This document shows, piece by piece, positions 1 through 64,000 of a DNA stretch of 64,000 bases. A model generated the notes under the pieces. It did no database searches. It had not been told where the DNA came from and worked only from the letters and a program-made list of their open reading frames with translations. Source of the stretch: Micromonospora tarensis (GTDB taxonomy: Bacteria; Actinomycetota; Actinomycetes; Mycobacteriales; Micromonosporaceae); the NCBI RefSeq assembly GCF_016803395.1, contig NZ_JAEVHL010000015.1, positions 1-64,000 on the forward strand. The letters are read 5' to 3'. Within the stretch, counting starts at the first letter, position 1; every line of letters begins with the position of its first letter. Position numbers and translations under genes: made by a program.

Positions 1-1
1 C

Positions 2-2565
<2,564 letters not shown>

Positions 2566-2665
2566 TGATCATGACTGATTCACCGAACGCGTCGTTCGAG
2601 AGCGTGCGGACCGACAGGGCTGGGCACGAGATCCGACCCAGCTGGAACAGGCCGGATTGACAACG

Positions 2666-2701
2666 GCGGGCAGGCTCGGCGCGACAGCGGAGCCTGCCCG
2701 C
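2666..2701 (+). terminator. Hairpin terminator between convergent genes
   Basis: Perfect 12-bp stem (GCGGGCAGGCTC at 2666-2677 pairing with 2690-2701) with a 12-nt loop, about 100 nt after the cutinase stop and about 145 nt from the stop of the convergent alpha/beta hydrolase. It could serve both strands. Confidence 0.7.
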
Positions 2702-2847
2702 TCGTCGGATCGATCAACGCGACTCCGGTCGCCGCCCCGACGTCGGTCCTCAGCGCCCGGTCGGTGGGCGGTGGGCCCGTCCGGCCCGTCCGGGCCGGAC
2801 ACTGCGGCGCGAGAGCAGGTTCTACGCCTGCCCGGGCGACAGAACGC

Positions 2848-3597
2848 CTAGCCGGTGGTGGCGCGGGCGGCGGTGTCGATGAGGTCGGCGACAGGGCCGG
2901 GTTGAGAGACCGCCACGGCGTGGGACGCGTCGATCTCGACCGTGGTGGACCCGGCCCGTTGGGCCATGAAGCGCTGCAGCTCCGGCGGAATGCCCCGGTC
3001 CTGCGTGGTGACCAGGGTCCACGACGGGATGGTTTTCCAGGCGACCTTGGTCACCGCCCCGGTCTGGGCGCTCTCCGCGGCCGGCCGTTGGGTGACCGCC
3101 ATCAGTTCGGCGACGTCGGGGGCGACGTCAGCGGCGAACACAGCCGGGTACTTGTCCTGCTGGATGTACTGGTCCATGGCCGTGCCGCCGTCGGCGAGAG
3201 GGAACGGAACCATCTTGATGGAGGTGCCGAGTTGGCTTCCGGGATGCTCCATGATCAGGCCGACCACACTCTCGCCGACCTCCGGGCTGATGCTGGCGAC
3301 GTACACCAGAGCCTTCACGTTGGCGGCACCATCCGCGGCCTCCGTCATCACTGCGCCGCCGTACGAGTGAGCGGCCATCACGACCGGACCAGCCACGGTG
3401 TCCACAACAGAGCGAACGTAGGCGGCGTCCTGCTGCACACCGCGCAGCGGGTTGGCCACGGCCATCACCGGGTAGCCTCGCCGCTTGAGGTGAGCGATCA
3501 CCCCATGCCAGCTTGACGAGTCGGCGAACGCCCCGTGCACGAGCACGATAGTGGGTAGCCCTGCCCCCTGGCCGGACGTGTCAGGAGCAGTGTTCAT
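2848..3597 (-). CDS. Alpha/beta hydrolase
   Basis: 249-residue cytosolic alpha/beta hydrolase; no signal peptide. VLVHGAFADSSSW is the oxyanion-hole loop (HGxF) and AAHSYGGAV the nucleophile elbow (Ser). A late His (DASHAVAVSQP) completes the triad. The profile is that of the small esterase/pheophorbidase-like group (AB hydrolase_6), for which the substrate cannot be predicted. It is monocistronic: convergent with the cutinase gene, with more than 500 bp of non-coding DNA upstream. Confidence 0.85.
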   Translation of the reverse strand: MNTAPDTSGQGAGLPTIVLVHGAFADSSSWHGVIAHLKRRGYPVMAVANPLRGVQQDAAYVRSVVDTVAGPVVMAAHSYGGAVMTEAADGAANVKALVYVASISPEVGESVVGLIMEHPGSQLGTSIKMVPFPLADGGTAMDQYIQQDKYPAVFAADVAPDVAELMAVTQRPAAESAQTGAVTKVAWKTIPSWTLVTTQDRGIPPELQRFMAQRAGSTTVEIDASHAVAVSQPGPVADLIDTAARATTG

Positions 3598-4133
3598 TCG
3601 GCATCCCCTTCCGCAAAATCCTGTCGGGTGCTGGACGTGGAGGCACAGACCGGACGCGGCGAGAACGTTCGATGGGCGTCTCGCTGCCGGTCACACCGGG
3701 ACTGGGATTCCGGTACAGCACCAATATCCGGCACGAACGAGACTTCTGTCAGCGAGATTGAAGAAGCCGGGCGAATCCCCACAACCGATCGGCGGCCCGC
3801 TACCCCGCAACCACCGGCGAGGACGGTCCGTTCGGCCGGCGGGGCGCTCGAACCAATGTGCGCACCTTGCTGAGCGGACGGGTCCGGCCTGCTCCGCCGG
3901 GGCCCACCGGCATGATCCACTCGACGAGCCGCGCCACAACCCCGTCGGGTGCTCTGTCAGAGCCGCCCACCGCACGATCGATTATCAACTACGGCTTGAC
4001 GGCTCGGGTGCGAAATCGTCGTTGATCCGGGACCGGTGGGTGCCGGACGCTTGTGGCATCAGGCGCGGAGGTCGCCAGCCGGTCTCGGGCCACGCTCTGA
4101 GCAGAGCGGGGCCGTGCCCGTCGAAGGAACAGG
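3598..4133 (+). other. Intergenic region, no gene supported
   Basis: About 536 bp between the start codons of a divergent gene pair. Several overlapping ORFs in all frames lack family resemblance, ribosome sites and biased codon use, so none is called. Promoters of the flanking genes must lie here, but no clear -35/-10 pair was recognised. Confidence 0.5.
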
Positions 4134-4568
4134 ATGAGGGCAGGTATGGAGTTTTCGATGATGGGGATGGCGATCGCCGCGGGCAGCCCGACGGCGAGCG
4201 CGGCGTGGTTCACCGAACATCTCGGGTTCAAGGTCGGGGTCGACCTCGGCTGGTACGTGAACACCCAGCACGCCGATCATCCAACGGTCAGCCTGGACTT
4301 CGTGCAGCGCGACCACGAATCGTGGCCGCAGGCGACCCGGGGCAAGGCGGTGGTCGGCACGATGCTGGCGTTCCTGGTCGCCGACGTTGACGCCGAGTTC
4401 GAACGGCTGCGCTCCGCTGGGTTGGAGGTGGTCCTGCCGCTCGTGACCGAGCCGTGGGGACAGCGCCGATTCCAGGTCGCCGGCCCCGACGGGCTACTGG
4501 TGGAGGTGCTGCAGATGGTGGCGCCGGACCCGCAGTGGCTCGCCGACAACGGCCTGGCCGACGGTTGA
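4134..4568 (+). CDS. VOC (glyoxalase/bleomycin-resistance) family protein
   Basis: 144-residue single VOC module with two beta-alpha-beta-beta-beta repeats: MGMAIAAGSPTASAAWFTEH opens the first, TMLAFLVADVDAEFERL the second, and it ends with the typical FQVAGPDGLLVEVLQ. Members are metal-dependent lyases or dioxygenases, or binding proteins that sequester drugs; the substrate cannot be assigned. Two starts are possible: 4134 (AAGGA, 5-nt spacing) and 4146 (GAGGG, 5-nt spacing; product begins MEFSMMG). The LysR gene downstream is convergent. Confidence 0.85.
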   Translation: MRAGMEFSMMGMAIAAGSPTASAAWFTEHLGFKVGVDLGWYVNTQHADHPTVSLDFVQRDHESWPQATRGKAVVGTMLAFLVADVDAEFERLRSAGLEVVLPLVTEPWGQRRFQVAGPDGLLVEVLQMVAPDPQWLADNGLADG

Positions 4569-4654
4569 CGGTGTGCCGATCGGGAGCTGCGGCATTCGGC
4601 GGGACAACCGCTCCGGCTGAACCGCGACCCGGCCAACGTTGACGGTCAGCGCGA

Positions 4655-5545
4655 CTAGCGGGACAGCGGGGACAGCTCGTCGACGACCCGTGCCATCGAC
4701 CGGATGATCTCGGTCTCCGTCTCGGTGCGCCAGATCAGGGCGTAATCCAGGCGGGGCAGGTCGGTGATGGGCAACCACCGCACGTCCGGCATGGCCCAGT
4801 GGTCGGTCACGTGGACGGGGAAGACCTGGACCGTTTCGCCGAGGGCGACGAAATGGATGAGTTCGTCGCTGTTACCGACGGTTGCGCCACGTTTGATCGC
4901 ATGGCCGCGTGGGCTCTGAAACGGCAGGTACGCGTCTTCCCAGTAGTCCGGCAGGCGTTGCCCCGTTCCGTTCGGGAAGTCGGCGAGCATCTCCAGCGAC
5001 ACGGATGGCCGTCGGGCCAGTTCGTGGTCGGTCGACACCGCCAGGATCCGCCGGTCGCCGAAGAGGATCGGCCCCACCGTCAGGTCCGGTTCGTTCACGG
5101 GCAGCCAGGCGACGAGGATGTCATGTTCCGCCGCACGTAGCGCGGCGAACGGATCGACGAACGGGGCCCGGCGGATCTGCAACGACCACTGCGGGTGCCG
5201 CTGGCGGAACGTGTCCCAGAACGGGCGCAGGTCGTACGTGTTGAAAGGGATTATGCCCACGCGGAGCGTGCCGGTGATGCCCTGCGCGACCCGCCGGGCC
5301 CGTTTGACACTCGCCAGCAGGTCGGCGTGGACGGGCCGCAGGTCGTCGCGCAGCTGTTCGCCAAGCGGCGTGAGCCGGACGACACGGGTGGAGCGGTCGA
5401 ACAGCAGGCCACCGATGCGGCGTTCCTGCTGCTTGATGGTCTGGCTGACCCGCGCTGTGGTGACGTGCAGTCGCTGCGCTGTCCGACCGAAGTGCAGCTC
5501 TTCGGCGAGCACCAGAATGGTCTCGATGTCGCGCAGTTCCACCAT
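4655..5545 (-). CDS. LysR family transcriptional regulator
   Basis: 296 residues. The N-terminal winged helix-turn-helix (MVELRDIETILVLAEELHFG, then a recognition helix RLHVTTARVSQTIKQQERRIG) is followed by a linker helix and a LysR substrate-binding domain (from about residue 90, GTLRVGIIPFNTYDLRPF). It is divergent from the FMN-binding protein gene at 5759, with 213 bp between them. LysR regulators usually control the divergent gene and themselves, so that gene is the first candidate target. The inducer is unknown. Confidence 0.9.
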   Translation of the reverse strand: MVELRDIETILVLAEELHFGRTAQRLHVTTARVSQTIKQQERRIGGLLFDRSTRVVRLTPLGEQLRDDLRPVHADLLASVKRARRVAQGITGTLRVGIIPFNTYDLRPFWDTFRQRHPQWSLQIRRAPFVDPFAALRAAEHDILVAWLPVNEPDLTVGPILFGDRRILAVSTDHELARRPSVSLEMLADFPNGTGQRLPDYWEDAYLPFQSPRGHAIKRGATVGNSDELIHFVALGETVQVFPVHVTDHWAMPDVRWLPITDLPRLDYALIWRTETETEIIRSMARVVDELSPLSR

Positions 5546-5758
5546 GTTCCCGTTCGCGAGATGCCTGCCCCTGCCACTCGGCCCTATCCACTCGTCGACT
5601 CGCGGCTCGCCGGCCGTCCGACCAGCTCAGCGCCAGTTGGCCGGCAGGCGTGCGCAGGGTCGGTCCGCCCACGGACGGATCAGGGAGATCAGGATGACCG
5701 GTGTCGCGAGCAGGACGTGGGCAGGGATGCGGGTGGGCGGTCGATTAGGGTCGGCAGC

Positions 5759-6418
5759 ATGACGCCTGCCCCTGCCGCCAGTGCTTTCGACGAGCTGCGC
5801 CTGGACGCGGTTTCCGACCAGGAGGAGCTACGCCGGGCCTACGAACTTCCCAGCGACGCGGCAGTGCGCAAGCAGATGACCGAACTCACCGAGCAGACCC
5901 GGCGGCTGATCGGCTGCTCGTCGCTGGTCCTGGTCGCCACAGTGGATGCCAGCGGCAACTGTGACGTCTCCCCGCGCGGCGGCCCCGCGGGGTTCGTCGC
6001 CGTTCTGGACGCACGGACTGTGGCGATACCGGACGCCACCGGCAACAAACGTCTGGACAGCCTGCAGAACGTCGTCGGCACCGGCCGGGCCGGGTTGCTC
6101 TTCGTCATCCCGGGGCGCACCACGACGCTCAGGGTGAACGGCCGCGCCTGCGTCTCCACTCGCCCCGACCTGCTGTCCCAGCTGACCGCCGTGGGTAAGC
6201 CGCCGGCCAGTGCGCTGGTGCTGGGCATCGAGGAGGTCTACCCGCACTGCCCGAAGGCGCTGCTGCGCAGCGGTGCCTGGGACCCGGAGCAGTGGCTGCC
6301 GGCGGACGCCCAGCCGACCTCGGCCGAGGTGACGCTTGCCCAACTGCGGATGCCCGAGCTGACCATCGCCGACATCGAGCAGGCCGAGGCGGACTCGCTG
6401 AAGTACCGGTACGAGTGA
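5759..6418 (+). CDS. Pyridoxamine 5'-phosphate oxidase-like FMN-binding protein
   Basis: 219 residues. The start at 5759 (MTPAPAASAFDELRLD) was chosen because upstream sequence in this frame overlaps the LysR gene. The split-barrel flavin fold is visible: SSLVLVATVDASGNCDVSPRGGPAGFV, then IPDATGNKRLDSLQNVVGTG, then LRVNGRACVS. This matches the MSMEG_1061-type branch (about 200-220 aa) of the PNPOx-like superfamily, F420- or FMN-dependent reductases and oxidases. A C-terminal extension (about residues 165-219) includes PHCPKALLRSGAW. It is convergent with the ATP-grasp operon with 25 bp between stops. Reaction unknown. Confidence 0.85.
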   Translation: MTPAPAASAFDELRLDAVSDQEELRRAYELPSDAAVRKQMTELTEQTRRLIGCSSLVLVATVDASGNCDVSPRGGPAGFVAVLDARTVAIPDATGNKRLDSLQNVVGTGRAGLLFVIPGRTTTLRVNGRACVSTRPDLLSQLTAVGKPPASALVLGIEEVYPHCPKALLRSGAWDPEQWLPADAQPTSAEVTLAQLRMPELTIADIEQAEADSLKYRYE

Positions 6419-6443
6419 CAGCACAGCCGTGCGGTAGCCGGGG

Positions 6444-7682
6444 TCAGGGTTCGTAGGTCAGCGCCAGTTGGGCCACGGCCGCGTCGGCGGCCACCGCCGC
6501 CTGGTGGGCCGAGTCGGCACTGGTGATCACATAGCCCAGGCGCTCGTGGCTGTTCCGCGGGTGGGTGGTCCGCTGGCCGGGGACCGCCTTGATCCGGGAC
6601 GCGACCACCTCCGGGAAGCGGGCCAGGACGGCGGTGTCCGGCAGCGCGGCGACCGTACCGCTCCGCCCGGCCAGGAACCGGATCGCGGCACCGCCCTGGC
6701 TGGTGGGTGCCAGCTCGGGACGGTTGCCGGTCGCGGCGACGATGGTCTGGTCGAGCAGGCTGACGCCGGTGGCGTGGCGCACCAGATCGGGGACGAAGTC
6801 GCCGCCGGCCCGGGCGTTCACCTCGATCAGGACCGGTCCCCGATCGGTCAGCTTGACCTCGGTGTGCGCCGGGCCGAAGTCGAACCCGATGGCGTTCAGC
6901 GCCGCCAACGCCACGTCGACCGCCGCCTCGCGCACCTGCTTCGGTAGGCCGGACGGGAACGTGTGACCCAGCTCGATGAAGTACGGCACCGGGCCGAGCA
7001 GCTTGTCCGTCACCCCCAGAACCACAGTGCGCCCGTCGGCGGTGAACGTCTCCACGCTGACCTCATGCCCGAACAGGCACTCCTCGACCAGCCCGCCCGG
7101 CACCCGCGGTTGCCCCTTGGAGTTGGTCCGGGAGGCGACGAGTTCGGTCATCCGGGTGTGCGCCTGCTCCCGGCTGTGGCACAGCGTCACACCGATGCTG
7201 GCCGACTCGTCCACCGGCTTGATCACGCAGGGTACGCCGATCTCGTCGAGCACCTCGTCCAGCAGGGCGGCGGAGTCGACAAATCGGAAGCCGGGCACCG
7301 GCACCCCCGCCTCGCGGCAGACCACACGGCACCGGCCCTTGTCCCGGGCGATGTCGGCGGCGGCCGGATCCAGCCCGGGCAGACCCAGGCGACGAGCGGT
7401 CGCCGCGGTCACCGGCACGAAGTACTCCATCACCGTCATCACGCCGCCCACCGTGCCGGGCAGCGCGCGCAGCGCCTTCGCCATCACGTCGGGATTCTGC
7501 GTGTCGCACTCGACGATCTCGTCGGCGAGGTCACTGATGGTCCGGGCCGCGTCCGGGTCGGTGTTGTACTTGGCCAGGTCCGAGGTGAGGAACGCGATCC
7601 GCAGGCCGCGCTCGTGGGCCAGGCGCAGCGCCTGCATGCCGGTACCGGTCATGTTGCTCTCGACGAACGCGAGGAACGTCAT
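6444..7682 (-). CDS. ATP-grasp ligase
   Basis: 412-residue ATP-grasp enzyme of the carbamoyl-phosphate-synthase-like/amino-acid ligase group. Such enzymes activate a carboxylate as acyl phosphate and join it to an amine or other nucleophile. The N-terminal Rossmann-like part starts MTFLAFVESNMTGTG. The ATP-binding lysine strand is VPCVIKPVDESASIGV, and the Mg-binding strand is VLIEVNARAGGDF. The start at 7682 gives a 4-bp ATGA overlap with the preceding small gene; the longer open frame to 7904 would run into the carbamoyltransferase gene. Last gene of a minus-strand operon starting near 14255. Substrates unknown; amide or peptide bond formation in the pathway is an inference. Confidence 0.9.
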   Translation of the reverse strand: MTFLAFVESNMTGTGMQALRLAHERGLRIAFLTSDLAKYNTDPDAARTISDLADEIVECDTQNPDVMAKALRALPGTVGGVMTVMEYFVPVTAATARRLGLPGLDPAAADIARDKGRCRVVCREAGVPVPGFRFVDSAALLDEVLDEIGVPCVIKPVDESASIGVTLCHSREQAHTRMTELVASRTNSKGQPRVPGGLVEECLFGHEVSVETFTADGRTVVLGVTDKLLGPVPYFIELGHTFPSGLPKQVREAAVDVALAALNAIGFDFGPAHTEVKLTDRGPVLIEVNARAGGDFVPDLVRHATGVSLLDQTIVAATGNRPELAPTSQGGAAIRFLAGRSGTVAALPDTAVLARFPEVVASRIKAVPGQRTTHPRNSHERLGYVITSADSAHQAAVAADAAVAQLALTYEP

Positions 7683-7849
7683 CGGGTCACGCTCCCGGTC
7701 ACCGCGGCGCGCCCGACCGGGGTGTAGTGCCAGTAGCTGTCCTGCTCGGGGCGGACGGCCCGGTCCAGCGGATCCCGTACGAGACGGGCCACGAACCCAG
7801 CCGGCACCACGACCAGTAGGTACACCACGGCGAGCAAAAAGTTCCGCAT
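7679..7849 (-). CDS. 56-residue SxtJ-like membrane peptide
   Basis: A short gene between the carbamoyltransferase stop (7859) and the ATP-grasp start (ATGA overlap at 7679-7682), with an AAGGAG ribosome site just upstream. The product has one hydrophobic segment (FLLAVVYLLVVVPAGFVARL, about residues 4-23), then RDPLDRAVRPEQDSYWHYTP. A hydrophobic helix followed by a short basic segment ending in SYW resembles the C-terminal part of SxtJ-type membrane proteins that accompany NodU/SxtI-type carbamoyltransferases. It would sit in the membrane, perhaps tethering the carbamoyltransferase. Existence is well supported by position and codon use; the SxtJ relation is from memory of the family pattern and moderately sure. 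Confidence 0.75.
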   Translation of the reverse strand: MRNFLLAVVYLLVVVPAGFVARLVRDPLDRAVRPEQDSYWHYTPVGRAAVTGSVTR

Positions 7850-7858
7850 CAGACTCCT

Positions 7859-9694
7859 TCAGTCCAGGGGGATCTCGGTACGCCAGTTGTCGTCGGCGGT
7901 CCACGGCGGCTGCTCGGCCTTGTCGAGAAGGAAGCTACCGATCACCAGGTAGTCGACGTTGGTCCGCATGAAGCAGGTGTACGCCTCGGCGGGGGTGTTG
8001 ACGATCGGCTCGCCGCGCACGTTGAAGGAGGTGTTGACCAGCACCGGGCAGCCGGTGTGCTCCTTGAACGCGCCGAGCAACGCGTGGAACGCGGGGTTCA
8101 CGTCCGGTCCGACGGTCTGCACCCGCGCCGAGTGGTCGACGTGGGTGACAGCGGGAATCGTGGAGCGCCGCACCTTCAGCAGATCCAGCCCGGTACGCTC
8201 GCCGCCCGACCGCACCTCCAGCCGATGCTGGTCGGCCACCCCGGCGACCAGCAGCATGTACGGGCTCTCCTGGTTGATCTCGAAGTAGTCCTTGGCGTGC
8301 TCGGCCAGCACCGCGGGCGCGAACGGCCGGAACGACTCCCGAAACTTGATCTTCAGATTCATCGTGGACTGCATGTCCGGGTTTCGCGGGTCGCCGAGGA
8401 TCGACCGGGCACCGAGCGCACGCGGCCCGAACTCCATCCGGCCCTGGTGCCAGCCGACGATAGCCCCGTCGGCCAGCTTCTCCGCGACGGTACGGCTGAG
8501 CTCGTCCCGTTCCATCCGCCGGTACGGGATGGCGTGCCCGTCCAGGTAGGCGCCGATCTCCGCATCGCTGTACGCCGGGCCGAGCAGCGACCCGGCCATC
8601 GCGTCCCGGCCGGTGGCGAGGTGCTCGCGCCGCGCCCCGCGCTCCGCCGTGACCGCCAGCGCCGCACCCAGCGCGCCTCCGGCGTCCCCGGCGGCCGGCT
8701 GGATCCAGATCTCGTCGAAGACCCCCGCCTCGGCGAGCTTGCCGTTGCCGACGCAGTTCAGCGCGACCCCGCCGGCCAGGCAGAGCCGCCGCTCCCCGGT
8801 GAGCTCGCGAGCCGTGGCGGCCAGCCGCAGCATGACCTCCTCGGTGACCTGCTGTACCGAGGCGGCCAGGTCGAACTCGCGCTCGGTCAACGCCCCCTCG
8901 GGCGAGCGCCGCGGGCCGTCGAAGAGCCGCTCGAAGCCACGGCCGGTCATCACCTGGCCACGGTGGTACTCGAAGTAGCGCATGTCGAGCTTGAACGTGC
9001 CGTCCGGCTTGAGGTCGATCAGCTTCTCTCGGATCCGGTCGGCGAAGCGGGGTCGCCCGTACGGCGCCAGGCCCATCAGCTTGTACTCCCCGGAGTCCAC
9101 CTTGAATCCGCAGAAGTAGGTGAACGCCGAGTAGAGCAGCCCGAGCGAATGCGGGAAGCGCAGCTCGGCGAGCTGGTCCAGCCTGTCGCCGCGGCCGTGC
9201 CACAGCGTGGTCGTGGCCCACTCGCCGACCCCGTCGATGCAGAGCACCGCGGCCGACTCGTACGGGCTGGGGAAGAAGGCTGACGCCGCGTGGGACTCGT
9301 GGTGTTTGCGTACCGAGATCGGCGGCACCGTGCCGAGGCCCAGCGCCGCGAGCTCGCGCTCCACCTGGCGCGGGGTGCGCAGCTTCCAGCTCAGCCACGG
9401 CGGCAGAGTGGCCTGGAAGGACTGCCGGCCACGCGGCACGGCACCGAGATAGGTGGCCAGGACCCGGCGGAACTTCAGGCTGGCGTCCTCGTAGTACGCC
9501 ACCGCCGTCACGTCGTCGAGGGTGACCCCCGCCGCGCGGAGGCAGTACTGCACCGCGCGGGCCGGAAAGGACCGGTCGTGGCGCCGGCGGGTGAACCGTT
9601 CCTCCTGCGCGGCGGCGATCGGTCGGCCGCCGTCGACAAGCGCGGCAGCGCTGTCGTGATAGTAGGCAGAGATCCCGAGGACGAGGTCAGTCAT
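7859..9694 (-). CDS. NodU/CmcH-family carbamoyltransferase
   Basis: 611 residues, normal for the family (about 570-620). These enzymes form carbamoyl-adenylate from carbamoyl phosphate and ATP in a C-terminal YrdC-like domain, then transfer the carbamoyl group to a hydroxyl in the N-terminal Kae1-like domain. Motifs: LGISAYYHDSAAAL at the N-terminus, KHHESHAASAFFPS (metal-binding His cluster, about residue 130), VLCIDGVGEW, and FGPRALGARSILGDPRNP in the C-terminal half. The start overlaps the end of the upstream gene by 8 bp. O-carbamoylation of a pathway product is the expected role, as in cephamycin, novobiocin, Nod factor and saxitoxin biosynthesis. Confidence 0.95.
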   Translation of the reverse strand: MTDLVLGISAYYHDSAAALVDGGRPIAAAQEERFTRRRHDRSFPARAVQYCLRAAGVTLDDVTAVAYYEDASLKFRRVLATYLGAVPRGRQSFQATLPPWLSWKLRTPRQVERELAALGLGTVPPISVRKHHESHAASAFFPSPYESAAVLCIDGVGEWATTTLWHGRGDRLDQLAELRFPHSLGLLYSAFTYFCGFKVDSGEYKLMGLAPYGRPRFADRIREKLIDLKPDGTFKLDMRYFEYHRGQVMTGRGFERLFDGPRRSPEGALTEREFDLAASVQQVTEEVMLRLAATARELTGERRLCLAGGVALNCVGNGKLAEAGVFDEIWIQPAAGDAGGALGAALAVTAERGARREHLATGRDAMAGSLLGPAYSDAEIGAYLDGHAIPYRRMERDELSRTVAEKLADGAIVGWHQGRMEFGPRALGARSILGDPRNPDMQSTMNLKIKFRESFRPFAPAVLAEHAKDYFEINQESPYMLLVAGVADQHRLEVRSGGERTGLDLLKVRRSTIPAVTHVDHSARVQTVGPDVNPAFHALLGAFKEHTGCPVLVNTSFNVRGEPIVNTPAEAYTCFMRTNVDYLVIGSFLLDKAEQPPWTADDNWRTEIPLD

Positions 9695-11882
9695 CGTGTG
9701 CGCCTTCCCGGCTCTGGCTGCGGCGGCTGGTGCGTCTGGCCCGCCCGGCGGCCCAGCGGGCCATCAGGCCGTTGGGCGGGTTGAGGGATCGGAAGCCGCG
9801 GCGGATCCGCGGCCACGCGGCATCGCGCAGGGCCGGTTCGCCGGACGTCGAGCCGGCGGCCATGAACGTGTTGATGGCGTCGGCCGCCCACGCGGAGTGG
9901 CCGGTGGCGACGTTGTCGATGGTGTTGTGCAGGTCGACGAAGCGGGTGTCGAAGCCGTACTTCTTCAGCGCGAGCCGGGCCCGCCGGTAGCTGCCGCCGA
10001 CGCCGGAGAGCTCCATCGCGAGGTTCAGCCCGAGGATCTCCGGCAGGAACGTGCGCGGGAAGCGCCCGATGCTGAGCCAGTACACCGGCAGCTCGAACGA
10101 ACGCTCCGCGAAGCCGGGCCAGCGCGCGAACTCCAGCGTGCCGGTCGGCGGCAGGTCATGGCCCATGCCGGCGATCAGCTGCCGGTAGATCAGCGGGTGG
10201 TTGAGCCGTGGCTCGCCGTTGCCCAGCTCGTCCCAGTACGTCTCGAACAGGGAGAAGCCGATCGGCGAGGAGGCGAGTTCGTAGTCGGTGAACCCCTGCA
10301 GCCAGGCCCCGTCGATCATGGTGAGCGGCGCGAGCTGCACGGACGACTCGATCAGCTCCTCCCGGGTGGGCAGGGCGTCGGCACCGCTCCGCTCGAATCC
10401 GGCCGCGTGCCGCTCGTGCTGTGCGGCCAGCCACGGCCGCAGCCCTTCGGCGGGCCATCGCTGCGGCAGCATCACCTCCGCTTCCGCCATCCGATGACCG
10501 GCGCGGCCGAGCCAGCCGTGCACGTACTCGACGGCATAGCGCCGCAACTCCGGGGTGATCGTCCGGCGTTGCAGCAGCGCGTAGGCGGTACGGAGGTCGG
10601 GTTTGCCGGTCGTTGAGCTGGCGGAGCGGTAGACCCGCCAACGCGGCGCCGGTGGCTCCCCGGCCGCGCGGTGTGAGTCGGTGTCGGTGGCCGCTGACGC
10701 GTCGGCCTCCGTGCCGGCCGCGATCTCGGCGCCGTCCAGACTGGCCACCCAGCGCCGGACCACCACCACGTCCTCGGGGGCGAAGACGCGGAACATCGCG
10801 CCCCGCTCCCCGATCAGGCCGGTGATCAGCGGGCTGCGGTCGGGGCTGCCGGGCCGGATGAGCTTGCTGCGGGACAGCGCCCTCAGCAGCGGCCACGGGT
10901 CGGTCTGCGCCTCGGTCATCCACTGCGAGAGCGGCCGGCCCTCAAGCGGGAACGACTGGTGGTACACCGCCCCCTCGCGGGCCCGCACGCGCACCAGCTC
11001 GGCCATCTCCTCGGCCGGATCCAGGGACCGGAGCAGCTCCGAACGCACCTGCGCGTGCCACACCCGGACCGCGGCGAACGCCCAGCGGAAGCCGAGCGCG
11101 ACCCGGTCCCTGTCGCACCGACCGGCGGCGGCAGCCGACAGCTCGGTGGCGGTCACCGACTCCGGGCCGTGCGCCGAACCCAGGTCCAGCGCCTGCCAGT
11201 AGGGCAGCGGGAGGGCGGCCCGGGCACTGGCGAGCGGCGGCGGCAGCCCAACCGCCCGCAGGCAGCGGTCCGCGCCGAGGATCTCCGGGCGCAGCTCCTC
11301 CGGGCGTCGGCTCATCAGCAGCAGCAGCGCCGGCAGGTAGAAGGCTCGGTCGGCGATGCGCTGGTCGAGCGCGATCCCGGCGACCGGGCTCGCGTTGTCG
11401 GCGAGCCGGAGGTCCCGCAGCAGCGCGAGGAACGCGTGGCCCCGTGAGTCGCGGGCGTGTCCGGCGCCGACATCCCCGGCGTACAGCCGCAGGCACACCA
11501 GGGCGAGGTCGTCGTCCGCCTCGGCCATGCTGGTCAGCCACTGTAGCCAGGCGCCGGCCACCAGGCCCAGCGGCGCGCAGCCGAGCACCGCGCGGCGCAG
11601 CAGCACGTCCCGGCCGTCGTCGTCGGGTTCGGCGTCGTCCCACAGTCGCCGGTAGCGTTCGGCCTCCCGGTCCGACCAGGTCCGCACCTCCCGGGCGGCG
11701 GTCTCGAGATCGAAATCGTCCACCACCGGCCCGGCCACGCGGTGCAGTTCGGTGTGGATGTCGGCGACGGCCTGCGGGGCCACCTCGCACTCCGGGTCGG
11801 TCATGTCGGCGTACAGGGTGCGCAGCCAGGCCGGTGCCGGCCCGTGCCGGGGCGCCGCGCTGGTCAGCGTGGGCACAGCCAT
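9687..11882 (-). CDS. Large protein with haem-oxygenase-like (iron-containing redox enzyme) fold, apparently duplicated
   Basis: 731 residues. The C-terminal ~240 residues (from PTREELIESSVQLAPLTM) look like an 'iron-containing redox enzyme' of the haem-oxygenase-like di-iron oxidase superfamily. Visible there are GAWLQGFTDYEL, SLFETYWDELGNGEP, PEILGLNLAMELSGVGG and a late His-rich helix VDLHNTIDNVATGHSAW. The first ~200 residues carry a parallel signature (LGLVAGAWLQWLTS, YAGDVGAGHARDS, PEILGADRCLRAVGLP), suggesting an internal duplication with a degenerate first copy. Known members use dioxygen for N-oxygenation, oxidative cleavage or desaturation. Starts 9 nt after the 28-residue peptide gene; overlaps the carbamoyltransferase start. 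Fold call moderate; the reaction is unknown. Confidence 0.7.
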   Translation of the reverse strand: MAVPTLTSAAPRHGPAPAWLRTLYADMTDPECEVAPQAVADIHTELHRVAGPVVDDFDLETAAREVRTWSDREAERYRRLWDDAEPDDDGRDVLLRRAVLGCAPLGLVAGAWLQWLTSMAEADDDLALVCLRLYAGDVGAGHARDSRGHAFLALLRDLRLADNASPVAGIALDQRIADRAFYLPALLLLMSRRPEELRPEILGADRCLRAVGLPPPLASARAALPLPYWQALDLGSAHGPESVTATELSAAAAGRCDRDRVALGFRWAFAAVRVWHAQVRSELLRSLDPAEEMAELVRVRAREGAVYHQSFPLEGRPLSQWMTEAQTDPWPLLRALSRSKLIRPGSPDRSPLITGLIGERGAMFRVFAPEDVVVVRRWVASLDGAEIAAGTEADASAATDTDSHRAAGEPPAPRWRVYRSASSTTGKPDLRTAYALLQRRTITPELRRYAVEYVHGWLGRAGHRMAEAEVMLPQRWPAEGLRPWLAAQHERHAAGFERSGADALPTREELIESSVQLAPLTMIDGAWLQGFTDYELASSPIGFSLFETYWDELGNGEPRLNHPLIYRQLIAGMGHDLPPTGTLEFARWPGFAERSFELPVYWLSIGRFPRTFLPEILGLNLAMELSGVGGSYRRARLALKKYGFDTRFVDLHNTIDNVATGHSAWAADAINTFMAAGSTSGEPALRDAAWPRIRRGFRSLNPPNGLMARWAAGRARRTSRRSQSREGAHDD

Positions 11883-11891
11883 TGGGTCACC

Positions 11892-11978
11892 TCAGAACAT
11901 CGGGTAGATGGTGGAGTCCTGGCCGCGTTTCTGGCGACGCCGGAACACCCGCTGGAAGAGAGCGCTGAGCCACTTCAT
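11892..11978 (-). CDS. 28-residue peptide gene inside the carbamoyltransferase operon
   Basis: A micro-ORF fits exactly between the SGNH hydrolase stop (11991) and the start of the haem-oxygenase-like gene (11882): 12 nt after the first and 9 nt before the second. An AGGGGGA ribosome site precedes its ATG, and the next gene has its own AGGTGA. The product starts MKWLSALFQRVF, continues with a very basic stretch (RRRQKR) and ends DSTIYPMF. The basic amphipathic N-terminus plus a short neutral tail could be a leader/core arrangement, a lipid- or membrane-binding peptide, or a small subunit of a neighbouring enzyme. No family recognised. Placement and ribosome site argue for real translation. 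Confidence 0.6.
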   Translation of the reverse strand: MKWLSALFQRVFRRRQKRGQDSTIYPMF

Positions 11979-11990
11979 GGTCTTGTCCCC

Positions 11991-13007
11991 CTAGAGATTG
12001 GCGTCGAGCAGTCGCGCGACGACGTCGTGTCCGTGGTCGGTGAAGTGGATGCGATCGACGAACAGCCACTCGTCGGCGGCGGTGGCGTCGGCCAGCAGCG
12101 GGCTCAGATCGAACATCTGAACTCCGAGCTTCTGGCATCCCTGGGCGAGCTCGTCGGCGTACCTGCGGCCCACGTCCATCCGGGAGATGTCCCCGTACGC
12201 CTTGCCGAAGTTCGCGAGTTGGTCGAGCTCGCCGAAGATCAGCTCCTCCTCGGGGGCCGGTTTCTCCCGGACCCACGGGGCCAACGGCTGGAGCACGTAC
12301 GTGAGCTTCGCGCCCAGGCCCGCGGCGAGCAGCCGCCAGGTGTCCAGGTGGCGGACCGTCCGTTCGACGGCGTCGGCGATCTGCGTGTCGAGGTCCGGCA
12401 CCGCCAGGTCGGCCGCGCTGCGGTCGGTGACCCGGTTGGCCTCACGCCGAGACGCGCCCGCCTCCCGCCGCTGACGAATCTTCAGCTGGTCGATCTGCTC
12501 GTAGTACTCGTGGCAGTTGAAGAAGGCGCCGTCATCACCCTGCATCCAGCGCGGCAGCCGGGCCAGCCCGAGGTCGTTGAAGCCGGAGAGCAACACGATC
12601 CGGTCGATCCGCGGCAGCAGGTGCCGGTACAGGGTGAACAGCAGCAGTTCCTGCGTCGAATTGTGGCTGCGGCCCCCGAAGTTGAGCCAGGGACGGTCGG
12701 CGCCCTGCAGGTGCCAGAGGCGGGAGGCCAGGGTGGCCCCGTCATTCGACGCGCCGATGCCGAAGACGGTGGAGCTACCGGCGATCACGTTGACCGGGCC
12801 GTCCGGGACGTTGCCGCCGGCCGACGCCCTGGCGCCCGGCCCCTCGGCGATCCGGAAGCCCAGCCGGTCGGTGTTGACCACCGAGGACCGGTGGTCGGTC
12901 GGATGGAAGTACATGAGGTACGGCATCCAGCGGATCTCGGCGCGGTCGTCGAACCTCTCGGCGTACTTGAGCATCTGTGGCGTCAGAGTGGCGCGATGTG
13001 AGGTCAT
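11991..13007 (-). CDS. SGNH/GDSL-type hydrolase
   Basis: 338-residue cytosolic protein with the four SGNH blocks: IAGSSTVFGIG (block I Ser), LNFGGRSHNST (block II Gly), LLSGFNDLG (block III Asn in GxND) and VDRIHFTDHGHDVVA (block V Asp/His). SGNH enzymes are O-esterases or acyltransferases; in pathway operons they often add or remove an acyl group. It follows the MFS gene by 9 nt and precedes the 28-residue peptide gene by 12 nt, so it is co-transcribed. Substrate unknown. Confidence 0.85.
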   Translation of the reverse strand: MTSHRATLTPQMLKYAERFDDRAEIRWMPYLMYFHPTDHRSSVVNTDRLGFRIAEGPGARASAGGNVPDGPVNVIAGSSTVFGIGASNDGATLASRLWHLQGADRPWLNFGGRSHNSTQELLLFTLYRHLLPRIDRIVLLSGFNDLGLARLPRWMQGDDGAFFNCHEYYEQIDQLKIRQRREAGASRREANRVTDRSAADLAVPDLDTQIADAVERTVRHLDTWRLLAAGLGAKLTYVLQPLAPWVREKPAPEEELIFGELDQLANFGKAYGDISRMDVGRRYADELAQGCQKLGVQMFDLSPLLADATAADEWLFVDRIHFTDHGHDVVARLLDANL

Positions 13008-13016
13008 GACGTCCTT

Positions 13017-14255
13017 TCAGCCGGGTGACAGACTGGGTTCGGGATGGGTGACCGGAATCCGGGTGCGCAGCGACCACCGCACGACCGGCGGGACGAGCAG
13101 CCCGGCGCCGGCCAGCAGAGCGCCGACCACGTACCAGCCGGGGCGGCCCCACTCGATGCAGAGGCTGACCAGCAGGACCGGTCCGAACGACTCGGCCAGT
13201 CCCATGCCGATGCCGAAGACACCTAGGTACTGACCCACCGCGTGCTTCGGCGCGAGTTCGTTGGACAACTCGAAGCCGCCGGCCGCCTGCCAGAGCTCGC
13301 CGACGGTGTGCACCACGATGCCGGTGAGCAGCAGCGTGGCCGCGGCCCAGCCGGGCGCGCCCGCGGCGGACGAGATCAGCGCGCAGGCCAGCAGGAACAT
13401 CAACCCGGCGCGGCGCATGGTGCGGCCGGCCCGCTGCGGGGTGTCGACGTTACGACTGGCCCGTACCTGGAAGAGCACGATGATCGCGGTGTTGAGGACG
13501 ACGGCGGCCGAGACGAGCCAGCGGGGCGCACCGGTGGCCACCACGATCCACAGCGGAATCGCGACGGTGAGGATGCGGTACTGGATGGACAGCACCCCGT
13601 CGAGCACCGCCAGCGACAGGTAGGGCAGGTCGCGCACCGCGGTCCAGCGCTGGCCCGGGTGCTGCGCGCCGGCCGGGGGCACGTGCGGCAGGGCGACCGC
13701 GGTCAGCGCGGCGACCAGCAGGATCAGGGCGTTCGCGACGATCAACCAGCGGTACCCGCCGACCGTGTCGCGCTGCGCCGCCCAACCGGCCAGGGCCGCG
13801 CCCAGGGCGATGCCGACGTTGGTGGTGGCCCGGACGTACGCGCGCAGTGGTTGTGGTTTGGCGCCGGCGATCTGGTTGATCACCGGCCCGCGGACCACCA
13901 TGCCGGCGGCCTGCGCGGCGATCGCCACCGTCACCGGCACCAGGAACGACCAGAAGTCGCGAGCGAACAGCAGGGTGAAGGTGGCGGCGGCGCCGATCCC
14001 GAGCGCGCCGACGTAGCACTCGCGGGCGCCGCGCCGGTCGGCCAGGTGTCCGGCGGCCACCCCGGCCAGCAGCGCGATGAGGCCGGCGATGCTGAGGCCG
14101 GCACCGACCTGGACCGCCGGGAGGTGCACGGCGCGGGTGAAGAACAGGACGCCGGCGGTGAGGAAGATGCCCTTTCCGATCGTGGCGGCGAGCGTGACCA
14201 GCGCGAGCACGCGCCGGTCACGGTCAGGCGGGATGACCCCGGACAATGCGCGCAA
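13017..14255 (-). CDS. MFS transporter (putative exporter), TTG start
   Basis: Membrane protein with about 12 hydrophobic segments (first ones VLALVTLAATIGKGIFLTAG and AGLIALLAGVAAGHLADRRG). The loop GHLADRRGARE is the usual MFS motif A between helices 2 and 3. The frame stays open to a GTG at 14339, but the extra 28 codons end mostly in A/T and that GTG has no correctly spaced ribosome site. A TTG at 14255 has GGAGG 7 nt upstream and gives MRALSGVIPPDRDRRV, so it is preferred (412 aa). First gene of the minus-strand operon; probable export of the pathway product (inference). Confidence 0.85.
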   Translation of the reverse strand: MRALSGVIPPDRDRRVLALVTLAATIGKGIFLTAGVLFFTRAVHLPAVQVGAGLSIAGLIALLAGVAAGHLADRRGARECYVGALGIGAAATFTLLFARDFWSFLVPVTVAIAAQAAGMVVRGPVINQIAGAKPQPLRAYVRATTNVGIALGAALAGWAAQRDTVGGYRWLIVANALILLVAALTAVALPHVPPAGAQHPGQRWTAVRDLPYLSLAVLDGVLSIQYRILTVAIPLWIVVATGAPRWLVSAAVVLNTAIIVLFQVRASRNVDTPQRAGRTMRRAGLMFLLACALISSAAGAPGWAAATLLLTGIVVHTVGELWQAAGGFELSNELAPKHAVGQYLGVFGIGMGLAESFGPVLLVSLCIEWGRPGWYVVGALLAGAGLLVPPVVRWSLRTRIPVTHPEPSLSPG

Positions 14256-15158
14256 GGACCATCCTCCAAGCCGACTGAGGTTCCGGAACCGAATAGCGGA
14301 AAAGGGAGCCTCGTCGCTCCGAGGAAGACGGAAAGCCACGCCCTCCGGAAAGACCAGTTCGACGCCGCATCGAAACTAGCGCATGGTTCTTCGCCATCTG
14401 GCCCCGTTCTCGGGGAGTGAGACGAATGGCCGGCAACATCTGGTGGGCGTTTGTCAATCGCCAACCTGTGGGACACCTCAGCGTTTCGCGGCATTCAAGG
14501 TGCGGAGCCGGACAAGTGCGGAACAGCGGACCTGAAAACCCATTAAAAATTTCACATCAGGGTTGATGCGTTTGAATTTCCATGCAAGACTCCGGCCCCG
14601 CCCTCGGTGCCGTCGCCGCCTGTCATGCTTCCGACACCGAGACCCGGGCAGTGCAGGCACCGCATCTCGACGTCGACCCAGCGCGACCCTAATCGTGACG
14701 CGTCCACCAAGGACATCCGCCCTCCCTGGTCACGCGCCGCTCGGTCACACGTTCCGCGCTCCGCCATTCTGGCCGGGACACTTCGGCAACTTCCCCTGCG
14801 CACCTCATGGATGATGATGGGCTCGAAAGGCACATCTCCTCAATTAACGGCGACGGCAGAATGTCGCTGGCGAAGAGAGCAACGTCACCTGACGCAATGT
14901 TGACTACCGTGACCGGGTGGCATGTTGTCTCACTCAAGCCAACCGACCATCCTCCGAAAGTGCACAATGCGGGGCCGCTGAACGCCACCACTCCGAGCAG
15001 TCCTGGCGAACCTCGCCACCGGTTCTGCCTGCCAGGACGAAATGTCGCCGGCCGGTCCACGCAACCACACCCGGCGGCCGTGGTGGGACCGCGCTGCGCA
15101 CGGACGGTGCTCGCCCGCAGCTGCGGGTCGACGTCGCTCCGGTGAGCGGCTTCGGCCT
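14256..15158 (-). other. Intergenic region with A+T-rich stretch, likely operon promoter
   Basis: About 900 bp between the MFS gene and the MocR gene. No ORF here has a family signature or biased codon use. The part around 14530-14585 is clearly richer in A+T (for example ATTAAAAATTTCACATC) than the surroundings and is the best place for the promoter of the minus-strand operon. No reliable -35/-10 pair was identified. Confidence 0.45.
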
Positions 15159-16589
15159 TCAGGCCTTCCGGCTGCGCTGCGCACGGACCTCCGCAACCGC
15201 GTCGGCAAGGGCAGCCACTCCGTCGGTGATGGAGCGTTCCGTGAGGGCGGCGTAGCCGAAGATCAGCCCGCCGGGTCCGGCGGGGCTCAGTCGGTACCGG
15301 GAGACGCCCTGCACGCTCAGTCCGCGCCGGGCGGCGGCAGCCACGACCGGAGCCTCGTCGAGGTCGTGCGGGAGCCAGGTAACGACGTGTTGGCCGGCCG
15401 CGACACCGACTGGTTCCAGGTCGGGCAGCCGGGTGCGCAGTGCGGCCAGGAGGGTGTCCCGGCGGCGGCGGTAGATCGGGCGCATGCGCCGCAGGTGCCG
15501 GTCGAACTCGCCGCGGTTGAGGAAGTCGGCGAAGGTCAGTTGGTCGATGACGGGAGAGCCGCGGTCGGCCAGCACCTTGGCCGCCGTGATCTCGTCGACC
15601 AGGTGTGACGGCGCGAGCAGCCAGCCGAGCCGCAGCCCTGGCGCCAGGGTCTTGCTCGCCGTGCCGCAGTAGACGACGGTCTCCGGCGCCAGCCCCTGCA
15701 TGGCGCCGATCGGCGAGCGGTCGTAGCGGTACTCCGCGTCGTAGTCGTCCTCGATTACCACGGCGCCTCGACGCTGGGCCCAGTCGATCACCCGGGCCCG
15801 CGCGGAGGCCGACAGGACACCGCCGGTCGGCCACTGGTGCGAGGGCGTCAGCACGACGGCGTCCGCATCGGTCTGTTCCAGTGCCTCGACGAGAATGCCA
15901 TCGGGCCCGACCGGGATGCCGATCACGTCCAGGCCGGCGGCGGCCGCGACGGGGCGGGCGTCGTCGTCCGGGGACGGATCCTCGACGGCCAGCCGGCGGG
16001 CGCCGCGCGCCGCGAGTACCTGGATCAGCAGTGCGACGCCCTGGCCGTAGCCATTGCAGATCACCACGTTCTCCGGGCGGGCCGAGGTGCCACGGACGCG
16101 GTTGAGGTAGTCGGCCAGGGCTGCGTGCAGTTCGGGCACGCCACGCCCGTCGAGGTAGGCGAAGTGTTCGTTCGGCGCGGTGGTGAGGATTGTGCGTACC
16201 GAACGCAGCCAGGCGGCCCGGGGGAACGACGACACGTCGGTGCGGCCGTACCCGAAGTCGATCGTGGCCGCCGGCCGGTCCCCGACGCGGCGCTGCACCG
16301 GCGTCGGAACCAACTCGACCGCAACCTGGGTGTAGCCGCCCGCCCGACTGGTGAGGTAGCCCTCGGCGACGAGTTGCTGGTAAGCCTCGACCACGACGCC
16401 GCGCGACACCCCAAGATCGGCTGCGATGGTGCGGGTGGGTGGCAGGGACGTCCCGAGACGCAACCGGCCGGCCCGGATGCCGCCCCGGATCGAGGCGGCG
16501 ATCTGTCGGTGCAGCGGTTCGGCCGCCGACCGGTCGACAGCAATGAGCAGGTCCGTCGCCGTACTCGAATTGGTCCTGGTGCGGCCCAT
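15159..16589 (-). CDS. MocR/PdxR-type GntR-aminotransferase regulator
   Basis: 476 residues. The N-terminal GntR winged helix (RQIAASIRGGIRAGRLRLGTSLPPTRTIAADLGVSRG split by the recognition helix, about residues 27-65) is fused to a fold-type I aminotransferase domain. The PLP lysine lies in YCGTASKTLAPGLRLGWL, and DDYDAEYRYDRSPIGA is the cofactor-binding Asp region. Such proteins use PLP as effector ligand, often controlling PLP or amino-acid genes or the divergent neighbour. It is divergent from a flavin oxidase with only 47 bp between starts, making that gene the likely target. Confidence 0.93.
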   Translation of the reverse strand: MGRTRTNSSTATDLLIAVDRSAAEPLHRQIAASIRGGIRAGRLRLGTSLPPTRTIAADLGVSRGVVVEAYQQLVAEGYLTSRAGGYTQVAVELVPTPVQRRVGDRPAATIDFGYGRTDVSSFPRAAWLRSVRTILTTAPNEHFAYLDGRGVPELHAALADYLNRVRGTSARPENVVICNGYGQGVALLIQVLAARGARRLAVEDPSPDDDARPVAAAAGLDVIGIPVGPDGILVEALEQTDADAVVLTPSHQWPTGGVLSASARARVIDWAQRRGAVVIEDDYDAEYRYDRSPIGAMQGLAPETVVYCGTASKTLAPGLRLGWLLAPSHLVDEITAAKVLADRGSPVIDQLTFADFLNRGEFDRHLRRMRPIYRRRRDTLLAALRTRLPDLEPVGVAAGQHVVTWLPHDLDEAPVVAAAARRGLSVQGVSRYRLSPAGPGGLIFGYAALTERSITDGVAALADAVAEVRAQRSRKA

Positions 16590-16636
16590 GCAATAGGACC
16601 TTAACGGGGGTACCGATCTCCGGCAGGCTCAGCCGT
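16590..16636. promoter_or_regulatory. Shared divergent promoter/operator region
   Basis: The 47 bp between the start codons of the MocR regulator and the flavin oxidase must hold both translation starts and overlapping promoters. It contains the palindrome GGTACC next to TTAACG. The compact layout implies that regulator binding affects both genes. Confidence 0.4.
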
Positions 16637-17977
16637 ATGACGACAGCGACCAACCTCCGCCTCCTCACCCCGGACGACCCGGACTACGACGCCGCGCGCA
16701 CCGTCTGGAACGCCATGATCGACCGTCGCCCGCGGATGATCGCGCGGCCCGCGAGCGTCACCGACGTGGTGACCGCGGTGCGCCTGGCCCGGGAACTCGA
16801 CCTGGAGATCGGGGTGCGCTGCGGCGGGCACAACGTGGCTGGCCTCGCTGTTCCGGCGAACGGCCTGATGATCGACCTGACCGCGTTGAACGCCGTCCGG
16901 GTGGACCCGGTCCGGCGGCGCGCCCGGGTCCAGGGCGGCGCGCTGCTGGGCGCGCTCGACGGGGCGTCGCAGCCATACGGTCTCGCCACGACCGCGGGTA
17001 ACGTCTCGCACACCGGGGTCGGCGGCCTGACCCTCGGTGGCGGCATGGGTTGGCTCGCCCGCCAACACGGCTTGGCCTGCGACAACGTCGTCTCCTACAC
17101 GATGGTCACGGCCGACGGGCGGGTGGTGACCGCGAGCCGAACCGAGCACCCCGACCTCTACTGGGGTCTGCGCGGCGGTGGCGGCAACTTCGGCATCGTC
17201 ACCGACTTCGACTTCCAACTGCACCACACCGGAACGCAGACCCTGGTCGCCGAGTTCGATTTCCGCGCCGAGGACGCCGTACCGGTGCTCGAAGGCTGGC
17301 GGGACCTCAACGCCGTCGCGCCACGGCAGGCGACCTTCACCGCCGACGTGCACAGCACGCCCAGCGGCCCGATCGCCACCGTCGGCTTCGTCTGGGTCGG
17401 CGACCCCGCACCAGCTCGCCGGTTGCTGCCGGCGATGCGCGCACTCGGGCGTCCGGTCGCCGAACGGGTCACCACTCCGTCATACCTCGAACTCCAGCAA
17501 CGCGACGACACCACCGGCGGCCACGCCTACCGTCGGTACTCCAGCGCGCACTACCTGCAACAGTTCCCCACCGCAGCGATCGAGGCATTCCTGCTGCGCG
17601 GCGCGAGAGACCTATCCGCCGGCAGCCACCTGCCCGGCGTCGGCCTGCAGGCCCACGGTGGGGCGATCGCCGACGTCGCGGACGCCGACGCCGCGTTCAG
17701 TCACCGTGGCACCATGTTCGAGTACGGTGCCGGCTCCCGCTGGACCGAGCCGTCCGAGGACGACGAGCGGATGGCAGCGGCTCGCAGTGCCGGAGCCGCG
17801 CTCGACCCGTACGCCCACGGCGTCTACGTCAACTCGCTCGCCGCCGACGAGGGGCAACGCGGGGTGAGCCGGGCGTACCCGGCCGCCAAGCTCGCCCGGC
17901 TGGCCGCGCTCAAGACCGTCTGGGATCCGCAGAACGCCTTCCACCTCAACCACAACATCCGGCCGCACCGCCGGTAG
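16637..17977 (+). CDS. Berberine-bridge-type FAD-linked oxidase
   Basis: 446 residues, typical for bacterial BBE-like oxidases that oxidise sugars, alcohols or natural-product intermediates with dioxygen. PP-loop FAD-binding domain: IGVRCGGHNVAGLAV contains His65, and HGLACDNV contains Cys148. Together these are the usual pair for bicovalent FAD attachment. GGGNFGIVTDFDF and the C-terminal BBE motif WDPQNAFHLNHNIRP are present. No signal peptide. No obvious operon partner; expression probably controlled by the divergent MocR protein. Confidence 0.93.
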   Translation: MTTATNLRLLTPDDPDYDAARTVWNAMIDRRPRMIARPASVTDVVTAVRLARELDLEIGVRCGGHNVAGLAVPANGLMIDLTALNAVRVDPVRRRARVQGGALLGALDGASQPYGLATTAGNVSHTGVGGLTLGGGMGWLARQHGLACDNVVSYTMVTADGRVVTASRTEHPDLYWGLRGGGGNFGIVTDFDFQLHHTGTQTLVAEFDFRAEDAVPVLEGWRDLNAVAPRQATFTADVHSTPSGPIATVGFVWVGDPAPARRLLPAMRALGRPVAERVTTPSYLELQQRDDTTGGHAYRRYSSAHYLQQFPTAAIEAFLLRGARDLSAGSHLPGVGLQAHGGAIADVADADAAFSHRGTMFEYGAGSRWTEPSEDDERMAAARSAGAALDPYAHGVYVNSLAADEGQRGVSRAYPAAKLARLAALKTVWDPQNAFHLNHNIRPHRR

Positions 17978-18387
17978 CGCGGTCGGCGCCCCGGGCTCTC
18001 TTGTGTTATCGCCACCCATTGTGCTCGCCGAAGAAACGTCGGAGGTGGATCGCGCAGTCCTTTCCGGACAGGGCATGAGACTGGGCGGCGATGACTTGCC
18101 GCGCCCACGGACGAGACCACACGGCACCGCAGGCCAGAACGGACCCTGCCGAAGCACTGGGTTGGAAATCCTGACGGAGCTTCACCGCTGCCCCGCTGCC
18201 CCACCCCGATCGTCCAGACCATCCTCGCTTTGAGGTTTGCCGAGGACGCACGCCACCAGCGATGAAACGACGCAGTTATTCGCGAGAATCCTTCCATCCA
18301 TTCTCGCCAATGTCAAGGGGTGGCACGAAACCATGGCGACGCGCAAGGATGTTTATCAACCAATTGCTTGGCCTAAGGAGCTGTTTC
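17978..18387 (+). other. Intergenic region with an inverted repeat
   Basis: No gene is supported. A perfect 8-bp inverted repeat (GCGAGAAT at 18282-18289 and its complement at 18300-18307, 10-nt loop) lies about 80 nt upstream of the secreted-protein start. It could be an operator or an mRNA hairpin. The last ~100 bp are richer in A+T than the surroundings. Confidence 0.4.
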
Positions 18388-19062
18388 GTGGGACAGGGAA
18401 GTCGGAGATTCAACGCGGTTCCGTCACGCACTCTCGCCGCAGCTGTCGCCGTCACCGCCGTCGCGGTGTCTCTGCAATCCGCGGCGTCTGGCGCCCCAAA
18501 AGCCGCCTCGCCGCCGGAAACCACCGTGGCCTTCTTGAGTCATGACGAGTATGCCGCCAGGTTCGGCAGCGACGCAATCGCCACTGGAGCCCCGGCTTCT
18601 TCCGATGATGGAGCGTTGCGCGCCGCCCCTGAGGAGCGGACGGCCGACAGTAGTGGTGGTGCGGCGCCCCAGCGTGACCCCGTGGGCGGGACTCCTTGGC
18701 ACCAGGCGCTCTGGGCTCAGACAGACGGGCGAGGAACATATGTTCCTACTCGATTCGGCGATGCTAACCTCGGCTATTCGCACTACGCCTCCCGGCACAA
18801 CCTGACGACCATGGCGCCCTTCCGGGTAATTCCCAACACCACGAGGCCTATTGTCGATCAGGGCTCCCACATCGAATACCAGGCACTGTTGACGGACCTG
18901 TCGAATGGGTCGATCAAGATTAGGGTCCGTATCGTCACCCAAGCGGCCAGCAGGACCGATGACGGTAGGTACGTGACCCCTGATGGCCGCAATGTCGGCA
19001 CGATCACCGCCTACTGCGAAGGCGTGACCAAGTGCCCTAGCTGGGTGAACCAGATCTCCTGA
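18388..19062 (+). CDS. Secreted protein of unknown function
   Basis: The GTG at 18388 has AAGGAG 7 nt upstream and gives a 224-residue protein with a clean Sec signal peptide (basic GQGSRRF, then TLAAAVAVTAVAVSLQSAASGA, cleavage near residue 35). A low-complexity region (about 60-105) is followed by a compact C-terminal part with GYSHYASRHNL, SHIEYQALLTDLSNGSIKIRV and ITAYCEGVTKCPSWVN (two Cys). I do not recognise a family. The layout, secretion signal plus variable linker plus small C-terminal domain followed by a small cytosolic protein gene, is like a secreted effector with its immunity protein, but this is speculation. Confidence 0.65.
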   Translation: MGQGSRRFNAVPSRTLAAAVAVTAVAVSLQSAASGAPKAASPPETTVAFLSHDEYAARFGSDAIATGAPASSDDGALRAAPEERTADSSGGAAPQRDPVGGTPWHQALWAQTDGRGTYVPTRFGDANLGYSHYASRHNLTTMAPFRVIPNTTRPIVDQGSHIEYQALLTDLSNGSIKIRVRIVTQAASRTDDGRYVTPDGRNVGTITAYCEGVTKCPSWVNQIS

Positions 19063-19142
19063 GTCGCTTCCGGTAGCCTGAGCCACGGACCCGCGGCAAC
19101 AGTACCGGGTAGCTGAGCCGGCGGGACAGGAACGGAGGAGCG

Positions 19143-19841
19143 GTGAGCTCGGTGGACGCCACCTTTGGACGGCTGCTTCGACATGCCGCGCCATTGGTGA
19201 TGGCTCCACCGGGCTCACTGCCGAATGGCGGGCCACAACTCCGCGGCCTGGTTCGAGTCGGAGACGAGAAGGCTCGGGTGTTCTATTGTCCCGACACCAC
19301 GATGACTCACGGGACAGGCTTTGAGTTCGAACTACTGGCCGGCGACGGCGAACTCGATGTGGATGCCGCTGTCGAGTGGATGAGAGTGGCTGCGTCGTCC
19401 CTCGATTCCTGGCAGTCCGCACCCGATGTGCCGACGTTCCGTGACAGCCACGGCAACCTCATCGTATCGGCCCTGGACGCTGGATTTGACTCGACGCGCG
19501 GCCTGGCGTGGTACGACCAGAACCTGTTCGGCATGCTCAGCATATTCATCCATGGTGGCGGATTCCCCTGGTTCGAGGATGTTTACTCGTGCGCCGGTTT
19601 CATGCTTGTCGGCGACGGGCGGTGCCGCGTCTATATCAGGTTGACCGCCTCGGGCGAGATGTACGGGCTCGACCTGCCCCTCGTGGAATCGCGGGGCGGC
19701 ATACGCCCCGGAAGCGGGGGAACCTTTCCGCAAGAGGTAGCCTCGGTCATCCGCACGAACACGCTGGTGGCTCAACCAAGGGTTGAGGCGAACGACGACT
19801 ACGCTCCGGTCGTTTTCGACATGACGAGATGGATCGGCTGA
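19143..19841 (+). CDS. Hypothetical protein
   Basis: 232 residues from a GTG preceded by GGAGG. No signal peptide or membrane segment. Visible stretches are VRVGDEKARVFYCPDTTMTHG, an acidic region (ELLAGDGELDVDAAVEW), MLSIFIHGGGFPWFEDVY, and a C-terminus ending VVFDMTRWIG. No family recognised. It lies 80 bp after the secreted protein gene on the same strand and may form a pair with it. It is followed by a hairpin that also serves the convergent gene. Confidence 0.65.
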   Translation: MSSVDATFGRLLRHAAPLVMAPPGSLPNGGPQLRGLVRVGDEKARVFYCPDTTMTHGTGFEFELLAGDGELDVDAAVEWMRVAASSLDSWQSAPDVPTFRDSHGNLIVSALDAGFDSTRGLAWYDQNLFGMLSIFIHGGGFPWFEDVYSCAGFMLVGDGRCRVYIRLTASGEMYGLDLPLVESRGGIRPGSGGTFPQEVASVIRTNTLVAQPRVEANDDYAPVVFDMTRWIG

Positions 19842-19859
19842 CCGGACGGATCCGGTCAG
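19838..19859. terminator. Bidirectional hairpin between convergent genes
   Basis: Perfect 9-bp stem CTGACCGGA / TCCGGTCAG with a 4-nt loop, overlapping the stop of the plus-strand gene and the stop of the minus-strand hydrolase, followed by ATAATT on the plus strand. Confidence 0.6.
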
Positions 19860-20689
19860 ATAATTGAACCATCGCCGCGGCGTCGGCGGAGGAAGCCCGA
19901 CAGCAGTTGCCTGAACTCGTGCGGGTGCTCGATCGCCGGCACGTGCCCGCATCGGCCGAACACGTGCAGACGGACGTCGGCCAGGTGTGCGAGCAGGGGC
20001 AAAGCCGCCGTCTCGAGCGGGGTGATCCGGTCCTCGGCACCGTGCACGAGCAGCACAGGCGCACGGATCGCGCCCAGCGTCTGCGCCGAGAGGGTGAGGT
20101 CGTCGACCCACCGCGCCCTAGGTGGGGGGAACAGCGACGCGAACGCGTCCGCCCCCGCTCGCATCGCGGCCGCCCGGGCGTCGACGGCCGCATCGGTCAC
20201 GAGCGCCTGGTCGAGAAAGAGGCGACTGAGCATGTCCCGTGCGCCGAGCGGGCCGGCGGGGGCGGCCCAGATCGCGTCGAGGTCGGCGGAGAGCGGTGCC
20301 CCGGGGGCGCCCATCGTCGCGACCGCCACGACGTGGGTCACCTGCTGGGGGCGCGCGGCCGCCAACGCCAACGCCACGGCGCCGCCCATGGAGTGACCCA
20401 CCACGGCGTAGGACGCGATACCGAGGGCGTCCATCAGGCCTGCGGCCTGCTCCGTCCAGAGCCGCAGCCCACCCCGGGAGCCCGCCGGGAGAGGTGTACG
20501 CCCGAACCCCGCCTGGTCAGGAGCCAGCAGGTGCCAGGACGTGCCCAGCGCCTGCGCCGTCGATGCCCAGGCTCCGGACCCGGTCGTGCCGGGTCCGGAG
20601 CCGTGCAGCATCAGCACCGCGGGCCCGGCGCCGCTCTCCAGGACGTGGACGGAGGAGCCGTCGACGGTGACGGTCCGAAGTGCCGTCAC
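19856..20689 (-). CDS. Alpha/beta hydrolase, meta-cleavage-product hydrolase-like
   Basis: 277 residues. MLHGSGPGTTGSGAW matches the oxyanion loop of the C-C bond hydrolases of aromatic degradation (BphD/MhpC group). VVGHSMGGAVAL is the nucleophile elbow, GAEDRITPLE holds the catalytic Asp and GRCGHVPAIEHP the His. The GTG at 20689 has no good ribosome site. An ATG overlapping the previous stop (20710-20712) is one base out of frame, so the true start may be uncertain. Probably co-transcribed with the DJ-1/PfpI gene upstream. C-C hydrolase activity is a family-level guess. Confidence 0.85.
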   Translation of the reverse strand: MTALRTVTVDGSSVHVLESGAGPAVLMLHGSGPGTTGSGAWASTAQALGTSWHLLAPDQAGFGRTPLPAGSRGGLRLWTEQAAGLMDALGIASYAVVGHSMGGAVALALAAARPQQVTHVVAVATMGAPGAPLSADLDAIWAAPAGPLGARDMLSRLFLDQALVTDAAVDARAAAMRAGADAFASLFPPPRARWVDDLTLSAQTLGAIRAPVLLVHGAEDRITPLETAALPLLAHLADVRLHVFGRCGHVPAIEHPHEFRQLLSGFLRRRRGDGSII

Positions 20690-20708
20690 CGGGGCAGGCC
20701 AGGTGCGC

Positions 20709-21278
20709 TCATGCCGACGCGGGGTTGACGGACTTGGAGAAGACCTCCATCATCGCCCTGCCGAACTGCGGCATGTCGGGCCAGCCCCGGCAGGAGACGA
20801 GGTTGCCGTCCACGACGTCGGGAGCGTCGATGACCGTCGCGCCCGCGTTCTCCATGTCACCGGTGATGGGCGGGAAGCATGCCGTCTTGCGGCCCTTCAG
20901 CAGCCCGTACACCGCTGGTACCTGCGCGCCGTGGCACACCAGCGCGATCGGGAGGTTGCGCGCGAAGAAGTGCTCGGTGATGCGCCTGACGTCGGCGTCG
21001 GTCCGGATCCACTCGGGGGCACGTCCACCGGGGATGATCAGGGCGTCGTAGCGCTCGACGTCGACGTCGGCCCAGGGCACGTCGACCGGCAGCTTCCGGC
21101 CGTCCTTCTCCACGTAGGCGTCGGAGTTGGGGTCGAACTCGTGGATGACCAGTTGCACGTCACGCATCGTCCGTGACGAGACGTCGACGTCCCAGCCGCC
21201 CTCCTGCACGCGATAGTAGGGATACATGGTGTCGAGCTCCTCGGCGGCGTCACCGGTCAGGAGCAGCGCTCTGGGCAC
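20709..21278 (-). CDS. DJ-1/PfpI family protein
   Basis: 189 residues from a GTG with GAGGAG 6 nt upstream. The class I glutamine-amidotransferase-like fold is indicated by YDALIIPGGRAPEW and the nucleophile elbow ALVCHGAQVPA (reactive Cys). Members include PfpI-type proteases, deglycases and chaperones; which applies is not visible. A perfect palindrome 39 nt upstream of the start is a likely operator, probably for the GntR-type regulator encoded next to it. Confidence 0.88.
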   Translation of the reverse strand: MPRALLLTGDAAEELDTMYPYYRVQEGGWDVDVSSRTMRDVQLVIHEFDPNSDAYVEKDGRKLPVDVPWADVDVERYDALIIPGGRAPEWIRTDADVRRITEHFFARNLPIALVCHGAQVPAVYGLLKGRKTACFPPITGDMENAGATVIDAPDVVDGNLVSCRGWPDMPQFGRAMMEVFSKSVNPASA

Positions 21279-21316
21279 CTGCTTCTCCTCGCGTCTGGGG
21301 GCGGCTGGGATGGATC

Positions 21317-21337
21317 CAATCCGATCCGATCGGATTG
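21317..21337. promoter_or_regulatory. Palindromic operator candidate for the GntR regulator
   Basis: Perfect inverted repeat CAATCCGATC-C-GATCGGATTG (10-bp arms, 1-bp centre), between the DJ-1/PfpI start and the GntR gene stop. Arm length and spacing suit a dimeric FCD-type GntR regulator. Confidence 0.6.
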
Positions 21338-21366
21338 CGCTAGCATTCCTCGGCCCAGCCCGCCCG

Positions 21367-22110
21367 TCAAGCCTCTACCGCCATTCCATTCGCGTCCCCC
21401 GCCTCGTCGAACAATCGTCGGAAACGCTCGCCGGACCGCAGGATGTGTCGACGCATCGCGTAGGCGGCCGCGTCGGGGTCACGCGCGGCGATCGCGGCCA
21501 CCACCTCCTCGTGCTCGGCCATCGCCAGGTGCGTGACCTGGGTGTCATGGTGCAGCCGGAAGAGGTGCACGTGGCTGTGCAGGCGAGCGAGCGTCTCGCG
21601 GATGACCTGGTTCTCCGCGCTCACCGCGACGAGATCGTGGAAGGCGGCGTCGCGCAGCCCGAAGGCGCCGTAGGCGGTGGGCGCGTCGCCCCCCTCCAGC
21701 TCCGCCATCTCCGCCAACATCCGGCGCAAACCGGCCACCTGCGCGGATGAGGCGCGTTCGGCGGATCTGCGGGCCGCCGCCGGCTCGAGGAGCAGGCGGA
21801 CCTCGAGCATGTCCTCGAATCGGTGCCGGGTGATCTGGGGCGGGATGCGATAGCCGGCATGCGGCACCCGGACGACCAGGCCCTCGGCCTCCATGCGGTT
21901 CAGCGCGTCTCGGATCGGCGTCTGCGACACCCCCAGCTCTCGCGCCAGGACGTCGATCGTGACGCGGGAGCCAGGTTCGATCCGTAGCGACATCAGCTGT
22001 CCGAGCAGCGTGTCGTACACCTCGTCGGCAAGCCGGCCGCCAGCTCGTGCCGGCGGCGTTCCGCCCGGCACGGCCCTACGGCCCCGCGCGATCGTCGCTT
22101 CGTCGTCCAT
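21367..22110 (-). CDS. GntR family regulator, FCD (FadR-like) type
   Basis: Winged helix-turn-helix (GSRVTIDVLARELGVSQTPI, RDALNRMEAEGLVVRVPHAGY) followed by an all-helical FCD ligand/metal domain with the expected His and Asp positions (DAAFHDLVAVSAEN, HSHVHLFRLHHDT, EHEEVVAAI). The start at 22110 (MDDEATIARGRR) is preferred: the 15 codons between it and the ATG at 22155 end mostly in A/T and have no ribosome site. It is divergent from the ABC importer operon and lies upstream of the DJ-1/PfpI and hydrolase genes, so it probably controls uptake and use of the importer substrate. Confidence 0.9.
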   Translation of the reverse strand: MDDEATIARGRRAVPGGTPPARAGGRLADEVYDTLLGQLMSLRIEPGSRVTIDVLARELGVSQTPIRDALNRMEAEGLVVRVPHAGYRIPPQITRHRFEDMLEVRLLLEPAAARRSAERASSAQVAGLRRMLAEMAELEGGDAPTAYGAFGLRDAAFHDLVAVSAENQVIRETLARLHSHVHLFRLHHDTQVTHLAMAEHEEVVAAIAARDPDAAAYAMRRHILRSGERFRRLFDEAGDANGMAVEA

Positions 22111-22148
22111 CGTGACGTGAGGTCCTTTCTTGCGTCCCCGGGAACCTG

Positions 22149-22178
22149 TTGACATCAGTCACAACGCTGCGACATGCT
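22149..22178 (+). promoter_or_regulatory. Possible promoter of the ABC importer operon
   Basis: TTGACA at 22149-22154, an 18-nt spacer, then CATGCT (weak -10, three of six consensus bases), about 190 nt upstream of the binding-protein start and close to the divergent regulator start. Confidence 0.3.
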
Positions 22179-22366
22179 GACGCCCCCACCGGATCGTATA
22201 GGAAAAGTGACGGAAGCCCGCCATTTTGCACCATCGCGGAACCGCCCACCATCGCTGTACCTCGATCCCCGCGCCAGCCCGGCAACACGCCTGAACAACC
22301 CAGCAACCGCTCGGCGAAGCACATAGCGAGGCCCTAGAAGTCCCCACCCGGAAAGCAGGCGAGAAT

Positions 22367-23800
22367 ATGCGGTATCCGAAGCGAACAGGACGAACATCCG
22401 TTCCCGGTCGAAAGGTACACCTGGCGGCGGCGGCCATGCTGCTGCTGGTCACGACCGTGGCGGCTTGCGGCGATGGCAAGGACGACGGCGCGAAGGCGAG
22501 CGCCCCCAAGGCACCGGCGACCATCCCGGAGCTCACCAAGGACCCGCTGACCCTCAGCTTCATCTGGTTCGACTGGCCCCCCGCCCAGGCACTGGAAACC
22601 TTCGCGAACGCGGAGTACAAGAAGGAGCGGCCGAACGCGACCATCAAGGTCAACACCGTGCCGAACGCGAACTGGCACGACGCGATGTTCACCCAGTTCG
22701 CCGCGCGCAAGACCGACTTCGACATCGCGATCCTGGACTCGCAACACATCGGCGAGGCCGTGACCAACGGCAACATCCTCGACCTCACCGACTTCGTCAA
22801 GAACAACATCGAGGTCACGGCCTACAACCCGTACCTGCTGGCGGCGTACGGCCAGTTCCCGCAGGCGGAGACCGGCAAGCGCGACGAGAACGCCAGCCTG
22901 TACGGCCTGCCGCTGCTCGGCGACACCTGGACGATGATCTACCGCAAGGACCTGATCGGCGACAAGCCACCGCAGACCTGGGACCAGATGATCTCAGCCG
23001 CCGAGAAGTGCCAGGCGGACAACCCCGGCGTCAGCGGGCTGGCTTTCCACCAGGCCAACGGCTCCGACGCCGCGGCCGTCACCTACAACACTGTCAACGG
23101 CGTTTACGGCGGCAACCTCTGGGACGCCAAGAACCGCAAGATCGACGGCGTCCTCAACGACGCCGCGGGCCAGGAGGCGATGGACGTCCTGGTCAACAAG
23201 ATGAAGCCGCTGACCGCCAAGGGCTCCGGCAACTGGTTCATCGACGAGGTGAACGCGGCGGTCGCCCAGGGCAAGGCCTGCATCGCGTTCAACTGGATCG
23301 CCGCGAGCGGCGGCCTGCTCGATCCGAAGCAGTCGACGCTCGGCACCACGCGGGAGCAGATTCTCGACAAGCTGGGTTTCGCCACGCTGCCGAGCCAGAA
23401 GACGAACCTGGTCCCGCTCGGCGGTATGGGGATGCACGTGTCGGCCTACTCCGCCGCGGCGAACCAGGCGGAGGCCCTGAACTTCATGAAGTGGTTCGAG
23501 CGGGCTGACGTCCAGAAGAAGTGGGCCGCGGCCGGTGGCGTGCCATCGCGTACGGACGCGCTGCAGTCGCCCGAGTTCCTCAACGCCGGGCCGTTCAACA
23601 AGGTGTACGCCGACTCGGTGCCGCGGATGCGGGACATGTGGAACGTGCCCGAGTACGCGCGCCTCGTCGACATCGAGAACACCAACGTGAACGCGGCCCT
23701 CAACGGCGCGAAGAAGCCGAAGGACGCGCTCGACGACATTGCCAAGGAGCAGCAGAGCGTGCTCGACTCCAGCAACCGCAAGGGTGGCGGCGGACTGTGA
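22367..23800 (+). CDS. ABC importer substrate-binding lipoprotein (family 1)
   Basis: 477-residue extracellular solute-binding protein. The signal peptide has a lipobox VAAC with lipidated Cys34, then a charged linker. The mature part has the family-1 fold of sugar/polyol binders (ETFANAEYKKERPNATIKV, FDIAILDSQHIGEAV, YGLPLLGDTWTMIYRKDL). It would be anchored outside the membrane and deliver substrate to the two permeases downstream, whose first gene overlaps its stop (GTGA). First gene of an operon running to about 27801 and perhaps to 30872. Confidence 0.93.
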   Translation: MRYPKRTGRTSVPGRKVHLAAAAMLLLVTTVAACGDGKDDGAKASAPKAPATIPELTKDPLTLSFIWFDWPPAQALETFANAEYKKERPNATIKVNTVPNANWHDAMFTQFAARKTDFDIAILDSQHIGEAVTNGNILDLTDFVKNNIEVTAYNPYLLAAYGQFPQAETGKRDENASLYGLPLLGDTWTMIYRKDLIGDKPPQTWDQMISAAEKCQADNPGVSGLAFHQANGSDAAAVTYNTVNGVYGGNLWDAKNRKIDGVLNDAAGQEAMDVLVNKMKPLTAKGSGNWFIDEVNAAVAQGKACIAFNWIAASGGLLDPKQSTLGTTREQILDKLGFATLPSQKTNLVPLGGMGMHVSAYSAAANQAEALNFMKWFERADVQKKWAAAGGVPSRTDALQSPEFLNAGPFNKVYADSVPRMRDMWNVPEYARLVDIENTNVNAALNGAKKPKDALDDIAKEQQSVLDSSNRKGGGGL

Positions 23801-24747
23801 AAGACCCCGCCCCTCTGACGACCGACCACCCCGGGCAGGTGGTGTCCGCGACGCCACCTGCACCGGGTCGGTCCCGCCGGCTGAGCGACCGCGGGCTCGC
23901 CGTGGCCTTCATCTCCCCCGCGATGCTGCTGTTGCTCGCCATGTCGGTGTTCCCGTTGCTGTGGTCGTTGTACCTGTCCTTCACCGACTACTCGGCCACC
24001 CGCGGCGGGCCCGCCAATTTCATCGGGTTCGGGAACTACACCGCCATCCTGACCTCGGCGCAGGTCCACACGAGGGCCCTGACGACGCTGATCTACGTGA
24101 TCGGCGCGGTCGGCCTGCAGACAGTGCTCGGATTCGGCATCGCCTACCTGATCTCCCGACGCACGCACGGGCGAGGAGTGCTGACCACGCTGTTCCTGGT
24201 GCCGATGATGCTGTCGCCGGTCGTGGTCGGGCTGTTCTGGCGATTCATGCTCGACGCGCAGTTCGGCGTGGTCAACAGCATGCTCAGCTCGGTCGGTCTG
24301 GGGCAGGTGGAGTGGCTGACCCGACAGCGGACGGCACTGATCTCCCTGATCGTGGTCGACACCTGGCAGTGGACACCGTTCATCATGCTCATCGCACTCG
24401 CCGGTCTCAGCGCGGTGCCCAAGTACCTCTACGAGGCCGCCTCGATCGACCGGGCGTCCGAGTGGTTCCGGTTCCGCACCATCACGCTTCCGCTGGTGTG
24501 GCCGCTGCTCCTCATCGCCGTGATGTTCCGGGCCATCGAGGCGTTCCGGCTCTTCGACCTCGTCTACATCCTCACCAACGGAGGCCCTGGTGTCTCCACC
24601 GAGACGTTGTCGTTCCACATCTACAAGGTCGCGTTCCTCGGCTTCAACACCGGAACCGCTTCGGCGTACGGGATTCTCATGGTCCTCGTCGTCATCGTCC
24701 TCACGCAGTTCTACCTGCGCTACTTGAACAAGCTCAAGGAGGGCTGA
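23797..24747 (+). CDS. ABC importer permease 1 (MalF/UgpA-like)
   Basis: 316 residues, GTG start overlapping the previous stop. Six membrane segments; first SPAMLLLLAMSVFPLLWSLY, later TLFLVPMMLSPVVVGLFW. The EAA loop that docks the ATPases is EAASIDRASEWFRFRTITLP. The C-terminal NGGPGVSTETLSFHIYKVAF is typical of sugar-type permeases. Pairs with the second permease. Confidence 0.93.
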   Translation: MKDPAPLTTDHPGQVVSATPPAPGRSRRLSDRGLAVAFISPAMLLLLAMSVFPLLWSLYLSFTDYSATRGGPANFIGFGNYTAILTSAQVHTRALTTLIYVIGAVGLQTVLGFGIAYLISRRTHGRGVLTTLFLVPMMLSPVVVGLFWRFMLDAQFGVVNSMLSSVGLGQVEWLTRQRTALISLIVVDTWQWTPFIMLIALAGLSAVPKYLYEAASIDRASEWFRFRTITLPLVWPLLLIAVMFRAIEAFRLFDLVYILTNGGPGVSTETLSFHIYKVAFLGFNTGTASAYGILMVLVVIVLTQFYLRYLNKLKEG

Positions 24748-25658
24748 TGGCCGTCTCCGTCGACGAGGCCGTCTCCACCGGTCCGGCCCGGGACAACCCG
24801 CCCCCCGCGCGCCGCCTCGGCGGCCGGGGCCGCTCCGCGCTGGAGGTCGCGCTGCTGACCGTGCTGGCCGTCGTGATGCTCTTCCCGGTGCTGTGGATGA
24901 TCGAGACGTCCATCAAGGAGAACCGGGACGTCTACGCCATCCCGGCCAAGTTCTTCGACTTCACGGTCACGCTGGAGCATTACCGGGACGTGTTCGTCGC
25001 CCCCGACGGCGGTCGCTCGGCCCTCTCCGTCTCGTTCCTCAACTCCGTGGTGGTCGCCGGGGTGTCCACGGTGCTGGCCACCGTGCTGGGGGTGCCGGCG
25101 GCCTGGGCCTACTCACGCTTCGCGGTGAAGGCCAAGAAGGACCAGCTGTTCTTCATCCTGTCCACCCGCTTCATGCCGCCCGTGGTGGTCGTGATCCCGA
25201 TCTTCCTCATGTACCGCCAGGTCGGACTCATCGACAACAAGCTCGGCCTGATCCTCATCTACGCCGCCTTCAACGTCCCGTTCACGATCTGGATGATGAA
25301 GGGGTTCGTCGACGAGGTGCCCGCGGAGTACGAGGATGCCGCCATGCTCGACGGCTACACCCGGTTGCAGGCGTTCTGGAAATTCACCCTTCCCCTGCTC
25401 GTGCCCGGCATCGCCGCGACGGCGGTCTTCGCACTCATCTTCTCGTGGAACGAGTTCGTGTTCGCCACCTTCCTCACCTCCAGCGACAGCGTCCGGACCG
25501 CACCACCCGCCATCGCCGGCCTGATCGGCGGCACCACCACCGACTGGGGTCTGGTGGCCGCCGCCTCCGTGGTGTTCGCCCTACCGGTGCTGGTCTTCGC
25601 GTACCTGGTGCGCAGGCACCTCATCGCCGGTGTGACGCTCGGGGCGGTGCGACGCTGA
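24747..25658 (+). CDS. ABC importer permease 2 (MalG/UgpE-like)
   Basis: 303 residues, ATGA overlap with permease 1. Six membrane helices; FMPPVVVVIPIFLMYRQVGL and NVPFTIWMMKGFVDEVP are typical of the MalG group. The EAA loop reads EDAAMLDGYTRLQAFWKFTL. Its stop overlaps the start of the first ATPase gene. Confidence 0.93.
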   Translation: MAVSVDEAVSTGPARDNPPPARRLGGRGRSALEVALLTVLAVVMLFPVLWMIETSIKENRDVYAIPAKFFDFTVTLEHYRDVFVAPDGGRSALSVSFLNSVVVAGVSTVLATVLGVPAAWAYSRFAVKAKKDQLFFILSTRFMPPVVVVIPIFLMYRQVGLIDNKLGLILIYAAFNVPFTIWMMKGFVDEVPAEYEDAAMLDGYTRLQAFWKFTLPLLVPGIAATAVFALIFSWNEFVFATFLTSSDSVRTAPPAIAGLIGGTTTDWGLVAAASVVFALPVLVFAYLVRRHLIAGVTLGAVRR

Positions 25659-26725
25659 TGGCCGGGATCGAGGTGACCGCCCTGCACAAGCGCTACCCGG
25701 ACGGGACCGTCGCAGTTGATCAGGTGGACCTCTCCATCGGCCACGGCGAGCTGTTCGTGATGCTCGGCCCGTCGGGTTGCGGCAAGACGACCACGCTGCG
25801 GGCCATCGCCGGCCTGGAGAGGCAGACCACCGGTGACATCCGGATCGGCGACACGCTGGTCAACGACCTGCCGCCCGCCGAGCGCGACATCGCCATGGTG
25901 TTCCAGTTCTACGCTCTCTACCCGCATCTGAAGACCCGCGACAACCTGGCGTTCCCGCTGCGGGCCGAGGGGCTGCCCAAGCAGGAGGTGCACGCGCGGG
26001 TCGACGAGGCCGCCCGGCTGATGCGGCTCGGTCCGCTCCTGGACCGGCGACCGCGCCAGCTGTCCGGCGGGGAACAGCAGCGCGTCGCGCTCGCCCGCGC
26101 CCTGGTCCGGCGACCGCGCGCATTCCTCATGGACGAGCCGCTCACCAACCTGGACGCGGAGCTGAGGGCGGACATGCGCACGGAGATCAAGCACCTACAG
26201 GGAGAGCTGGGGGCGACGATGGTCTACGTCACCCACGATCAGGTGGAGGCGATGTCGCTCGGTCACCGGATCGCCATCCTCAACAAGGGCCGCGTCGAGC
26301 AAATCGGCACCCCGCTGGAGGTCTACGACCGTCCGGCGAGTCTGTTCTGCGCCGCGTTCATCGGCTCCCCACCGATGAACCTGATCGAGGTGGAGGTGGC
26401 CGACGGGAAGCTGCACGGGCAGGGCGGACTGGTGCTCACCCCACCGCCGGGCCTGCCGCGCGACCGTCGCCTGGTCGCCGGCGTCCGGCCGGAGGCGCTG
26501 GAGGTCACCGCGCCAGGGGCGGAAGGCTCGATCCCGGCCCGGGTGGTCTCGGCGGAGTGGCTGGGCGACGAAATCATCTACGTGGTCGACCACGGCGGCC
26601 AGCGTGACGTCCGGGTCCGGATGCCACCGACCAATCGTTTCGCCGCTGACGCAAAGGTCGGGCTGCGGCACAGCGGCGGGACCCCGGCGGTCTACGACGT
26701 GCGCACGGAAGAGCTGGTGGCCTGA
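25658..26725 (+). CDS. ABC importer ATPase 1 (MalK/UgpC-like)
   Basis: 355 residues. Walker A GPSGCGKTTTL, Q-loop FQFYALYPHL, signature LSGGEQQRVALARAL, Walker B AFLMDEPLTNLD and H-loop VTHDQVEAMSLG are all intact. The C-terminal ~120 residues form the TOBE/OB regulatory part. ATGA overlaps on both sides. It likely pairs with the second, different ATPase encoded immediately downstream, as in the rhizobial glycerol importer (GlpS/GlpT) layout. Confidence 0.94.
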   Translation: MAGIEVTALHKRYPDGTVAVDQVDLSIGHGELFVMLGPSGCGKTTTLRAIAGLERQTTGDIRIGDTLVNDLPPAERDIAMVFQFYALYPHLKTRDNLAFPLRAEGLPKQEVHARVDEAARLMRLGPLLDRRPRQLSGGEQQRVALARALVRRPRAFLMDEPLTNLDAELRADMRTEIKHLQGELGATMVYVTHDQVEAMSLGHRIAILNKGRVEQIGTPLEVYDRPASLFCAAFIGSPPMNLIEVEVADGKLHGQGGLVLTPPPGLPRDRRLVAGVRPEALEVTAPGAEGSIPARVVSAEWLGDEIIYVVDHGGQRDVRVRMPPTNRFAADAKVGLRHSGGTPAVYDVRTEELVA

Positions 26726-27801
26726 TGGGAACCGTGGCAGCGCACGGGCTGCGCAAGTCCTTCGGCAAGGTCCAGGCCCTGGACGGGGTGACGCTGGACG
26801 TGCCGGACGGCTCGTTCTTCGTCGTGCTCGGACCCTCCGGGGCAGGCAAGACGACGACACTACGGGCGATCGCCGGCCTGGAGAAGCTTGACGCCGGGTC
26901 GGTGCGTCTGGACGGGAGGGACGCGACCGCTGACGCCCCGGCCGCACGCGACCTGGCCATGGTCTTCCAGAACTACGCCCTCTACCCGCGACACACTGTG
27001 TACGAGAACATCGCCTCGCCGCTGCGGGCACGCCGCTGTTCTGCGAGCGAGATCGCCACCGCCGTCGAGCAGATGTCGAGCCTGCTGCACATCGAACGTC
27101 TGCTGCAACGTCGACCCGCGCAGTTGTCGGGCGGTGAGATGCAGCGGGTCGCCCTGGCCCGGGCGCTGGTCCGTCGCCCCCGCGCGTTCCTGATGGACGA
27201 GCCGCTGACGAACCTCGACCTCAAGCTCCGCGTCGAGATGCGCACCGAGCTCACCCGCATCCACCGGAGCCTCGGCGCGACCTTCGTCTACGTGACGAAC
27301 GATCAGGTCGAGGCGCTGTCCATGGCCAACCAGGTCGCGATCCTCAAGGAGGGCACTGTGCAACAGGTCGGAACGCCGACCGAGGTGTACGAGCGTCCCG
27401 CCAACAAGTGGGTCGCAGGATTCGTCGGGAGCCCGCCGATCAGCCTGCTCGCCTGCCACGCCGAGGGAGATCGTCTGGTCGGTGCGGACGGCTGGACGCT
27501 GCCGCGGCCCCGCTGGGCCACGGCTGAGGACGGTCGGGCGCTGCTGCTGGGCCTGCGCGCGGAGGATCTCTCCGTCGAGCAGCGTGGGGACGCGTCGTTG
27601 TCGGGCGAGCTGTACGGGCTTGAGCCGCTCGGTGACCGCACGGTGGTCGACGTCCGAGTGGGGAGGGAGATTCTCAAGGTCAAGGCACGACCCACCGTCA
27701 CCGGTACGCCCGGCGAGCGGCTACGTGTCACCGTCGACCTGGACCGTGCGCACCTGTTCGACGCGGACACCGGGCTGTCGCTGTCCGAGGTTGGGCGGTA
27801 A
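26725..27801 (+). CDS. ABC importer ATPase 2 with Asn in the H-loop
   Basis: 358 residues, MalK-like. Walker A GPSGAGKTTTL, Q-loop FQNYALYPRH, signature LSGGEMQRVALARAL and Walker B AFLMDEPLTNLD are normal. The switch histidine is replaced: the H-loop reads VYVTNDQVEALSM (codon AAC at 27298-27300). In MalK this His is required for ATP hydrolysis, so in a heterodimer with ATPase 1 this subunit may contribute a non-hydrolysing site. The rest of the protein, including the TOBE part, is intact and shows no decay. Confidence 0.93.
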   Translation: MGTVAAHGLRKSFGKVQALDGVTLDVPDGSFFVVLGPSGAGKTTTLRAIAGLEKLDAGSVRLDGRDATADAPAARDLAMVFQNYALYPRHTVYENIASPLRARRCSASEIATAVEQMSSLLHIERLLQRRPAQLSGGEMQRVALARALVRRPRAFLMDEPLTNLDLKLRVEMRTELTRIHRSLGATFVYVTNDQVEALSMANQVAILKEGTVQQVGTPTEVYERPANKWVAGFVGSPPISLLACHAEGDRLVGADGWTLPRPRWATAEDGRALLLGLRAEDLSVEQRGDASLSGELYGLEPLGDRTVVDVRVGREILKVKARPTVTGTPGERLRVTVDLDRAHLFDADTGLSLSEVGR

Positions 27802-28055
27802 CCGCGCCGGGCAGCGACGGCGACATGCGCCCGCAGGTGGCAGTCGAGCCTCGGCGACCCGTCACCGGCGAGCACGGCCTGACGGCGCTGAGACGGCGTG
27901 GCGATCGCTGGCGCGGGGCGTCGGCCCGCGGCCAGGACCAGACCCGCTCGGCAGCCTCGTCCCCGACGAGGGCGGGTGACTCGTCCGTCTACGCGCCCAG
28001 CGCGATCGCCGGGGCACGCCGGACATCAGCACGAAGGATCACAGGAGGCGACGCA

Positions 28056-29516
28056 ATGAGTGACCCGATGAACGCCCTGGCCCCCGAGCACCGGCGGCTC
28101 CGGATCGGCGACGCCTGGCGCGACGCCGCGAGCGGAGCCACCTTTGCCGTCGAGAACCCGGCCACCGGCAAGACCATCGCCGAGGTGGCGGACGCCGACG
28201 TCGTTGACGGGCTCGCCGCGCTGGACGCGGCGAGCACGGCAATGGCGGAGTGGGCGGCGACCCCGCCCCGGAAACGGTCGGAGTTGTTGACCGCGACGTA
28301 CCGGGCGCTGACCGAGCGATCCGAGGAGCTCGCCCGGCTGATAACGCTCGAGATGGGCAAGCCGCTCGCCGAGGCTCGGGCGGAGGTGGCCTACGGCGCC
28401 GAGTTCTTCCGCTGGTTCGCCGAGGAGGCGGTGCGCGTCGAGGGGCGCTACAGCGTCGCTCCCGCAGGTGGATATCGCATTCTCACCGTGCCGAAGCCGG
28501 TCGGACCGTGCGTCTTCGTGACGCCCTGGAACTTTCCGTTGGCCATGGGTGCCCGCAAGATCGCTCCTGCGCTGGCCGCGGGCTGTACGACGATCACCAA
28601 GCCGGCGGCCCAGACGCCACTCACCATGCTGTTCCTGGCCCGCGTCATGGAGGAGGTCGGCGTTCCGCCGGGTGTCGTCAACGTGCTGACCACCAAGCGT
28701 TCCGGTCAGGTGGTCTCCGCACTGCTGGCCGACAGTCGGACCCGCAAGCTGTCGTTCACCGGGTCGACCGAGGTCGGGCGCGTGCTGCTCAGGCAGGCTG
28801 CGGACAACGTGCTGCGCACCTCGATGGAGCTGGGCGGCAACGCGGCCCTGATCGTGTGTGCCGACGCTGACCTGGACGTCGCGCTCGACGGCGCCATGGT
28901 GGCCAAGATGCGCAACATCGGGGAGTCCTGCATCGCGGCCAACCGGATCTACGTCGAGGAGCCGGTGCGCGAGGAGTTCACGGCGCGTTTCGCCGAGCGG
29001 ATGGGCGCGCTGTCGGTGGGCCATGGTCTCGACGACGGCGTGGACGTCGGGGCGTTGATCGACGAGGCCTCGGTCGCCAAGATCGACGAGCTCGTCGCCG
29101 ACGCTGTCGATCGCGGTGCCCGGGTCCTGGTGGGCGGCGAGCGTCCGGCCGGGCCGGGGCACTTCTACCCGCCCACCGTCCTCGTCGACGTGCCCGAAGA
29201 CGCGCGGATGCTGGCGACGGAGATCTTCGGCCCGGTGGCGCCGATCATCTCGTTCACGTCCGACGACGAGGTGATCGCGAAGGCCAACGACACCGAGCAC
29301 GGCCTGGTCGGATACGTCTTCACCAGTGACCTCCAGCGGGCGCTCCGGTTCACCGAGGGGCTGGACACCGGGATGATCGGCATCAACCGGGGGCTGATAT
29401 CGGATCCGTCAGCTCCGTTCGGCGGCGTGAAGCAGTCCGGGATCGGCAAGGAGGGGTCGCACGAGGGCATCCGTGAGTACCTCGACCTCACCTACGCGGC
29501 GATCGACCTACCGTGA
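28056..29516 (+). CDS. NAD(P)-dependent aldehyde dehydrogenase (succinate-semialdehyde-type)
   Basis: 486 residues; the start at 28056 has AGGAGG about 8 nt upstream. It follows the transporter by 254 bp without a recognised gene between. ALDH landmarks: VTPWNFPLAMGARKIAPAL (cofactor cleft), FTGSTEVGRVL, MELGGNAALIV (general base Glu) and NIGESCIAANRIYV (catalytic Cys; Ser stands before it, as in semialdehyde dehydrogenases). The GabD-like profile suggests a semialdehyde substrate. Paired with the alcohol dehydrogenase downstream it would give an alcohol to aldehyde to acid route for the imported compound. Confidence 0.92.
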   Translation: MSDPMNALAPEHRRLRIGDAWRDAASGATFAVENPATGKTIAEVADADVVDGLAALDAASTAMAEWAATPPRKRSELLTATYRALTERSEELARLITLEMGKPLAEARAEVAYGAEFFRWFAEEAVRVEGRYSVAPAGGYRILTVPKPVGPCVFVTPWNFPLAMGARKIAPALAAGCTTITKPAAQTPLTMLFLARVMEEVGVPPGVVNVLTTKRSGQVVSALLADSRTRKLSFTGSTEVGRVLLRQAADNVLRTSMELGGNAALIVCADADLDVALDGAMVAKMRNIGESCIAANRIYVEEPVREEFTARFAERMGALSVGHGLDDGVDVGALIDEASVAKIDELVADAVDRGARVLVGGERPAGPGHFYPPTVLVDVPEDARMLATEIFGPVAPIISFTSDDEVIAKANDTEHGLVGYVFTSDLQRALRFTEGLDTGMIGINRGLISDPSAPFGGVKQSGIGKEGSHEGIREYLDLTYAAIDLP

Positions 29517-29654
29517 CCGGCCTGCTGCTCCGGCCGCCCGGCGCGCGCGCCCACGCCACCCGGGCGGCCAACCTCGCCGACGCCGTCCCGGTCTCGCAGC
29601 TGACCTGGACGTCCGCCCCGCACATCGCCGCCGACGTTCCAGAGAGGCACCGAC

Positions 29655-30872
29655 ATGCTTGAGACCGTCCGCGGACCACGCCAGCTGATAGTGGGCGAAG
29701 GGGTCGCCCAGAACATCCCACGAGTGGTGGCCGAAAGTGGCTCGCGCGTCCTCATCGTGACCGACCAGGTTCTTCTCGGGCAGCCGGGCGTGGCCGAGAT
29801 CGTGGCCGCCGTGCGGGAGAAGGTCGAGGTCGTCGAGGTGTTCTCCGACGCGACGTCGGACGTGCCACTCGCCGATGTCGCAGTGGCCGTCTCGGCCGCC
29901 GCCAGGGTGGACGCCGACGTGATCCTCGCCATCGGCGGCGGCACGGTGATCGACCTCGCCAAAATCGTCGGCGTCATCCGACGCCACGGTGGGACGCCGC
30001 GCGACTATTACGGCGAGTCGAGGGTGCCGGGGCCGACGGTTCCGCTCGTCGCGGTCCCGACCACCTCCGGCACCGGCTCCGAGCTGACACCGGTATCGGT
30101 GCTGACCGACCCGGACCGTGAGCTGAAGGTGGGGGTCTCCAGCGTCCACATCGTGCCCGACTTCGCCATCGTCGACCCCGAGCTCACCTACAGCTGCCCG
30201 GCGACCGTCACCGCCCACTCCGGCATCGACGCGTTCTGTCACGCGGTGGAGAGCTACACCGCGCGACCCCGGCCCCACGGACCGCGCGACCCGGTGGAGC
30301 AGGTGTTCCTCGGCCGCAACCCGATCACCGACCACTACGCGTTGCTGGCCGCGGAGCGGATCGCCCGTAGCCTGCGGCGTGCGGTCCGGGACGGCGGCGA
30401 CACGGACGCGCGCGCGGACATGTCCTACGGGTCCATGCTCGCCGGGCTCGCGTTCTCCCACGCGGGCAACGCGGCCCCGCACGCGCTCCAGTACCCCATC
30501 GGCGCGGCCACACACACGCCGCACGGCCTGGGCGTCGGGCTGCTCCTGCCCTACGCGCTGGACGCGGCCAGGGATGCCGTCGGCGACCGGTTGGCCATCC
30601 TCGCCCGGGTGTGCGGGCTCGACGTGACCGACGCCTCGGATGCCGAGGCCGCGGACACGTTCCTCAGCTGGCTCGACGGGCTCCTGGCCGACATCGGCAT
30701 CCCTGCCACCCTGGCGGACATCGGCGTGGCACGCGCCGACCTCCCGCGCTTCGCGGAGATGGCCAGTGGCGTCACCCGCCTGATCCAGAACCATCCCGGC
30801 CCGACCGACACCGCCAGCCTGACCGCGATCCTCGAAGCCGCCTGGGCTGGGGACCGGACCCGACACCCCTGA
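29655..30872 (+). CDS. Iron-containing (group III) alcohol dehydrogenase
   Basis: 405 residues. NAD-binding AIGGGTVIDLAKIVGV and PTTSGTGSELTPVSV, then the metal ligands in HSGIDAFCHAVES (Asp, His) and GNAAPHALQYPIGAATHTPHGLG (two His). The family contains 4-hydroxybutyrate, 1,3-propanediol and lactaldehyde dehydrogenases and maleylacetate reductases. With the semialdehyde-type ALDH next to it, an omega-hydroxyacid or polyol substrate is plausible. No further gene follows on this strand before the RiPP cluster. Confidence 0.93.
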   Translation: MLETVRGPRQLIVGEGVAQNIPRVVAESGSRVLIVTDQVLLGQPGVAEIVAAVREKVEVVEVFSDATSDVPLADVAVAVSAAARVDADVILAIGGGTVIDLAKIVGVIRRHGGTPRDYYGESRVPGPTVPLVAVPTTSGTGSELTPVSVLTDPDRELKVGVSSVHIVPDFAIVDPELTYSCPATVTAHSGIDAFCHAVESYTARPRPHGPRDPVEQVFLGRNPITDHYALLAAERIARSLRRAVRDGGDTDARADMSYGSMLAGLAFSHAGNAAPHALQYPIGAATHTPHGLGVGLLLPYALDAARDAVGDRLAILARVCGLDVTDASDAEAADTFLSWLDGLLADIGIPATLADIGVARADLPRFAEMASGVTRLIQNHPGPTDTASLTAILEAAWAGDRTRHP

Positions 30873-31014
30873 CTCGATCCGCCCCGGATGATCGTTCGTC
30901 GGATCATGCCGTGCGCTGCCGGCTCACGTCCCGGCGGGCGATCCGACAATACCGCGCAAACCCATCACTCGCGATCGTCGAGACGCGGTGACGGACAGCA
31001 TCGGGAGAACTACT

Positions 31015-31038
31015 GAATCCGCCCCGGATTCCTTGACG
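31015..31038 (+). promoter_or_regulatory. Palindrome next to a possible -35 box upstream of the RiPP cluster
   Basis: GAATCCG-CCC-CGGATTC (31015-31031) is directly followed by TTGACG (31033-31038), about 70 nt before the first biosynthetic start codon. No convincing -10 was found. Candidate operator/promoter for the cluster. Confidence 0.35.
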
Positions 31039-31106
31039 CTCGATATCGGCGTCACGAAGAGTCCGTGCTGTCAGAGTCCCGCAGAGATCGACGCTTGGGA
31101 GATCAG

Positions 31107-33209
31107 ATGACGGACCCGGGGTCGCTGGGCGCCACCGGACTGGACGCCCGGCCCCGCCTGCGCGGCGACGTGGTCTGGCTGCCGAGCGAGGAGGGCGTCT
31201 ACGTCCGCAGCGCCCAGGCCGCGATGCTGCTGCGCGGCTCGTCGACCTACCGGCTGATGTCCACCATCAGCCCCTACCTGACCGGCGACCACAGCGTGTC
31301 GGAGCTGTGCGCGGGACTACCGAAGGCGCAGTCGGTCGCCGTCGCCAACCTGGTGCAGGCCCTGATCGATCGCGGCATGGCCCACGACTTCGCACCGCCA
31401 CCGGAAGCCGCGCTGCCACCGGCACTGACCGCGCTCTTCGCCGACCAGATCGCGTTCCTCGGCCACTTCGCCGATGACCCGGTCGCGCGATTCCTGAGTT
31501 ACCGGAGCGCCCGGGTGGTGGCAGTCGGGGCGGGCGAAGGGCTGCACGCGCTCGCTACCGGCCTGCTCCGCAACGGCCTCGGCACGCTGCGACTCTCCGG
31601 CCCCGCAGCCGACGACCCGTACCGCCGGGACATCGAGGCGGAGGCGTCCGCGATGGACGCCACTGTCGAAGTCACCGACAGCTTCGACGACGCCGACGTC
31701 GTCGTCTACTGCGCGGACGAGGCCGATCTGGCACTCGTCGCCGAACTAGCCCGACGCTGCCGGGCCGCCGGCATACGATTCCTGCCGGCCGTCCTACGCG
31801 GGCAGCGCGCGGTACTCGGCCCGTTCGCCGGCCCGGCGACCGCCGGCTGCTGGACCTGCGCCCAGCTACGGCTGGCCGCCAACGATCCACCGGCGGTGGC
31901 CGCCGACACGTGGCGGGCGATCGCGCTGGGGCCGATCAGCCCGGACCAGTCGGCAGTCACCGGAACGGTCAGCCGGATGATCGGCAACGCCGCCGCGTTC
32001 GACGTGTTCCGCGAGCTGTCCGGCGCGCTCCCGCCGGAGACCAGGGGCGCGGTGGTCGTGCAGGAAGCCGTGACCCTGGAGGCGAGCCTTTCTCGGCTGA
32101 TCGCCCATCCGCACTGCCCCACCTGTGCCGGCAGCGGCCTGGCGGCCGAGCCACCCGACCCGGACGAGTCGGAGCAGTCTCGTTACGAGCGGCTGGCCGG
32201 CCTGATCGACCCCCGGACCGGGATCTTCTCCGAGTTCACCGACGACCAACTGCGCCAGTCCCCGTTGCCCACCGGACGGTTACGGGTCGCCCCACCAGCG
32301 GGGTACGGCGGCGTGCCACGGGAATTCGTCGCCTTCGACGTCGAGACGGTCCTCCGCGCCCGGATGTCCGCCATCCGCGTCGCCGTCGGCCACTACGCGG
32401 ACCTGCTCGCCGCCGTGCCGACCCGGGTGACCCGGTCGGACGAGCTCGACGCGCCAACGATCCGGCCGGAGCAGCTCGCCACCTGGGCAGGGCTGCGGGC
32501 GACCGGGCCGGATGAGCGGACCGGCTGGATCCGGGCGATCTCGCTGGTGACGGGGGAACCCCGGTACGTACCCGCCGCAGCGGCTTTCCCGAACACCTCG
32601 TGGAACCGGGAGTGCGGCTTCGAGGTCGGCCCGGCCGGCATCGGCGTGGGTAACGACCCGACCTCGGCGGCCGACGCCGGGCTCCGCAACGCGCTCGCCT
32701 ACCAGTGCCTGGAACGCCTGCTTCGGGGCCAGGCCCCGGTCGCGGCGCTCGATCCGGCCGCGCTGGGCGACGACACCCAGCTGGCCTTTCTCCGGGACTG
32801 CCTCGGACACCTCGGTCACGCCCCGGTGCTCCGACTCGTGGATGACGGGCCGGTGCCGGTGGTACTGGCCGGGCTCGACCAGCCGGACGAGTCTGGGTGG
32901 CGGGTCGGCGTCGGCGAAGATCGCGCCGAGGCGGTCCGACACGCGCTGACGCAGTTGCTCGGCAGCGTGCAGGTCGCCACCTACCACGACGAGCCGGTCG
33001 ACCTCGGGGACCCGCTCATCGCCAACCTGCCTCCGGTGCTCACACCGACCGTCGTACCGCACGCCGAAGTCGGCCCGGCAGGTCGCGCGGCACTGCTCGA
33101 TCACCTCAACGACCACGGACACGACGCCCTGTTCGTCGCCACCACCCCGGCCGACGTCGCGGCCATCGGCGGCTACCACTGCGGACGGGTGTTGATCAGC
33201 GGTCGCTAG
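31107..33209 (+). CDS. E1-like (ThiF/Ocin-ThiF) leader-peptide-binding protein of azole RiPP synthesis
   Basis: 700 residues from 31107 (MTDPGSLGATGLD), with GGGAG nearby; the frame is open 14 codons further up. Residues ~1-95 look like a winged-helix RiPP recognition element (DVVWLPSEEGVYVRS). An E1/ThiF-like Rossmann part follows (VVAVGAGEGLHAL, about 130-240). A zinc tetrad is visible as CWTC (248/251) and CPTC (337/340). The long C-terminal part (about 380-700, e.g. SWNRECGFEVGPAG) resembles a degenerate YcaO-type domain. In LAP and thiopeptide pathways this C-protein (TbtF type) binds the leader and presents the core to the YcaO enzyme. It sits just before the precursor gene. Confidence 0.85.
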   Translation: MTDPGSLGATGLDARPRLRGDVVWLPSEEGVYVRSAQAAMLLRGSSTYRLMSTISPYLTGDHSVSELCAGLPKAQSVAVANLVQALIDRGMAHDFAPPPEAALPPALTALFADQIAFLGHFADDPVARFLSYRSARVVAVGAGEGLHALATGLLRNGLGTLRLSGPAADDPYRRDIEAEASAMDATVEVTDSFDDADVVVYCADEADLALVAELARRCRAAGIRFLPAVLRGQRAVLGPFAGPATAGCWTCAQLRLAANDPPAVAADTWRAIALGPISPDQSAVTGTVSRMIGNAAAFDVFRELSGALPPETRGAVVVQEAVTLEASLSRLIAHPHCPTCAGSGLAAEPPDPDESEQSRYERLAGLIDPRTGIFSEFTDDQLRQSPLPTGRLRVAPPAGYGGVPREFVAFDVETVLRARMSAIRVAVGHYADLLAAVPTRVTRSDELDAPTIRPEQLATWAGLRATGPDERTGWIRAISLVTGEPRYVPAAAAFPNTSWNRECGFEVGPAGIGVGNDPTSAADAGLRNALAYQCLERLLRGQAPVAALDPAALGDDTQLAFLRDCLGHLGHAPVLRLVDDGPVPVVLAGLDQPDESGWRVGVGEDRAEAVRHALTQLLGSVQVATYHDEPVDLGDPLIANLPPVLTPTVVPHAEVGPAGRAALLDHLNDHGHDALFVATTPADVAAIGGYHCGRVLISGR

Positions 33210-33346
33210 TGCGGGCGGTACGCCGGCACTGGCGACCGAACCAGCGGCACCGCTGATGACACGCGACAAACCGACGCCGCCGACAGCATCCGGATGGGCG
33301 GCGGATGACCAGCGCACCCATCGGTGAGGGACCACCCGGTAGGGCA

Positions 33347-33367
33347 CCCGTACGGGAAGGGAGGTGA
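33347..33367 (+). promoter_or_regulatory. Near-consensus ribosome site of the precursor gene, with palindrome
   Basis: GGGAGGTGA (33359-33367) is almost fully complementary to the 16S 3' end, 3 nt before the ATG, and is the strongest ribosome site in the window. It is immediately preceded by the palindrome CCCGTACGGG (33347-33356). High precursor translation is expected. Confidence 0.75.
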
Positions 33368-33370
33368 CAC

Positions 33371-33580
33371 ATGCTTACCAACCAGCTGAAAGACGAGCTC
33401 CTCCAGATCGAGGCCGAGACCTTCGAGATTCTCGACCTGACCGAGGTCGGTCAGGACCTGGCCGGTTTCCCGGACCAGGAAGCGGGTTCCTGTAGTTCGA
33501 GCTGCTCCTGCTCGAGCTGCTGCTCCTGCTCGACGTCCAGCTGCTGCAGCACCAGCTCCAGCACCTCTAGCTGCGGCTGA
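33371..33580 (+). CDS. RiPP precursor with Cys/Ser/Thr-only core
   Basis: 69 residues. The acidic leader (residues 1-39, with FEILDLTEVGQDL, like the leader motifs of thiopeptide and LAP precursors) ends PDQEAG. The core, residues 40-69, has 17 Ser, 9 Cys, 3 Thr and a final Gly: 29 of 30 positions can become azol(in)e or dehydroamino acid. Fragments: SCSSSCSCSSCCSC and the tail TSSSTSSCG. Cleavage after Gly39 is an inference. Ser is encoded by both codon boxes (nine TCN, eight AGY), so the composition is kept by selection on protein, not by a DNA repeat. Flanked by the C-protein gene and, downstream, two hairpins, then the YcaO gene. Confidence 0.9.
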   Translation: MLTNQLKDELLQIEAETFEILDLTEVGQDLAGFPDQEAGSCSSSCSCSSCCSCSTSSCCSTSSSTSSCG

Positions 33581-33615
33581 CCGCGACGGGCGGTCTCGAC
33601 CACCGCCCGTCGCGG
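33581..33615 (+). terminator. Hairpin directly after the precursor stop
   Basis: Perfect 14-bp stem CCGCGACGGGCGGT / ACCGCCCGTCGCGG with a 7-nt loop, starting on the base after the TGA. It probably acts as a partial terminator or 3' stabiliser, giving more precursor mRNA than mRNA for the enzymes. Confidence 0.75.
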
Positions 33616-33717
33616 GGCAACACCCCGACAGCACCATCGACCACAAAATACCGGCCGGGTGCCCTACTCGGTGGTCCCAACCCACTCCGCCTGATTGCCA
33701 TCCCCCGACAAGGCGGC

Positions 33718-33748
33718 GACTGGTCCGGCCAGCCCGGCCGGACCAGTC
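33718..33748 (+). terminator. Second hairpin in the precursor-YcaO gap
   Basis: Perfect 13-bp stem GACTGGTCCGGCC / GGCCGGACCAGTC with a 5-nt loop, 45 nt before the YcaO start. It is either a second attenuator or part of the leader of the biosynthetic transcript. Confidence 0.6.
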
Positions 33749-33793
33749 ATCTCCTACCAGAGCCGACCCGTCGAGATGTGAGGAGCGGTGCCC

Positions 33794-35698
33794 ATGACCG
33801 CCAGCACGGCCCAGCTCTCCACCCCGGTGGAGACGGTGACCAGGTACCTGTCGGAGCAGGCGCGCGGGCTACCGTACGACGTCGACGTCGACGTGCTGGG
33901 TCTGGACGATCGGTTGACCGGGCCGGTGTCTCCAGCGCAGCCCACAAGCCAGGTCCTGCTACCGGTACGGCTCTACGGTCACACCGCGCTCGTCGGGCCG
34001 GTCGGTTCGGACATCCCCCCGTGCGTGCGCTGCCTGGAGCGACGCTGGCAGGAGACCCGGCCGATGGCCGAGCGGCGCGCGCTCGAACGAGTGGCCGTGG
34101 CCGGCGCCAACGGGGCACACGGCGTGGGCGGCACCGGCGGTGTCGACGCGGCGGCCCTCCTACCGACCACCCTGAGCCGGCTCTGGCAGGTCGCCAGCCA
34201 CCTGCTGGCGCAGCCGCCGACCGCGCCGGGCACGGCACCGGTGTACGAGGTCACCCTCGACACCGCCGTGGTACGACGGCACACCCTGATCGCCGACTCA
34301 CTCTGCCCCCGGTGCGCGACGCCGGTCGCGGACACCGCGGAGCACGCGGATCGGCCCCTCGTCGCCCGCCCGAAGCCGGCGCCTGACCGGTACCGGCTGC
34401 GCGGCACCGAGGAGTATCGCCTGCACGGTTACGTGGACCGGGTCTGCGGCCCGCTCGGCACCTCGGCGACGCGCGTCTACCAGTTCGGCGCCACCGCCCC
34501 GGTCAGCGGACTGTTCCGAATCCGCAGCAAATACGACCTGCACGACTCCTGGTGGAGCGGCCACGCCGACAGCTATGCCGAGAGCGAACGCGCCGGGATC
34601 CTGGAGGGCCTGGAACGGTACGCCGGCCAGCAACCACGGGCCCGGACGGTAGGCGTCCACGACAGCTACGCCAACCTCGGCCCGAACGCGCTCGACCCAC
34701 GCGAGTGCGGCAGCTACCGCAGTGGTTTCTACGAGCAGTCGCACCACGCCCAGCCGTTCCACCCGGAGCTGTCGATGCGCTGGGTCTGGGGTCAGTCACT
34801 GCGCGATCTGCGGCCGGTACTCGTACCCGAACAGCTCGTCTACTACCTCGACCGGCACCGTGGGGAGGACAACTTCGTCCAGGAGTGCTCCAACGGCTGT
34901 GCCAGCGGCAGTTGCCCGGAGGAGGCCGCGCTCTACGGGCTGCTGGAACTGATCGAACGGGACGCCTTCCTCCTCACCTGGTACACGGGGCGGACCGTAC
35001 CGGAGATCGACATCCGTACGGTCCGCAGCCCCGAGGTCCAGTTCATGCGCGAACGGATCAACCTCTTCGGCTACGACGTGCGCCTCTTCGACCTCCGGAT
35101 GGACCTGCCGGTGCCGGTGGTGATGGCGGTGGCGGTACGTCGCGACGGCGGGATCGGCAACCTCTGCTTCGCCGCCGGCAGCTCACTCGACCCCGAGGAC
35201 GCGGTCCGGGCCGCGCTCTGCGAGACCGCGTCGTACGTGCCCGGCTTCACCCAACGGGTGACCGCCACCCTCGACGAGGTCCGCCCGATGGCCACCAACT
35301 ACGAGCGGCTGACCGAGCTGCGCCATCACGCGCTGCTCTACGGCCTGCCCGAGATGGCCGAACACGCCGCCTTCCTCTTCGCCGACCCGCCCCTGCGCGG
35401 CATGGCGGAGCTGTACGACGACTGGCTCGCCGAACGACCGGTCAACCACGATCTCACCGACGATCTGCGCTACGTCGTGGACCAGGTTGCGGCGCTCGGC
35501 ACCGACGTGCTCGTGGTCGACCAGACCTGCCCGGAACAGCGCCTCTGCGGGGTGCACACCAGCGCGGTCGTCGCCCCGGGGCTGCTCCCCATCGACTTCG
35601 GCTGGGCCCGCCAGCGGGCGCTGCACCATCCGCGACTGGCCACCTGGCTGAAGCGCACCCGCGCCACCGCGAACCTCCACCCACACCCCTTCCCGTGA
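33794..35698 (+). CDS. YcaO-domain azoline cyclodehydratase
   Basis: 634 residues counted from the ATG at 33794 (GAGGAG with 9-nt spacing; a GTG at 33788 is too close). An N-terminal extension has a zinc-type Cys tetrad, CVRC and CPRC (about residues 77-80 and 171-174). The YcaO domain (about 230-634) has the ATP/Mg motifs ESERAGILEGLERYAG and EEAALYGLLELIERDAF, with ALCETASYVPG, and ends with the proline-rich tail HPHPFP typical of azoline-forming YcaO enzymes. It phosphorylates the peptide amide to form thiazolines or (methyl)oxazolines at Cys/Ser/Thr. It needs the leader-binding protein at 31107 as partner. Confidence 0.93.
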   Translation: MTASTAQLSTPVETVTRYLSEQARGLPYDVDVDVLGLDDRLTGPVSPAQPTSQVLLPVRLYGHTALVGPVGSDIPPCVRCLERRWQETRPMAERRALERVAVAGANGAHGVGGTGGVDAAALLPTTLSRLWQVASHLLAQPPTAPGTAPVYEVTLDTAVVRRHTLIADSLCPRCATPVADTAEHADRPLVARPKPAPDRYRLRGTEEYRLHGYVDRVCGPLGTSATRVYQFGATAPVSGLFRIRSKYDLHDSWWSGHADSYAESERAGILEGLERYAGQQPRARTVGVHDSYANLGPNALDPRECGSYRSGFYEQSHHAQPFHPELSMRWVWGQSLRDLRPVLVPEQLVYYLDRHRGEDNFVQECSNGCASGSCPEEAALYGLLELIERDAFLLTWYTGRTVPEIDIRTVRSPEVQFMRERINLFGYDVRLFDLRMDLPVPVVMAVAVRRDGGIGNLCFAAGSSLDPEDAVRAALCETASYVPGFTQRVTATLDEVRPMATNYERLTELRHHALLYGLPEMAEHAAFLFADPPLRGMAELYDDWLAERPVNHDLTDDLRYVVDQVAALGTDVLVVDQTCPEQRLCGVHTSAVVAPGLLPIDFGWARQRALHHPRLATWLKRTRATANLHPHPFP

Positions 35699-35712
35699 GA
35701 CAGGCGTACCCG

Positions 35713-37319
35713 ATGACAGAAGAGTCCACGCAGGTCGTACGGGAGTACGCCGAGGCCGTCTTCCGGCGGTACAGCCAGCCCCTCACGCCTCCCGGCTTCG
35801 AGGTGGACTGGTCCGACGCCCCACCGAAGAACACCACCTACCCGGGCGCACCGATGCTCGCCGCACCGCGCTGGTCGGCCCGCCAGTTGGGCCGGCTGCC
35901 CGACCTGCTCGCCGCCGGCGACGACACCGACAGGCCGTGGACAGCGGCCGAGGTGAGCACGCTGGCCAGCCTCGCGTACGCGGTCCAGGAGCGGCGGGTG
36001 GCCGCCAGTTGGAACCAGGACCTGCTCACCCAGACGCACTATCCGAAAGCGACCTGGAGTCGGGGCACCGCGTCCGGCGGCGGCATGTACCCACTGGAGA
36101 TCTACTGGGTTGCCGGTGCCGGTGCCCCGACCCGCCCCGGCGTCTACCACTTCCACACCGCGCACCGGGCCTGGCAGCGATTGGCCAACGGTGACCACGC
36201 CAGCGCCATCAGTGACGCCTGCCTCGGCGACACCGGCGGACAACGGGCCGACCAGTTCCTGGTGGTCACGGTGCGGTTCTGGAAGAACGCCTACAAATAC
36301 CACAACTTCTGCTACCACGTGGTCACCCAGGACCTGGGTGCGCTGCTCGGGTCCTGGCAGCTGATCGGCCGAGGCCTCGGCCGGCAGCTGCGACCGGTGC
36401 TCTGGTTCGCCGACGAGACGATCAACACGCGGCTCGGGCTGGTCACCGAGTCGGAGAGCGCGCTGGCTGTCGTACCGTTGCCGGGGCCGCCGCCGACCGG
36501 CAATCCGCCGGCCGCGGCGGCGGTGCGGGCGGCCCGCTTCGAACGGTCCAGCCGCGCCTTCCAGCCCGAACTGCTGGCGCCTGTGCACCGGGCGACACTG
36601 CTGACCACCGAAGCACGACCGGCGGCGCTGCCGGTCGAGCCGCCACCCGCCCCGCACGGCACCGGGCTCGCCCTACCCGAACTCCCGGCCCAGCGGTGGC
36701 GGACCGACCTGAGCGCGGCGCTACGCCGCAGGCGGTCGAGCTTCGGCCAGTTCAGCCGGGGCCGCCGGCTCACCGCGGCCGAGCTGGGCGGGATCCTGCG
36801 CTGCGCCGCCGCCGGTCTCGCCTTCCCCACCGACCTGACCGGCCCGGCACCGCTCGCCCGGCTACACGCGGTGGTCAACGACGTGGACGGGCTTCCCGCC
36901 GGGAGCTACACCTACGAGCCCGCCGGGCATCGACTCACACCGGTACGGGTCGAGCCGATGGCCGGGCTGCTCCAGCGCGCCTACGAACTCAACAACTACA
37001 ACATGGAGCAGGTCGCCGCGGTACTCGCCATCTCCGGCCGGCTGGCCGAGGCGCTCGACCACTTCGGCCCGCGCGGATACCGACTGCTCAACGCGGTCGC
37101 CGGCAGCTCGGCACAGGTCACCTACCTGGCGGCGACGTCCTCGGGGTGGGGTGCGGCACCGTCCTCGGGCTGGACAACCAGGTGCTGGACGAGGCGCTCG
37201 GACTGACCGGCACCGGTCACCGAACCCTGCTGTTCACCCTGATCGGACACGACCGCCCAGCTCACGGCGGCCTCGACTACCCGGTCGCCCCGCCGACCGG
37301 CACCGCACAGCCGAGCTGA
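35713..37319 (+). CDS. SagB-type FMN azoline dehydrogenase, apparent 1-bp frameshift near the 3' end
   Basis: SagB/ThcOx-like protein with two nitroreductase-type halves: SRGTASGGGMYPLEIYWVA with KYHNFCYHVVTQDLGALLG in the first, RRRSSFGQFSRGRRLTAAEL and LNAVAGSSAQVTYLAA in the second. It would oxidise azolines to azoles. In the given sequence the frame stops at 37206 after an abnormal tail. The expected C-terminus (GCGTVLGLDNQVLDEALGL, then LLFTLIGHDRP) continues in another frame to 37319, ten bases before the next start. Restoring one G in the G-run at 37141-37151 joins both parts. The feature spans the reconstructed gene. Sequencing error, true mutation and programmed slippage are all possible; the first is favoured. 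Confidence 0.85.
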
Positions 37320-37328
37320 GGAGGCAGC

Positions 37329-40058
37329 ATGACCGTCACCGCACCCGACCGTCGTGGCCAGCGGCCCGAGTTCGCCACACCTGACAGCTTCCTGGCCCGG
37401 ATCGGCGGGCTCCCGCTGGACACCACCGAGCGGCTGGCCTTCCCCCGCACCGCGGCCTGGGCAAACCGCCTGGTCGACATCGAGGCGGAGTTGCTCGCCA
37501 CCGGCGAACGGATCGCCGATCTGCTCGCCGCCGCCGTCGCCGCCCAGCCTGCCGATTCGGCGCTGCGGACACCGCTGATCAACCTGCGCCGGGAGGTGTT
37601 CAACAACCGGCGGCCTCGCGACCCCTCGGCGGCCACCGCAGTCCTGGCGGCGGGAGCGCCCGAGGTGAGCGCGGAGTACCGGGACTGGCTGGACTCCCGG
37701 CACCGGTTCGATGACGAGCTGGCCGCCGGGGACGCCCTGTTCGCGTTGGAGTGGCCGGTCCGGCGGTCCGCGCTGCGCGATGTCGCCGGTGAACCGGCGC
37801 TGCGGCACGGGCTGCTGCTCTCCTCCCGGACCCTGGACCGCCAACTGCCCCGCTATCTTGAGGCCGGGGACGCGCCGCTGAACAAACGCGCCCGTCGGGT
37901 CGAACGCTCCCTGCTCGAGTACGTCTACCGCGCGGCGACCAAGACCAGCCCGTTCTCCACCTTCACCACCGTCTGCGAGGGGTCCTTCGACGACGGCTCC
38001 GGAGCCGCGCTGCGGCTGGTCCGTGAGCACGCCGGCGAGCAGCACCACGTCCGGCTCAACGTAGCCACGCTCGGTCGGCTGGCGAACGCGGTGATCGCCC
38101 GCGCCGACATCCGGTCCGAGCTTCCCGTCCGACTCGTCACCGGGCTGCGCTCCGGCGCGCAACGACTGTCGTACCTGCGCCGCGAGGCGAGGGCGAGCCG
38201 GACCGGTGGCGCGATGGAGCTGAGCCGGGTGCACGAGAGCCTGTTCCACCTGCCGACCAGCGAACTGATGCGGGATCTGACCGGCCTGCTCGGCAATGGT
38301 CGGACGCGGCCGCTGCGGCAGGTGGTGGACGCGCTCGTCGGGCTCGCCCCCGGCACCCGCAGCCCGACCGACGTCGAACGCTACCTCGACCATCTGCTGC
38401 GGCTGGGTCTGCTGGTGGCACCCGCGCTACGGGTGGACATCCACCATCCGGACCCGTTGGCCGGCTTCCGGTCGGCACTGCGCGACCTGGACCAGCCCTG
38501 GGCCCACCTGCTGGCCGACCGACTCGACGCGGTGGACCACCACCTCAGCGCGTACCCCGCCGCTGGCCTGCACCGGCGGCGCGACCTGCTCGACGCCGTC
38601 GGGACCGAGTTGGTGCGCGCCCATGCCGACCTCGACCAACCGGACGTCACACTGCCCGCGACACTCCTGTACGAGGACGTGGTGCTGCCCGCGCGGGTCA
38701 CCGCCGACCGGCGCTCCTGGGGCCGGCTCACCGCCGACCTGTCAGTGGTCGCCGGCGTCCTGCCGGTCTTCGACGTCCAGCTCAGCCGGCGGTTGGTCAC
38801 CAAGGGATACTTCCGCGCCCGGTACGGTGCCGGCGGGCACACTGATGACCTGCTCACGTTCGCCCACGAGTACCTGGACGACTTCTTCGACCACTTCGTC
38901 AGCAGCCAGCTGCGCCGCCGCCCGTTCGACCGGGAGAACCGGTACGTCCCGCAGGCCAACACGTTCCAGCTACCCGAGATCGACGCACTGGACGACGCGC
39001 GCGAGGCGGCCGGCCGCCTGGTCAACGCGGCATACGCGGCGCTACCGCCGGACGCCACCGAACTGGTCCTCGACGACGAATTCTTCACCGAGCTGCGCGA
39101 GCGGGTGCCCGCCACGCTCGGACCGGTCGAGGCGCACGGCTTCTTCCTCCAGTTGGCGCGTACGACGGACGGCCCGCTCGGCGTCGTCAACAAGGCGTTC
39201 ACCGGGCCGGCGCTGATGCTCTCCCGGTTCGCCCGGTGGCTCGGCGGCGACGACGGCGACCTGCTGGCCCGGGGCCTGTCCGCCGCCCAACCGCACGGGG
39301 TGGTCTTCGCCGAGCTGAAGGGGGGCCACGAGGACACCAACCTCAACCTGCACCCGGCCGCCACCCCGTACGAGCTGGTCTGTCCGGGTGACATCAGTTC
39401 ACGCCCCGCAGACGAGCAGATCGCCATCGATGACCTGGTGCTGTACGACGACCCGACCCAGGACCGACTGGTGCTCCGCTCGCGCCGGCTCGGCGTCGAG
39501 GTGGTCCCGGTCTACCTGGGCTTCCTGCTACCGATGGCGCTGCCCGAGATCCAGCAGGTGCTGATGACCTTCTCCCCCACCGGGATGGCCCCGATCGACC
39601 TGTGGGCCGGCACCACAGTGCCGCTGCCCGACCGGGGCATCGTGGGCTATCCGCGGATCCGTTACCGGGATGTCGTGCTCCAGCGACGAATGTGGAAGGC
39701 CCACCCGGACTGCCTCCCGACATCCGCCGCCGACGCGCCGGGTAGCCAGACGATGCTGGCGTGGGCCCGCTGGCGGCGCCGGCACGGGCTGCCCCGGCGG
39801 GTCTTCGTCACCCCGGACGCCCTCGGCGGGGCGGCCGGCAGCGCCCCGTCCTTCGGCACCCACAAACCGCTCTACATCGACTTCGACAGCTACTTCTCGC
39901 TGAACCTACTGACGGCCGTGGCCCGGGCCGCGGAGAACCGCCTCGTCTTCACGGAGATGCTGCCGGACCACTGTCAACAGTGGCTCACCGACCGGGACGG
40001 CGCGCACGTCAGCGAACTCGTCCTCGCATTCAACGCAACCCCTCGGGAGGCGCGATGA
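37329..40058 (+). CDS. Split LanB dehydratase, glutamylation protein
   Basis: 909 residues, the size of TbtB/GodF-type proteins that transfer Glu from tRNA(Glu) to Ser/Thr of the core. Lantibiotic-dehydratase N-terminal features: VYRAATKTSPFSTFTTVCEG (conserved Arg/Ser-Pro-Phe patch), HVRLNVATLGRL, RSWGRLTADLSVVAG, and late conserved blocks DDPTQDRLVLRSRRLGVEV and RIRYRDVVLQRRMWK. GAGGAGG lies just before the ATG. The elimination partner follows with an ATGA overlap. Together they would make dehydroalanine/dehydrobutyrine from Ser/Thr not cyclised by the YcaO enzyme. Confidence 0.92.
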   Translation: MTVTAPDRRGQRPEFATPDSFLARIGGLPLDTTERLAFPRTAAWANRLVDIEAELLATGERIADLLAAAVAAQPADSALRTPLINLRREVFNNRRPRDPSAATAVLAAGAPEVSAEYRDWLDSRHRFDDELAAGDALFALEWPVRRSALRDVAGEPALRHGLLLSSRTLDRQLPRYLEAGDAPLNKRARRVERSLLEYVYRAATKTSPFSTFTTVCEGSFDDGSGAALRLVREHAGEQHHVRLNVATLGRLANAVIARADIRSELPVRLVTGLRSGAQRLSYLRREARASRTGGAMELSRVHESLFHLPTSELMRDLTGLLGNGRTRPLRQVVDALVGLAPGTRSPTDVERYLDHLLRLGLLVAPALRVDIHHPDPLAGFRSALRDLDQPWAHLLADRLDAVDHHLSAYPAAGLHRRRDLLDAVGTELVRAHADLDQPDVTLPATLLYEDVVLPARVTADRRSWGRLTADLSVVAGVLPVFDVQLSRRLVTKGYFRARYGAGGHTDDLLTFAHEYLDDFFDHFVSSQLRRRPFDRENRYVPQANTFQLPEIDALDDAREAAGRLVNAAYAALPPDATELVLDDEFFTELRERVPATLGPVEAHGFFLQLARTTDGPLGVVNKAFTGPALMLSRFARWLGGDDGDLLARGLSAAQPHGVVFAELKGGHEDTNLNLHPAATPYELVCPGDISSRPADEQIAIDDLVLYDDPTQDRLVLRSRRLGVEVVPVYLGFLLPMALPEIQQVLMTFSPTGMAPIDLWAGTTVPLPDRGIVGYPRIRYRDVVLQRRMWKAHPDCLPTSAADAPGSQTMLAWARWRRRHGLPRRVFVTPDALGGAAGSAPSFGTHKPLYIDFDSYFSLNLLTAVARAAENRLVFTEMLPDHCQQWLTDRDGAHVSELVLAFNATPREAR

Positions 40059-41077
40059 CCAGGTGGATCAGCCTGCACATCCACTACGCCAGCAACAGCG
40101 ATCCACTGCTGTCGCAGTGCGTCGAGCCCCTGGTGTCCGAGTTGCGCGGCCGGGGGCTGCTGCGGCGCTGGTTCTTCATCCGCTACTGGCTCGAAGGTCC
40201 GCACGTGCGCCTGCGCCTGCTGCCGACGGACGAGACCGCGTCGGCCGAGGTCCAGCTCGTGGCACAGGAGGCGATCGGCGCCTTCCTCAAGCACCGGCCA
40301 GCCCTCTACGACGCGTCGACTGCCAACGCCGGTGAGGTGTACCGGAAACTGTTCCTCGCCGAGTACGGCGAGGAACAGTGGCGGGAGAGGTACGGCCAAC
40401 TGGAGGAGATGCCGCTCCGCGCCAACAACAGCGTGCACCTGGAGCCCTACGAGCCGGAGTACGACAGGTACGGCGGCCCGGCCGGCGTCGAACTGGCCGA
40501 ACGGCACTTCGAGGTCTCCAGTGATCTGGTCCTGCGGTTGCTCGCGACGACAAACATGCACGTCAGCTCGGTCCGGCTGGGCAGCTCCGCACGGTTCGCG
40601 GCGGTGCTGTGCTTCGCCTTCCTCGGCGACGCCCTGCGGGTGGCCCGGTTCTTCGCCGACTACCGCCGGTTCTGGGAGAACCTGTACCAGGAGAGCAGCG
40701 ACGCCCACCACGACCGTTTCGACGCGGGCTTCGATCGGGTGGCGGTCGGGCTGGGCGCACATCTGGCCCGGCTGCGCGACGGCAGCCGGGACTCCACCCA
40801 CCCCGGACTGACCGCCCTCGAACGCGACTGGGCTCGCCACGCGCTGCTCCTGCGGGAGGAGGTGGTCCGGCTCGCCGAGACGGGTCAGCTGGTGTTCGGG
40901 CGGCGCGGCCAGAGCGAACCGACCACCGTCAGCGACCCGGACATCGCGTTCACAGTGCTCCTCAGCTCGTACGTGCACATGACCAACAACCGGATCGGGA
41001 CGAGCATCCTCGACGAGATCTACCTGTCGTACCTGATGGAGCGGGCGTTGACCGAGGCCGAGGCGGTGACGGCATGA
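40055..41077 (+). CDS. Split LanB elimination protein (SpaB_C / thiopeptide-type)
   Basis: 340 residues, start overlapping the LanB stop. SpaB C-terminal-type domain: WISLHIHY at the N-terminus, LLRRWFFIRYWLEGPHVRLR (the conserved Arg/His patch of the glutamate-elimination site), VHLEPYEPEYDRYGGPAG and AERHFEVSSDLVL, ending with SSYVHMTNNRIG. It removes glutamate from glutamylated Ser/Thr to leave dehydroamino acids. Only one such protein exists in the cluster; thiopeptides need a second homologue as pyridine synthase. I assign elimination rather than cycloaddition; the two are homologous, so a structure comparison would settle it. Confidence 0.88.
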   Translation: MTRWISLHIHYASNSDPLLSQCVEPLVSELRGRGLLRRWFFIRYWLEGPHVRLRLLPTDETASAEVQLVAQEAIGAFLKHRPALYDASTANAGEVYRKLFLAEYGEEQWRERYGQLEEMPLRANNSVHLEPYEPEYDRYGGPAGVELAERHFEVSSDLVLRLLATTNMHVSSVRLGSSARFAAVLCFAFLGDALRVARFFADYRRFWENLYQESSDAHHDRFDAGFDRVAVGLGAHLARLRDGSRDSTHPGLTALERDWARHALLLREEVVRLAETGQLVFGRRGQSEPTTVSDPDIAFTVLLSSYVHMTNNRIGTSILDEIYLSYLMERALTEAEAVTA

Positions 41078-42333
41078 CCGTTCCCGGCCTCCACGAGCTG
41101 CCGCCGCGAGTGCGTGCGGACATCGTGTTGGGCGCCCCGTTGCGTCGGGGCGACAGCACAGTGCACTTCGTGAAGGATCCGCGTACCGGCTGGTTCTACC
41201 AACTGGGTGGGCGCGAGTTCTTTCTCCTCTCCCAGCTGGATGGACGGCAGACGAGGGCGGAGGTCGAGACGGCGTATGCGGACCGGTTCGGCCGCCGGCT
41301 CGGTTCCGCACACTGGACGGCGCTGCTCGACATGTTCCGTCGCCGACAACTGCTCGTCGAGCAGACCGAGGCCGGTGCGGTGGTCGATGACGACGTCGAG
41401 CTGGTCGAGTTGCGGGACCGCGCGGACCAGCAGCGCCGCTCGGGGCGGCGCCGGCTGTGGTACGCGCGGTTCCCGATCGTGAACCCCGACCGGTTCCTGC
41501 GCTGGCTGGCGCCGCGGCTGGGTTGGTGGTATTCGCCCTGGTTCGTGGTGCCGGCGCTGGTCGCGGCTGCCGTCTGCGTGGTGCTGGCGGTCAGCAGAGC
41601 TGGCGATCTGTACGCCGCGTCCCGGATGAACATCGGGCACCCGCTCGCCGCGGTGTCGTTCGCCACCACCTGGCTGGTGATCGCGTTGCACGAGGTCGCG
41701 CACGGGCTGACCTGCCGTCGGTTCGGCGGAGCGGCCACCGAACTCGGCGTCCTGTGGCGGTTTCCCCTGCTCACGCCCTACTGCAAGACCGACGACGTGG
41801 TGCTGTTCGCCCGCCGCCGACACCGGGTCTACACCGCCTTCGCCGGGGTCTTCGTGAACCTTGTCGCGCTGGTGCCCTTCACCGTCGGCTGGCTGCTGAG
41901 CACGCCCGGCAGCCACGCGCACGCGCTGGCCGGCTCGCTGCTGCTGTACGGCACGCTCACCGTGCTGCTGAACCTGCTGCCGGTGCTGCGACTCGACGGG
42001 TACTTCATGCTCAACCACGCGGTCGGGATGCTCGACCTGCGCCAGGAGACGTACCGGTTCTGGACCGCGCTGCTGCGCCGGCGCGGCCTCGAATCTTTCC
42101 GGGGCCGGGACCGTCCGATCCATGTGCTGTACGGGCTCACCGTCATCCTGCTTGCCGGGACGCTGTCCGTGGCAGTGCTCACGGCCTGGTACGTGAATCT
42201 CAGCCGGTGGGTCAACCCGCCGGCCGCGGTGACCCTCCTCGCCGCCGAGGCGGTCGGGCTCACCCTTCTCATCCGGTACCTCCGGCGCCGGCGCGCCCGG
42301 CTCGCCGCAGGTCAACCAGAGCAGGCCGGATGA
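41074..42333 (+). CDS. M50 (site-2-protease type) membrane metallopeptidase with PqqD/RRE-like N-terminus
   Basis: 419 residues, ATGA overlap upstream and downstream. The N-terminal ~115 residues (TVHFVKDPRTGWFYQLGGRE, FFLLSQLDGRQT) look like a PqqD-like winged-helix fold. About six membrane helices follow. The zinc site is H206-E-x-x-H210 (HEVAHGLTC) with Asp308 in LNLLPVLRLDGYF, the intact M50 pair. Clusters of this type need a leader peptidase and none other is visible, so it is the best candidate for leader removal coupled to export by the ABC pair encoded next. That role is an inference. Confidence 0.88.
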   Translation: MTVPGLHELPPRVRADIVLGAPLRRGDSTVHFVKDPRTGWFYQLGGREFFLLSQLDGRQTRAEVETAYADRFGRRLGSAHWTALLDMFRRRQLLVEQTEAGAVVDDDVELVELRDRADQQRRSGRRRLWYARFPIVNPDRFLRWLAPRLGWWYSPWFVVPALVAAAVCVVLAVSRAGDLYAASRMNIGHPLAAVSFATTWLVIALHEVAHGLTCRRFGGAATELGVLWRFPLLTPYCKTDDVVLFARRRHRVYTAFAGVFVNLVALVPFTVGWLLSTPGSHAHALAGSLLLYGTLTVLLNLLPVLRLDGYFMLNHAVGMLDLRQETYRFWTALLRRRGLESFRGRDRPIHVLYGLTVILLAGTLSVAVLTAWYVNLSRWVNPPAAVTLLAAEAVGLTLLIRYLRRRRARLAAGQPEQAG

Positions 42334-43364
42334 GCGCCCTCGGTACGGCCCCGGGCCGGACGTCCTCCGCCGCCCGCACCGCGCCGGTCATCGAAACGGA
42401 TGGGCTGACCCGGTCCTACCCGCCGGACATCCGAGCCGTCAGCGATCTGCGGCTGACCGTCAATCCGGGCGAGGTCTACGGGTTCCTGGGGCGCAACGGC
42501 GCCGGCAAGACCACCACGATGCGCATGCTGGTCGGACTGGTCCGCCCGAGTGCCGGCACCGGCCGGGTGCTCGGTCGTCCGCTCGGTGATCCGCGCGCGC
42601 TGGCCCGGGTGGGCAGCCTGATCGAGTCGCCCGCGTTCGAGCCTCACCTGTCCGGCTTGGACAACCTCCGGCTGCTGGCCCGATATCTCGGAGTCGACGA
42701 TGCTCAGGCGCACGCGGGCATCGCCGAGGTGGAACTGACCGCGCAGGCGAACCACCCCTTCCGCACGTACTCCCTGGGTATGAAGCAGCGGCTCGGGGTG
42801 GCCGCAGCCCTGCTCAATGATCCTGAACTGCTGATTCTCGACGAACCGACCAACGGGCTCGATCCGGCCGGCATGGTTGCCATGCGCGACCTGTTCCGGG
42901 CGCTCGCCGCGCGGGGGCGCACCGTGTTCCTCTCCAGTCATCTGCTCGACGAGGTCGAGCAGGTCTGCGACCGGGTCGGCATCATCCATGCCGGGCGGCT
43001 GGTGATGGAGGGGAGCCTGGCTCAGCTCCAGGCCAAGCTCGGCGGGCCGGGCCTGGTGTCGGTCCGGGCGCAGCCGGTGGAGACCGCGCTGGCCCGCCTG
43101 CGATCCGTCCCCGGCCTCAGCCCCATCCGCACCAACGGTGACCTGTTGGAACTCGAAATCCCCGGGGACCGGGCCGCGGAGATCAACGAGACGCTGGTCC
43201 TCGCCGGGGTCCGGGTCAGCGAGCTGACCGTGGCACACCGCTCGCTGGAGGATGTCTTCCTCGGTTTGACCGGCCCGACCACCAGTGCCGGGTCGCCTCC
43301 CGCCGGGCCGACGGCGCCGGGTGCGGGTGCTCGTCGTGTCGACCCGAAGGACGGTGGCGAATGA
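42330..43364 (+). CDS. ABC exporter ATPase (drug/lantibiotic-resistance type)
   Basis: 344 residues. Walker A GRNGAGKTTTM, Q-loop region IESPAFEPHLSG, signature YSLGMKQRLGVAAALL, Walker B LLILDEPTNGLDPAG and H-loop LSSHLLDEVEQV are intact. The C-terminal part is a DUF4162-like domain (about 225-310). It belongs to the CcmA/BcrA group that powers separate two-helix-bundle permeases for export or self-resistance. Overlaps both neighbours by 4 bp, inside the biosynthetic operon. Confidence 0.93.
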   Translation: MSALGTAPGRTSSAARTAPVIETDGLTRSYPPDIRAVSDLRLTVNPGEVYGFLGRNGAGKTTTMRMLVGLVRPSAGTGRVLGRPLGDPRALARVGSLIESPAFEPHLSGLDNLRLLARYLGVDDAQAHAGIAEVELTAQANHPFRTYSLGMKQRLGVAAALLNDPELLILDEPTNGLDPAGMVAMRDLFRALAARGRTVFLSSHLLDEVEQVCDRVGIIHAGRLVMEGSLAQLQAKLGGPGLVSVRAQPVETALARLRSVPGLSPIRTNGDLLELEIPGDRAAEINETLVLAGVRVSELTVAHRSLEDVFLGLTGPTTSAGSPPAGPTAPGAGARRVDPKDGGE

Positions 43365-44182
43365 CGGCACGCAGCCTACGCGGAGCGCTCTTCACGCTCC
43401 GCCGTCGACCGGCGCTCCGGGTACTCACCGCGGTCTGGGCGCTCCAGATCATCTGTTTCGTCTACCTGATCACGTACATCGTCTACCGATCCGTGCCCGG
43501 GGAGTCCCCGGACGAGCTGCGACAACTACTGACCAGTCTGCTGCCCGCCAGCGCGGACCGTACGGTGGTGGGCGCGCTGCCGATGTGGGGTGGCCCGGTG
43601 ATGCTCATCCTCGGGGCTCTGGTCGCGGGGGGCGACGAGCGGTGGGGAAGCTCCCGCACCGTACTGGCGCGTTTCGCCGACCGGACCGCGTTCCTGCTCG
43701 GCAGGTTCCTCGCGCTGGTCCTGGTGCTATTACTCCTGTCGGTGCTGACGATCGCGCTCAGCGCGCTGTGCAGCGCAGCGATCGCCGCGGCGGAGGGCGA
43801 GGCGATCCGGTGGCCCGGGCCGGGCAGGCTCGCCGTCGCGTTGGTCTCGGTCTGGTTGATCGTGACCGCGTGGGGTGCGGTCGGATTCACCCTCGCCCTG
43901 GCCACCCGCAACCTGGCCGCCGCGATCGGCATCGGGCTGCTCTGGACCCTCATGGTGGAGAACCTGGTGAACGGCCTCGGCGCAGTCATACCCCTCTTCG
44001 GCGCAGTCGGTTCGATCCTGCTCAGCACCAGCTCCGGTTCGGTCGCGGCCGCGTTGGGCGCCAGCGGATTCGGGGTGGATCCGGTGACCAGCGGCCCGGT
44101 CGCCGCCGCGGTGCTCGCCGGATACACGGTGGTCGCACTCACCACCGCTCTGGTCATCTTCCGCCGCCGCGATCTTGGCTGA
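43361..44182 (+). CDS. ABC-2-type permease
   Basis: 273 residues with about six hydrophobic segments (e.g. TAVWALQIICFVYLITYIVY, WGGPVMLILGALVAGG, LGRFLALVLVLLLLSVLTIA, VVALTTALVIF). Partner of the ATPase just upstream. Likely exports or gives immunity to the modified peptide. Last gene of the plus-strand operon; 25 bp separate its stop from that of the convergent LAL regulator. Confidence 0.9.
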   Translation: MTARSLRGALFTLRRRPALRVLTAVWALQIICFVYLITYIVYRSVPGESPDELRQLLTSLLPASADRTVVGALPMWGGPVMLILGALVAGGDERWGSSRTVLARFADRTAFLLGRFLALVLVLLLLSVLTIALSALCSAAIAAAEGEAIRWPGPGRLAVALVSVWLIVTAWGAVGFTLALATRNLAAAIGIGLLWTLMVENLVNGLGAVIPLFGAVGSILLSTSSGSVAAALGASGFGVDPVTSGPVAAAVLAGYTVVALTTALVIFRRRDLG

Positions 44183-44207
44183 GACGGCGATGTCGCCCGG
44201 GTTGAGG

Positions 44208-47045
44208 TCAGCGATCGGCGAGCGAGACATGCCGCGCCAACGCGGCGCGGGTCGGTACACCGAGCTTGACGAAGATCCGGGCCACGTGCGACTCCACCGT
44301 CCGGGTGCTGAGGAACAACCGGGTGGCGATGGCGCGGTTGCTGAGTCCCTCGGAGACCATGACGGCAATCTCCCGTTCCCGCGCGGACAACGGGTCTGGC
44401 CGGTCCTCCCGAGAGCGGGGGTGAGCGGCGGCGAACCGCCGCTGCAGGTTGGTCGCCCGGCCCACCAGCCAGTCCGCCCCGCACCATCCGAGTCGCTGCT
44501 TGGCCACCGCGAGGGTCTGCCGGCTGCCCGGCAGGTCGCCGGCGTGATGCAGCATCGTGGCCAGGGTCACCAGGGTCTGCCCCTCCCGCAGTGGCTGATG
44601 GGTGAGCGCCGCGGAGCTGGCCGCCAGCCGGGCGGCGTCCACCGCCGCCACCAGGTCCCCGCGCTTCGCCAACAACTCCGCCCGCGCCTGCCCGACCGTC
44701 GCCGTCTCACCGCGCAACCCATTGCGCTGCGCCGACTCGGCGGCTCGGGCCAACTGCTTCTCAGCCTCGGCGAGGTCGCCGCGAAGCACCTGGGCCCGGG
44801 CCGCGAGGGCCAACCCTTCCGCGGTCGCCACCGGCACACCGTCGTCCAGTAGCAGCGCCAGCGCGGGCTCCGGTTGGCTCAACTCGATCAGTGCCGCGGC
44901 GAGCCCGACCCGGGCCATCGAATGCCACCATGGCGAGCGCAGCGGTTCGCTGACCCGCAGCTCGGCAAGGGGTGCGGCGGCTGCGGCGGGGCCATCGCGC
45001 CAGACGAGCAACGGCACCCGAATGGCCATCGCGAACCGTCGCAGCTCGTCGCTGCCCACTGCCCCGGCGATCTCCTCGGCATCCTCGGCATCACGCTGCG
45101 CCTGCCGCAGATCACCGAGCCGGCCGTGCAGGACCGCTCGCACCAGGTACAGCTCGGGCAGGACGTGGCCGCGGCCGTACCTTCGGGCGACCCGGAAGCC
45201 CCGCGCCAGGTGCCGTGGCGCCGCGTCCTGCGCCTCGCCCAACAGCTCCGTCCAGACCAGCGCCGGGACAAGGTCGATCACGTCGCGTAGTGCCCCGTCG
45301 TCGAGGCCGTCCACGGCCCACTGGGCACGGGAGAGCTGCCCGCCGGCATCGGCTCCGGACCGCCGGTCGAGCAGCCAGGCCAGGGCCAGCAGGGTGCTCG
45401 CCGCGGCGGCCATCCCACGACGACCGTCCCGCTCGGCCAACCCACCCGCCCGGGCCGCGTTGTCCGCCGCGTCCGCGAACCGTCCGGCCAGGATCTCCGT
45501 GGTCGCCAACTCCAGACGCAAGGTGGCCTCCGTGCGGGCGCCGGCGTCCTCCAACCGGGACAGTTCGCCGGACAACAACGCCCGCGCCTCGCTGACGCGG
45601 CCCAGCATCCGTTCGGTCGCCGCCAGCAGTTCGGTCGCCGCACACCGGTACCTCGGTGCCTCGCCGATCAGTTCGTGCAGGATCTGCTGGCTCTCGCCCA
45701 GACTGCCGGAGATGATCAGCGCCCGGGCCAGCGTCAGTTGCAGAGCCGCGCGGCGGTCGGCCGTGTCGCCGCGCTCGGGGATGATCCGCAGCGCGACCCG
45801 CAACCAGCGGACGCTGGTGCCGGGCGCACTGTCGAGCGCTGCCTCGGCCGCCGCCGCCAGCACCTCGGCGGCCTGTTCGGCTCCGGCGCGCGCGCAGTGC
45901 TCCAGGTGCTGCGCCTGCCGGACCGGGCCGGCGCCCTCCTCGGCCAGGTGCCGGGCCATCCGGCCATGCGCGGCCATCCGCCAGGCCGCCCCGGCGCTCT
46001 GGTAGGCGGCCGCTCGGAGCAACGGATGACGGAACACGATCCGACCGTCCGCCTGCTGGAGGATCCTCCGCCGGACGAGGCCGTCCAGGGCGGTGATCAC
46101 CACGGCCGGTGAGACCCCGGCGACCCGGGCGACGAGCGCGGGATCACAGTCCTCTCCGGCGACCGCCGCGGCCTGCACGGTCAGCCGCTCCGCGCCGGAC
46201 AGGACGCACAGCTCGGCGCTGATCAGCGCGTCGAGGGCGGCTGCGACGCGGTGGTCCGCCACCGCCGGCGCGGAGTCGGCGTCGAACACGACCTCATCCG
46301 TGCCGGCCGCGAGGATCTCCAGATAGAGGGGGTTGCCGCAGCTGACCTCGTACAACACCCGGCGTCGGTGCGGCGGGATCTCCGGGAGCCAGGCGTCAAC
46401 CGCCAACGGCGAGAGCGGACCGAGGACCAGCCGGGTCGGCACGGGCTCAGCACGGCCGAGTTGCAGGGCGAGCCGTACCGGGCACTGCCCGCTGCGGTAG
46501 GCCAGGACGAAGATGACCGGACCGTCCGCGGGGTGGCGTACCAGGTGGTCCAGAAGTTCGACGGACCCCTCGTCGGCCCAGTGCACGTCGTCGAGCACCA
46601 CGACCAGGCCGCCGCCCCCAGCCGTCTCGGTGAGCAGTTCCCGTACGGTCCGATAGAGCTGGTGACGTTCGGCGTCAAGGACGGCCGGTGCGGCGCCGGT
46701 GGTACGCCAGGTAGCGCCGACCGAGTGCGCGAGCTGCACCAGGGGCTCGCACTCGGGACGGCGTCGATTGTCGAAGTGCCGCGGTCCGTCCCCGGCCAGC
46801 GCGTCGAGGAGCAGGCCGAAGGGCAGCCCCACCTCGAACTGGCTGGCGCGGCCGTGTAGCACGGCATAGCCGCGCTCGATCGCGGTGTCCATGAACTCGG
46901 CGAGAAGTCGACTCTTCCCGATTCCGGTGTCACCCTCGACCGTCACGACAATGGAGCGACGGGGTGGTTCGGCGATTGTCTTTTCCAACAGGACGCGCTC
47001 GTCCTCACGGCCGACCAACCGATCTTGTGCGACCAATTGCCCCAT
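44208..47045 (-). CDS. LAL-type LuxR regulator 1
   Basis: 945 residues from the ATG at 47045 (MGQLVAQDRLVGRED; AGG at 5 nt); a GTG at 47087 is open but has no ribosome site. The STAND/AAA ATPase part has Walker A GDTGIGKSRLLAEF and Walker B LVVVLDDVHWADEG. A long TPR-like helical middle follows. The C-terminal LuxR helix-turn-helix is LSAREREIAVMVSEGLSNRA with TRTVESHVARIFVKLG. Large ATP-binding LuxR regulators are common pathway activators in actinomycete biosynthetic clusters. It is encoded convergent to the biosynthetic operon, beside a second LAL of the same build. Confidence 0.93.
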   Translation of the reverse strand: MGQLVAQDRLVGREDERVLLEKTIAEPPRRSIVVTVEGDTGIGKSRLLAEFMDTAIERGYAVLHGRASQFEVGLPFGLLLDALAGDGPRHFDNRRRPECEPLVQLAHSVGATWRTTGAAPAVLDAERHQLYRTVRELLTETAGGGGLVVVLDDVHWADEGSVELLDHLVRHPADGPVIFVLAYRSGQCPVRLALQLGRAEPVPTRLVLGPLSPLAVDAWLPEIPPHRRRVLYEVSCGNPLYLEILAAGTDEVVFDADSAPAVADHRVAAALDALISAELCVLSGAERLTVQAAAVAGEDCDPALVARVAGVSPAVVITALDGLVRRRILQQADGRIVFRHPLLRAAAYQSAGAAWRMAAHGRMARHLAEEGAGPVRQAQHLEHCARAGAEQAAEVLAAAAEAALDSAPGTSVRWLRVALRIIPERGDTADRRAALQLTLARALIISGSLGESQQILHELIGEAPRYRCAATELLAATERMLGRVSEARALLSGELSRLEDAGARTEATLRLELATTEILAGRFADAADNAARAGGLAERDGRRGMAAAASTLLALAWLLDRRSGADAGGQLSRAQWAVDGLDDGALRDVIDLVPALVWTELLGEAQDAAPRHLARGFRVARRYGRGHVLPELYLVRAVLHGRLGDLRQAQRDAEDAEEIAGAVGSDELRRFAMAIRVPLLVWRDGPAAAAAPLAELRVSEPLRSPWWHSMARVGLAAALIELSQPEPALALLLDDGVPVATAEGLALAARAQVLRGDLAEAEKQLARAAESAQRNGLRGETATVGQARAELLAKRGDLVAAVDAARLAASSAALTHQPLREGQTLVTLATMLHHAGDLPGSRQTLAVAKQRLGWCGADWLVGRATNLQRRFAAAHPRSREDRPDPLSAREREIAVMVSEGLSNRAIATRLFLSTRTVESHVARIFVKLGVPTRAALARHVSLADR

Positions 47046-47166
47046 CTCAGCCTGTCCCCGTTCTTCGGCCCAACGCGGGCGATCCACAGGAGAGAGGCTG
47101 CCGGTCCAACCCGGTAGCGAACATCCGCAAGACTACGCAACACAACGTCCACAGTGGTCTGACGGG

Positions 47167-50006
47167 TCATTGACCAGCGGTCGACTCCGCTGTGACCATC
47201 CGTGCGACGGCGGCCCGGCTGCTCACGCCGAGCTTGGCGAAGATGCGGTTCAGGTGCGACTCCACCGTGCGGGGGCTGAGGAACAGCTGGCCGGCGATCT
47301 GCGGGCTGGTCAAACCCTGGGCCACCAGTTCGGCGATCTCACGCTCGCGGCCGGACAACCGGTCCCGGTCAGCCTCACGGGGCTGGCGCGCCCCGGTGCG
47401 ACGCTGCTCACGCCCGACCCAGTTGCTGAGCCACGGCGCGCCGCAGCCGTCAAACGCCTCGCGGGCCCGACCCAACTGGTCTCTCGCCGCCGCCTGGTCG
47501 CCGGAGCGGGCCAGGATATCGGCGACCACCGTCCGGGCAAGCCCTTCGCCGAGGGGCAGCCGGACGGCCTCGAACTGCTCGACCGCGTTCATGCCCGCCG
47601 CGCGGGCCTGCGCGTACCGGCCTTCGGCCGCGTACAACACCGCCTGGTTGCGTGCCACGCAGCCGAACTGGGCAGGCGGCGCCCCGGTTTCCGCAACCGC
47701 CACCGCGCGCTCGTACCACTCCCAACCGGCCGCGAGATCACCGCACGCCACCTCCGCCTGCGACCGGAGCGCGTAGACCGACGGCGCGTACGGGCCCAAC
47801 CCAGCCGGTTCGGCGCTCACCCGCTCGGCCAACAGGTCGCGGCAGGCACCGATCTGGTTGACGAAGTAGAGCACCTCGGCGTGGTGCTGATCGGCGATCC
47901 CGCGCCACCACGCCGAGCGGATGCTCCGCTGTTGGCGCAGCTCGGCGAGGATCGGCAGGGCCGCATCCGCACCCTGCTGCCAGAGCAGCGGCCGGGACTT
48001 GAGCGCCAGGGTGAAGGCCCGCAACTCCGGGCTGTCGATGTGCTGGGCGGTCTCCTCACCGTCCTCCACGTCGGCCAGCGCCAGCGCCGCCTGTCCGGTG
48101 CGGGCGTGGACTATCGACCGCACCAGGTAGAGCTGCGACACCTCGTGGGCGGTACGTCCGTAGCTGCGCGCCATCCGCAGACCGCGCTCCACGTGCCGCA
48201 GCGCGTCGTGGTGCTGGTCGACCAGGAACTCGGCCCAGGCCAGCGCCGCCACCATGCCCAGATCGTCGCGAAGTTGCACGTCGGTCAGCGCGTCAACACC
48301 GAGGCGCGCCTCCTCCAGCAGCGCGTACCCCCGGCTGAATCGACACTGATAGAGCTCGCTGAGCGCCAGCAACGTGGTAGCCGCGGCCGGAATGCCAGGT
48401 CGCGTGCCGGTACCGGCCAGCGCGACCGCCTGGCTGGCCCGCTCGGCTCCGGCGCGCCAGTTTCCCTGCAGCATTTCGGTGGCGGCGAACTCGACCAGCA
48501 GGCCGGCTCTGGCGTCGCTGCCGTCCACATCGGCCTGAACCAGCGCGGCGCCGAGCAACGCACGGGCCTCGGCCAGTTGACCGACCGCCCGTTCGGTGAC
48601 CGCCAGCAGTTCCACCGCCCGGTACCGCAACGTGCTGTCGCCGGCGACCAGGGAGTGCAGGATCTCCCGGGTTTCGCCGAGCTGTCCCGTTCTGATCAGC
48701 GCGTTCGCCAGCAGCAGGCTCAGCTCGGCCCGCCGCTCGGTCAGCGCAGCACCGTCCGGCATGGCCCGCAACGCCGTCCGCAGCCAGCAGACCGTCGTCG
48801 CCGGGGCGGTCTCCAGGACCACGGCCGCCGCCGTGGCCAGCAACTCCGCCCCGGCCAGGTCACCGGGGCGCACCGCGTGCCGCAGGTGCTCCGCCCGGCG
48901 GTACAGCGGTGCGCCTGCCGGGTCAGGTACGCCGCCGCGCGGCCGTGCGCGGCGGCTCGCCAGGCCGGCCCCGCCATCTGGTACGCGGCCGCCCGCACGA
49001 GCGGGTGCCGGAACGTCAGCTGCCCGTCCGCGACCCGCAACACGTCGCGTGTCACGAGTTCGTCCAGCGCCGCCTGCGCCTGCTCCTCCGGGACATCGGC
49101 CACCGCCGCGACGAGCGCGGCGTCGAACTCGGCGCCGGTGACCGCCGCGGCGTGCGCGGCCAGTCGCGACGAGCCACTCAGGGACTGCAGGTCACGAGCG
49201 ATCAAGACGTCCAGCCCGACCGCGGCCTGCCCGCCGTCACCGGTGACCGGTGTCCGGCTGCCCAACTCTTCCACCACCCGAGGGGGAAGCTGACCCAGGA
49301 TCTCCAGATAGAGCGGGTTGCCGCCACCGGCCTGGTACAGCCGCCGCCGGTAGGCTGCCGGCCGGCCGGACAGCAGCAGGTCGGCGTCGGCGGGCGACAG
49401 CGGACCCAGCGGCATCTGCACCACCGACGCTCGGGTGGTGGCCAGCGAACGGATCAACTGAGCCGGAAGACGCCCGGTACGGACGGCGAGGACGGTGATC
49501 ACCGACGCGCGGGGCGGGTGCCGGACCAGATAGTCGATCAGCGCGATCGAGGCGTCATCCGCCCACTGCACGTCATCCAGCAGGAGGAGCAGCGGCGAGG
49601 TCGTGGCGCTGGTCTCCAGCACGGTGCGGATCTTCCCGTGCAACTGGTGCCGCTCCACCGCGCCGGCCGGACCGCTCGGCCGGGCCGGTGCGGCGAGCGC
49701 GGCCCGCATGCGGGCCGCGTGGCGCGCCAGAGACGGGTGCCTGTCCGCGTCGCCGAGCAGGTCGAGAACCAGTCCGAGCGGGGCACTGCGCTCGAACTCG
49801 GTGGCCCGACCGACGAGCGCCGGCCGGTCGGCCGCCAACCGGGCGAACGTGGCGAGGAGCTGAGACTTTCCGATGCCCGGTTCGCCGGTCACCACGACGA
49901 ACACCGGAACTCCCGGCGCGGTCATCAGCTGGCGCATCCGGGCCACCTCGGCGTTTCGTCCGAGTAGGCCGTGGCGCACGTCCACGTCCGCGTTCGAGGC
50001 AATCAT
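47167..50006 (-). CDS. LAL-type LuxR regulator 2, split by an apparent 1-bp frameshift
   Basis: The same architecture as the LAL downstream. The N-terminal part (start ATG 50006, GGAGG with 8-nt spacing) has Walker A GEPGIGKSQLLATF and LLLLLDDVQWADD. The C-terminal part ends in a LuxR helix-turn-helix (LSGREREIAELVAQGLTSPQ, PRTVESHLNRIFAKLG). The first frame becomes nonsense after AAAYLTRQ, and the natural continuation (PLYRRAEHLRHAVRPGDLAG) is one frame over. Adding one base in the G/C run at 48918-48922 restores one ORF of about 946 codons. If the gap is real, only a truncated ATPase domain and perhaps a re-initiated fragment are made. The feature spans the reconstructed gene. Confidence 0.85.
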
Positions 50007-50088
50007 TCGCACGACCTCCCCGCCAAGACCATATCGGACGGGAAGCCAATCACATCCGGGATCTTGTCGTCAGCCAGCCGCGGTGATC

Positions 50089-50122
50089 GGCGGTCGCGCT
50101 CCGCCGCGGCAGAGCGACCGCC
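50089..50122 (-). terminator. Possible hairpin terminator after the ferredoxin gene
   Basis: Inverted repeat GGCGGTCGCGCTC (50089-50101) / GAGCGACCGCC (50112-50122) with a 2-nt bulge, about 70 nt beyond the ferredoxin stop and before the LAL 2 start region. Confidence 0.45.
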
Positions 50123-50192
50123 TCGTCGCCGAGCTGCCGAACTTCCGCACCTGCCCAGCCCACCGCTGCAGACGGCCGGGCTCTATGTCAGG

Positions 50193-50420
50193 TCACTCCT
50201 GCGGCGCGATCAGCCGGTCGTCGGTGGCGTCGCGGACCGTGATCGCCTCCACCGGGCACGAGTCGGCGGCGTCGAGGATGACCTCGGCCGGGGCGACGAC
50301 GTCGGCCCGCGGCGCGGACCGGCCGTCGACCAGCCGGAAGTGCTCGGGCGCGGTACCGGCGCAGATGCTCGTGCCGATGCAGCGACGCGCGTCCACCCCG
50401 ATCCGCCAGGCGGTACTCAC
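50193..50420 (-). CDS. [3Fe-4S] ferredoxin, P450 partner
   Basis: 75 residues from a GTG that overlaps the P450 stop (GTGA), so translation is coupled. Cluster ligands: RCIGTSICAGTAPEHF (Cys-x5-Cys) and DSCPVEAI (third Cys before Pro), the actinomycete P450-type 3Fe-4S pattern. It passes electrons from a ferredoxin reductase, not encoded here, to the P450. Confidence 0.92.
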   Translation of the reverse strand: MSTAWRIGVDARRCIGTSICAGTAPEHFRLVDGRSAPRADVVAPAEVILDAADSCPVEAITVRDATDDRLIAPQE

Positions 50421-51646
50421 CAGGCCACCGGCATGCCGAGCAGACCCCGCACCAACATGCCGCGCTTCCACTCCAGCTCGGCGTCCGGTACGGCCAGCCG
50501 CAATCCGGGCAGGCGAGTCACCACTGTGGCGACGGCGACCTGCAACTCCATCCGGGCCAGCTGCGCGCCGACGCAGTGGTGTACGCCGTGCCCGAACCCC
50601 AGGTGTGGGTTCTGCCCGCGGTCGAAATCGAGGCGGTCCGGGTCGGCGAAGACGCTACCGTCCCGATTCGCCGACGACAGTGAGCCGAGAACCGGCTCAC
50701 CGGCCCGGACCAGCACCCCGCCGACCTCGACGTCCTCCTTGGCGTACCGGGCGAAGGAGGAGCCGACGCCGAGTGGCACGTACCGCAGCAGCTCCTCGAC
50801 CGCGGCCGGCACCAGCGACGGGTCAGCTCGCAGCCGGGCGAGCTGGTCCGGATTGTGCAGCAGGACGTAGACGAAGTTGGGGATCTGGGTCACCGTGGTC
50901 TCGTGGCCGGCCGCGAGCAGCCCGCCGGCCAGCTCCACCAGCTCGGTCTCGCTGAGCCGGTCCTGATTCTCGTCGCGGGCCCGCACCAACGCGCCGAGCA
51001 GGTCGTCGATCCCGGGCTCGCGGCGGCGTTCGGCGACCAAACCACCGATGTAGCCCCAGAGACTGTTCAGGTACTCCTGGATCGTCTCCAGGGGCAGGGA
51101 GGTGGTCGAGACGATCGCCTCGGACCAGACGTGGAACCGGTCGCGGTCGGCGTACGGGACTCCGAGCAGCTCGCAGATCACCTGGATCGGCAGCGGCGTG
51201 GCGACGTGCTCCACCAGGTCGGCCGGAGGACCGTGCCGGACCATGTCGTCGACCAGCGCGTCGGCGATCTCCTGGGTGCGGGGCCGCAGCGCCTCGACCC
51301 GACGTGCCGTGAACGCCTTCGCCACCAACCGGCGCAGCCGAGTGTGGTCGGGCGGGTCCATGGTCAGCATGCCGCTGTACTGCTGGCGCGGGGTGAGCCT
51401 GGGCTCGTCGCGCTGAACGGCCGGGGCGCGGCCGAACCGGACGTCGCCGAGGACGGTGCGGACGTCCTCGTACCGGGTGGCGAGCCACGCCTCCTCACCG
51501 TAGGGAAGCTTCACCCGGGTCATCGGCTCGTTCTCGCGCAGCTCGCCATAGGTCGGGTCGACGACGAGGCGGTCGGGCACACTGAACGGGTACGGCCGCG
51601 CGGGCGGAACGGTTCGACTTCCGGTGCTCTGCGCGCTCTCCGTCAT
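50417..51646 (-). CDS. Cytochrome P450 (CYP105-like bacterial class)
   Basis: 409 residues from the ATG at 51646 (AAGGGA upstream); the open frame to 51691 has no support. I-helix LAAGHETTV, K-helix ExxR in VEELLRYV, and haem loop FGHGVHHCVGAQLARME with the axial Cys. MDPPDHTRLRRLVAKAFT is typical of soluble actinobacterial P450s. Paired with the ferredoxin. It lies 16 kb from the precursor gene beyond the two LAL regulators; it may tailor the RiPP or belong to another pathway. The CYP105-like label is by general look only. Confidence 0.93.
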   Translation of the reverse strand: MTESAQSTGSRTVPPARPYPFSVPDRLVVDPTYGELRENEPMTRVKLPYGEEAWLATRYEDVRTVLGDVRFGRAPAVQRDEPRLTPRQQYSGMLTMDPPDHTRLRRLVAKAFTARRVEALRPRTQEIADALVDDMVRHGPPADLVEHVATPLPIQVICELLGVPYADRDRFHVWSEAIVSTTSLPLETIQEYLNSLWGYIGGLVAERRREPGIDDLLGALVRARDENQDRLSETELVELAGGLLAAGHETTVTQIPNFVYVLLHNPDQLARLRADPSLVPAAVEELLRYVPLGVGSSFARYAKEDVEVGGVLVRAGEPVLGSLSSANRDGSVFADPDRLDFDRGQNPHLGFGHGVHHCVGAQLARMELQVAVATVVTRLPGLRLAVPDAELEWKRGMLVRGLLGMPVAW

Positions 51647-52002
51647 CCGGATTCCCTTCGTCGAGACGCCATGAACCTCAAGCCGCACCACGTTCGTCGC
51701 GGTGCCGGCTTGTCAGCGTCCAGGGCTTGCGAACAGCACATATCAACGCTCAGTAATGCATCGGTATCGGATCGTAGCGAGAGATGTCGATGATCGCCAT
51801 GGCAGTCGACCCGCCTCCGCACGCGGACGCGCAATCTCATCCCACGGTGAAGTGTCTGTCCCCGCCCGGGCGCTCCAGTTCGTCGGAAACGGCGACGGCG
51901 AGGTCCTCCGCAGAGACTCGGGACGCACCGCCGGCACCGGTGATGTGGTGCCCGTTGGTACGGACCGGTGCGGGTTCCGCGCGGGTCATAGGATCCGCTC
52001 CC
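51647..52002 (-). other. Intergenic region between divergent genes
   Basis: 356 bp separating the P450 and DUF1963-like starts. The region around 51725-51790 is richer in A+T and should hold the P450 promoter. An open frame on the plus strand from 51784 merges into the next gene but has no ribosome site or family match. No motif identified. Confidence 0.4.
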
Positions 52003-52998
52003 ATGGTCCGCACCACGCCTCCGCGTCCCCTGGACATCACCGCGCTCTTCCCCGAACTGCGGGAACATTCCATCACCGCAACCCGCCTGCATCCCCGACC
52101 CGGCGCTCCGACCGTCACGGACAGCTCGGTCGGCGGACCACTGCTGTGGCCGGCCGACGAGGTGTGGCCGGTCTGCGACGACGCCGGGGCGCACGAGCCA
52201 TGGAACCTGACGACCCCGGCCGCCCTGCACCGCAGGCGGGAGATCCTCGCGATCGCAGACGCCCGGGAGTCGCTGCCGGGCGGGGACTTCCTGACTGCGG
52301 AGGAGCGGGCCGAGCTCGACGCGGCCGACGCTCTGGACCTGGATGACCTGATCGAGGATCCCATCCCGTTGGTCCCGGTCGCGCAGCTGTACCGACGAGA
52401 TGTCCCGGACTACGCCGGTCCGGACGGCACCGACCTGCTCCAGGTGCTGTGGTGCCCGGTGGACCACTCGGATCGGCACTACAGCCCTCGCGTCTTCCTC
52501 TACTGGCGCGACAGTTCCGCCGTCGGCGTCGGCCCGCTGCTTGAAGCGCCTCCCGAGCCGCCCGTGATCAGCGACATGTACCTGCCGGTCCCGTGCGTGG
52601 TGCACCCTGAGCAGGTCCGCGAGTACCAGTACGCCGATCTGCTCCCCGATGACCTACGCGAGCGGCTCGACGAGTGGGATGACGACGAAGACGAGAGCCG
52701 CGCCCACTATCAGAGCGACTTGTCGCTGGCGCCGGGGTGGAAGGTCGGCGGGTACGCGAACTGGTCACTGACCGATCCGTACCCGATGAATTGCGCTGCC
52801 TGCGGCACCACGATGACCTTGATTTTCACTGTGGATTCGGGCGACTGGAACGGCATGCATTGCAGCTGGCGCCCGTCCGAGGAGAACCCGACCGCCTCCC
52901 CAGACACCGTCGGCGTGCAAATCGGGCGTGGCTACTCGCTGTACACCTTCCGCTGCCCCGAATCATTCGATCATCCCCCGGCCACCGCCATGCAGTGA
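52003..52998 (+). CDS. DUF1963 (YwqG-like) protein
   Basis: 331 residues from 52003 (MVRTTPPRPLDITALFPELR). Pattern typical of YwqG/DUF1963 proteins: SSVGGPLLWPADEVWPVCDD early, GTDLLQVLWCPVD in the middle, KVGGYANWSLTDPY and a late Cys pair (NCAACGTTMTLIF), ending with YSLYTFRCPES. The family's function is not known; members often sit in loci with SUKH and toxin/immunity genes, as here with the SUKH gene at 53794. Single gene, no clear operon. Confidence 0.75.
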   Translation: MVRTTPPRPLDITALFPELREHSITATRLHPRPGAPTVTDSSVGGPLLWPADEVWPVCDDAGAHEPWNLTTPAALHRRREILAIADARESLPGGDFLTAEERAELDAADALDLDDLIEDPIPLVPVAQLYRRDVPDYAGPDGTDLLQVLWCPVDHSDRHYSPRVFLYWRDSSAVGVGPLLEAPPEPPVISDMYLPVPCVVHPEQVREYQYADLLPDDLRERLDEWDDDEDESRAHYQSDLSLAPGWKVGGYANWSLTDPYPMNCAACGTTMTLIFTVDSGDWNGMHCSWRPSEENPTASPDTVGVQIGRGYSLYTFRCPESFDHPPATAMQ

Positions 52999-53067
52999 CG
53001 CGGTCTTCCGCCATGGTTTGCCAACCTTCGCACGAAACTCGTCAGGGGTGAATGTGAGGATGCCTAC

Positions 53068-53763
53068 GTGGAACAGGCACTGAGTCGGCGGGCGGCCTCG
53101 GACGCGATCAGCGACCAGGGATGGCGGTATCTGCTAGGCGCGTTGCGCACGTCGGTCCCCGTCGGCTCACTGGTCCAGGCAACCGAGGTGGCGGCGCGCG
53201 TGGTGGCGGCGTGCGGTAGCGACGCCGATGGGCACCTACGCGCTGATATCCGGCCAGACCGGGTCGTCTTGACCCTGCAGTCGTTGGATCAGGCGGCGCT
53301 CACCGCTTGCGATATCGACCTCGCGCATCGACTCTCCGCCGCCATGCGGGACGTCGGGCTACGGACGGAGCCTGAGATTGGTACGGGAGCACCGCGGTCG
53401 GTCCAGCTCGTGGAGATCGCTGTCGACGCGCTCGACATCGCAGCGGTCCGACCGTTCTGGAAGGCCGTGCTGGGCTACACGGACGAGGCGGGAGCCGACG
53501 GTCCCAAGGATCCGATCGTCGACCCGGTCGGGCAGGGTCCGGCGATGTGGTTCCAGCAGATGGATCAGCCACGCCCGGACCGGAACCGCATCCACTTCGA
53601 CATCTGCGTCCCGCACGACGAGGCACCACGGCGGATCGAAGCGGCGCTGACGGCCGGTGGCCGACTTGTATCCGCGTCCCATGCTCCCGCCTTCTGGGTT
53701 CTCGCCGATCCCGAGGGTAACGAGGCTTGTGTGACGACCTGGCAGGGCCGAGACGACTCGTAG
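53068..53763 (+). CDS. Fusion of a pterin-dehydratase-like domain with a VOC domain
   Basis: 231 residues, GTG start with GAGGA 8 nt upstream. Residues ~1-100 resemble 4a-hydroxytetrahydrobiopterin dehydratase (PCD/DCoH; RADIRPDRVVLTLQSLDQAAL, DIDLAHRLSAAMRDVGL). Residues ~110-225 are a glyoxalase-like VOC module (VQLVEIAVDALDIAAVRPFW, NRIHFDICVPHDEAPRRI, ending VLADPEGNEACVTTW). The combination is common in actinobacteria and has no established reaction. Convergent with the SUKH gene. Confidence 0.82.
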   Translation: MEQALSRRAASDAISDQGWRYLLGALRTSVPVGSLVQATEVAARVVAACGSDADGHLRADIRPDRVVLTLQSLDQAALTACDIDLAHRLSAAMRDVGLRTEPEIGTGAPRSVQLVEIAVDALDIAAVRPFWKAVLGYTDEAGADGPKDPIVDPVGQGPAMWFQQMDQPRPDRNRIHFDICVPHDEAPRRIEAALTAGGRLVSASHAPAFWVLADPEGNEACVTTWQGRDDS

Positions 53764-53793
53764 ACCGGACGGCCCGGCAACGAGGGTGGCTAT

Positions 53794-54426
53794 TCAGCCC
53801 TGAGGAGCAGGGCGCAAGGGCTCACCATTGAGCTCGGTTGCTTCCCCCGGGCTCCACCAGAGCACGCCATCGATGGTCAGGTGCGGACACCAGACGCCTA
53901 CCGCGCCACCGGTCTCGAGGGCGTCGGCGACCGTCGTCAGGTACGCCCCCAGCGACGGCCAGGCGTCCGAGAAGTCCGCGGGGTTGCTGGTCGGCGCCCA
54001 GCCCACGCTCGCGAATCCGGGTCCGGGTCGCAGGTCGATGACTTGAAGACCGCAGTCGCCGTCCCCGAAGGGAAGCCAACGTTCATGCCACCACGGCTCT
54101 GACTCGGCGCCATGCCGAGCGAAGCCATCGACGTCGGGCGCGATATCCATCCGCATCTGGCGATGCTCCACGATGCCTGCGACGGAGAGCGGAGTCGCTT
54201 CGGGCAGGATGTTCGCCCACTCGGTGAGGCCGTCGTGCCGGCGCAGCGACTCAGCCAGTTCCGCGGGAAACAACAGGCCGAGCTCGGCTTCGGCGGCGGT
54301 GATGGATTCCTGGGCCGCTGGTCGGGCCAGCACATCGATGCTCGCGGGCGGGTGTCGTCGCAACCAGCCCTCAATCCGAACCCACGCCTCCGTCACTGGT
54401 GTCACTGGCGAAGTGTAGGTAACCAT
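53794..54426 (-). CDS. SMI1/KNR4 (SUKH) family protein
   Basis: 210 residues. SUKH pattern: EAELGLLFPAELAESLRRHDG at about residues 45-66, then RWLPFGDGDCGLQVIDLRPG and SLGAYLTTVADALETG. In bacteria many SUKH proteins are immunity proteins for polymorphic toxins; no toxin gene is adjacent, so the role is open. Start context is unclear (MVTYTSPVTPV). Confidence 0.82.
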   Translation of the reverse strand: MVTYTSPVTPVTEAWVRIEGWLRRHPPASIDVLARPAAQESITAAEAELGLLFPAELAESLRRHDGLTEWANILPEATPLSVAGIVEHRQMRMDIAPDVDGFARHGAESEPWWHERWLPFGDGDCGLQVIDLRPGPGFASVGWAPTSNPADFSDAWPSLGAYLTTVADALETGGAVGVWCPHLTIDGVLWWSPGEATELNGEPLRPAPQG

Positions 54427-54489
54427 TCGTCAAGCCGGAGATCTGTTGCATCGTCCGAGCACGCGCCCCCGTTGTCGGCGGGCGGGCGG

Positions 54490-54954
54490 TCACCCACTCC
54501 CCCCGCTGACGGCCGCCATCATGATCAGGGTGCGCCGCCGCCGCCGACTCATCAGCGCGAAACAGGCGGTGAGCGCCACCAACTCCACCTCGGCCCATTC
54601 GCCTGTGACATCGACGCGGATCGGCCCGCCCAGTCGGCCGGGGAGGCGCACCGCGAGACGGTTCCCGTCGCGTACCAGCTCACCACCGCAACGACCGGGC
54701 GTCCAGCGGGCCACCCCGCCCTGCCCCGGCACGTGCGACCGGTCCGGGTCGAGCCGCACCGCCACCCCGTGCTCGCCCCGGGCGATGAACCCGATGCGTC
54801 GACGGCCGGTCGGTTCGACCGTCCAGCGGCCGGTGCCGGTGCGGATCTCGCCGCACCGCCAGGTCCAGCCGGTACGCAGCGAGGCGCGCGGCCCCGCAGC
54901 ACCGGAGTGGAGAGCGAAGGCTCCGTCCTGTTTGCGTACGGTCAGCGCGGTCAT
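54490..54954 (-). CDS. Hypothetical protein
   Basis: 154 residues from the ATG at 54954, which overlaps the upstream gene stop (ATGA), so both are one transcript. The sequence is beta-rich with many short Gly/Arg turns (TGRWTVEPTGRRRIGFIARG) and ends in a hydrophobic helix (EVELVALTACFALMSRRRRR). The shape recalls LURP-one/scramblase-like beta-barrel proteins, but I cannot assign a family. Confidence 0.65.
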   Translation of the reverse strand: MTALTVRKQDGAFALHSGAAGPRASLRTGWTWRCGEIRTGTGRWTVEPTGRRRIGFIARGEHGVAVRLDPDRSHVPGQGGVARWTPGRCGGELVRDGNRLAVRLPGRLGGPIRVDVTGEWAEVELVALTACFALMSRRRRRTLIMMAAVSGGSG

Positions 54955-55352
54955 CGGTTCGCCCCTTCCGGACGCGGCCGGGGCAGGCCGAGGATGAGGA
55001 TGACGCCGACGCTCAGGTGCAGCAGCGCCAGGGTCGCCTTCGCTCCACCGCCGACGCCACTGGATGCGCCGACCACGAGCGACAGCAGCAGGACCGCGAC
55101 CGCGATCGAGGTCCACCAGACGTGGGCGCGGTTGATCAGGCGTTCCAGCGAGGCGAGCAGCGCCCAGCCGGCCACTGCCGCGACCGCGGCGGCCCCGATG
55201 ACCGCGGCCACCGTGACCTGCCGGGTCGAGCTACCGGACCGGACCGCCAGGTCGACGCCGGCCGCCGAGTGCAGGAGCGCGAACTCGGCCACCGCCACCA
55301 CGACCGCGCCGGCCGCCACCGCGGCTCGGCCAAGGAGAATGTTGTTCGTCAT
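54951..55352 (-). CDS. Four-helix membrane protein (DUF6069-like)
   Basis: 133 residues with four hydrophobic segments (AAVAAGAVVVAVAEFALLHS, VTVAAVIGAAAVAAVAGWAL, SIAVAVLLLSLVVGASSGVG, ATLALLHLSVGVILILGLP). The pattern matches small DUF6069-type actinobacterial membrane proteins of unknown function. First gene of a two-gene minus-strand unit; divergent from the histidine kinase with 131 bp between. Confidence 0.75.
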   Translation of the reverse strand: MTNNILLGRAAVAAGAVVVAVAEFALLHSAAGVDLAVRSGSSTRQVTVAAVIGAAAVAAVAGWALLASLERLINRAHVWWTSIAVAVLLLSLVVGASSGVGGGAKATLALLHLSVGVILILGLPRPRPEGANR

Positions 55353-55483
55353 GGTCTGAGTCTGCGGACCGGGCCGGGTCGGACACGTCGACCAAGACGC
55401 CGTGGCGGGTACGTCCCCGGGCGGCCCGGCGTACTACCAAAGAAGGTGGTCCGGCCCACCGCGAGCCCAGTAGCCTGCGCGAT

Positions 55484-56644
55484 GTGGATGCGGCGACGTG
55501 CGAGGTCAGGCAGCCGAGGGCGTGGCTTTCCGTCCCGGTGGGCGTGACGACAGTGGCGGTCGGCGTCCTCGTCGCGACCATGCTGTGGTCCGCCACCCGT
55601 TCCAGCTCCGCCGATCTGATCGGCCTCGACGTCGCGCTGGCAGTGACCGCCCTGATCCTCGTTCCGGTGGTCCTCCGCCACCCGCGCATCGGTGGCGTGC
55701 TGGCCGGCCTACTCGTCGCGCTGTCGGCGGTGGCCACGCCGGTGGCCAGCTTCGCGGTGCTCTTCACCGCCCGCAACAGGCCGTTTCGGCAGGCAGCGGC
55801 GGTGGCGGCGGTCGGCGTGGCGGGCGAGGCGGTGCAGGCGTTCTGGCGGCCGGTGCCCAGCCTGCCGTACGGCTGGCGGCTGGTGCTGATGACTGTCGCC
55901 TACGCCGCCCTGCTCGGCTGGGGCACCTGGGCGCAGGCCCGGCACGCCTTGCTGGCGGCGCTACGGGAACGGGCCCGGCGGGCCGAGCAGGAGCAGGAGC
56001 GACGGGTTGGCGAGGCGCGGGCGGCTGAGCGCAGCCGAATCGCGCGGGAGATGCACGATGTGCTGGCCCACCGGCTCTCGCTGCTGGCGGCGGCCGCCGG
56101 TGCGATGGAGTACCGGCCGGACGCGCCGCCCGAGCGGCTCAGCGCCGCCGCCGGGGTGATCCGGGCCAGCGCCCATCACGCCCTCGACGAGCTGCGCGAG
56201 GTCATCACCCTGCTGCGCAGCGACGACGCCGAGTCACCGACTGACGCGCCACCCGGGCAGACCCTCACCGACCTGCCACGCCTGGTCGACGAGGCGCGGG
56301 CCGCCGGGCAACAGATCGAGGTCGACGACCCGCTCGGTCCGCCGGCCGAGATTCCGCCGACGGTGGGCCGCACCGCCTACCGGATCGCACAGGAGGCACT
56401 CACCAACGCCCGCAAGCACGCCGCCGGGCAGCCGGTCCGGCTGGTGCTCGGCGGCGCGCCCGGCGCCGGCCTGAGCATCGCGGTGAGCAACCCGACCACA
56501 CCCGACAGCGGCGCCAACGGCAGCGCCGGCACCGGACTGATCGGCCTCGCCGAACGGGCCGCGCTCACCGGGGGTCGCGTCGCCCACCACGTCGACGCCG
56601 CGGGCCGGTTCCACCTGACCGCGTGGCTGCCGTGGCCGACGTGA
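55484..56644 (+). CDS. Two-component sensor histidine kinase (NarL-type partner)
   Basis: 386 residues, GTG start. Five N-terminal membrane helices (about 15-150) with no large outside loop. Then a coiled coil rich in Arg/Glu, a HisKA_3 dimer domain (RSRIAREMHDVLAHRLSLLA, with the phospho-His before Asp) and an HATPase domain (AYRIAQEALTNARKHA, GTGLIGLAERAALTGG). Such kinases sense membrane or envelope state. The response regulator gene overlaps its stop (GTGA). Confidence 0.93.
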   Translation: MDAATCEVRQPRAWLSVPVGVTTVAVGVLVATMLWSATRSSSADLIGLDVALAVTALILVPVVLRHPRIGGVLAGLLVALSAVATPVASFAVLFTARNRPFRQAAAVAAVGVAGEAVQAFWRPVPSLPYGWRLVLMTVAYAALLGWGTWAQARHALLAALRERARRAEQEQERRVGEARAAERSRIAREMHDVLAHRLSLLAAAAGAMEYRPDAPPERLSAAAGVIRASAHHALDELREVITLLRSDDAESPTDAPPGQTLTDLPRLVDEARAAGQQIEVDDPLGPPAEIPPTVGRTAYRIAQEALTNARKHAAGQPVRLVLGGAPGAGLSIAVSNPTTPDSGANGSAGTGLIGLAERAALTGGRVAHHVDAAGRFHLTAWLPWPT

Positions 56645-57294
56645 CCGCCCCGATCCGGGTGGTCATCGTCGACGACGATCCCCTCGTCCGGGGAATGCTC
56701 ACGCTGATGCTCGACGGCGCCGACGGGATCGCCGTCGTGGGCGAGGCCGCAGACGGCGCCACGGCGATCACCGCGGTGGACCGGCACCTGCCCGACGTGG
56801 TGCTGATGGACATCAGGATGCCCGGCGTCAACGGCATCACCGCCACCGAGCGCCTGCGCCGCCGCCACCGGCCACCCGAGATCATCGTGCTCACCACGTT
56901 CGACACCGACGAGCACGTGCTGCGAGCCCTCCGCGCCGGCGCGAGCGGCTTCCTGCTCAAGGACACCCCGCCCAAGCAGATCAGCCAAGCGGTGCGCGCG
57001 GTGGCCGCCGGCAACCCGATGCTGTCTCCGGGCGTGACCCGCCGCCTCATGCAGCGGGTCGCCTCCGGGGCCGAGTCCTACGAGCGGGCGCACGAACGGT
57101 TGGCCCTGCTCACACCCCGGGAACGCGACGTCGTACTGGCCATCGCGCAGGGACGCTCCAACGCCGAGATCGCCAGCGAACTGTTAATGAGCGTGACGAC
57201 GGTGAAGGCCCACGTCTCGCACATCCTGACCAAGCTGGACCTCGACAACCGTACCCAGATCGCCCTGCTCGCCCACGACGGCCGGCTCCTCTGA
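56641..57294 (+). CDS. NarL/FixJ family response regulator
   Basis: 217 residues counted from the GTG at 56641 that overlaps the kinase stop; a GTG six codons upstream is the alternative. Receiver domain: IRVVIVDDDPLVRG (acidic pocket), VVLMDIRMPGVNG (phospho-Asp) and a conserved Lys in GFLLKDTPPKQ. LuxR helix-turn-helix: LTPRERDVVLAIAQGRSNAE, then MSVTTVKAHVSHILTKL. Phosphorylated by the kinase; the small membrane proteins divergent to the pair are possible targets. Confidence 0.94.
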   Translation: MTAPIRVVIVDDDPLVRGMLTLMLDGADGIAVVGEAADGATAITAVDRHLPDVVLMDIRMPGVNGITATERLRRRHRPPEIIVLTTFDTDEHVLRALRAGASGFLLKDTPPKQISQAVRAVAAGNPMLSPGVTRRLMQRVASGAESYERAHERLALLTPRERDVVLAIAQGRSNAEIASELLMSVTTVKAHVSHILTKLDLDNRTQIALLAHDGRLL

Positions 57295-57498
57295 CCCGCC
57301 TCGTCGGCTCGCCGAGCCAGCAGGTCCAGCCGGACGAGCAGTGTGAGACCGACCACCCCGACCTGCTGCGCCAGCGCGGTACAGGGCACGTTCCACGAGA
57401 CAGGTCGGCTACCTCAGCGTGTCAGCGACTGCACCGATCAGAAACCCTCCGCCACGCCGTCAGTTCTGGTGGCACCCCTCGCACCGATGGAAGGATCC

Positions 57499-58511
57499 AT
57501 GACCATGACCGACGCTAGACCGCTGGGCGCCGACGAGGCCACCTTCATCGCGGCGGTCCGCTCAGGCGACACGGCGCGGTTCGCACGATTCACCGAGCGT
57601 CACCGGCGTGAGTTGCAGGTGCACTGCTACCGGATGCTCGCGAACTACGAGGATGCCCAGGACATGACGCAGGAGACGTTCCTGCGAGCGTGGCACAAGC
57701 GCGAGTCGTTCAAGGGCCACGCGGCCCTGCGGACCTGGCTGTACCGGATCGCGACGAACGCCTGCCTCGACTTTCTGGAAAAGCGCAACGACCGCACACC
57801 CGTGATTGCCGAGCTGCCGGGCGTGGGCTCGGAAGTGCGATACCTACAGCCCTACCCGGACGGGATGCTCCCGGAGGACCCACAGGAGTCGGTGGTGGCG
57901 CGGGAGACGATCGAGCTGGCCTTCATCGTCGCCGTCCAGCACCTGCCGCCGCGGCAGCGGGCGGCGTTCATCCTGCGCGACGTCCTCGGCTGGCCGGCGT
58001 CGAAGGCCGCCGACATCCTCGAGCTGACCGTCGCATCGGTGACCAGCGCACTGCAGCGGGCGCGCGTGACGATGCGCGAGCAGCTGCCCGACCGCCGCCT
58101 CGACTGGCGCAGCCCCGCGACGCACGAGCTGTCGCACGACGAGCGCACCGTGGTGAGGTCGTATATGCAGGCCCTGAGCGCAACGACCTCGACGGGCTGA
58201 CGGCCCTGCTGCGCGACGATCTGCGCTTCGCGATGCTTTCCGAGCCGGGCGCCTGGATCGTCACGGCCAAGGACGCGGTGGACGGCTGGGTCTCCAACGG
58301 GCTCTTCCAGCGCGGCTACGACGACTGGCGCGGTGTCCCCACCACGGTCAACCGCATGCCTGCCGCCGGGTTGTACCTGCGCACCCCCGACGACCCGACG
58401 TACCGGTTGTTCACCATCGCGGTCCTGCACATCGCCGACGGCAAGATCGCCGAGCTGACCGGATTCGACGCCACCGACAAACCGTGGCTGGACCTGTCCC
58501 CGACCCTGTGA
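57499..58511 (+). CDS. SigG/SnoaL-type extracytoplasmic-function sigma factor, apparent 1-bp frameshift
   Basis: Sigma-70 region 2 (FTERHRRELQVHCYRMLANY, EDAQDMTQETFLRAW) and region 4 (LPPRQRAAFILRDVLGWPAS, SVTSALQRARVTMREQL), then a C-terminal SnoaL/NTF2-like domain as in the SigG/ECF41 groups. The sigma frame stops early at 58200 after YMQALSATTSTG. The expected continuation (ERNDLDGLTALLRDDLRFAM through KPWLDLSPTL) is in another frame to 58511. One missing base at 58171-58176 explains this (expected YMQA-x-ERND). Start 57499 follows GGAAGGA; 57505 is an alternative. The C-terminal domain regulates activity in the ECF41 group. Confidence 0.85.
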
Positions 58512-58572
58512 TCGCACAGATCCCCGTCGTCGACCCGACCAGCCGAACAGCACTGCGACAACGCGAACGCCA

Positions 58573-58601
58573 CCGCCCCGCCGGCGTTGCCGGCGGGGCG
58601 G
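58573..58601 (+). terminator. Hairpin terminator after the sigma factor gene
   Basis: Perfect 12-bp stem CCGCCCCGCCGG / CCGGCGGGGCGG with a 5-nt loop, about 60 nt after the sigma stop and about 95 nt from the stop of the convergent RibD-type gene. Confidence 0.7.
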
Positions 58602-58694
58602 ACCGCAAGGAAGGGTCCCGGCCGGTTCCCGCACAGCCGATGATCACGGCGACGGTGTCGACCTGGCCCTACGAGCCGAGCAGGTGGCCCGTGT

Positions 58695-59278
58695 TCATCG
58701 CCTCGTCTCGTATCGGGTCAGCACCACGCCGCCGGGAAAAATCCGCGTCTCCACGAGGTTCAGCTTCACCCAGGTGTCCAGCGCGGTGAAGAACGGTGTG
58801 CCGCCGCCCACCAGGACCGGGTGGGTGACCAGGACGTATTCGTCGATCAGCCCGGCCCGCATGGCCGCCCCGGCAAGCGTCGCGCCGGCGATGTCCATCG
58901 GGCGCCGTCCTCGGCTTTGAGCCGGGTGATCTCGGTGACCGCGTCGCCGGTGACCAGGCGGGTGTTCCAGTCGACAGTCCTGGGCGTCGAGGAGAACACC
59001 ACCTTCGGCATGTCCCGCCAGCGGCGGGCGAACTCGACCTCCGCTGGTGTGGCGCCGGGCCGCTGGTCGGCGGTCGGCCAGTCGGAGCTCATCACCTCCC
59101 ACAGCTTGCGCCCGTACAGCGCCAGGCCAGTCGCCCCCACCCGGTCGGACCACCACTGGAACAGCTCGTCGTTCGGCGACGAGTCCGGTCCCTCGCCCCC
59201 ACTCCAGCCGAGGTCGTCGCCGGGCGCGGCGATGTAGCCGTCCAGCGTCACATTCATGCCCAAGGTCAGTTTCCGCAT
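58695..59278 (-). CDS. RibD-C/dihydrofolate-reductase-like protein, apparent 1-bp frameshift
   Basis: The N-terminal part (MRKLTLGMNVTLDGYIAAPG, GRKLWEVMSSDWPTAD, PKVVFSSTPRTVDWN) and the C-terminal part (PMDIAGATLAGAAMRAGLID, EYVLVTHPVLVGGGTPFF, ending GGVVLTRYETRR) are in different frames that meet at 58899-58906. Adding one base there gives a single 194-residue protein, the usual length of the RibD C-terminal-type reductases near YyaP/YwjB. Cofactor NADPH by family; substrate unknown. Confidence 0.85.
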
Positions 59279-59484
59279 CAGTCAGCCTCCAGTAAGTCGA
59301 TCTCACAGGTACAGACGGGCGCGGCGCGGAAACCTCATCGGTGCGCGCCCCGGGCCCGCGGGTGGTCGCGCCGTGAGTTGGCAGAGGCGCTGTCGTGACC
59401 GGGTGTCAGGTGGACGCCGGCGTGCTGGCGGCACACGGCGACCCACGCCTCGCTGACGTTGACGCGTGGTCAGTGGCGGCGCAA

Positions 59485-59521
59485 CGGTCGCCCTCCCGAT
59501 GCTGCGCCGGAAGGGCGACCG
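59485..59521 (-). terminator. Hairpin terminator after the immunity gene
   Basis: Perfect 10-bp stem CGGTCGCCCT / AGGGCGACCG with a 17-nt loop, about 20 nt beyond the stop of the minus-strand DUF6193 gene. Confidence 0.6.
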
Positions 59522-59539
59522 CTTGCTCGGATGACCCCG

Positions 59540-60220
59540 CTAGGGCAGCGCAGACGCCGCCCGCACGAGAACGTCTCCAAGCGGCATGGACTGCTGACTC
59601 TCGGGCACCCCGGTGCCCTCCAGTTGAAACCGGCCGTCGCCGGTGCGCAGGATCTTGATCATTGGTGCCGAACGGTCTTCGGGGTTGGACTCGAGGAAGA
59701 GGACCGTGCGGTGACTGACCGACGGAGACAGGTGACGCAGCCGTGGGTGAGCGTGAGCCGCCTCCAGAAGTGGTCGGATCACCGCCAGATCCTCGTCATG
59801 CAGGAGGAGTTCCCATTGGACGGCGAGCGGGTCCCCGCCTTCGTATGCCTCGGCCATCCTGTCGTAGGTCATAAACGGGAACTGCTTGTTGAGTTCCCGT
59901 AACGTGACTCCGCCATGCCAGGCGTCGGCAACCCTGACGACCTCAGACAGATCAGAGGTGACGCCGGCAGCCCAGGTTGTTCCCCGAACGGTGATCGTGA
60001 CCGAGAAGGCCCGACGGTCGACGACTACGCTGACCGCGATACCGCCATGGTTCGAACTCACCGAGGCGGACCATCCATCGCCACCCCTGTCGTCGCCCCA
60101 TTGCAACCCTTGATCGGCCGGCTGCCGGCGGGCAGCCTGCTGAAGGGCTGGTACAAGCCCACCCGCACTGACGAGATCGGGGTAGAGATCCGAACCCGGA
60201 CCACCTGGCAAGTCAGTCAC
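59540..60220 (-). CDS. DUF6193-like protein, putative immunity protein
   Basis: 226 residues, GTG start 3 nt after the toxin stop, with GAGGTGA as ribosome site inside the toxin's last codons. C-terminal pattern PLLEAAHAHPRLRHLSPSVS followed by VLFLESN and a final ALP matches DUF6193 as I remember it; a two-fold pattern of W-containing beta strands precedes it. The tight position behind a polymorphic toxin gene fits an immunity protein that binds the toxin's C-terminal domain. Family moderately sure; role inferred from context. Confidence 0.72.
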   Translation of the reverse strand: MTDLPGGPGSDLYPDLVSAGGLVPALQQAARRQPADQGLQWGDDRGGDGWSASVSSNHGGIAVSVVVDRRAFSVTITVRGTTWAAGVTSDLSEVVRVADAWHGGVTLRELNKQFPFMTYDRMAEAYEGGDPLAVQWELLLHDEDLAVIRPLLEAAHAHPRLRHLSPSVSHRTVLFLESNPEDRSAPMIKILRTGDGRFQLEGTGVPESQQSMPLGDVLVRAASALP

Positions 60221-60223
60221 CAG

Positions 60224-63200
60224 TCACCTCGAACCGCTCGACTTCGGCCACCACCACGGTGGCACTCCTTCCAGCTCGATCTCACTCCATTTGGGCTCAG
60301 GGAATGATATCAACTGGCCATTATCGTCATAGAACTTGACGGTAGACCAATCCCTCTTTCCTTCAATTACGGCCCGCGCGATCCATGCCATCTCCTCCTC
60401 AGTCGCTTTCGCGTAGCGCGTCAGACCATTTCTGACCGCCCAGGTGAACTTGTCGGCAGCGGCGGGGTTGGCAGTCAGGGGGTTCGCGCCGAATCCCTTC
60501 ATGTACACCCGAAGAGTCACGTTGCGGTTCCCGATGTCCAACATCACCGGGCCTCGCCACTCGGTGGCCCCGAGGTCTATGTAGTGGTTGAACTTGTTGA
60601 GCTCCGCCCATCTTTTCGTACCTTGTTGCCGCATGCCCAGGGCCAGGTCGGACACGCACGGAACGGCATCTCCGGCGAGCATCCTGACGCTGGCCGCAGT
60701 GCGCGACGTCGGGGTACGGCAGGACTTACTGAGGGCCGCGAGACGGGCAAGTTGCGCGTCGTTGGAGAGCGTCTGCACGACGAGGCGCTCCGCGATCGCG
60801 GGCATCCGGAGACCGAGCAGACCCTTGAGACCGGTGAAGGTCCGGGCCCCCGTGACACCGCCGACGGCGAGGTCGGCGAGTGCGCCCATCGCCCACATGT
60901 CGAATAGTCCGCCGACTCCCATGGTCGCCTCTGCCCCGCCGGCGATCCCCAGGAATGCCCCGCACACCGCGTTGCAGAGGATCATCGTCACGCCGATGAC
61001 CTCGACGGCCAACGCGAACTCGACTATGGACTGCGTGAAGACTGTCAGCGCAAACGCGGCATCCAGTCCGATGGAGGTGCCGAAGTTGACGCTGGGCGCC
61101 TCCCGCATGCACTTCTTGCGGTACTCCGCGGGAAAGCGATCGCAGTAGAAGCTGTTGGACAGCGACTCGTGCAGCCGCTCGTCGTCGCTCTGCGTCACAT
61201 AGTTGAGACAGTCCTTGTACGCATCCGTCCCCGGGATGTTGCCCGTCCGGCAATAGATCGACTGCCGGAGGCGTTGGTCCTCCGCCTCCTGCTGGGCCTT
61301 GGTCACGTAGGCCGCGTACGCCTCGTTGTAATACCCCTGCGCGGTGTCGTAGTCCTTGCCCGCCGCGAGGGCCGAGTCACGGGCCCGTTGGGCGTCCTGG
61401 ATCGCACTGGTGGCATCGTGCTTGGCCGACTCGTAAGACGCCTGCGCCCACACGGCGGAGTGCGCGGCGCGCTGCGCTGCCGCGTTGGCCTGGTTCGCTG
61501 CGTTCAGTGCGGTTCGGGCGGAGTTGGTGGCGTTGTCCGCTGACGCTTGCGCCTGATTCGCGGAGTTGATCGCCTGGTTGGCGTAGGTCGCAGCTTTGCT
61601 CGCGGATGCTTGGGCTTTCGCAGCCCACGCTGCGGCTTCCGCTGCGGCGGCGCGGGCGGTCGCCGCGACGGCCTGGGCTTCCTCGGCCTGCTGAACCGCC
61701 TTGGTCGCGGCCGCCGCCGCTTGGGACAGCAGTGCGCTGACTTCGGCGTTGTGCGCAGCGGTGTCGTAGTCGTTCCGCGCTGCCTTGTACTGCCCTGTTG
61801 CCAGGAACTGCTTCAACACGGCAGGCGGACTGTCGAGCGCGATCTGCGCGGCCGCCTTCAATTCCGTGCCATCGGCCGTTTCGGCCATGATCCGGTTGGC
61901 GTCTACGCGATCGTCCGACGTTGCGGCGGCGTACTGGCCACTGCGTAGGAAGTCACGCAGCGCTTGCGCATTGCCGGCGTCCAGCGCCTGCTGCGCCTTC
62001 TGCTGGGTGACCGTTCGCCCAGCCTCTCTCGCCTGGTCAAGGAGCTTGTTGACCGCGATCCGGTCCTCGGTCTCTCTGCCGGGGTAGTCCTGATTCTCAA
62101 GGAACGCAGCTACGTCGGCGTCCGAGCCGCTCGCGGCGGTCTCGGCCGCTTGCCGCAGCGATTCGCTGCCATCAGCGCCGATCGACAGGACAGTTGCCCG
62201 GTCATCCTCGGCCGCAGCGGCGGTAATGCCGGTCCGCACGAAGTCGACGACGGCGGTGTCGGTGCCACCGAGCGCGTTCACGGCAGCGATCTGAGTCCAG
62301 GGCCCGTTGGACGCGGTCAGCGCCAGCGCCACTCTCCGCGCACTGGCGACCGCGGTCGCGGGCGCAGTCGCCGGATTGAGGACCTCGGCGATGAGCCGAT
62401 TGACCTCCACGCTACGAGACGCCGCTTCCTGCGCGTCCCAGGCTGTCTCCTGTTGCAGCCGGCCCATGTCGGCAGTAGCGGCCTGGGCCGCTGCCATTCC
62501 ATCGTCGAACGCCGCCGCCAGCCGTTCGGCGTCGGCGGTGCGGGCGGCCTCGTAGACCGTCTTGGCCTGCTCGGCTGCCGCGACTGCTTCGTTCGCGGCC
62601 GCGGTGGCGGCGTTCGCAGCGTCGGTGGATCGCTTCGCGGCGGTCGCAGCGTCCCCAGCGTGGGCTGCGGCGTCCTCGGCCGCAGCGGCAGCGAGATCCG
62701 CGTCGGCCGCCGCGCGAGTGGCCGCGTCGCGCGAGCGGGCCGCCGCCGCGATGGCCTCGTTGGCGAAGGAGTACGACGCCGCTGCCGCCCGACTCGCCCG
62801 GGAAGCACTTGCCTCAGCTCGCTCGGCTGCCGTTATGGCCTTCTGCGTCTCGACGCCGGTTTCCTTGGCACGCCGCAGGGCCTCTTTCGCCTGCATCGCC
62901 GCGTTCTTCGCCTCGTCGATGGCGTGCTGCACGTCAAGGGCGGAGTTCTTGATCTGGGTGGCGATCTTCTCGGCTTCGGCCGAGGCGGCCGCCGCCTTGC
63001 GGGCTTCGACGGCAGCGTCGCGCGCCTGCTTTGAAGCGTTCAGTGCATCGTTCGTCTTACTGGCGTCGGTGGCGGCGTTGGCGGCGGCCCGGTGTGCGTT
63101 GGTCGCCGCCTTGCGGGTCAGGGCGGCGGCGGCCGCCGCTCTGGTCGCCGCGTTGGACGCCACTCGAGCGGCCGCGATCGCTGCTTGGGCGGCAGCGGCC

Positions 63201-64000
63201 GCTTGGCGAGCCGCTTTGGCCGCATTGTCCGCAGCGTTGGCCGCCTGCTGAGCTGCCGCCGCCGCGTCGCGAGCGTTGCCCTGCGCGCTTTCCATGGCGT
63301 CCGCGGCGATCTGGGCGTCGCGTTTGGCGGCGGCGGCAGCTGCCACCGCCTTGGCCGACTCGTCCCTGGCGATCTGGTTCTGCTGCTCTGTGCGCTTCTG
63401 CGCTTCCTGCGCAACAGCCACGAGATCCTTAAGGGTGCCGATCTCCTGATCACGAGAGGCCGCGACGGCCCAACCGGACTCAATGAACTCGGTCAGTGCG
63501 TCGATAGTTCCCGCGTCGAGGGCTCGCTGGGAGGCCGTCTGTACGGTCGTGCTGCCGCTGGTACGGGCGGCGGCAAGGATCTGGTTGACCCGGAGACGCA
63601 GATCCATCAGATGCGGGGTGCGCCAACCCGTCTCGAGGAAGACGTCCAGTGCCCCGGGCTCGGTGGAACGCGGATCCTCGTTGGCCGCAGCATCAAGTGC
63701 CTTTTGCGCTGCCAACTTCACCTGGCTGCCACCGGCAGCCATCATCTGGTTGACATGCACGCGCTTGTCTTGATTCGCCGGCAGCTGCCAACCGGATTCG
63801 AGAAACGCGGAGACCGCGCCGGCATCAGACGCACCCAGTGCCGCTTGCGCCGCTCCCTGCACGGCAAGGCCACCACCGGCCACCATGCGGTTGACCGTGA
63901 TCCGATCGTCAATCCTGGACCGCTGGTCCCAACCGGTTGACAGGAAGGCCTCGACGTCGGCGTCGGTGCCGAGCAGCGCGTGCTCGGCAGCTTCCCGCAC
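60224..64000 (-). CDS. ALF-repeat polymorphic toxin, N-terminus outside window
   Basis: 1258 visible residues; the frame is open at the window edge and begins inside a repeat, so the start lies beyond. ALF repeats of about 45 residues (pattern LGTDADVEAFLSTGW, then DDRITVNRMVAGGG) fill residues 1-195 and recur at about 560-740. Between and after them are two Ala-rich coiled-coil blocks (about 195-500 and 770-890). A Cys-containing region (IYCRTGNIPG, FYCDRFPAEYRKKCM), a hydrophobic pre-toxin segment (about 960-1060) and a ~145-residue C-terminal domain of unknown family (KFNHYIDLGATEWRG, YMKGFGANPLTANPAA, WSTVKFYDDNGQL) follow. Architecture fits a secreted contact or polymorphic toxin; the DUF6193 gene downstream is its likely immunity partner. 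Confidence 0.85.
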   Translation of the reverse strand: MREAAEHALLGTDADVEAFLSTGWDQRSRIDDRITVNRMVAGGGLAVQGAAQAALGASDAGAVSAFLESGWQLPANQDKRVHVNQMMAAGGSQVKLAAQKALDAAANEDPRSTEPGALDVFLETGWRTPHLMDLRLRVNQILAAARTSGSTTVQTASQRALDAGTIDALTEFIESGWAVAASRDQEIGTLKDLVAVAQEAQKRTEQQNQIARDESAKAVAAAAAAKRDAQIAADAMESAQGNARDAAAAAQQAANAADNAAKAARQAAAAAQAAIAAARVASNAATRAAAAAALTRKAATNAHRAAANAATDASKTNDALNASKQARDAAVEARKAAAASAEAEKIATQIKNSALDVQHAIDEAKNAAMQAKEALRRAKETGVETQKAITAAERAEASASRASRAAAASYSFANEAIAAAARSRDAATRAAADADLAAAAAEDAAAHAGDAATAAKRSTDAANAATAAANEAVAAAEQAKTVYEAARTADAERLAAAFDDGMAAAQAATADMGRLQQETAWDAQEAASRSVEVNRLIAEVLNPATAPATAVASARRVALALTASNGPWTQIAAVNALGGTDTAVVDFVRTGITAAAAEDDRATVLSIGADGSESLRQAAETAASGSDADVAAFLENQDYPGRETEDRIAVNKLLDQAREAGRTVTQQKAQQALDAGNAQALRDFLRSGQYAAATSDDRVDANRIMAETADGTELKAAAQIALDSPPAVLKQFLATGQYKAARNDYDTAAHNAEVSALLSQAAAAATKAVQQAEEAQAVAATARAAAAEAAAWAAKAQASASKAATYANQAINSANQAQASADNATNSARTALNAANQANAAAQRAAHSAVWAQASYESAKHDATSAIQDAQRARDSALAAGKDYDTAQGYYNEAYAAYVTKAQQEAEDQRLRQSIYCRTGNIPGTDAYKDCLNYVTQSDDERLHESLSNSFYCDRFPAEYRKKCMREAPSVNFGTSIGLDAAFALTVFTQSIVEFALAVEVIGVTMILCNAVCGAFLGIAGGAEATMGVGGLFDMWAMGALADLAVGGVTGARTFTGLKGLLGLRMPAIAERLVVQTLSNDAQLARLAALSKSCRTPTSRTAASVRMLAGDAVPCVSDLALGMRQQGTKRWAELNKFNHYIDLGATEWRGPVMLDIGNRNVTLRVYMKGFGANPLTANPAAADKFTWAVRNGLTRYAKATEEEMAWIARAVIEGKRDWSTVKFYDDNGQLISFPEPKWSEIELEGVPPWWWPKSSGSR

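Follow-up and report, generated by a model that had tools for sequence, protein, structure and literature searches.

The operon at positions 31107–44182 of the 64,000-nucleotide stretch of Micromonospora tarensis DNA analyzed here (the window) encodes a precursor peptide whose core, we propose with a probability of roughly 0.65, becomes a linear chain carrying azoles in place of Cys and Thr and dehydroalanine (Dha) in place of the Ser that precedes each one. Four observations lie behind this model: gene content, conservation, the elimination-type residues of the LanB C-like protein, and the pattern of residue exchange in the core. Were the model true, the five modifying proteins of a single operon would produce a pattern of backbone modification among the densest known, and the core sequence would seem to spell its own regiochemistry, with Cys/Thr read as azole and the Ser ahead of them as Dha. 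The division of Ser and Thr between YcaO and LanB would then be testable on a natural, spacer-free substrate with dozens of variants.

The precursor and its operon

Nine proteins, among them those for modification of the precursor, proteolysis, and export, are encoded in the operon, all on the + strand. Its features are as follows:

31107–33209, + strand: F protein, predicted E1/ocin-ThiF-like leader-binding protein with a degenerate C-terminal YcaO-like domain (TIGR03882)
33371–33580, + strand: precursor peptide, 69 aa (ORF; 85 homologues)
33488–33577, + strand: core region, residues 40–69, predicted extent (17 Ser, 9 Cys, 3 Thr, 1 Gly)
33581–33615, + strand: perfect 14-bp inverted repeat with a 7-nt loop, immediately 3' of the precursor stop, no T-run
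33794–35698, + strand: fused cyclodehydratase (C domain plus YcaO) with C-terminal PHPFP (TIGR03604, 315.4 bits; TIGR03882, 74.5 bits)
35713–37206, + strand: SagB-type dehydrogenase, frame-broken (TIGR03605, 117.2 bits)
37329–40058, + strand: LanB-type glutamylation protein (LanB-N; PF04738)
40055–41077, + strand: LanB C-like protein (LanB-C), putatively of the glutamate-elimination type (PF14028; TIGR03891, 104.5 bits, cut-off 48.45)
41074–42333, + strand: membrane metalloprotease, M50-like, HEVAH (NF041824, 133 bits, cut-off 300; PF02163, 26.0 bits, cut-off 27.2)
42330–43364, + strand: ABC transporter ATPase, DrrA/gallidermin-protection like (PF00005, 99.5 bits)
43361–44182, + strand: ABC-2 type permease (PF12679, 31.1 bits, cut-off 27.2)

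Profile searches recovered the whole enzyme set listed in a preliminary description of this DNA (E1-like protein, YcaO, SagB, split LanB, M50 protease, and ABC pair), and its claim that azole-forming and dehydrating machinery lie together in one operon is supported by gene content. Our recount of the ORF agreed with its composition for residues 40–69: 29 of 30 core residues are Ser, Cys, or Thr, and the remaining one is Gly. A ribosome-binding site (GGGAGGTGACAC-ATG) directly precedes the ORF, and the leader is acidic, with an LxxLExETFEI-type motif that is conserved among relatives. The 60-mer holding the inverted repeat has a folding energy of −33.1 kcal/mol (z −4.3 versus shuffles) and possibly forms an mRNA hairpin favoring the precursor over the enzymes. 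Because only 9 of 21 stretches following precursors (the window's own and 20 in 11 relatives) stand out against shuffles at z < −2, a hairpin is not a general feature of the family. A promoter and terminator scan detected neither element, and there is no T-tailed terminator.

The F protein matched TIGR03882 at 57.7 bits (cut-off 36.9) and, partially, TIGR03693 at 88.8 bits, below the cut-off of 561.9. Its residues 417–697 carry a degenerate YcaO-like match (PF02624, 48.4 bits), absent from the preliminary description and shared by 4 of the 11 F proteins examined. An alternative start for this gene is possible at GTG 31065. The fused cyclodehydratase ends in PxPxP in all 32 full-length relatives. 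The LanB-N profile matched the structures 6ec7 (253 bits), which we take to be TbtB, and 9jhq, a goadsporin protein (125 bits). HExxH is retained in 27 of 27 relatives of the M50-like protease, which likely serves in leader processing, and the ABC ATPase scored 204.5 bits against TIGR01188 and 203 bits against TIGR03740, both below cut-off. Between LanB-N and the permease, all four gene junctions have an ATG that overlaps the preceding stop by four bases. The frame of SagB, a feature also missing from the preliminary description, is broken near 37.13 kb, with the remainder of the domain in another frame to about 37319; the gene differs in length by one base from the intact SagB homologue of a close relative (locus L038), which may reflect either an assembly error or a real mutation.

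Distribution of the gene set and conservation of the core

The preliminary description suggested searching other actinomycete genomes with the precursor and YcaO; such a search shows that the cluster is no isolated oddity. From 176 candidates we retained 85 precursor homologues at E≤0.01, and so the precursor family is not a chance finding; some members already bear the NCBI name ‘thiazolylpeptide-type bacteriocin’, a label also applied to other, thioamidated clusters. Using a YcaO alignment as query (a single YcaO gave none), we obtained 77 named loci, 58 of which are at least 20 kb long. F, YcaO, SagB, LanB-N, LanB-C, M50, and ABC genes are all held by 48 of these 58, and 23 of 58 have a second YcaO. 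Ten long loci lack at least one of the seven genes: six are cut at that point (L099, L102, L110, L119, L129, and L143), and in L080, L082, L105, and L127 ABC and/or M50 was not detected.

A precursor was detected beside the enzymes in 47 of the 77 loci, and 28 of the 77 have the nearly frozen core; others have different Ser/Cys/Thr-rich cores. Many two-YcaO Streptomyces loci yielded no precursor, perhaps because the region is cut off or the filter missed it. Besides many actinomycetes, Ktedonobacteria carry the gene set; there, the full Ktedonosporobacter loci (L105 and L135) have other cores (9–11 of 20 consensus matches), and the frozen type was seen in a single protein (P0063), whose name assigns it to a Ktedonobacteraceae MAG.

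Behind diverging leaders, the core SSSCSCSSCCSCSTSSCC(S-T)n recurs in 83 of 85 homologues, with columns placed by similarity and P0073 and P0080 dropped; a regular-expression count has its fixed positions built in and is hence no evidence of conservation. Among these 83, Ser occupies each of 13 columns (within columns 2–24) in 75 to 83 sequences, Cys and Thr exchange at columns 7, 15, 18, 21, 23, and 25, and only 16 of 1,079 cells in the Ser columns hold Cys or Thr. In a 38-row YcaO tree, for which each locus contributed its best core (16 or more of 20 consensus matches) and some genomes were entered twice, the 11 Cys/Thr columns account for 13 changes, with Ser as the new residue in some cases, and the 13 Ser columns for no change. 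Since 8 of the 13 Ser columns mix TCN and AGY codons (at least seven of each, among 71 distinct core DNAs) and mean pairwise identity is higher for the core (0.887) than for leader 19-mers (0.557; 65 rows), selection acts on the amino acids.

Because a 24-residue stretch is kept almost unchanged in many actinomycetes, a single fixed job seems probable for the product. A core this close to frozen in so many genera would not normally be expected of a presumed bacteriocin and suggests a conserved target or a structural role. A more far-reaching version of the model, which we offer only tentatively and would not wager on, is that most of the 30 residues are modified into an unbroken, spacer-free, largely conjugated Dha-azole chain. 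Its grammar of S-[C/T] dipeptides and SSCC tetrads would have stayed nearly fixed in numerous actinomycete genera, and in a single Ktedonobacteraceae protein, despite divergence of the leaders, often with two or three sister peptides, and would reflect one conserved target or a self-assembled structure rather than an arms race.

The LanB C-like protein and the predicted product

Aligned residues and profile scores support assigning the operon's LanB-C to the glutamate-elimination type. H50, R52, R54, H308, N312, and R313 are present in 19 of 19 family members and in the aligned residues of all three thiopeptide elimination proteins, whereas position 308 is Y, Y, or F, and never His, in three pyridine synthases, an alignment that is weak for the two Gram-positive ones (−2 bits each). 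The thiomuracin-type member of these three does, however, retain H50, R52, and R313. The family profile scored the eliminases at 114, 110, and 79 bits and the pyridine synthases at 48, −2, and −2 bits, and TIGR03891 matched 19/19 members, 3/3 eliminases, and 0/3 pyridine synthases. In a LanB-C tree built with six reference proteins, very long branches kept the groups from resolving, and residues and scores were therefore used.

These data bear on whether two Dha are instead joined by [4+2] into the pyridine macrocycle of a thiopeptide, through a divergent or bifunctional LanB-C or an enzyme encoded elsewhere, which we regard as very unlikely. Such a product would accord with the weak match of the precursor to the thiopeptide precursor model (TIGR03892, thiopep_precurs; 19.8 bits, cut-off 25), with the NCBI name of its relatives, and with a fold closest to TbtD/PbtD/TsrL, although the fold list contains no stand-alone eliminase such as TbtC and thus has no discriminating power. 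The operon's LanB-C also scores higher against NF045556 (104 bits) than do three reference eliminases (48–53 bits), but this is far from the cut-off of 325; the model can itself miss divergent pyridine synthases, since two Gram-positive ones score 61 and 40 bits. Against a macrocycle stand the elimination-type residues, with His rather than Tyr/Phe at 308, and the single LanB-C in 55 of 58 long loci (the other three are cut there). Of 51 genomes, one exceeded the NF045556 cut-off, and there the matches lay on contigs that do not carry the cluster; three genomes (G079, G118, and G708) have sub-threshold matches of 130–163 bits away from the cluster. In the M. tarensis genome, LanB-C genes occur only in this cluster and a sister cluster. 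Three query proteins found no pyridine synthase in the 77 loci at ≥60 bits, and neither a [4+2] pyridine synthase nor a lanthipeptide cyclase is among the nine operon proteins; the product is therefore likely linear, as the preliminary description held, and not a thiopeptide.

The chemical steps, regiochemistry, and activity of this linear product are predicted. The F protein would bind the acidic leader and deliver the core for cyclization of Cys, Thr, and some Ser by the fused cyclodehydratase/YcaO; SagB would oxidize the azolines to azoles, a step possibly impaired in M. tarensis if the frame break is real. LanB-N would glutamylate each Ser preceding an azole, and LanB-C would eliminate the glutamate to give Dha. 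Lacking a pyridine synthase and a thioether cyclase, the system should leave the chain linear, the M50-like protease may assist in leader removal, and the ABC pair may serve in product export or in self-protection of the producer. Formation of Dha at S4 and S14 of goadsporin requires azoles at T5 and S15 (PMC5303826), and CcaM dehydrates Ser only when it precedes an azole (PMC10676384). Taken with the Cys/Thr exchange and the fixed Ser, the goadsporin rule suggests 12–13 azoles alternating with 10–11 Dha. Starting from the monoisotopic 2784.80 Da of residues 40–69, the corresponding calculated masses are about 2364.4 Da (12 azoles and 10 Dha) and 2326.3 Da (13 and 11), to be shifted according to where the leader is actually cleaved. 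The near-total modification claimed in the preliminary description would thus hold for about 22–24 of 30 positions, as judged from relatives and this rule; the remaining Ser-before-Ser positions may or may not be modified.

An outcome in which only Cys and Thr are cyclized and few Ser are dehydrated, most remaining as hydroxyls or becoming oxazoles as in a microcin-like LAP, would suit the seven core Ser that no Cys or Thr directly follows, and YcaO enzymes often act on Cys and Thr first. We consider it unlikely nonetheless, because all 48 complete operons hold the split LanB pair, LanB-C retains its elimination residues, and Ser columns that were plain azole positions should have turned to Cys or Thr more often than they did. 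An unmodified, Cys-rich metal-binding peptide lying beside RiPP genes by chance would account for 9 Cys within 30 residues; the recurrence of the same enzymes next to the precursor, the conserved leader motif, and the replacement of Cys by Thr among relatives make it almost certainly wrong. Also unlikely is that the cluster is decaying and yields no mature product in this strain: SagB is broken, the profile finds one precursor on the window's contig compared with three precursor-like ORFs in L038, and in the sister cluster (contig C145) SagB, LanB-N, and LanB-C have broken frames too. Small breaks across several genes are also what assembly error would produce in a 532-contig draft, however, and the core and remaining operon genes are intact and conserved.

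Comparison with known peptide classes

The preliminary description did not recognize the product among known azole RiPPs, and in the open-licence PMC literature we likewise found no description of a product with this core, although one could exist in a subscription journal. Text searches with core strings returned no paper on the peptide (the one match was a bridge code, not a sequence), and leader strings returned none. Three class assignments were rejected: thiopeptide, by the missing pyridine synthase (operon and 77 loci) and the LanB-C residues; dehydrazole, as no DUF4135 LanMbC dehydratase domain occurs among the nine proteins; and class I lanthipeptide, as no LANC_like domain does.

Thiopeptide cores are about half as long as the core of this operon. 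Thiopeptides (thiomuracin, micrococcin, lactocillin) share with it YcaO, a split LanB, and a Ser/Cys/Thr-rich core, and at least some also share the F protein, dehydrogenase, and leader resemblance, whereas the operon has no pyridine synthase, a single elimination-type LanB-C, and almost only Ser, Cys, and Thr in its core. The dehydrazole carnazolamide, whose 30 residues are hypermodified to include eight azoles and eight dehydro residues, shares dehydration of Ser only before an azole (predicted here), but dehydrazoles use a DUF4135 LanMbC dehydratase, a radical SAM epimerase, and a methyltransferase, none of which is among the nine operon proteins (PMC10676384). Coryneazolisins are TOMM clusters with lanthipeptide-like dehydratases and no [4+2] protein; Cox et al. 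2015 describes no product for them (PMC4603692).

The operon corresponds best to the linear azol(in)e and goadsporin types, with a cyclodehydratase, a dehydrogenase (frame-broken here), no macrocyclizing enzyme, and a split LanB with an elimination-type C part. The goadsporin core is 19 residues long and contains spacer residues, whereas 29 of 30 residues are Ser, Cys, or Thr in the operon core. The operon further differs in having an F protein and no acetyltransferase among its nine proteins, an acetyltransferase being a feature of goadsporin proper. Goadsporin carries six azoles, two Dha, and an N-acetyl group, its residues being named up to V19 (PMC5303826). With goadsporin and the spongiicolazolicins, as described in PMC4603692 and PMC5303826, the operon shares a linear azole- and Dha-containing peptide (predicted here), a fused cyclodehydratase, a dehydrogenase, a split LanB, and the absence of a [4+2] protein.

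Operon layout and frame breaks

The genes of the operon run in the order F protein, precursor, YcaO, SagB, LanB-N, LanB-C, M50 protease, ABC ATPase and permease, with four-base overlaps and ATG starts at the last four junctions. The core composition given in the preliminary description proved exact on a residue count (17 Ser, 9 Cys, 3 Thr and 1 Gly in residues 40-69).

33371-33580, + strand, precursor; translation MLTNQLKDELLQIEAETFEILDLTEVGQDLAGFPDQEAGSCSSSCSCSSCCSCSTSSCCSTSSSTSSCG

Directly 3' of the precursor stop lies a perfect 14-bp inverted repeat (z -4.3 against shuffles). That the hairpin boosts the precursor message is only a guess, because such post-precursor hairpins exceeded shuffles in just 9 of 21 stretches (the window and relatives). 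On the minus strand, large ORFs with a P-loop-like GxxGIGKS stretch adjoin the operon (44208-50012) and are possibly LuxR/LAL-type regulators.

The SagB reading frame is interrupted near 37.13 kb, the remainder of the domain running on in another frame, and its alignment to the intact homologue of a close relative (L038) differs by one base in length. The draft genome (7.4 Mb, 532 contigs) also has, on contig C145, a sister cluster in which the frames of several genes are broken; both an assembly error and real decay are possible explanations for the SagB break. This paralogous cluster of the same kind (L036, G000:C145:1-16456) has at least two precursors, apparently broken SagB, LanB-N and LanB-C frames, and no F gene that we could find up to the contig end; the precursor profile search likewise placed two more precursors on C145. 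The genome has two further YcaO genes (entry C93, L037), the aligned one being only 27% identical to the operon YcaO.

Core conservation and predicted modifications

The core is built of S-[C/T] dipeptides and SSCC tetrads, and 83 of 85 homologues could be placed on its consensus without gaps. In these 83, each of 13 Ser columns holds Ser in 75 to 83 homologues, and Cys occurs 10 times and Thr 6 times across these columns together; at columns 7, 15, 18, 21, 23 and 25, Cys exchanges with Thr and sometimes with Ser. Parsimony on a 38-row YcaO tree gave 13 changes, some to Ser, in the 11 Cys/Thr columns and 0 in the 13 Ser columns. TCN and AGY Ser codons, which no single base change interconverts, both occur in 8 of the 13 Ser columns (71 distinct core DNAs). 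Core residues have a mean pairwise identity of 0.887, against 0.713 at the third codon positions of the core and 0.557 in 19-residue segments of the leader (65 rows). The core is thus held at the amino-acid level, not merely as DNA.

Cys and Thr each yield a five-membered ring, and Cys is not known as a substrate for LanB dehydration; we therefore infer that the exchangeable Cys/Thr positions are azoles. The fixed Ser residues preceding Cys or Thr are predicted to become Dha. In goadsporin, Dha at S4 and S14 requires azoles at T5 and S15 (PMC5303826), and the carnazolamide dehydratase is described as acting on Ser before an azole only (PMC10676384). For the window core, this azole-dependent rule predicts 12 azoles from Cys/Thr; 10 Ser stand immediately ahead of these, and 7 Ser precede another Ser. 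S63 belongs to a T/S/C column and may form an oxazole, in which case S62 would become Dha.

Distribution and variant loci

Used as a protein query, the 69-aa precursor returned 85 homologues at E<=0.01 among 176 candidates, some of them labelled "thiazolylpeptide-type bacteriocin" by NCBI. In genome scans that counted the window's own genome, the precursor profile matched 47 of 300 same-family genomes and 6 of 396 in the phylum sample; weaker matches, where inspected, had different S/C/T-rich cores. An alignment scan with YcaO found 396 related stretches, the best 80 of which represent 77 loci, from Micromonospora, Streptomyces, Actinomadura, Kribbella, Nocardiopsis, Saccharothrix, Modestobacter and the ktedonobacterium Ktedonosporobacter rubrisoli, among others. 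Among the 58 of these 77 loci that span at least 20 kb, all seven genes (F, YcaO, SagB, LanB-N, LanB-C, M50 and ABC) were present in 48, exactly one LanB-C in 55 and a second YcaO in 23.

A precursor was detected in 47 of the 77 loci, and in 28 it has the nearly invariant core of the window precursor (16 or more matches to the 20 consensus residues). Genera with this frozen core include Micromonospora, Streptomyces, Actinomadura, Acrocarpospora, Saccharothrix, Kribbella, Sphaerisporangium, Haloactinopolyspora, Microtetraspora and Jiangella. The Ktedonosporobacter loci have other cores; homologue P0063, named as from a Ktedonobacteraceae MAG, has a core of the frozen type.

Many Micromonospora loci have three sister precursors, the middle one (L039:9635-9853 and equivalents) with a differing core, CSSSTSTSSCSSCSTSSCCSCTSSSCSSTS, which suggests a multi-peptide product. 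Stackebrandtia-type loci (L048-L050, L145) have five to seven precursors each, with S/C/T-rich but diversified cores as opposed to the nearly frozen ones of Micromonospora. A second YcaO lies downstream of the ABC gene in Streptomyces loci and one Micromonospora locus (L115, L122, L130-L134, L136, L138-L142, L144, L148, L152, L153, L155); precursors of second-YcaO loci (e.g., L051:9510-9698) have shorter cores richer in Thr. On a Streptomyces sp. NBC_00316 plasmid (L158:11519-11770), an annotated minus-strand small ORF overlies the likely precursor, a plus-strand ORF that begins at 11538 and is missing from the gene table.

Enzymes, function and known systems

The LanB-N profile best matched 6ec7 (253 bits), which we take to be TbtB, followed by a goadsporin protein (125 bits). 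The YcaO profile matched TruD, LynD and MusD; the C-terminal PxPxP is present in 32/32 full-length relatives, as is the M50 HExxH in 27/27 proteins. A C-terminal YcaO-like domain was recognised in 4 of 11 F proteins and is probably a pseudoenzyme, because the EExxxxGLLELIERD stretch of true YcaO is absent from it (consensus lines compared by eye).

The ABC pair and the NCBI naming suggest an exported antibacterial, which we keep as the default reading of the product. That many genera have the frozen core in common speaks instead for a single conserved target, a signal or a structural role.

Searches of open-licence PMC papers found no described product with the window core, nor was it found in passages of a 2015 TOMM survey whose groups include thiopeptide, goadsporin and coryneazolisin. 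Thiopeptides have most enzymes in common with the operon but need a pyridine synthase, and dehydrazoles reach a similar modification density by a different dehydration chemistry; the system working most like the window operon is that of goadsporin.
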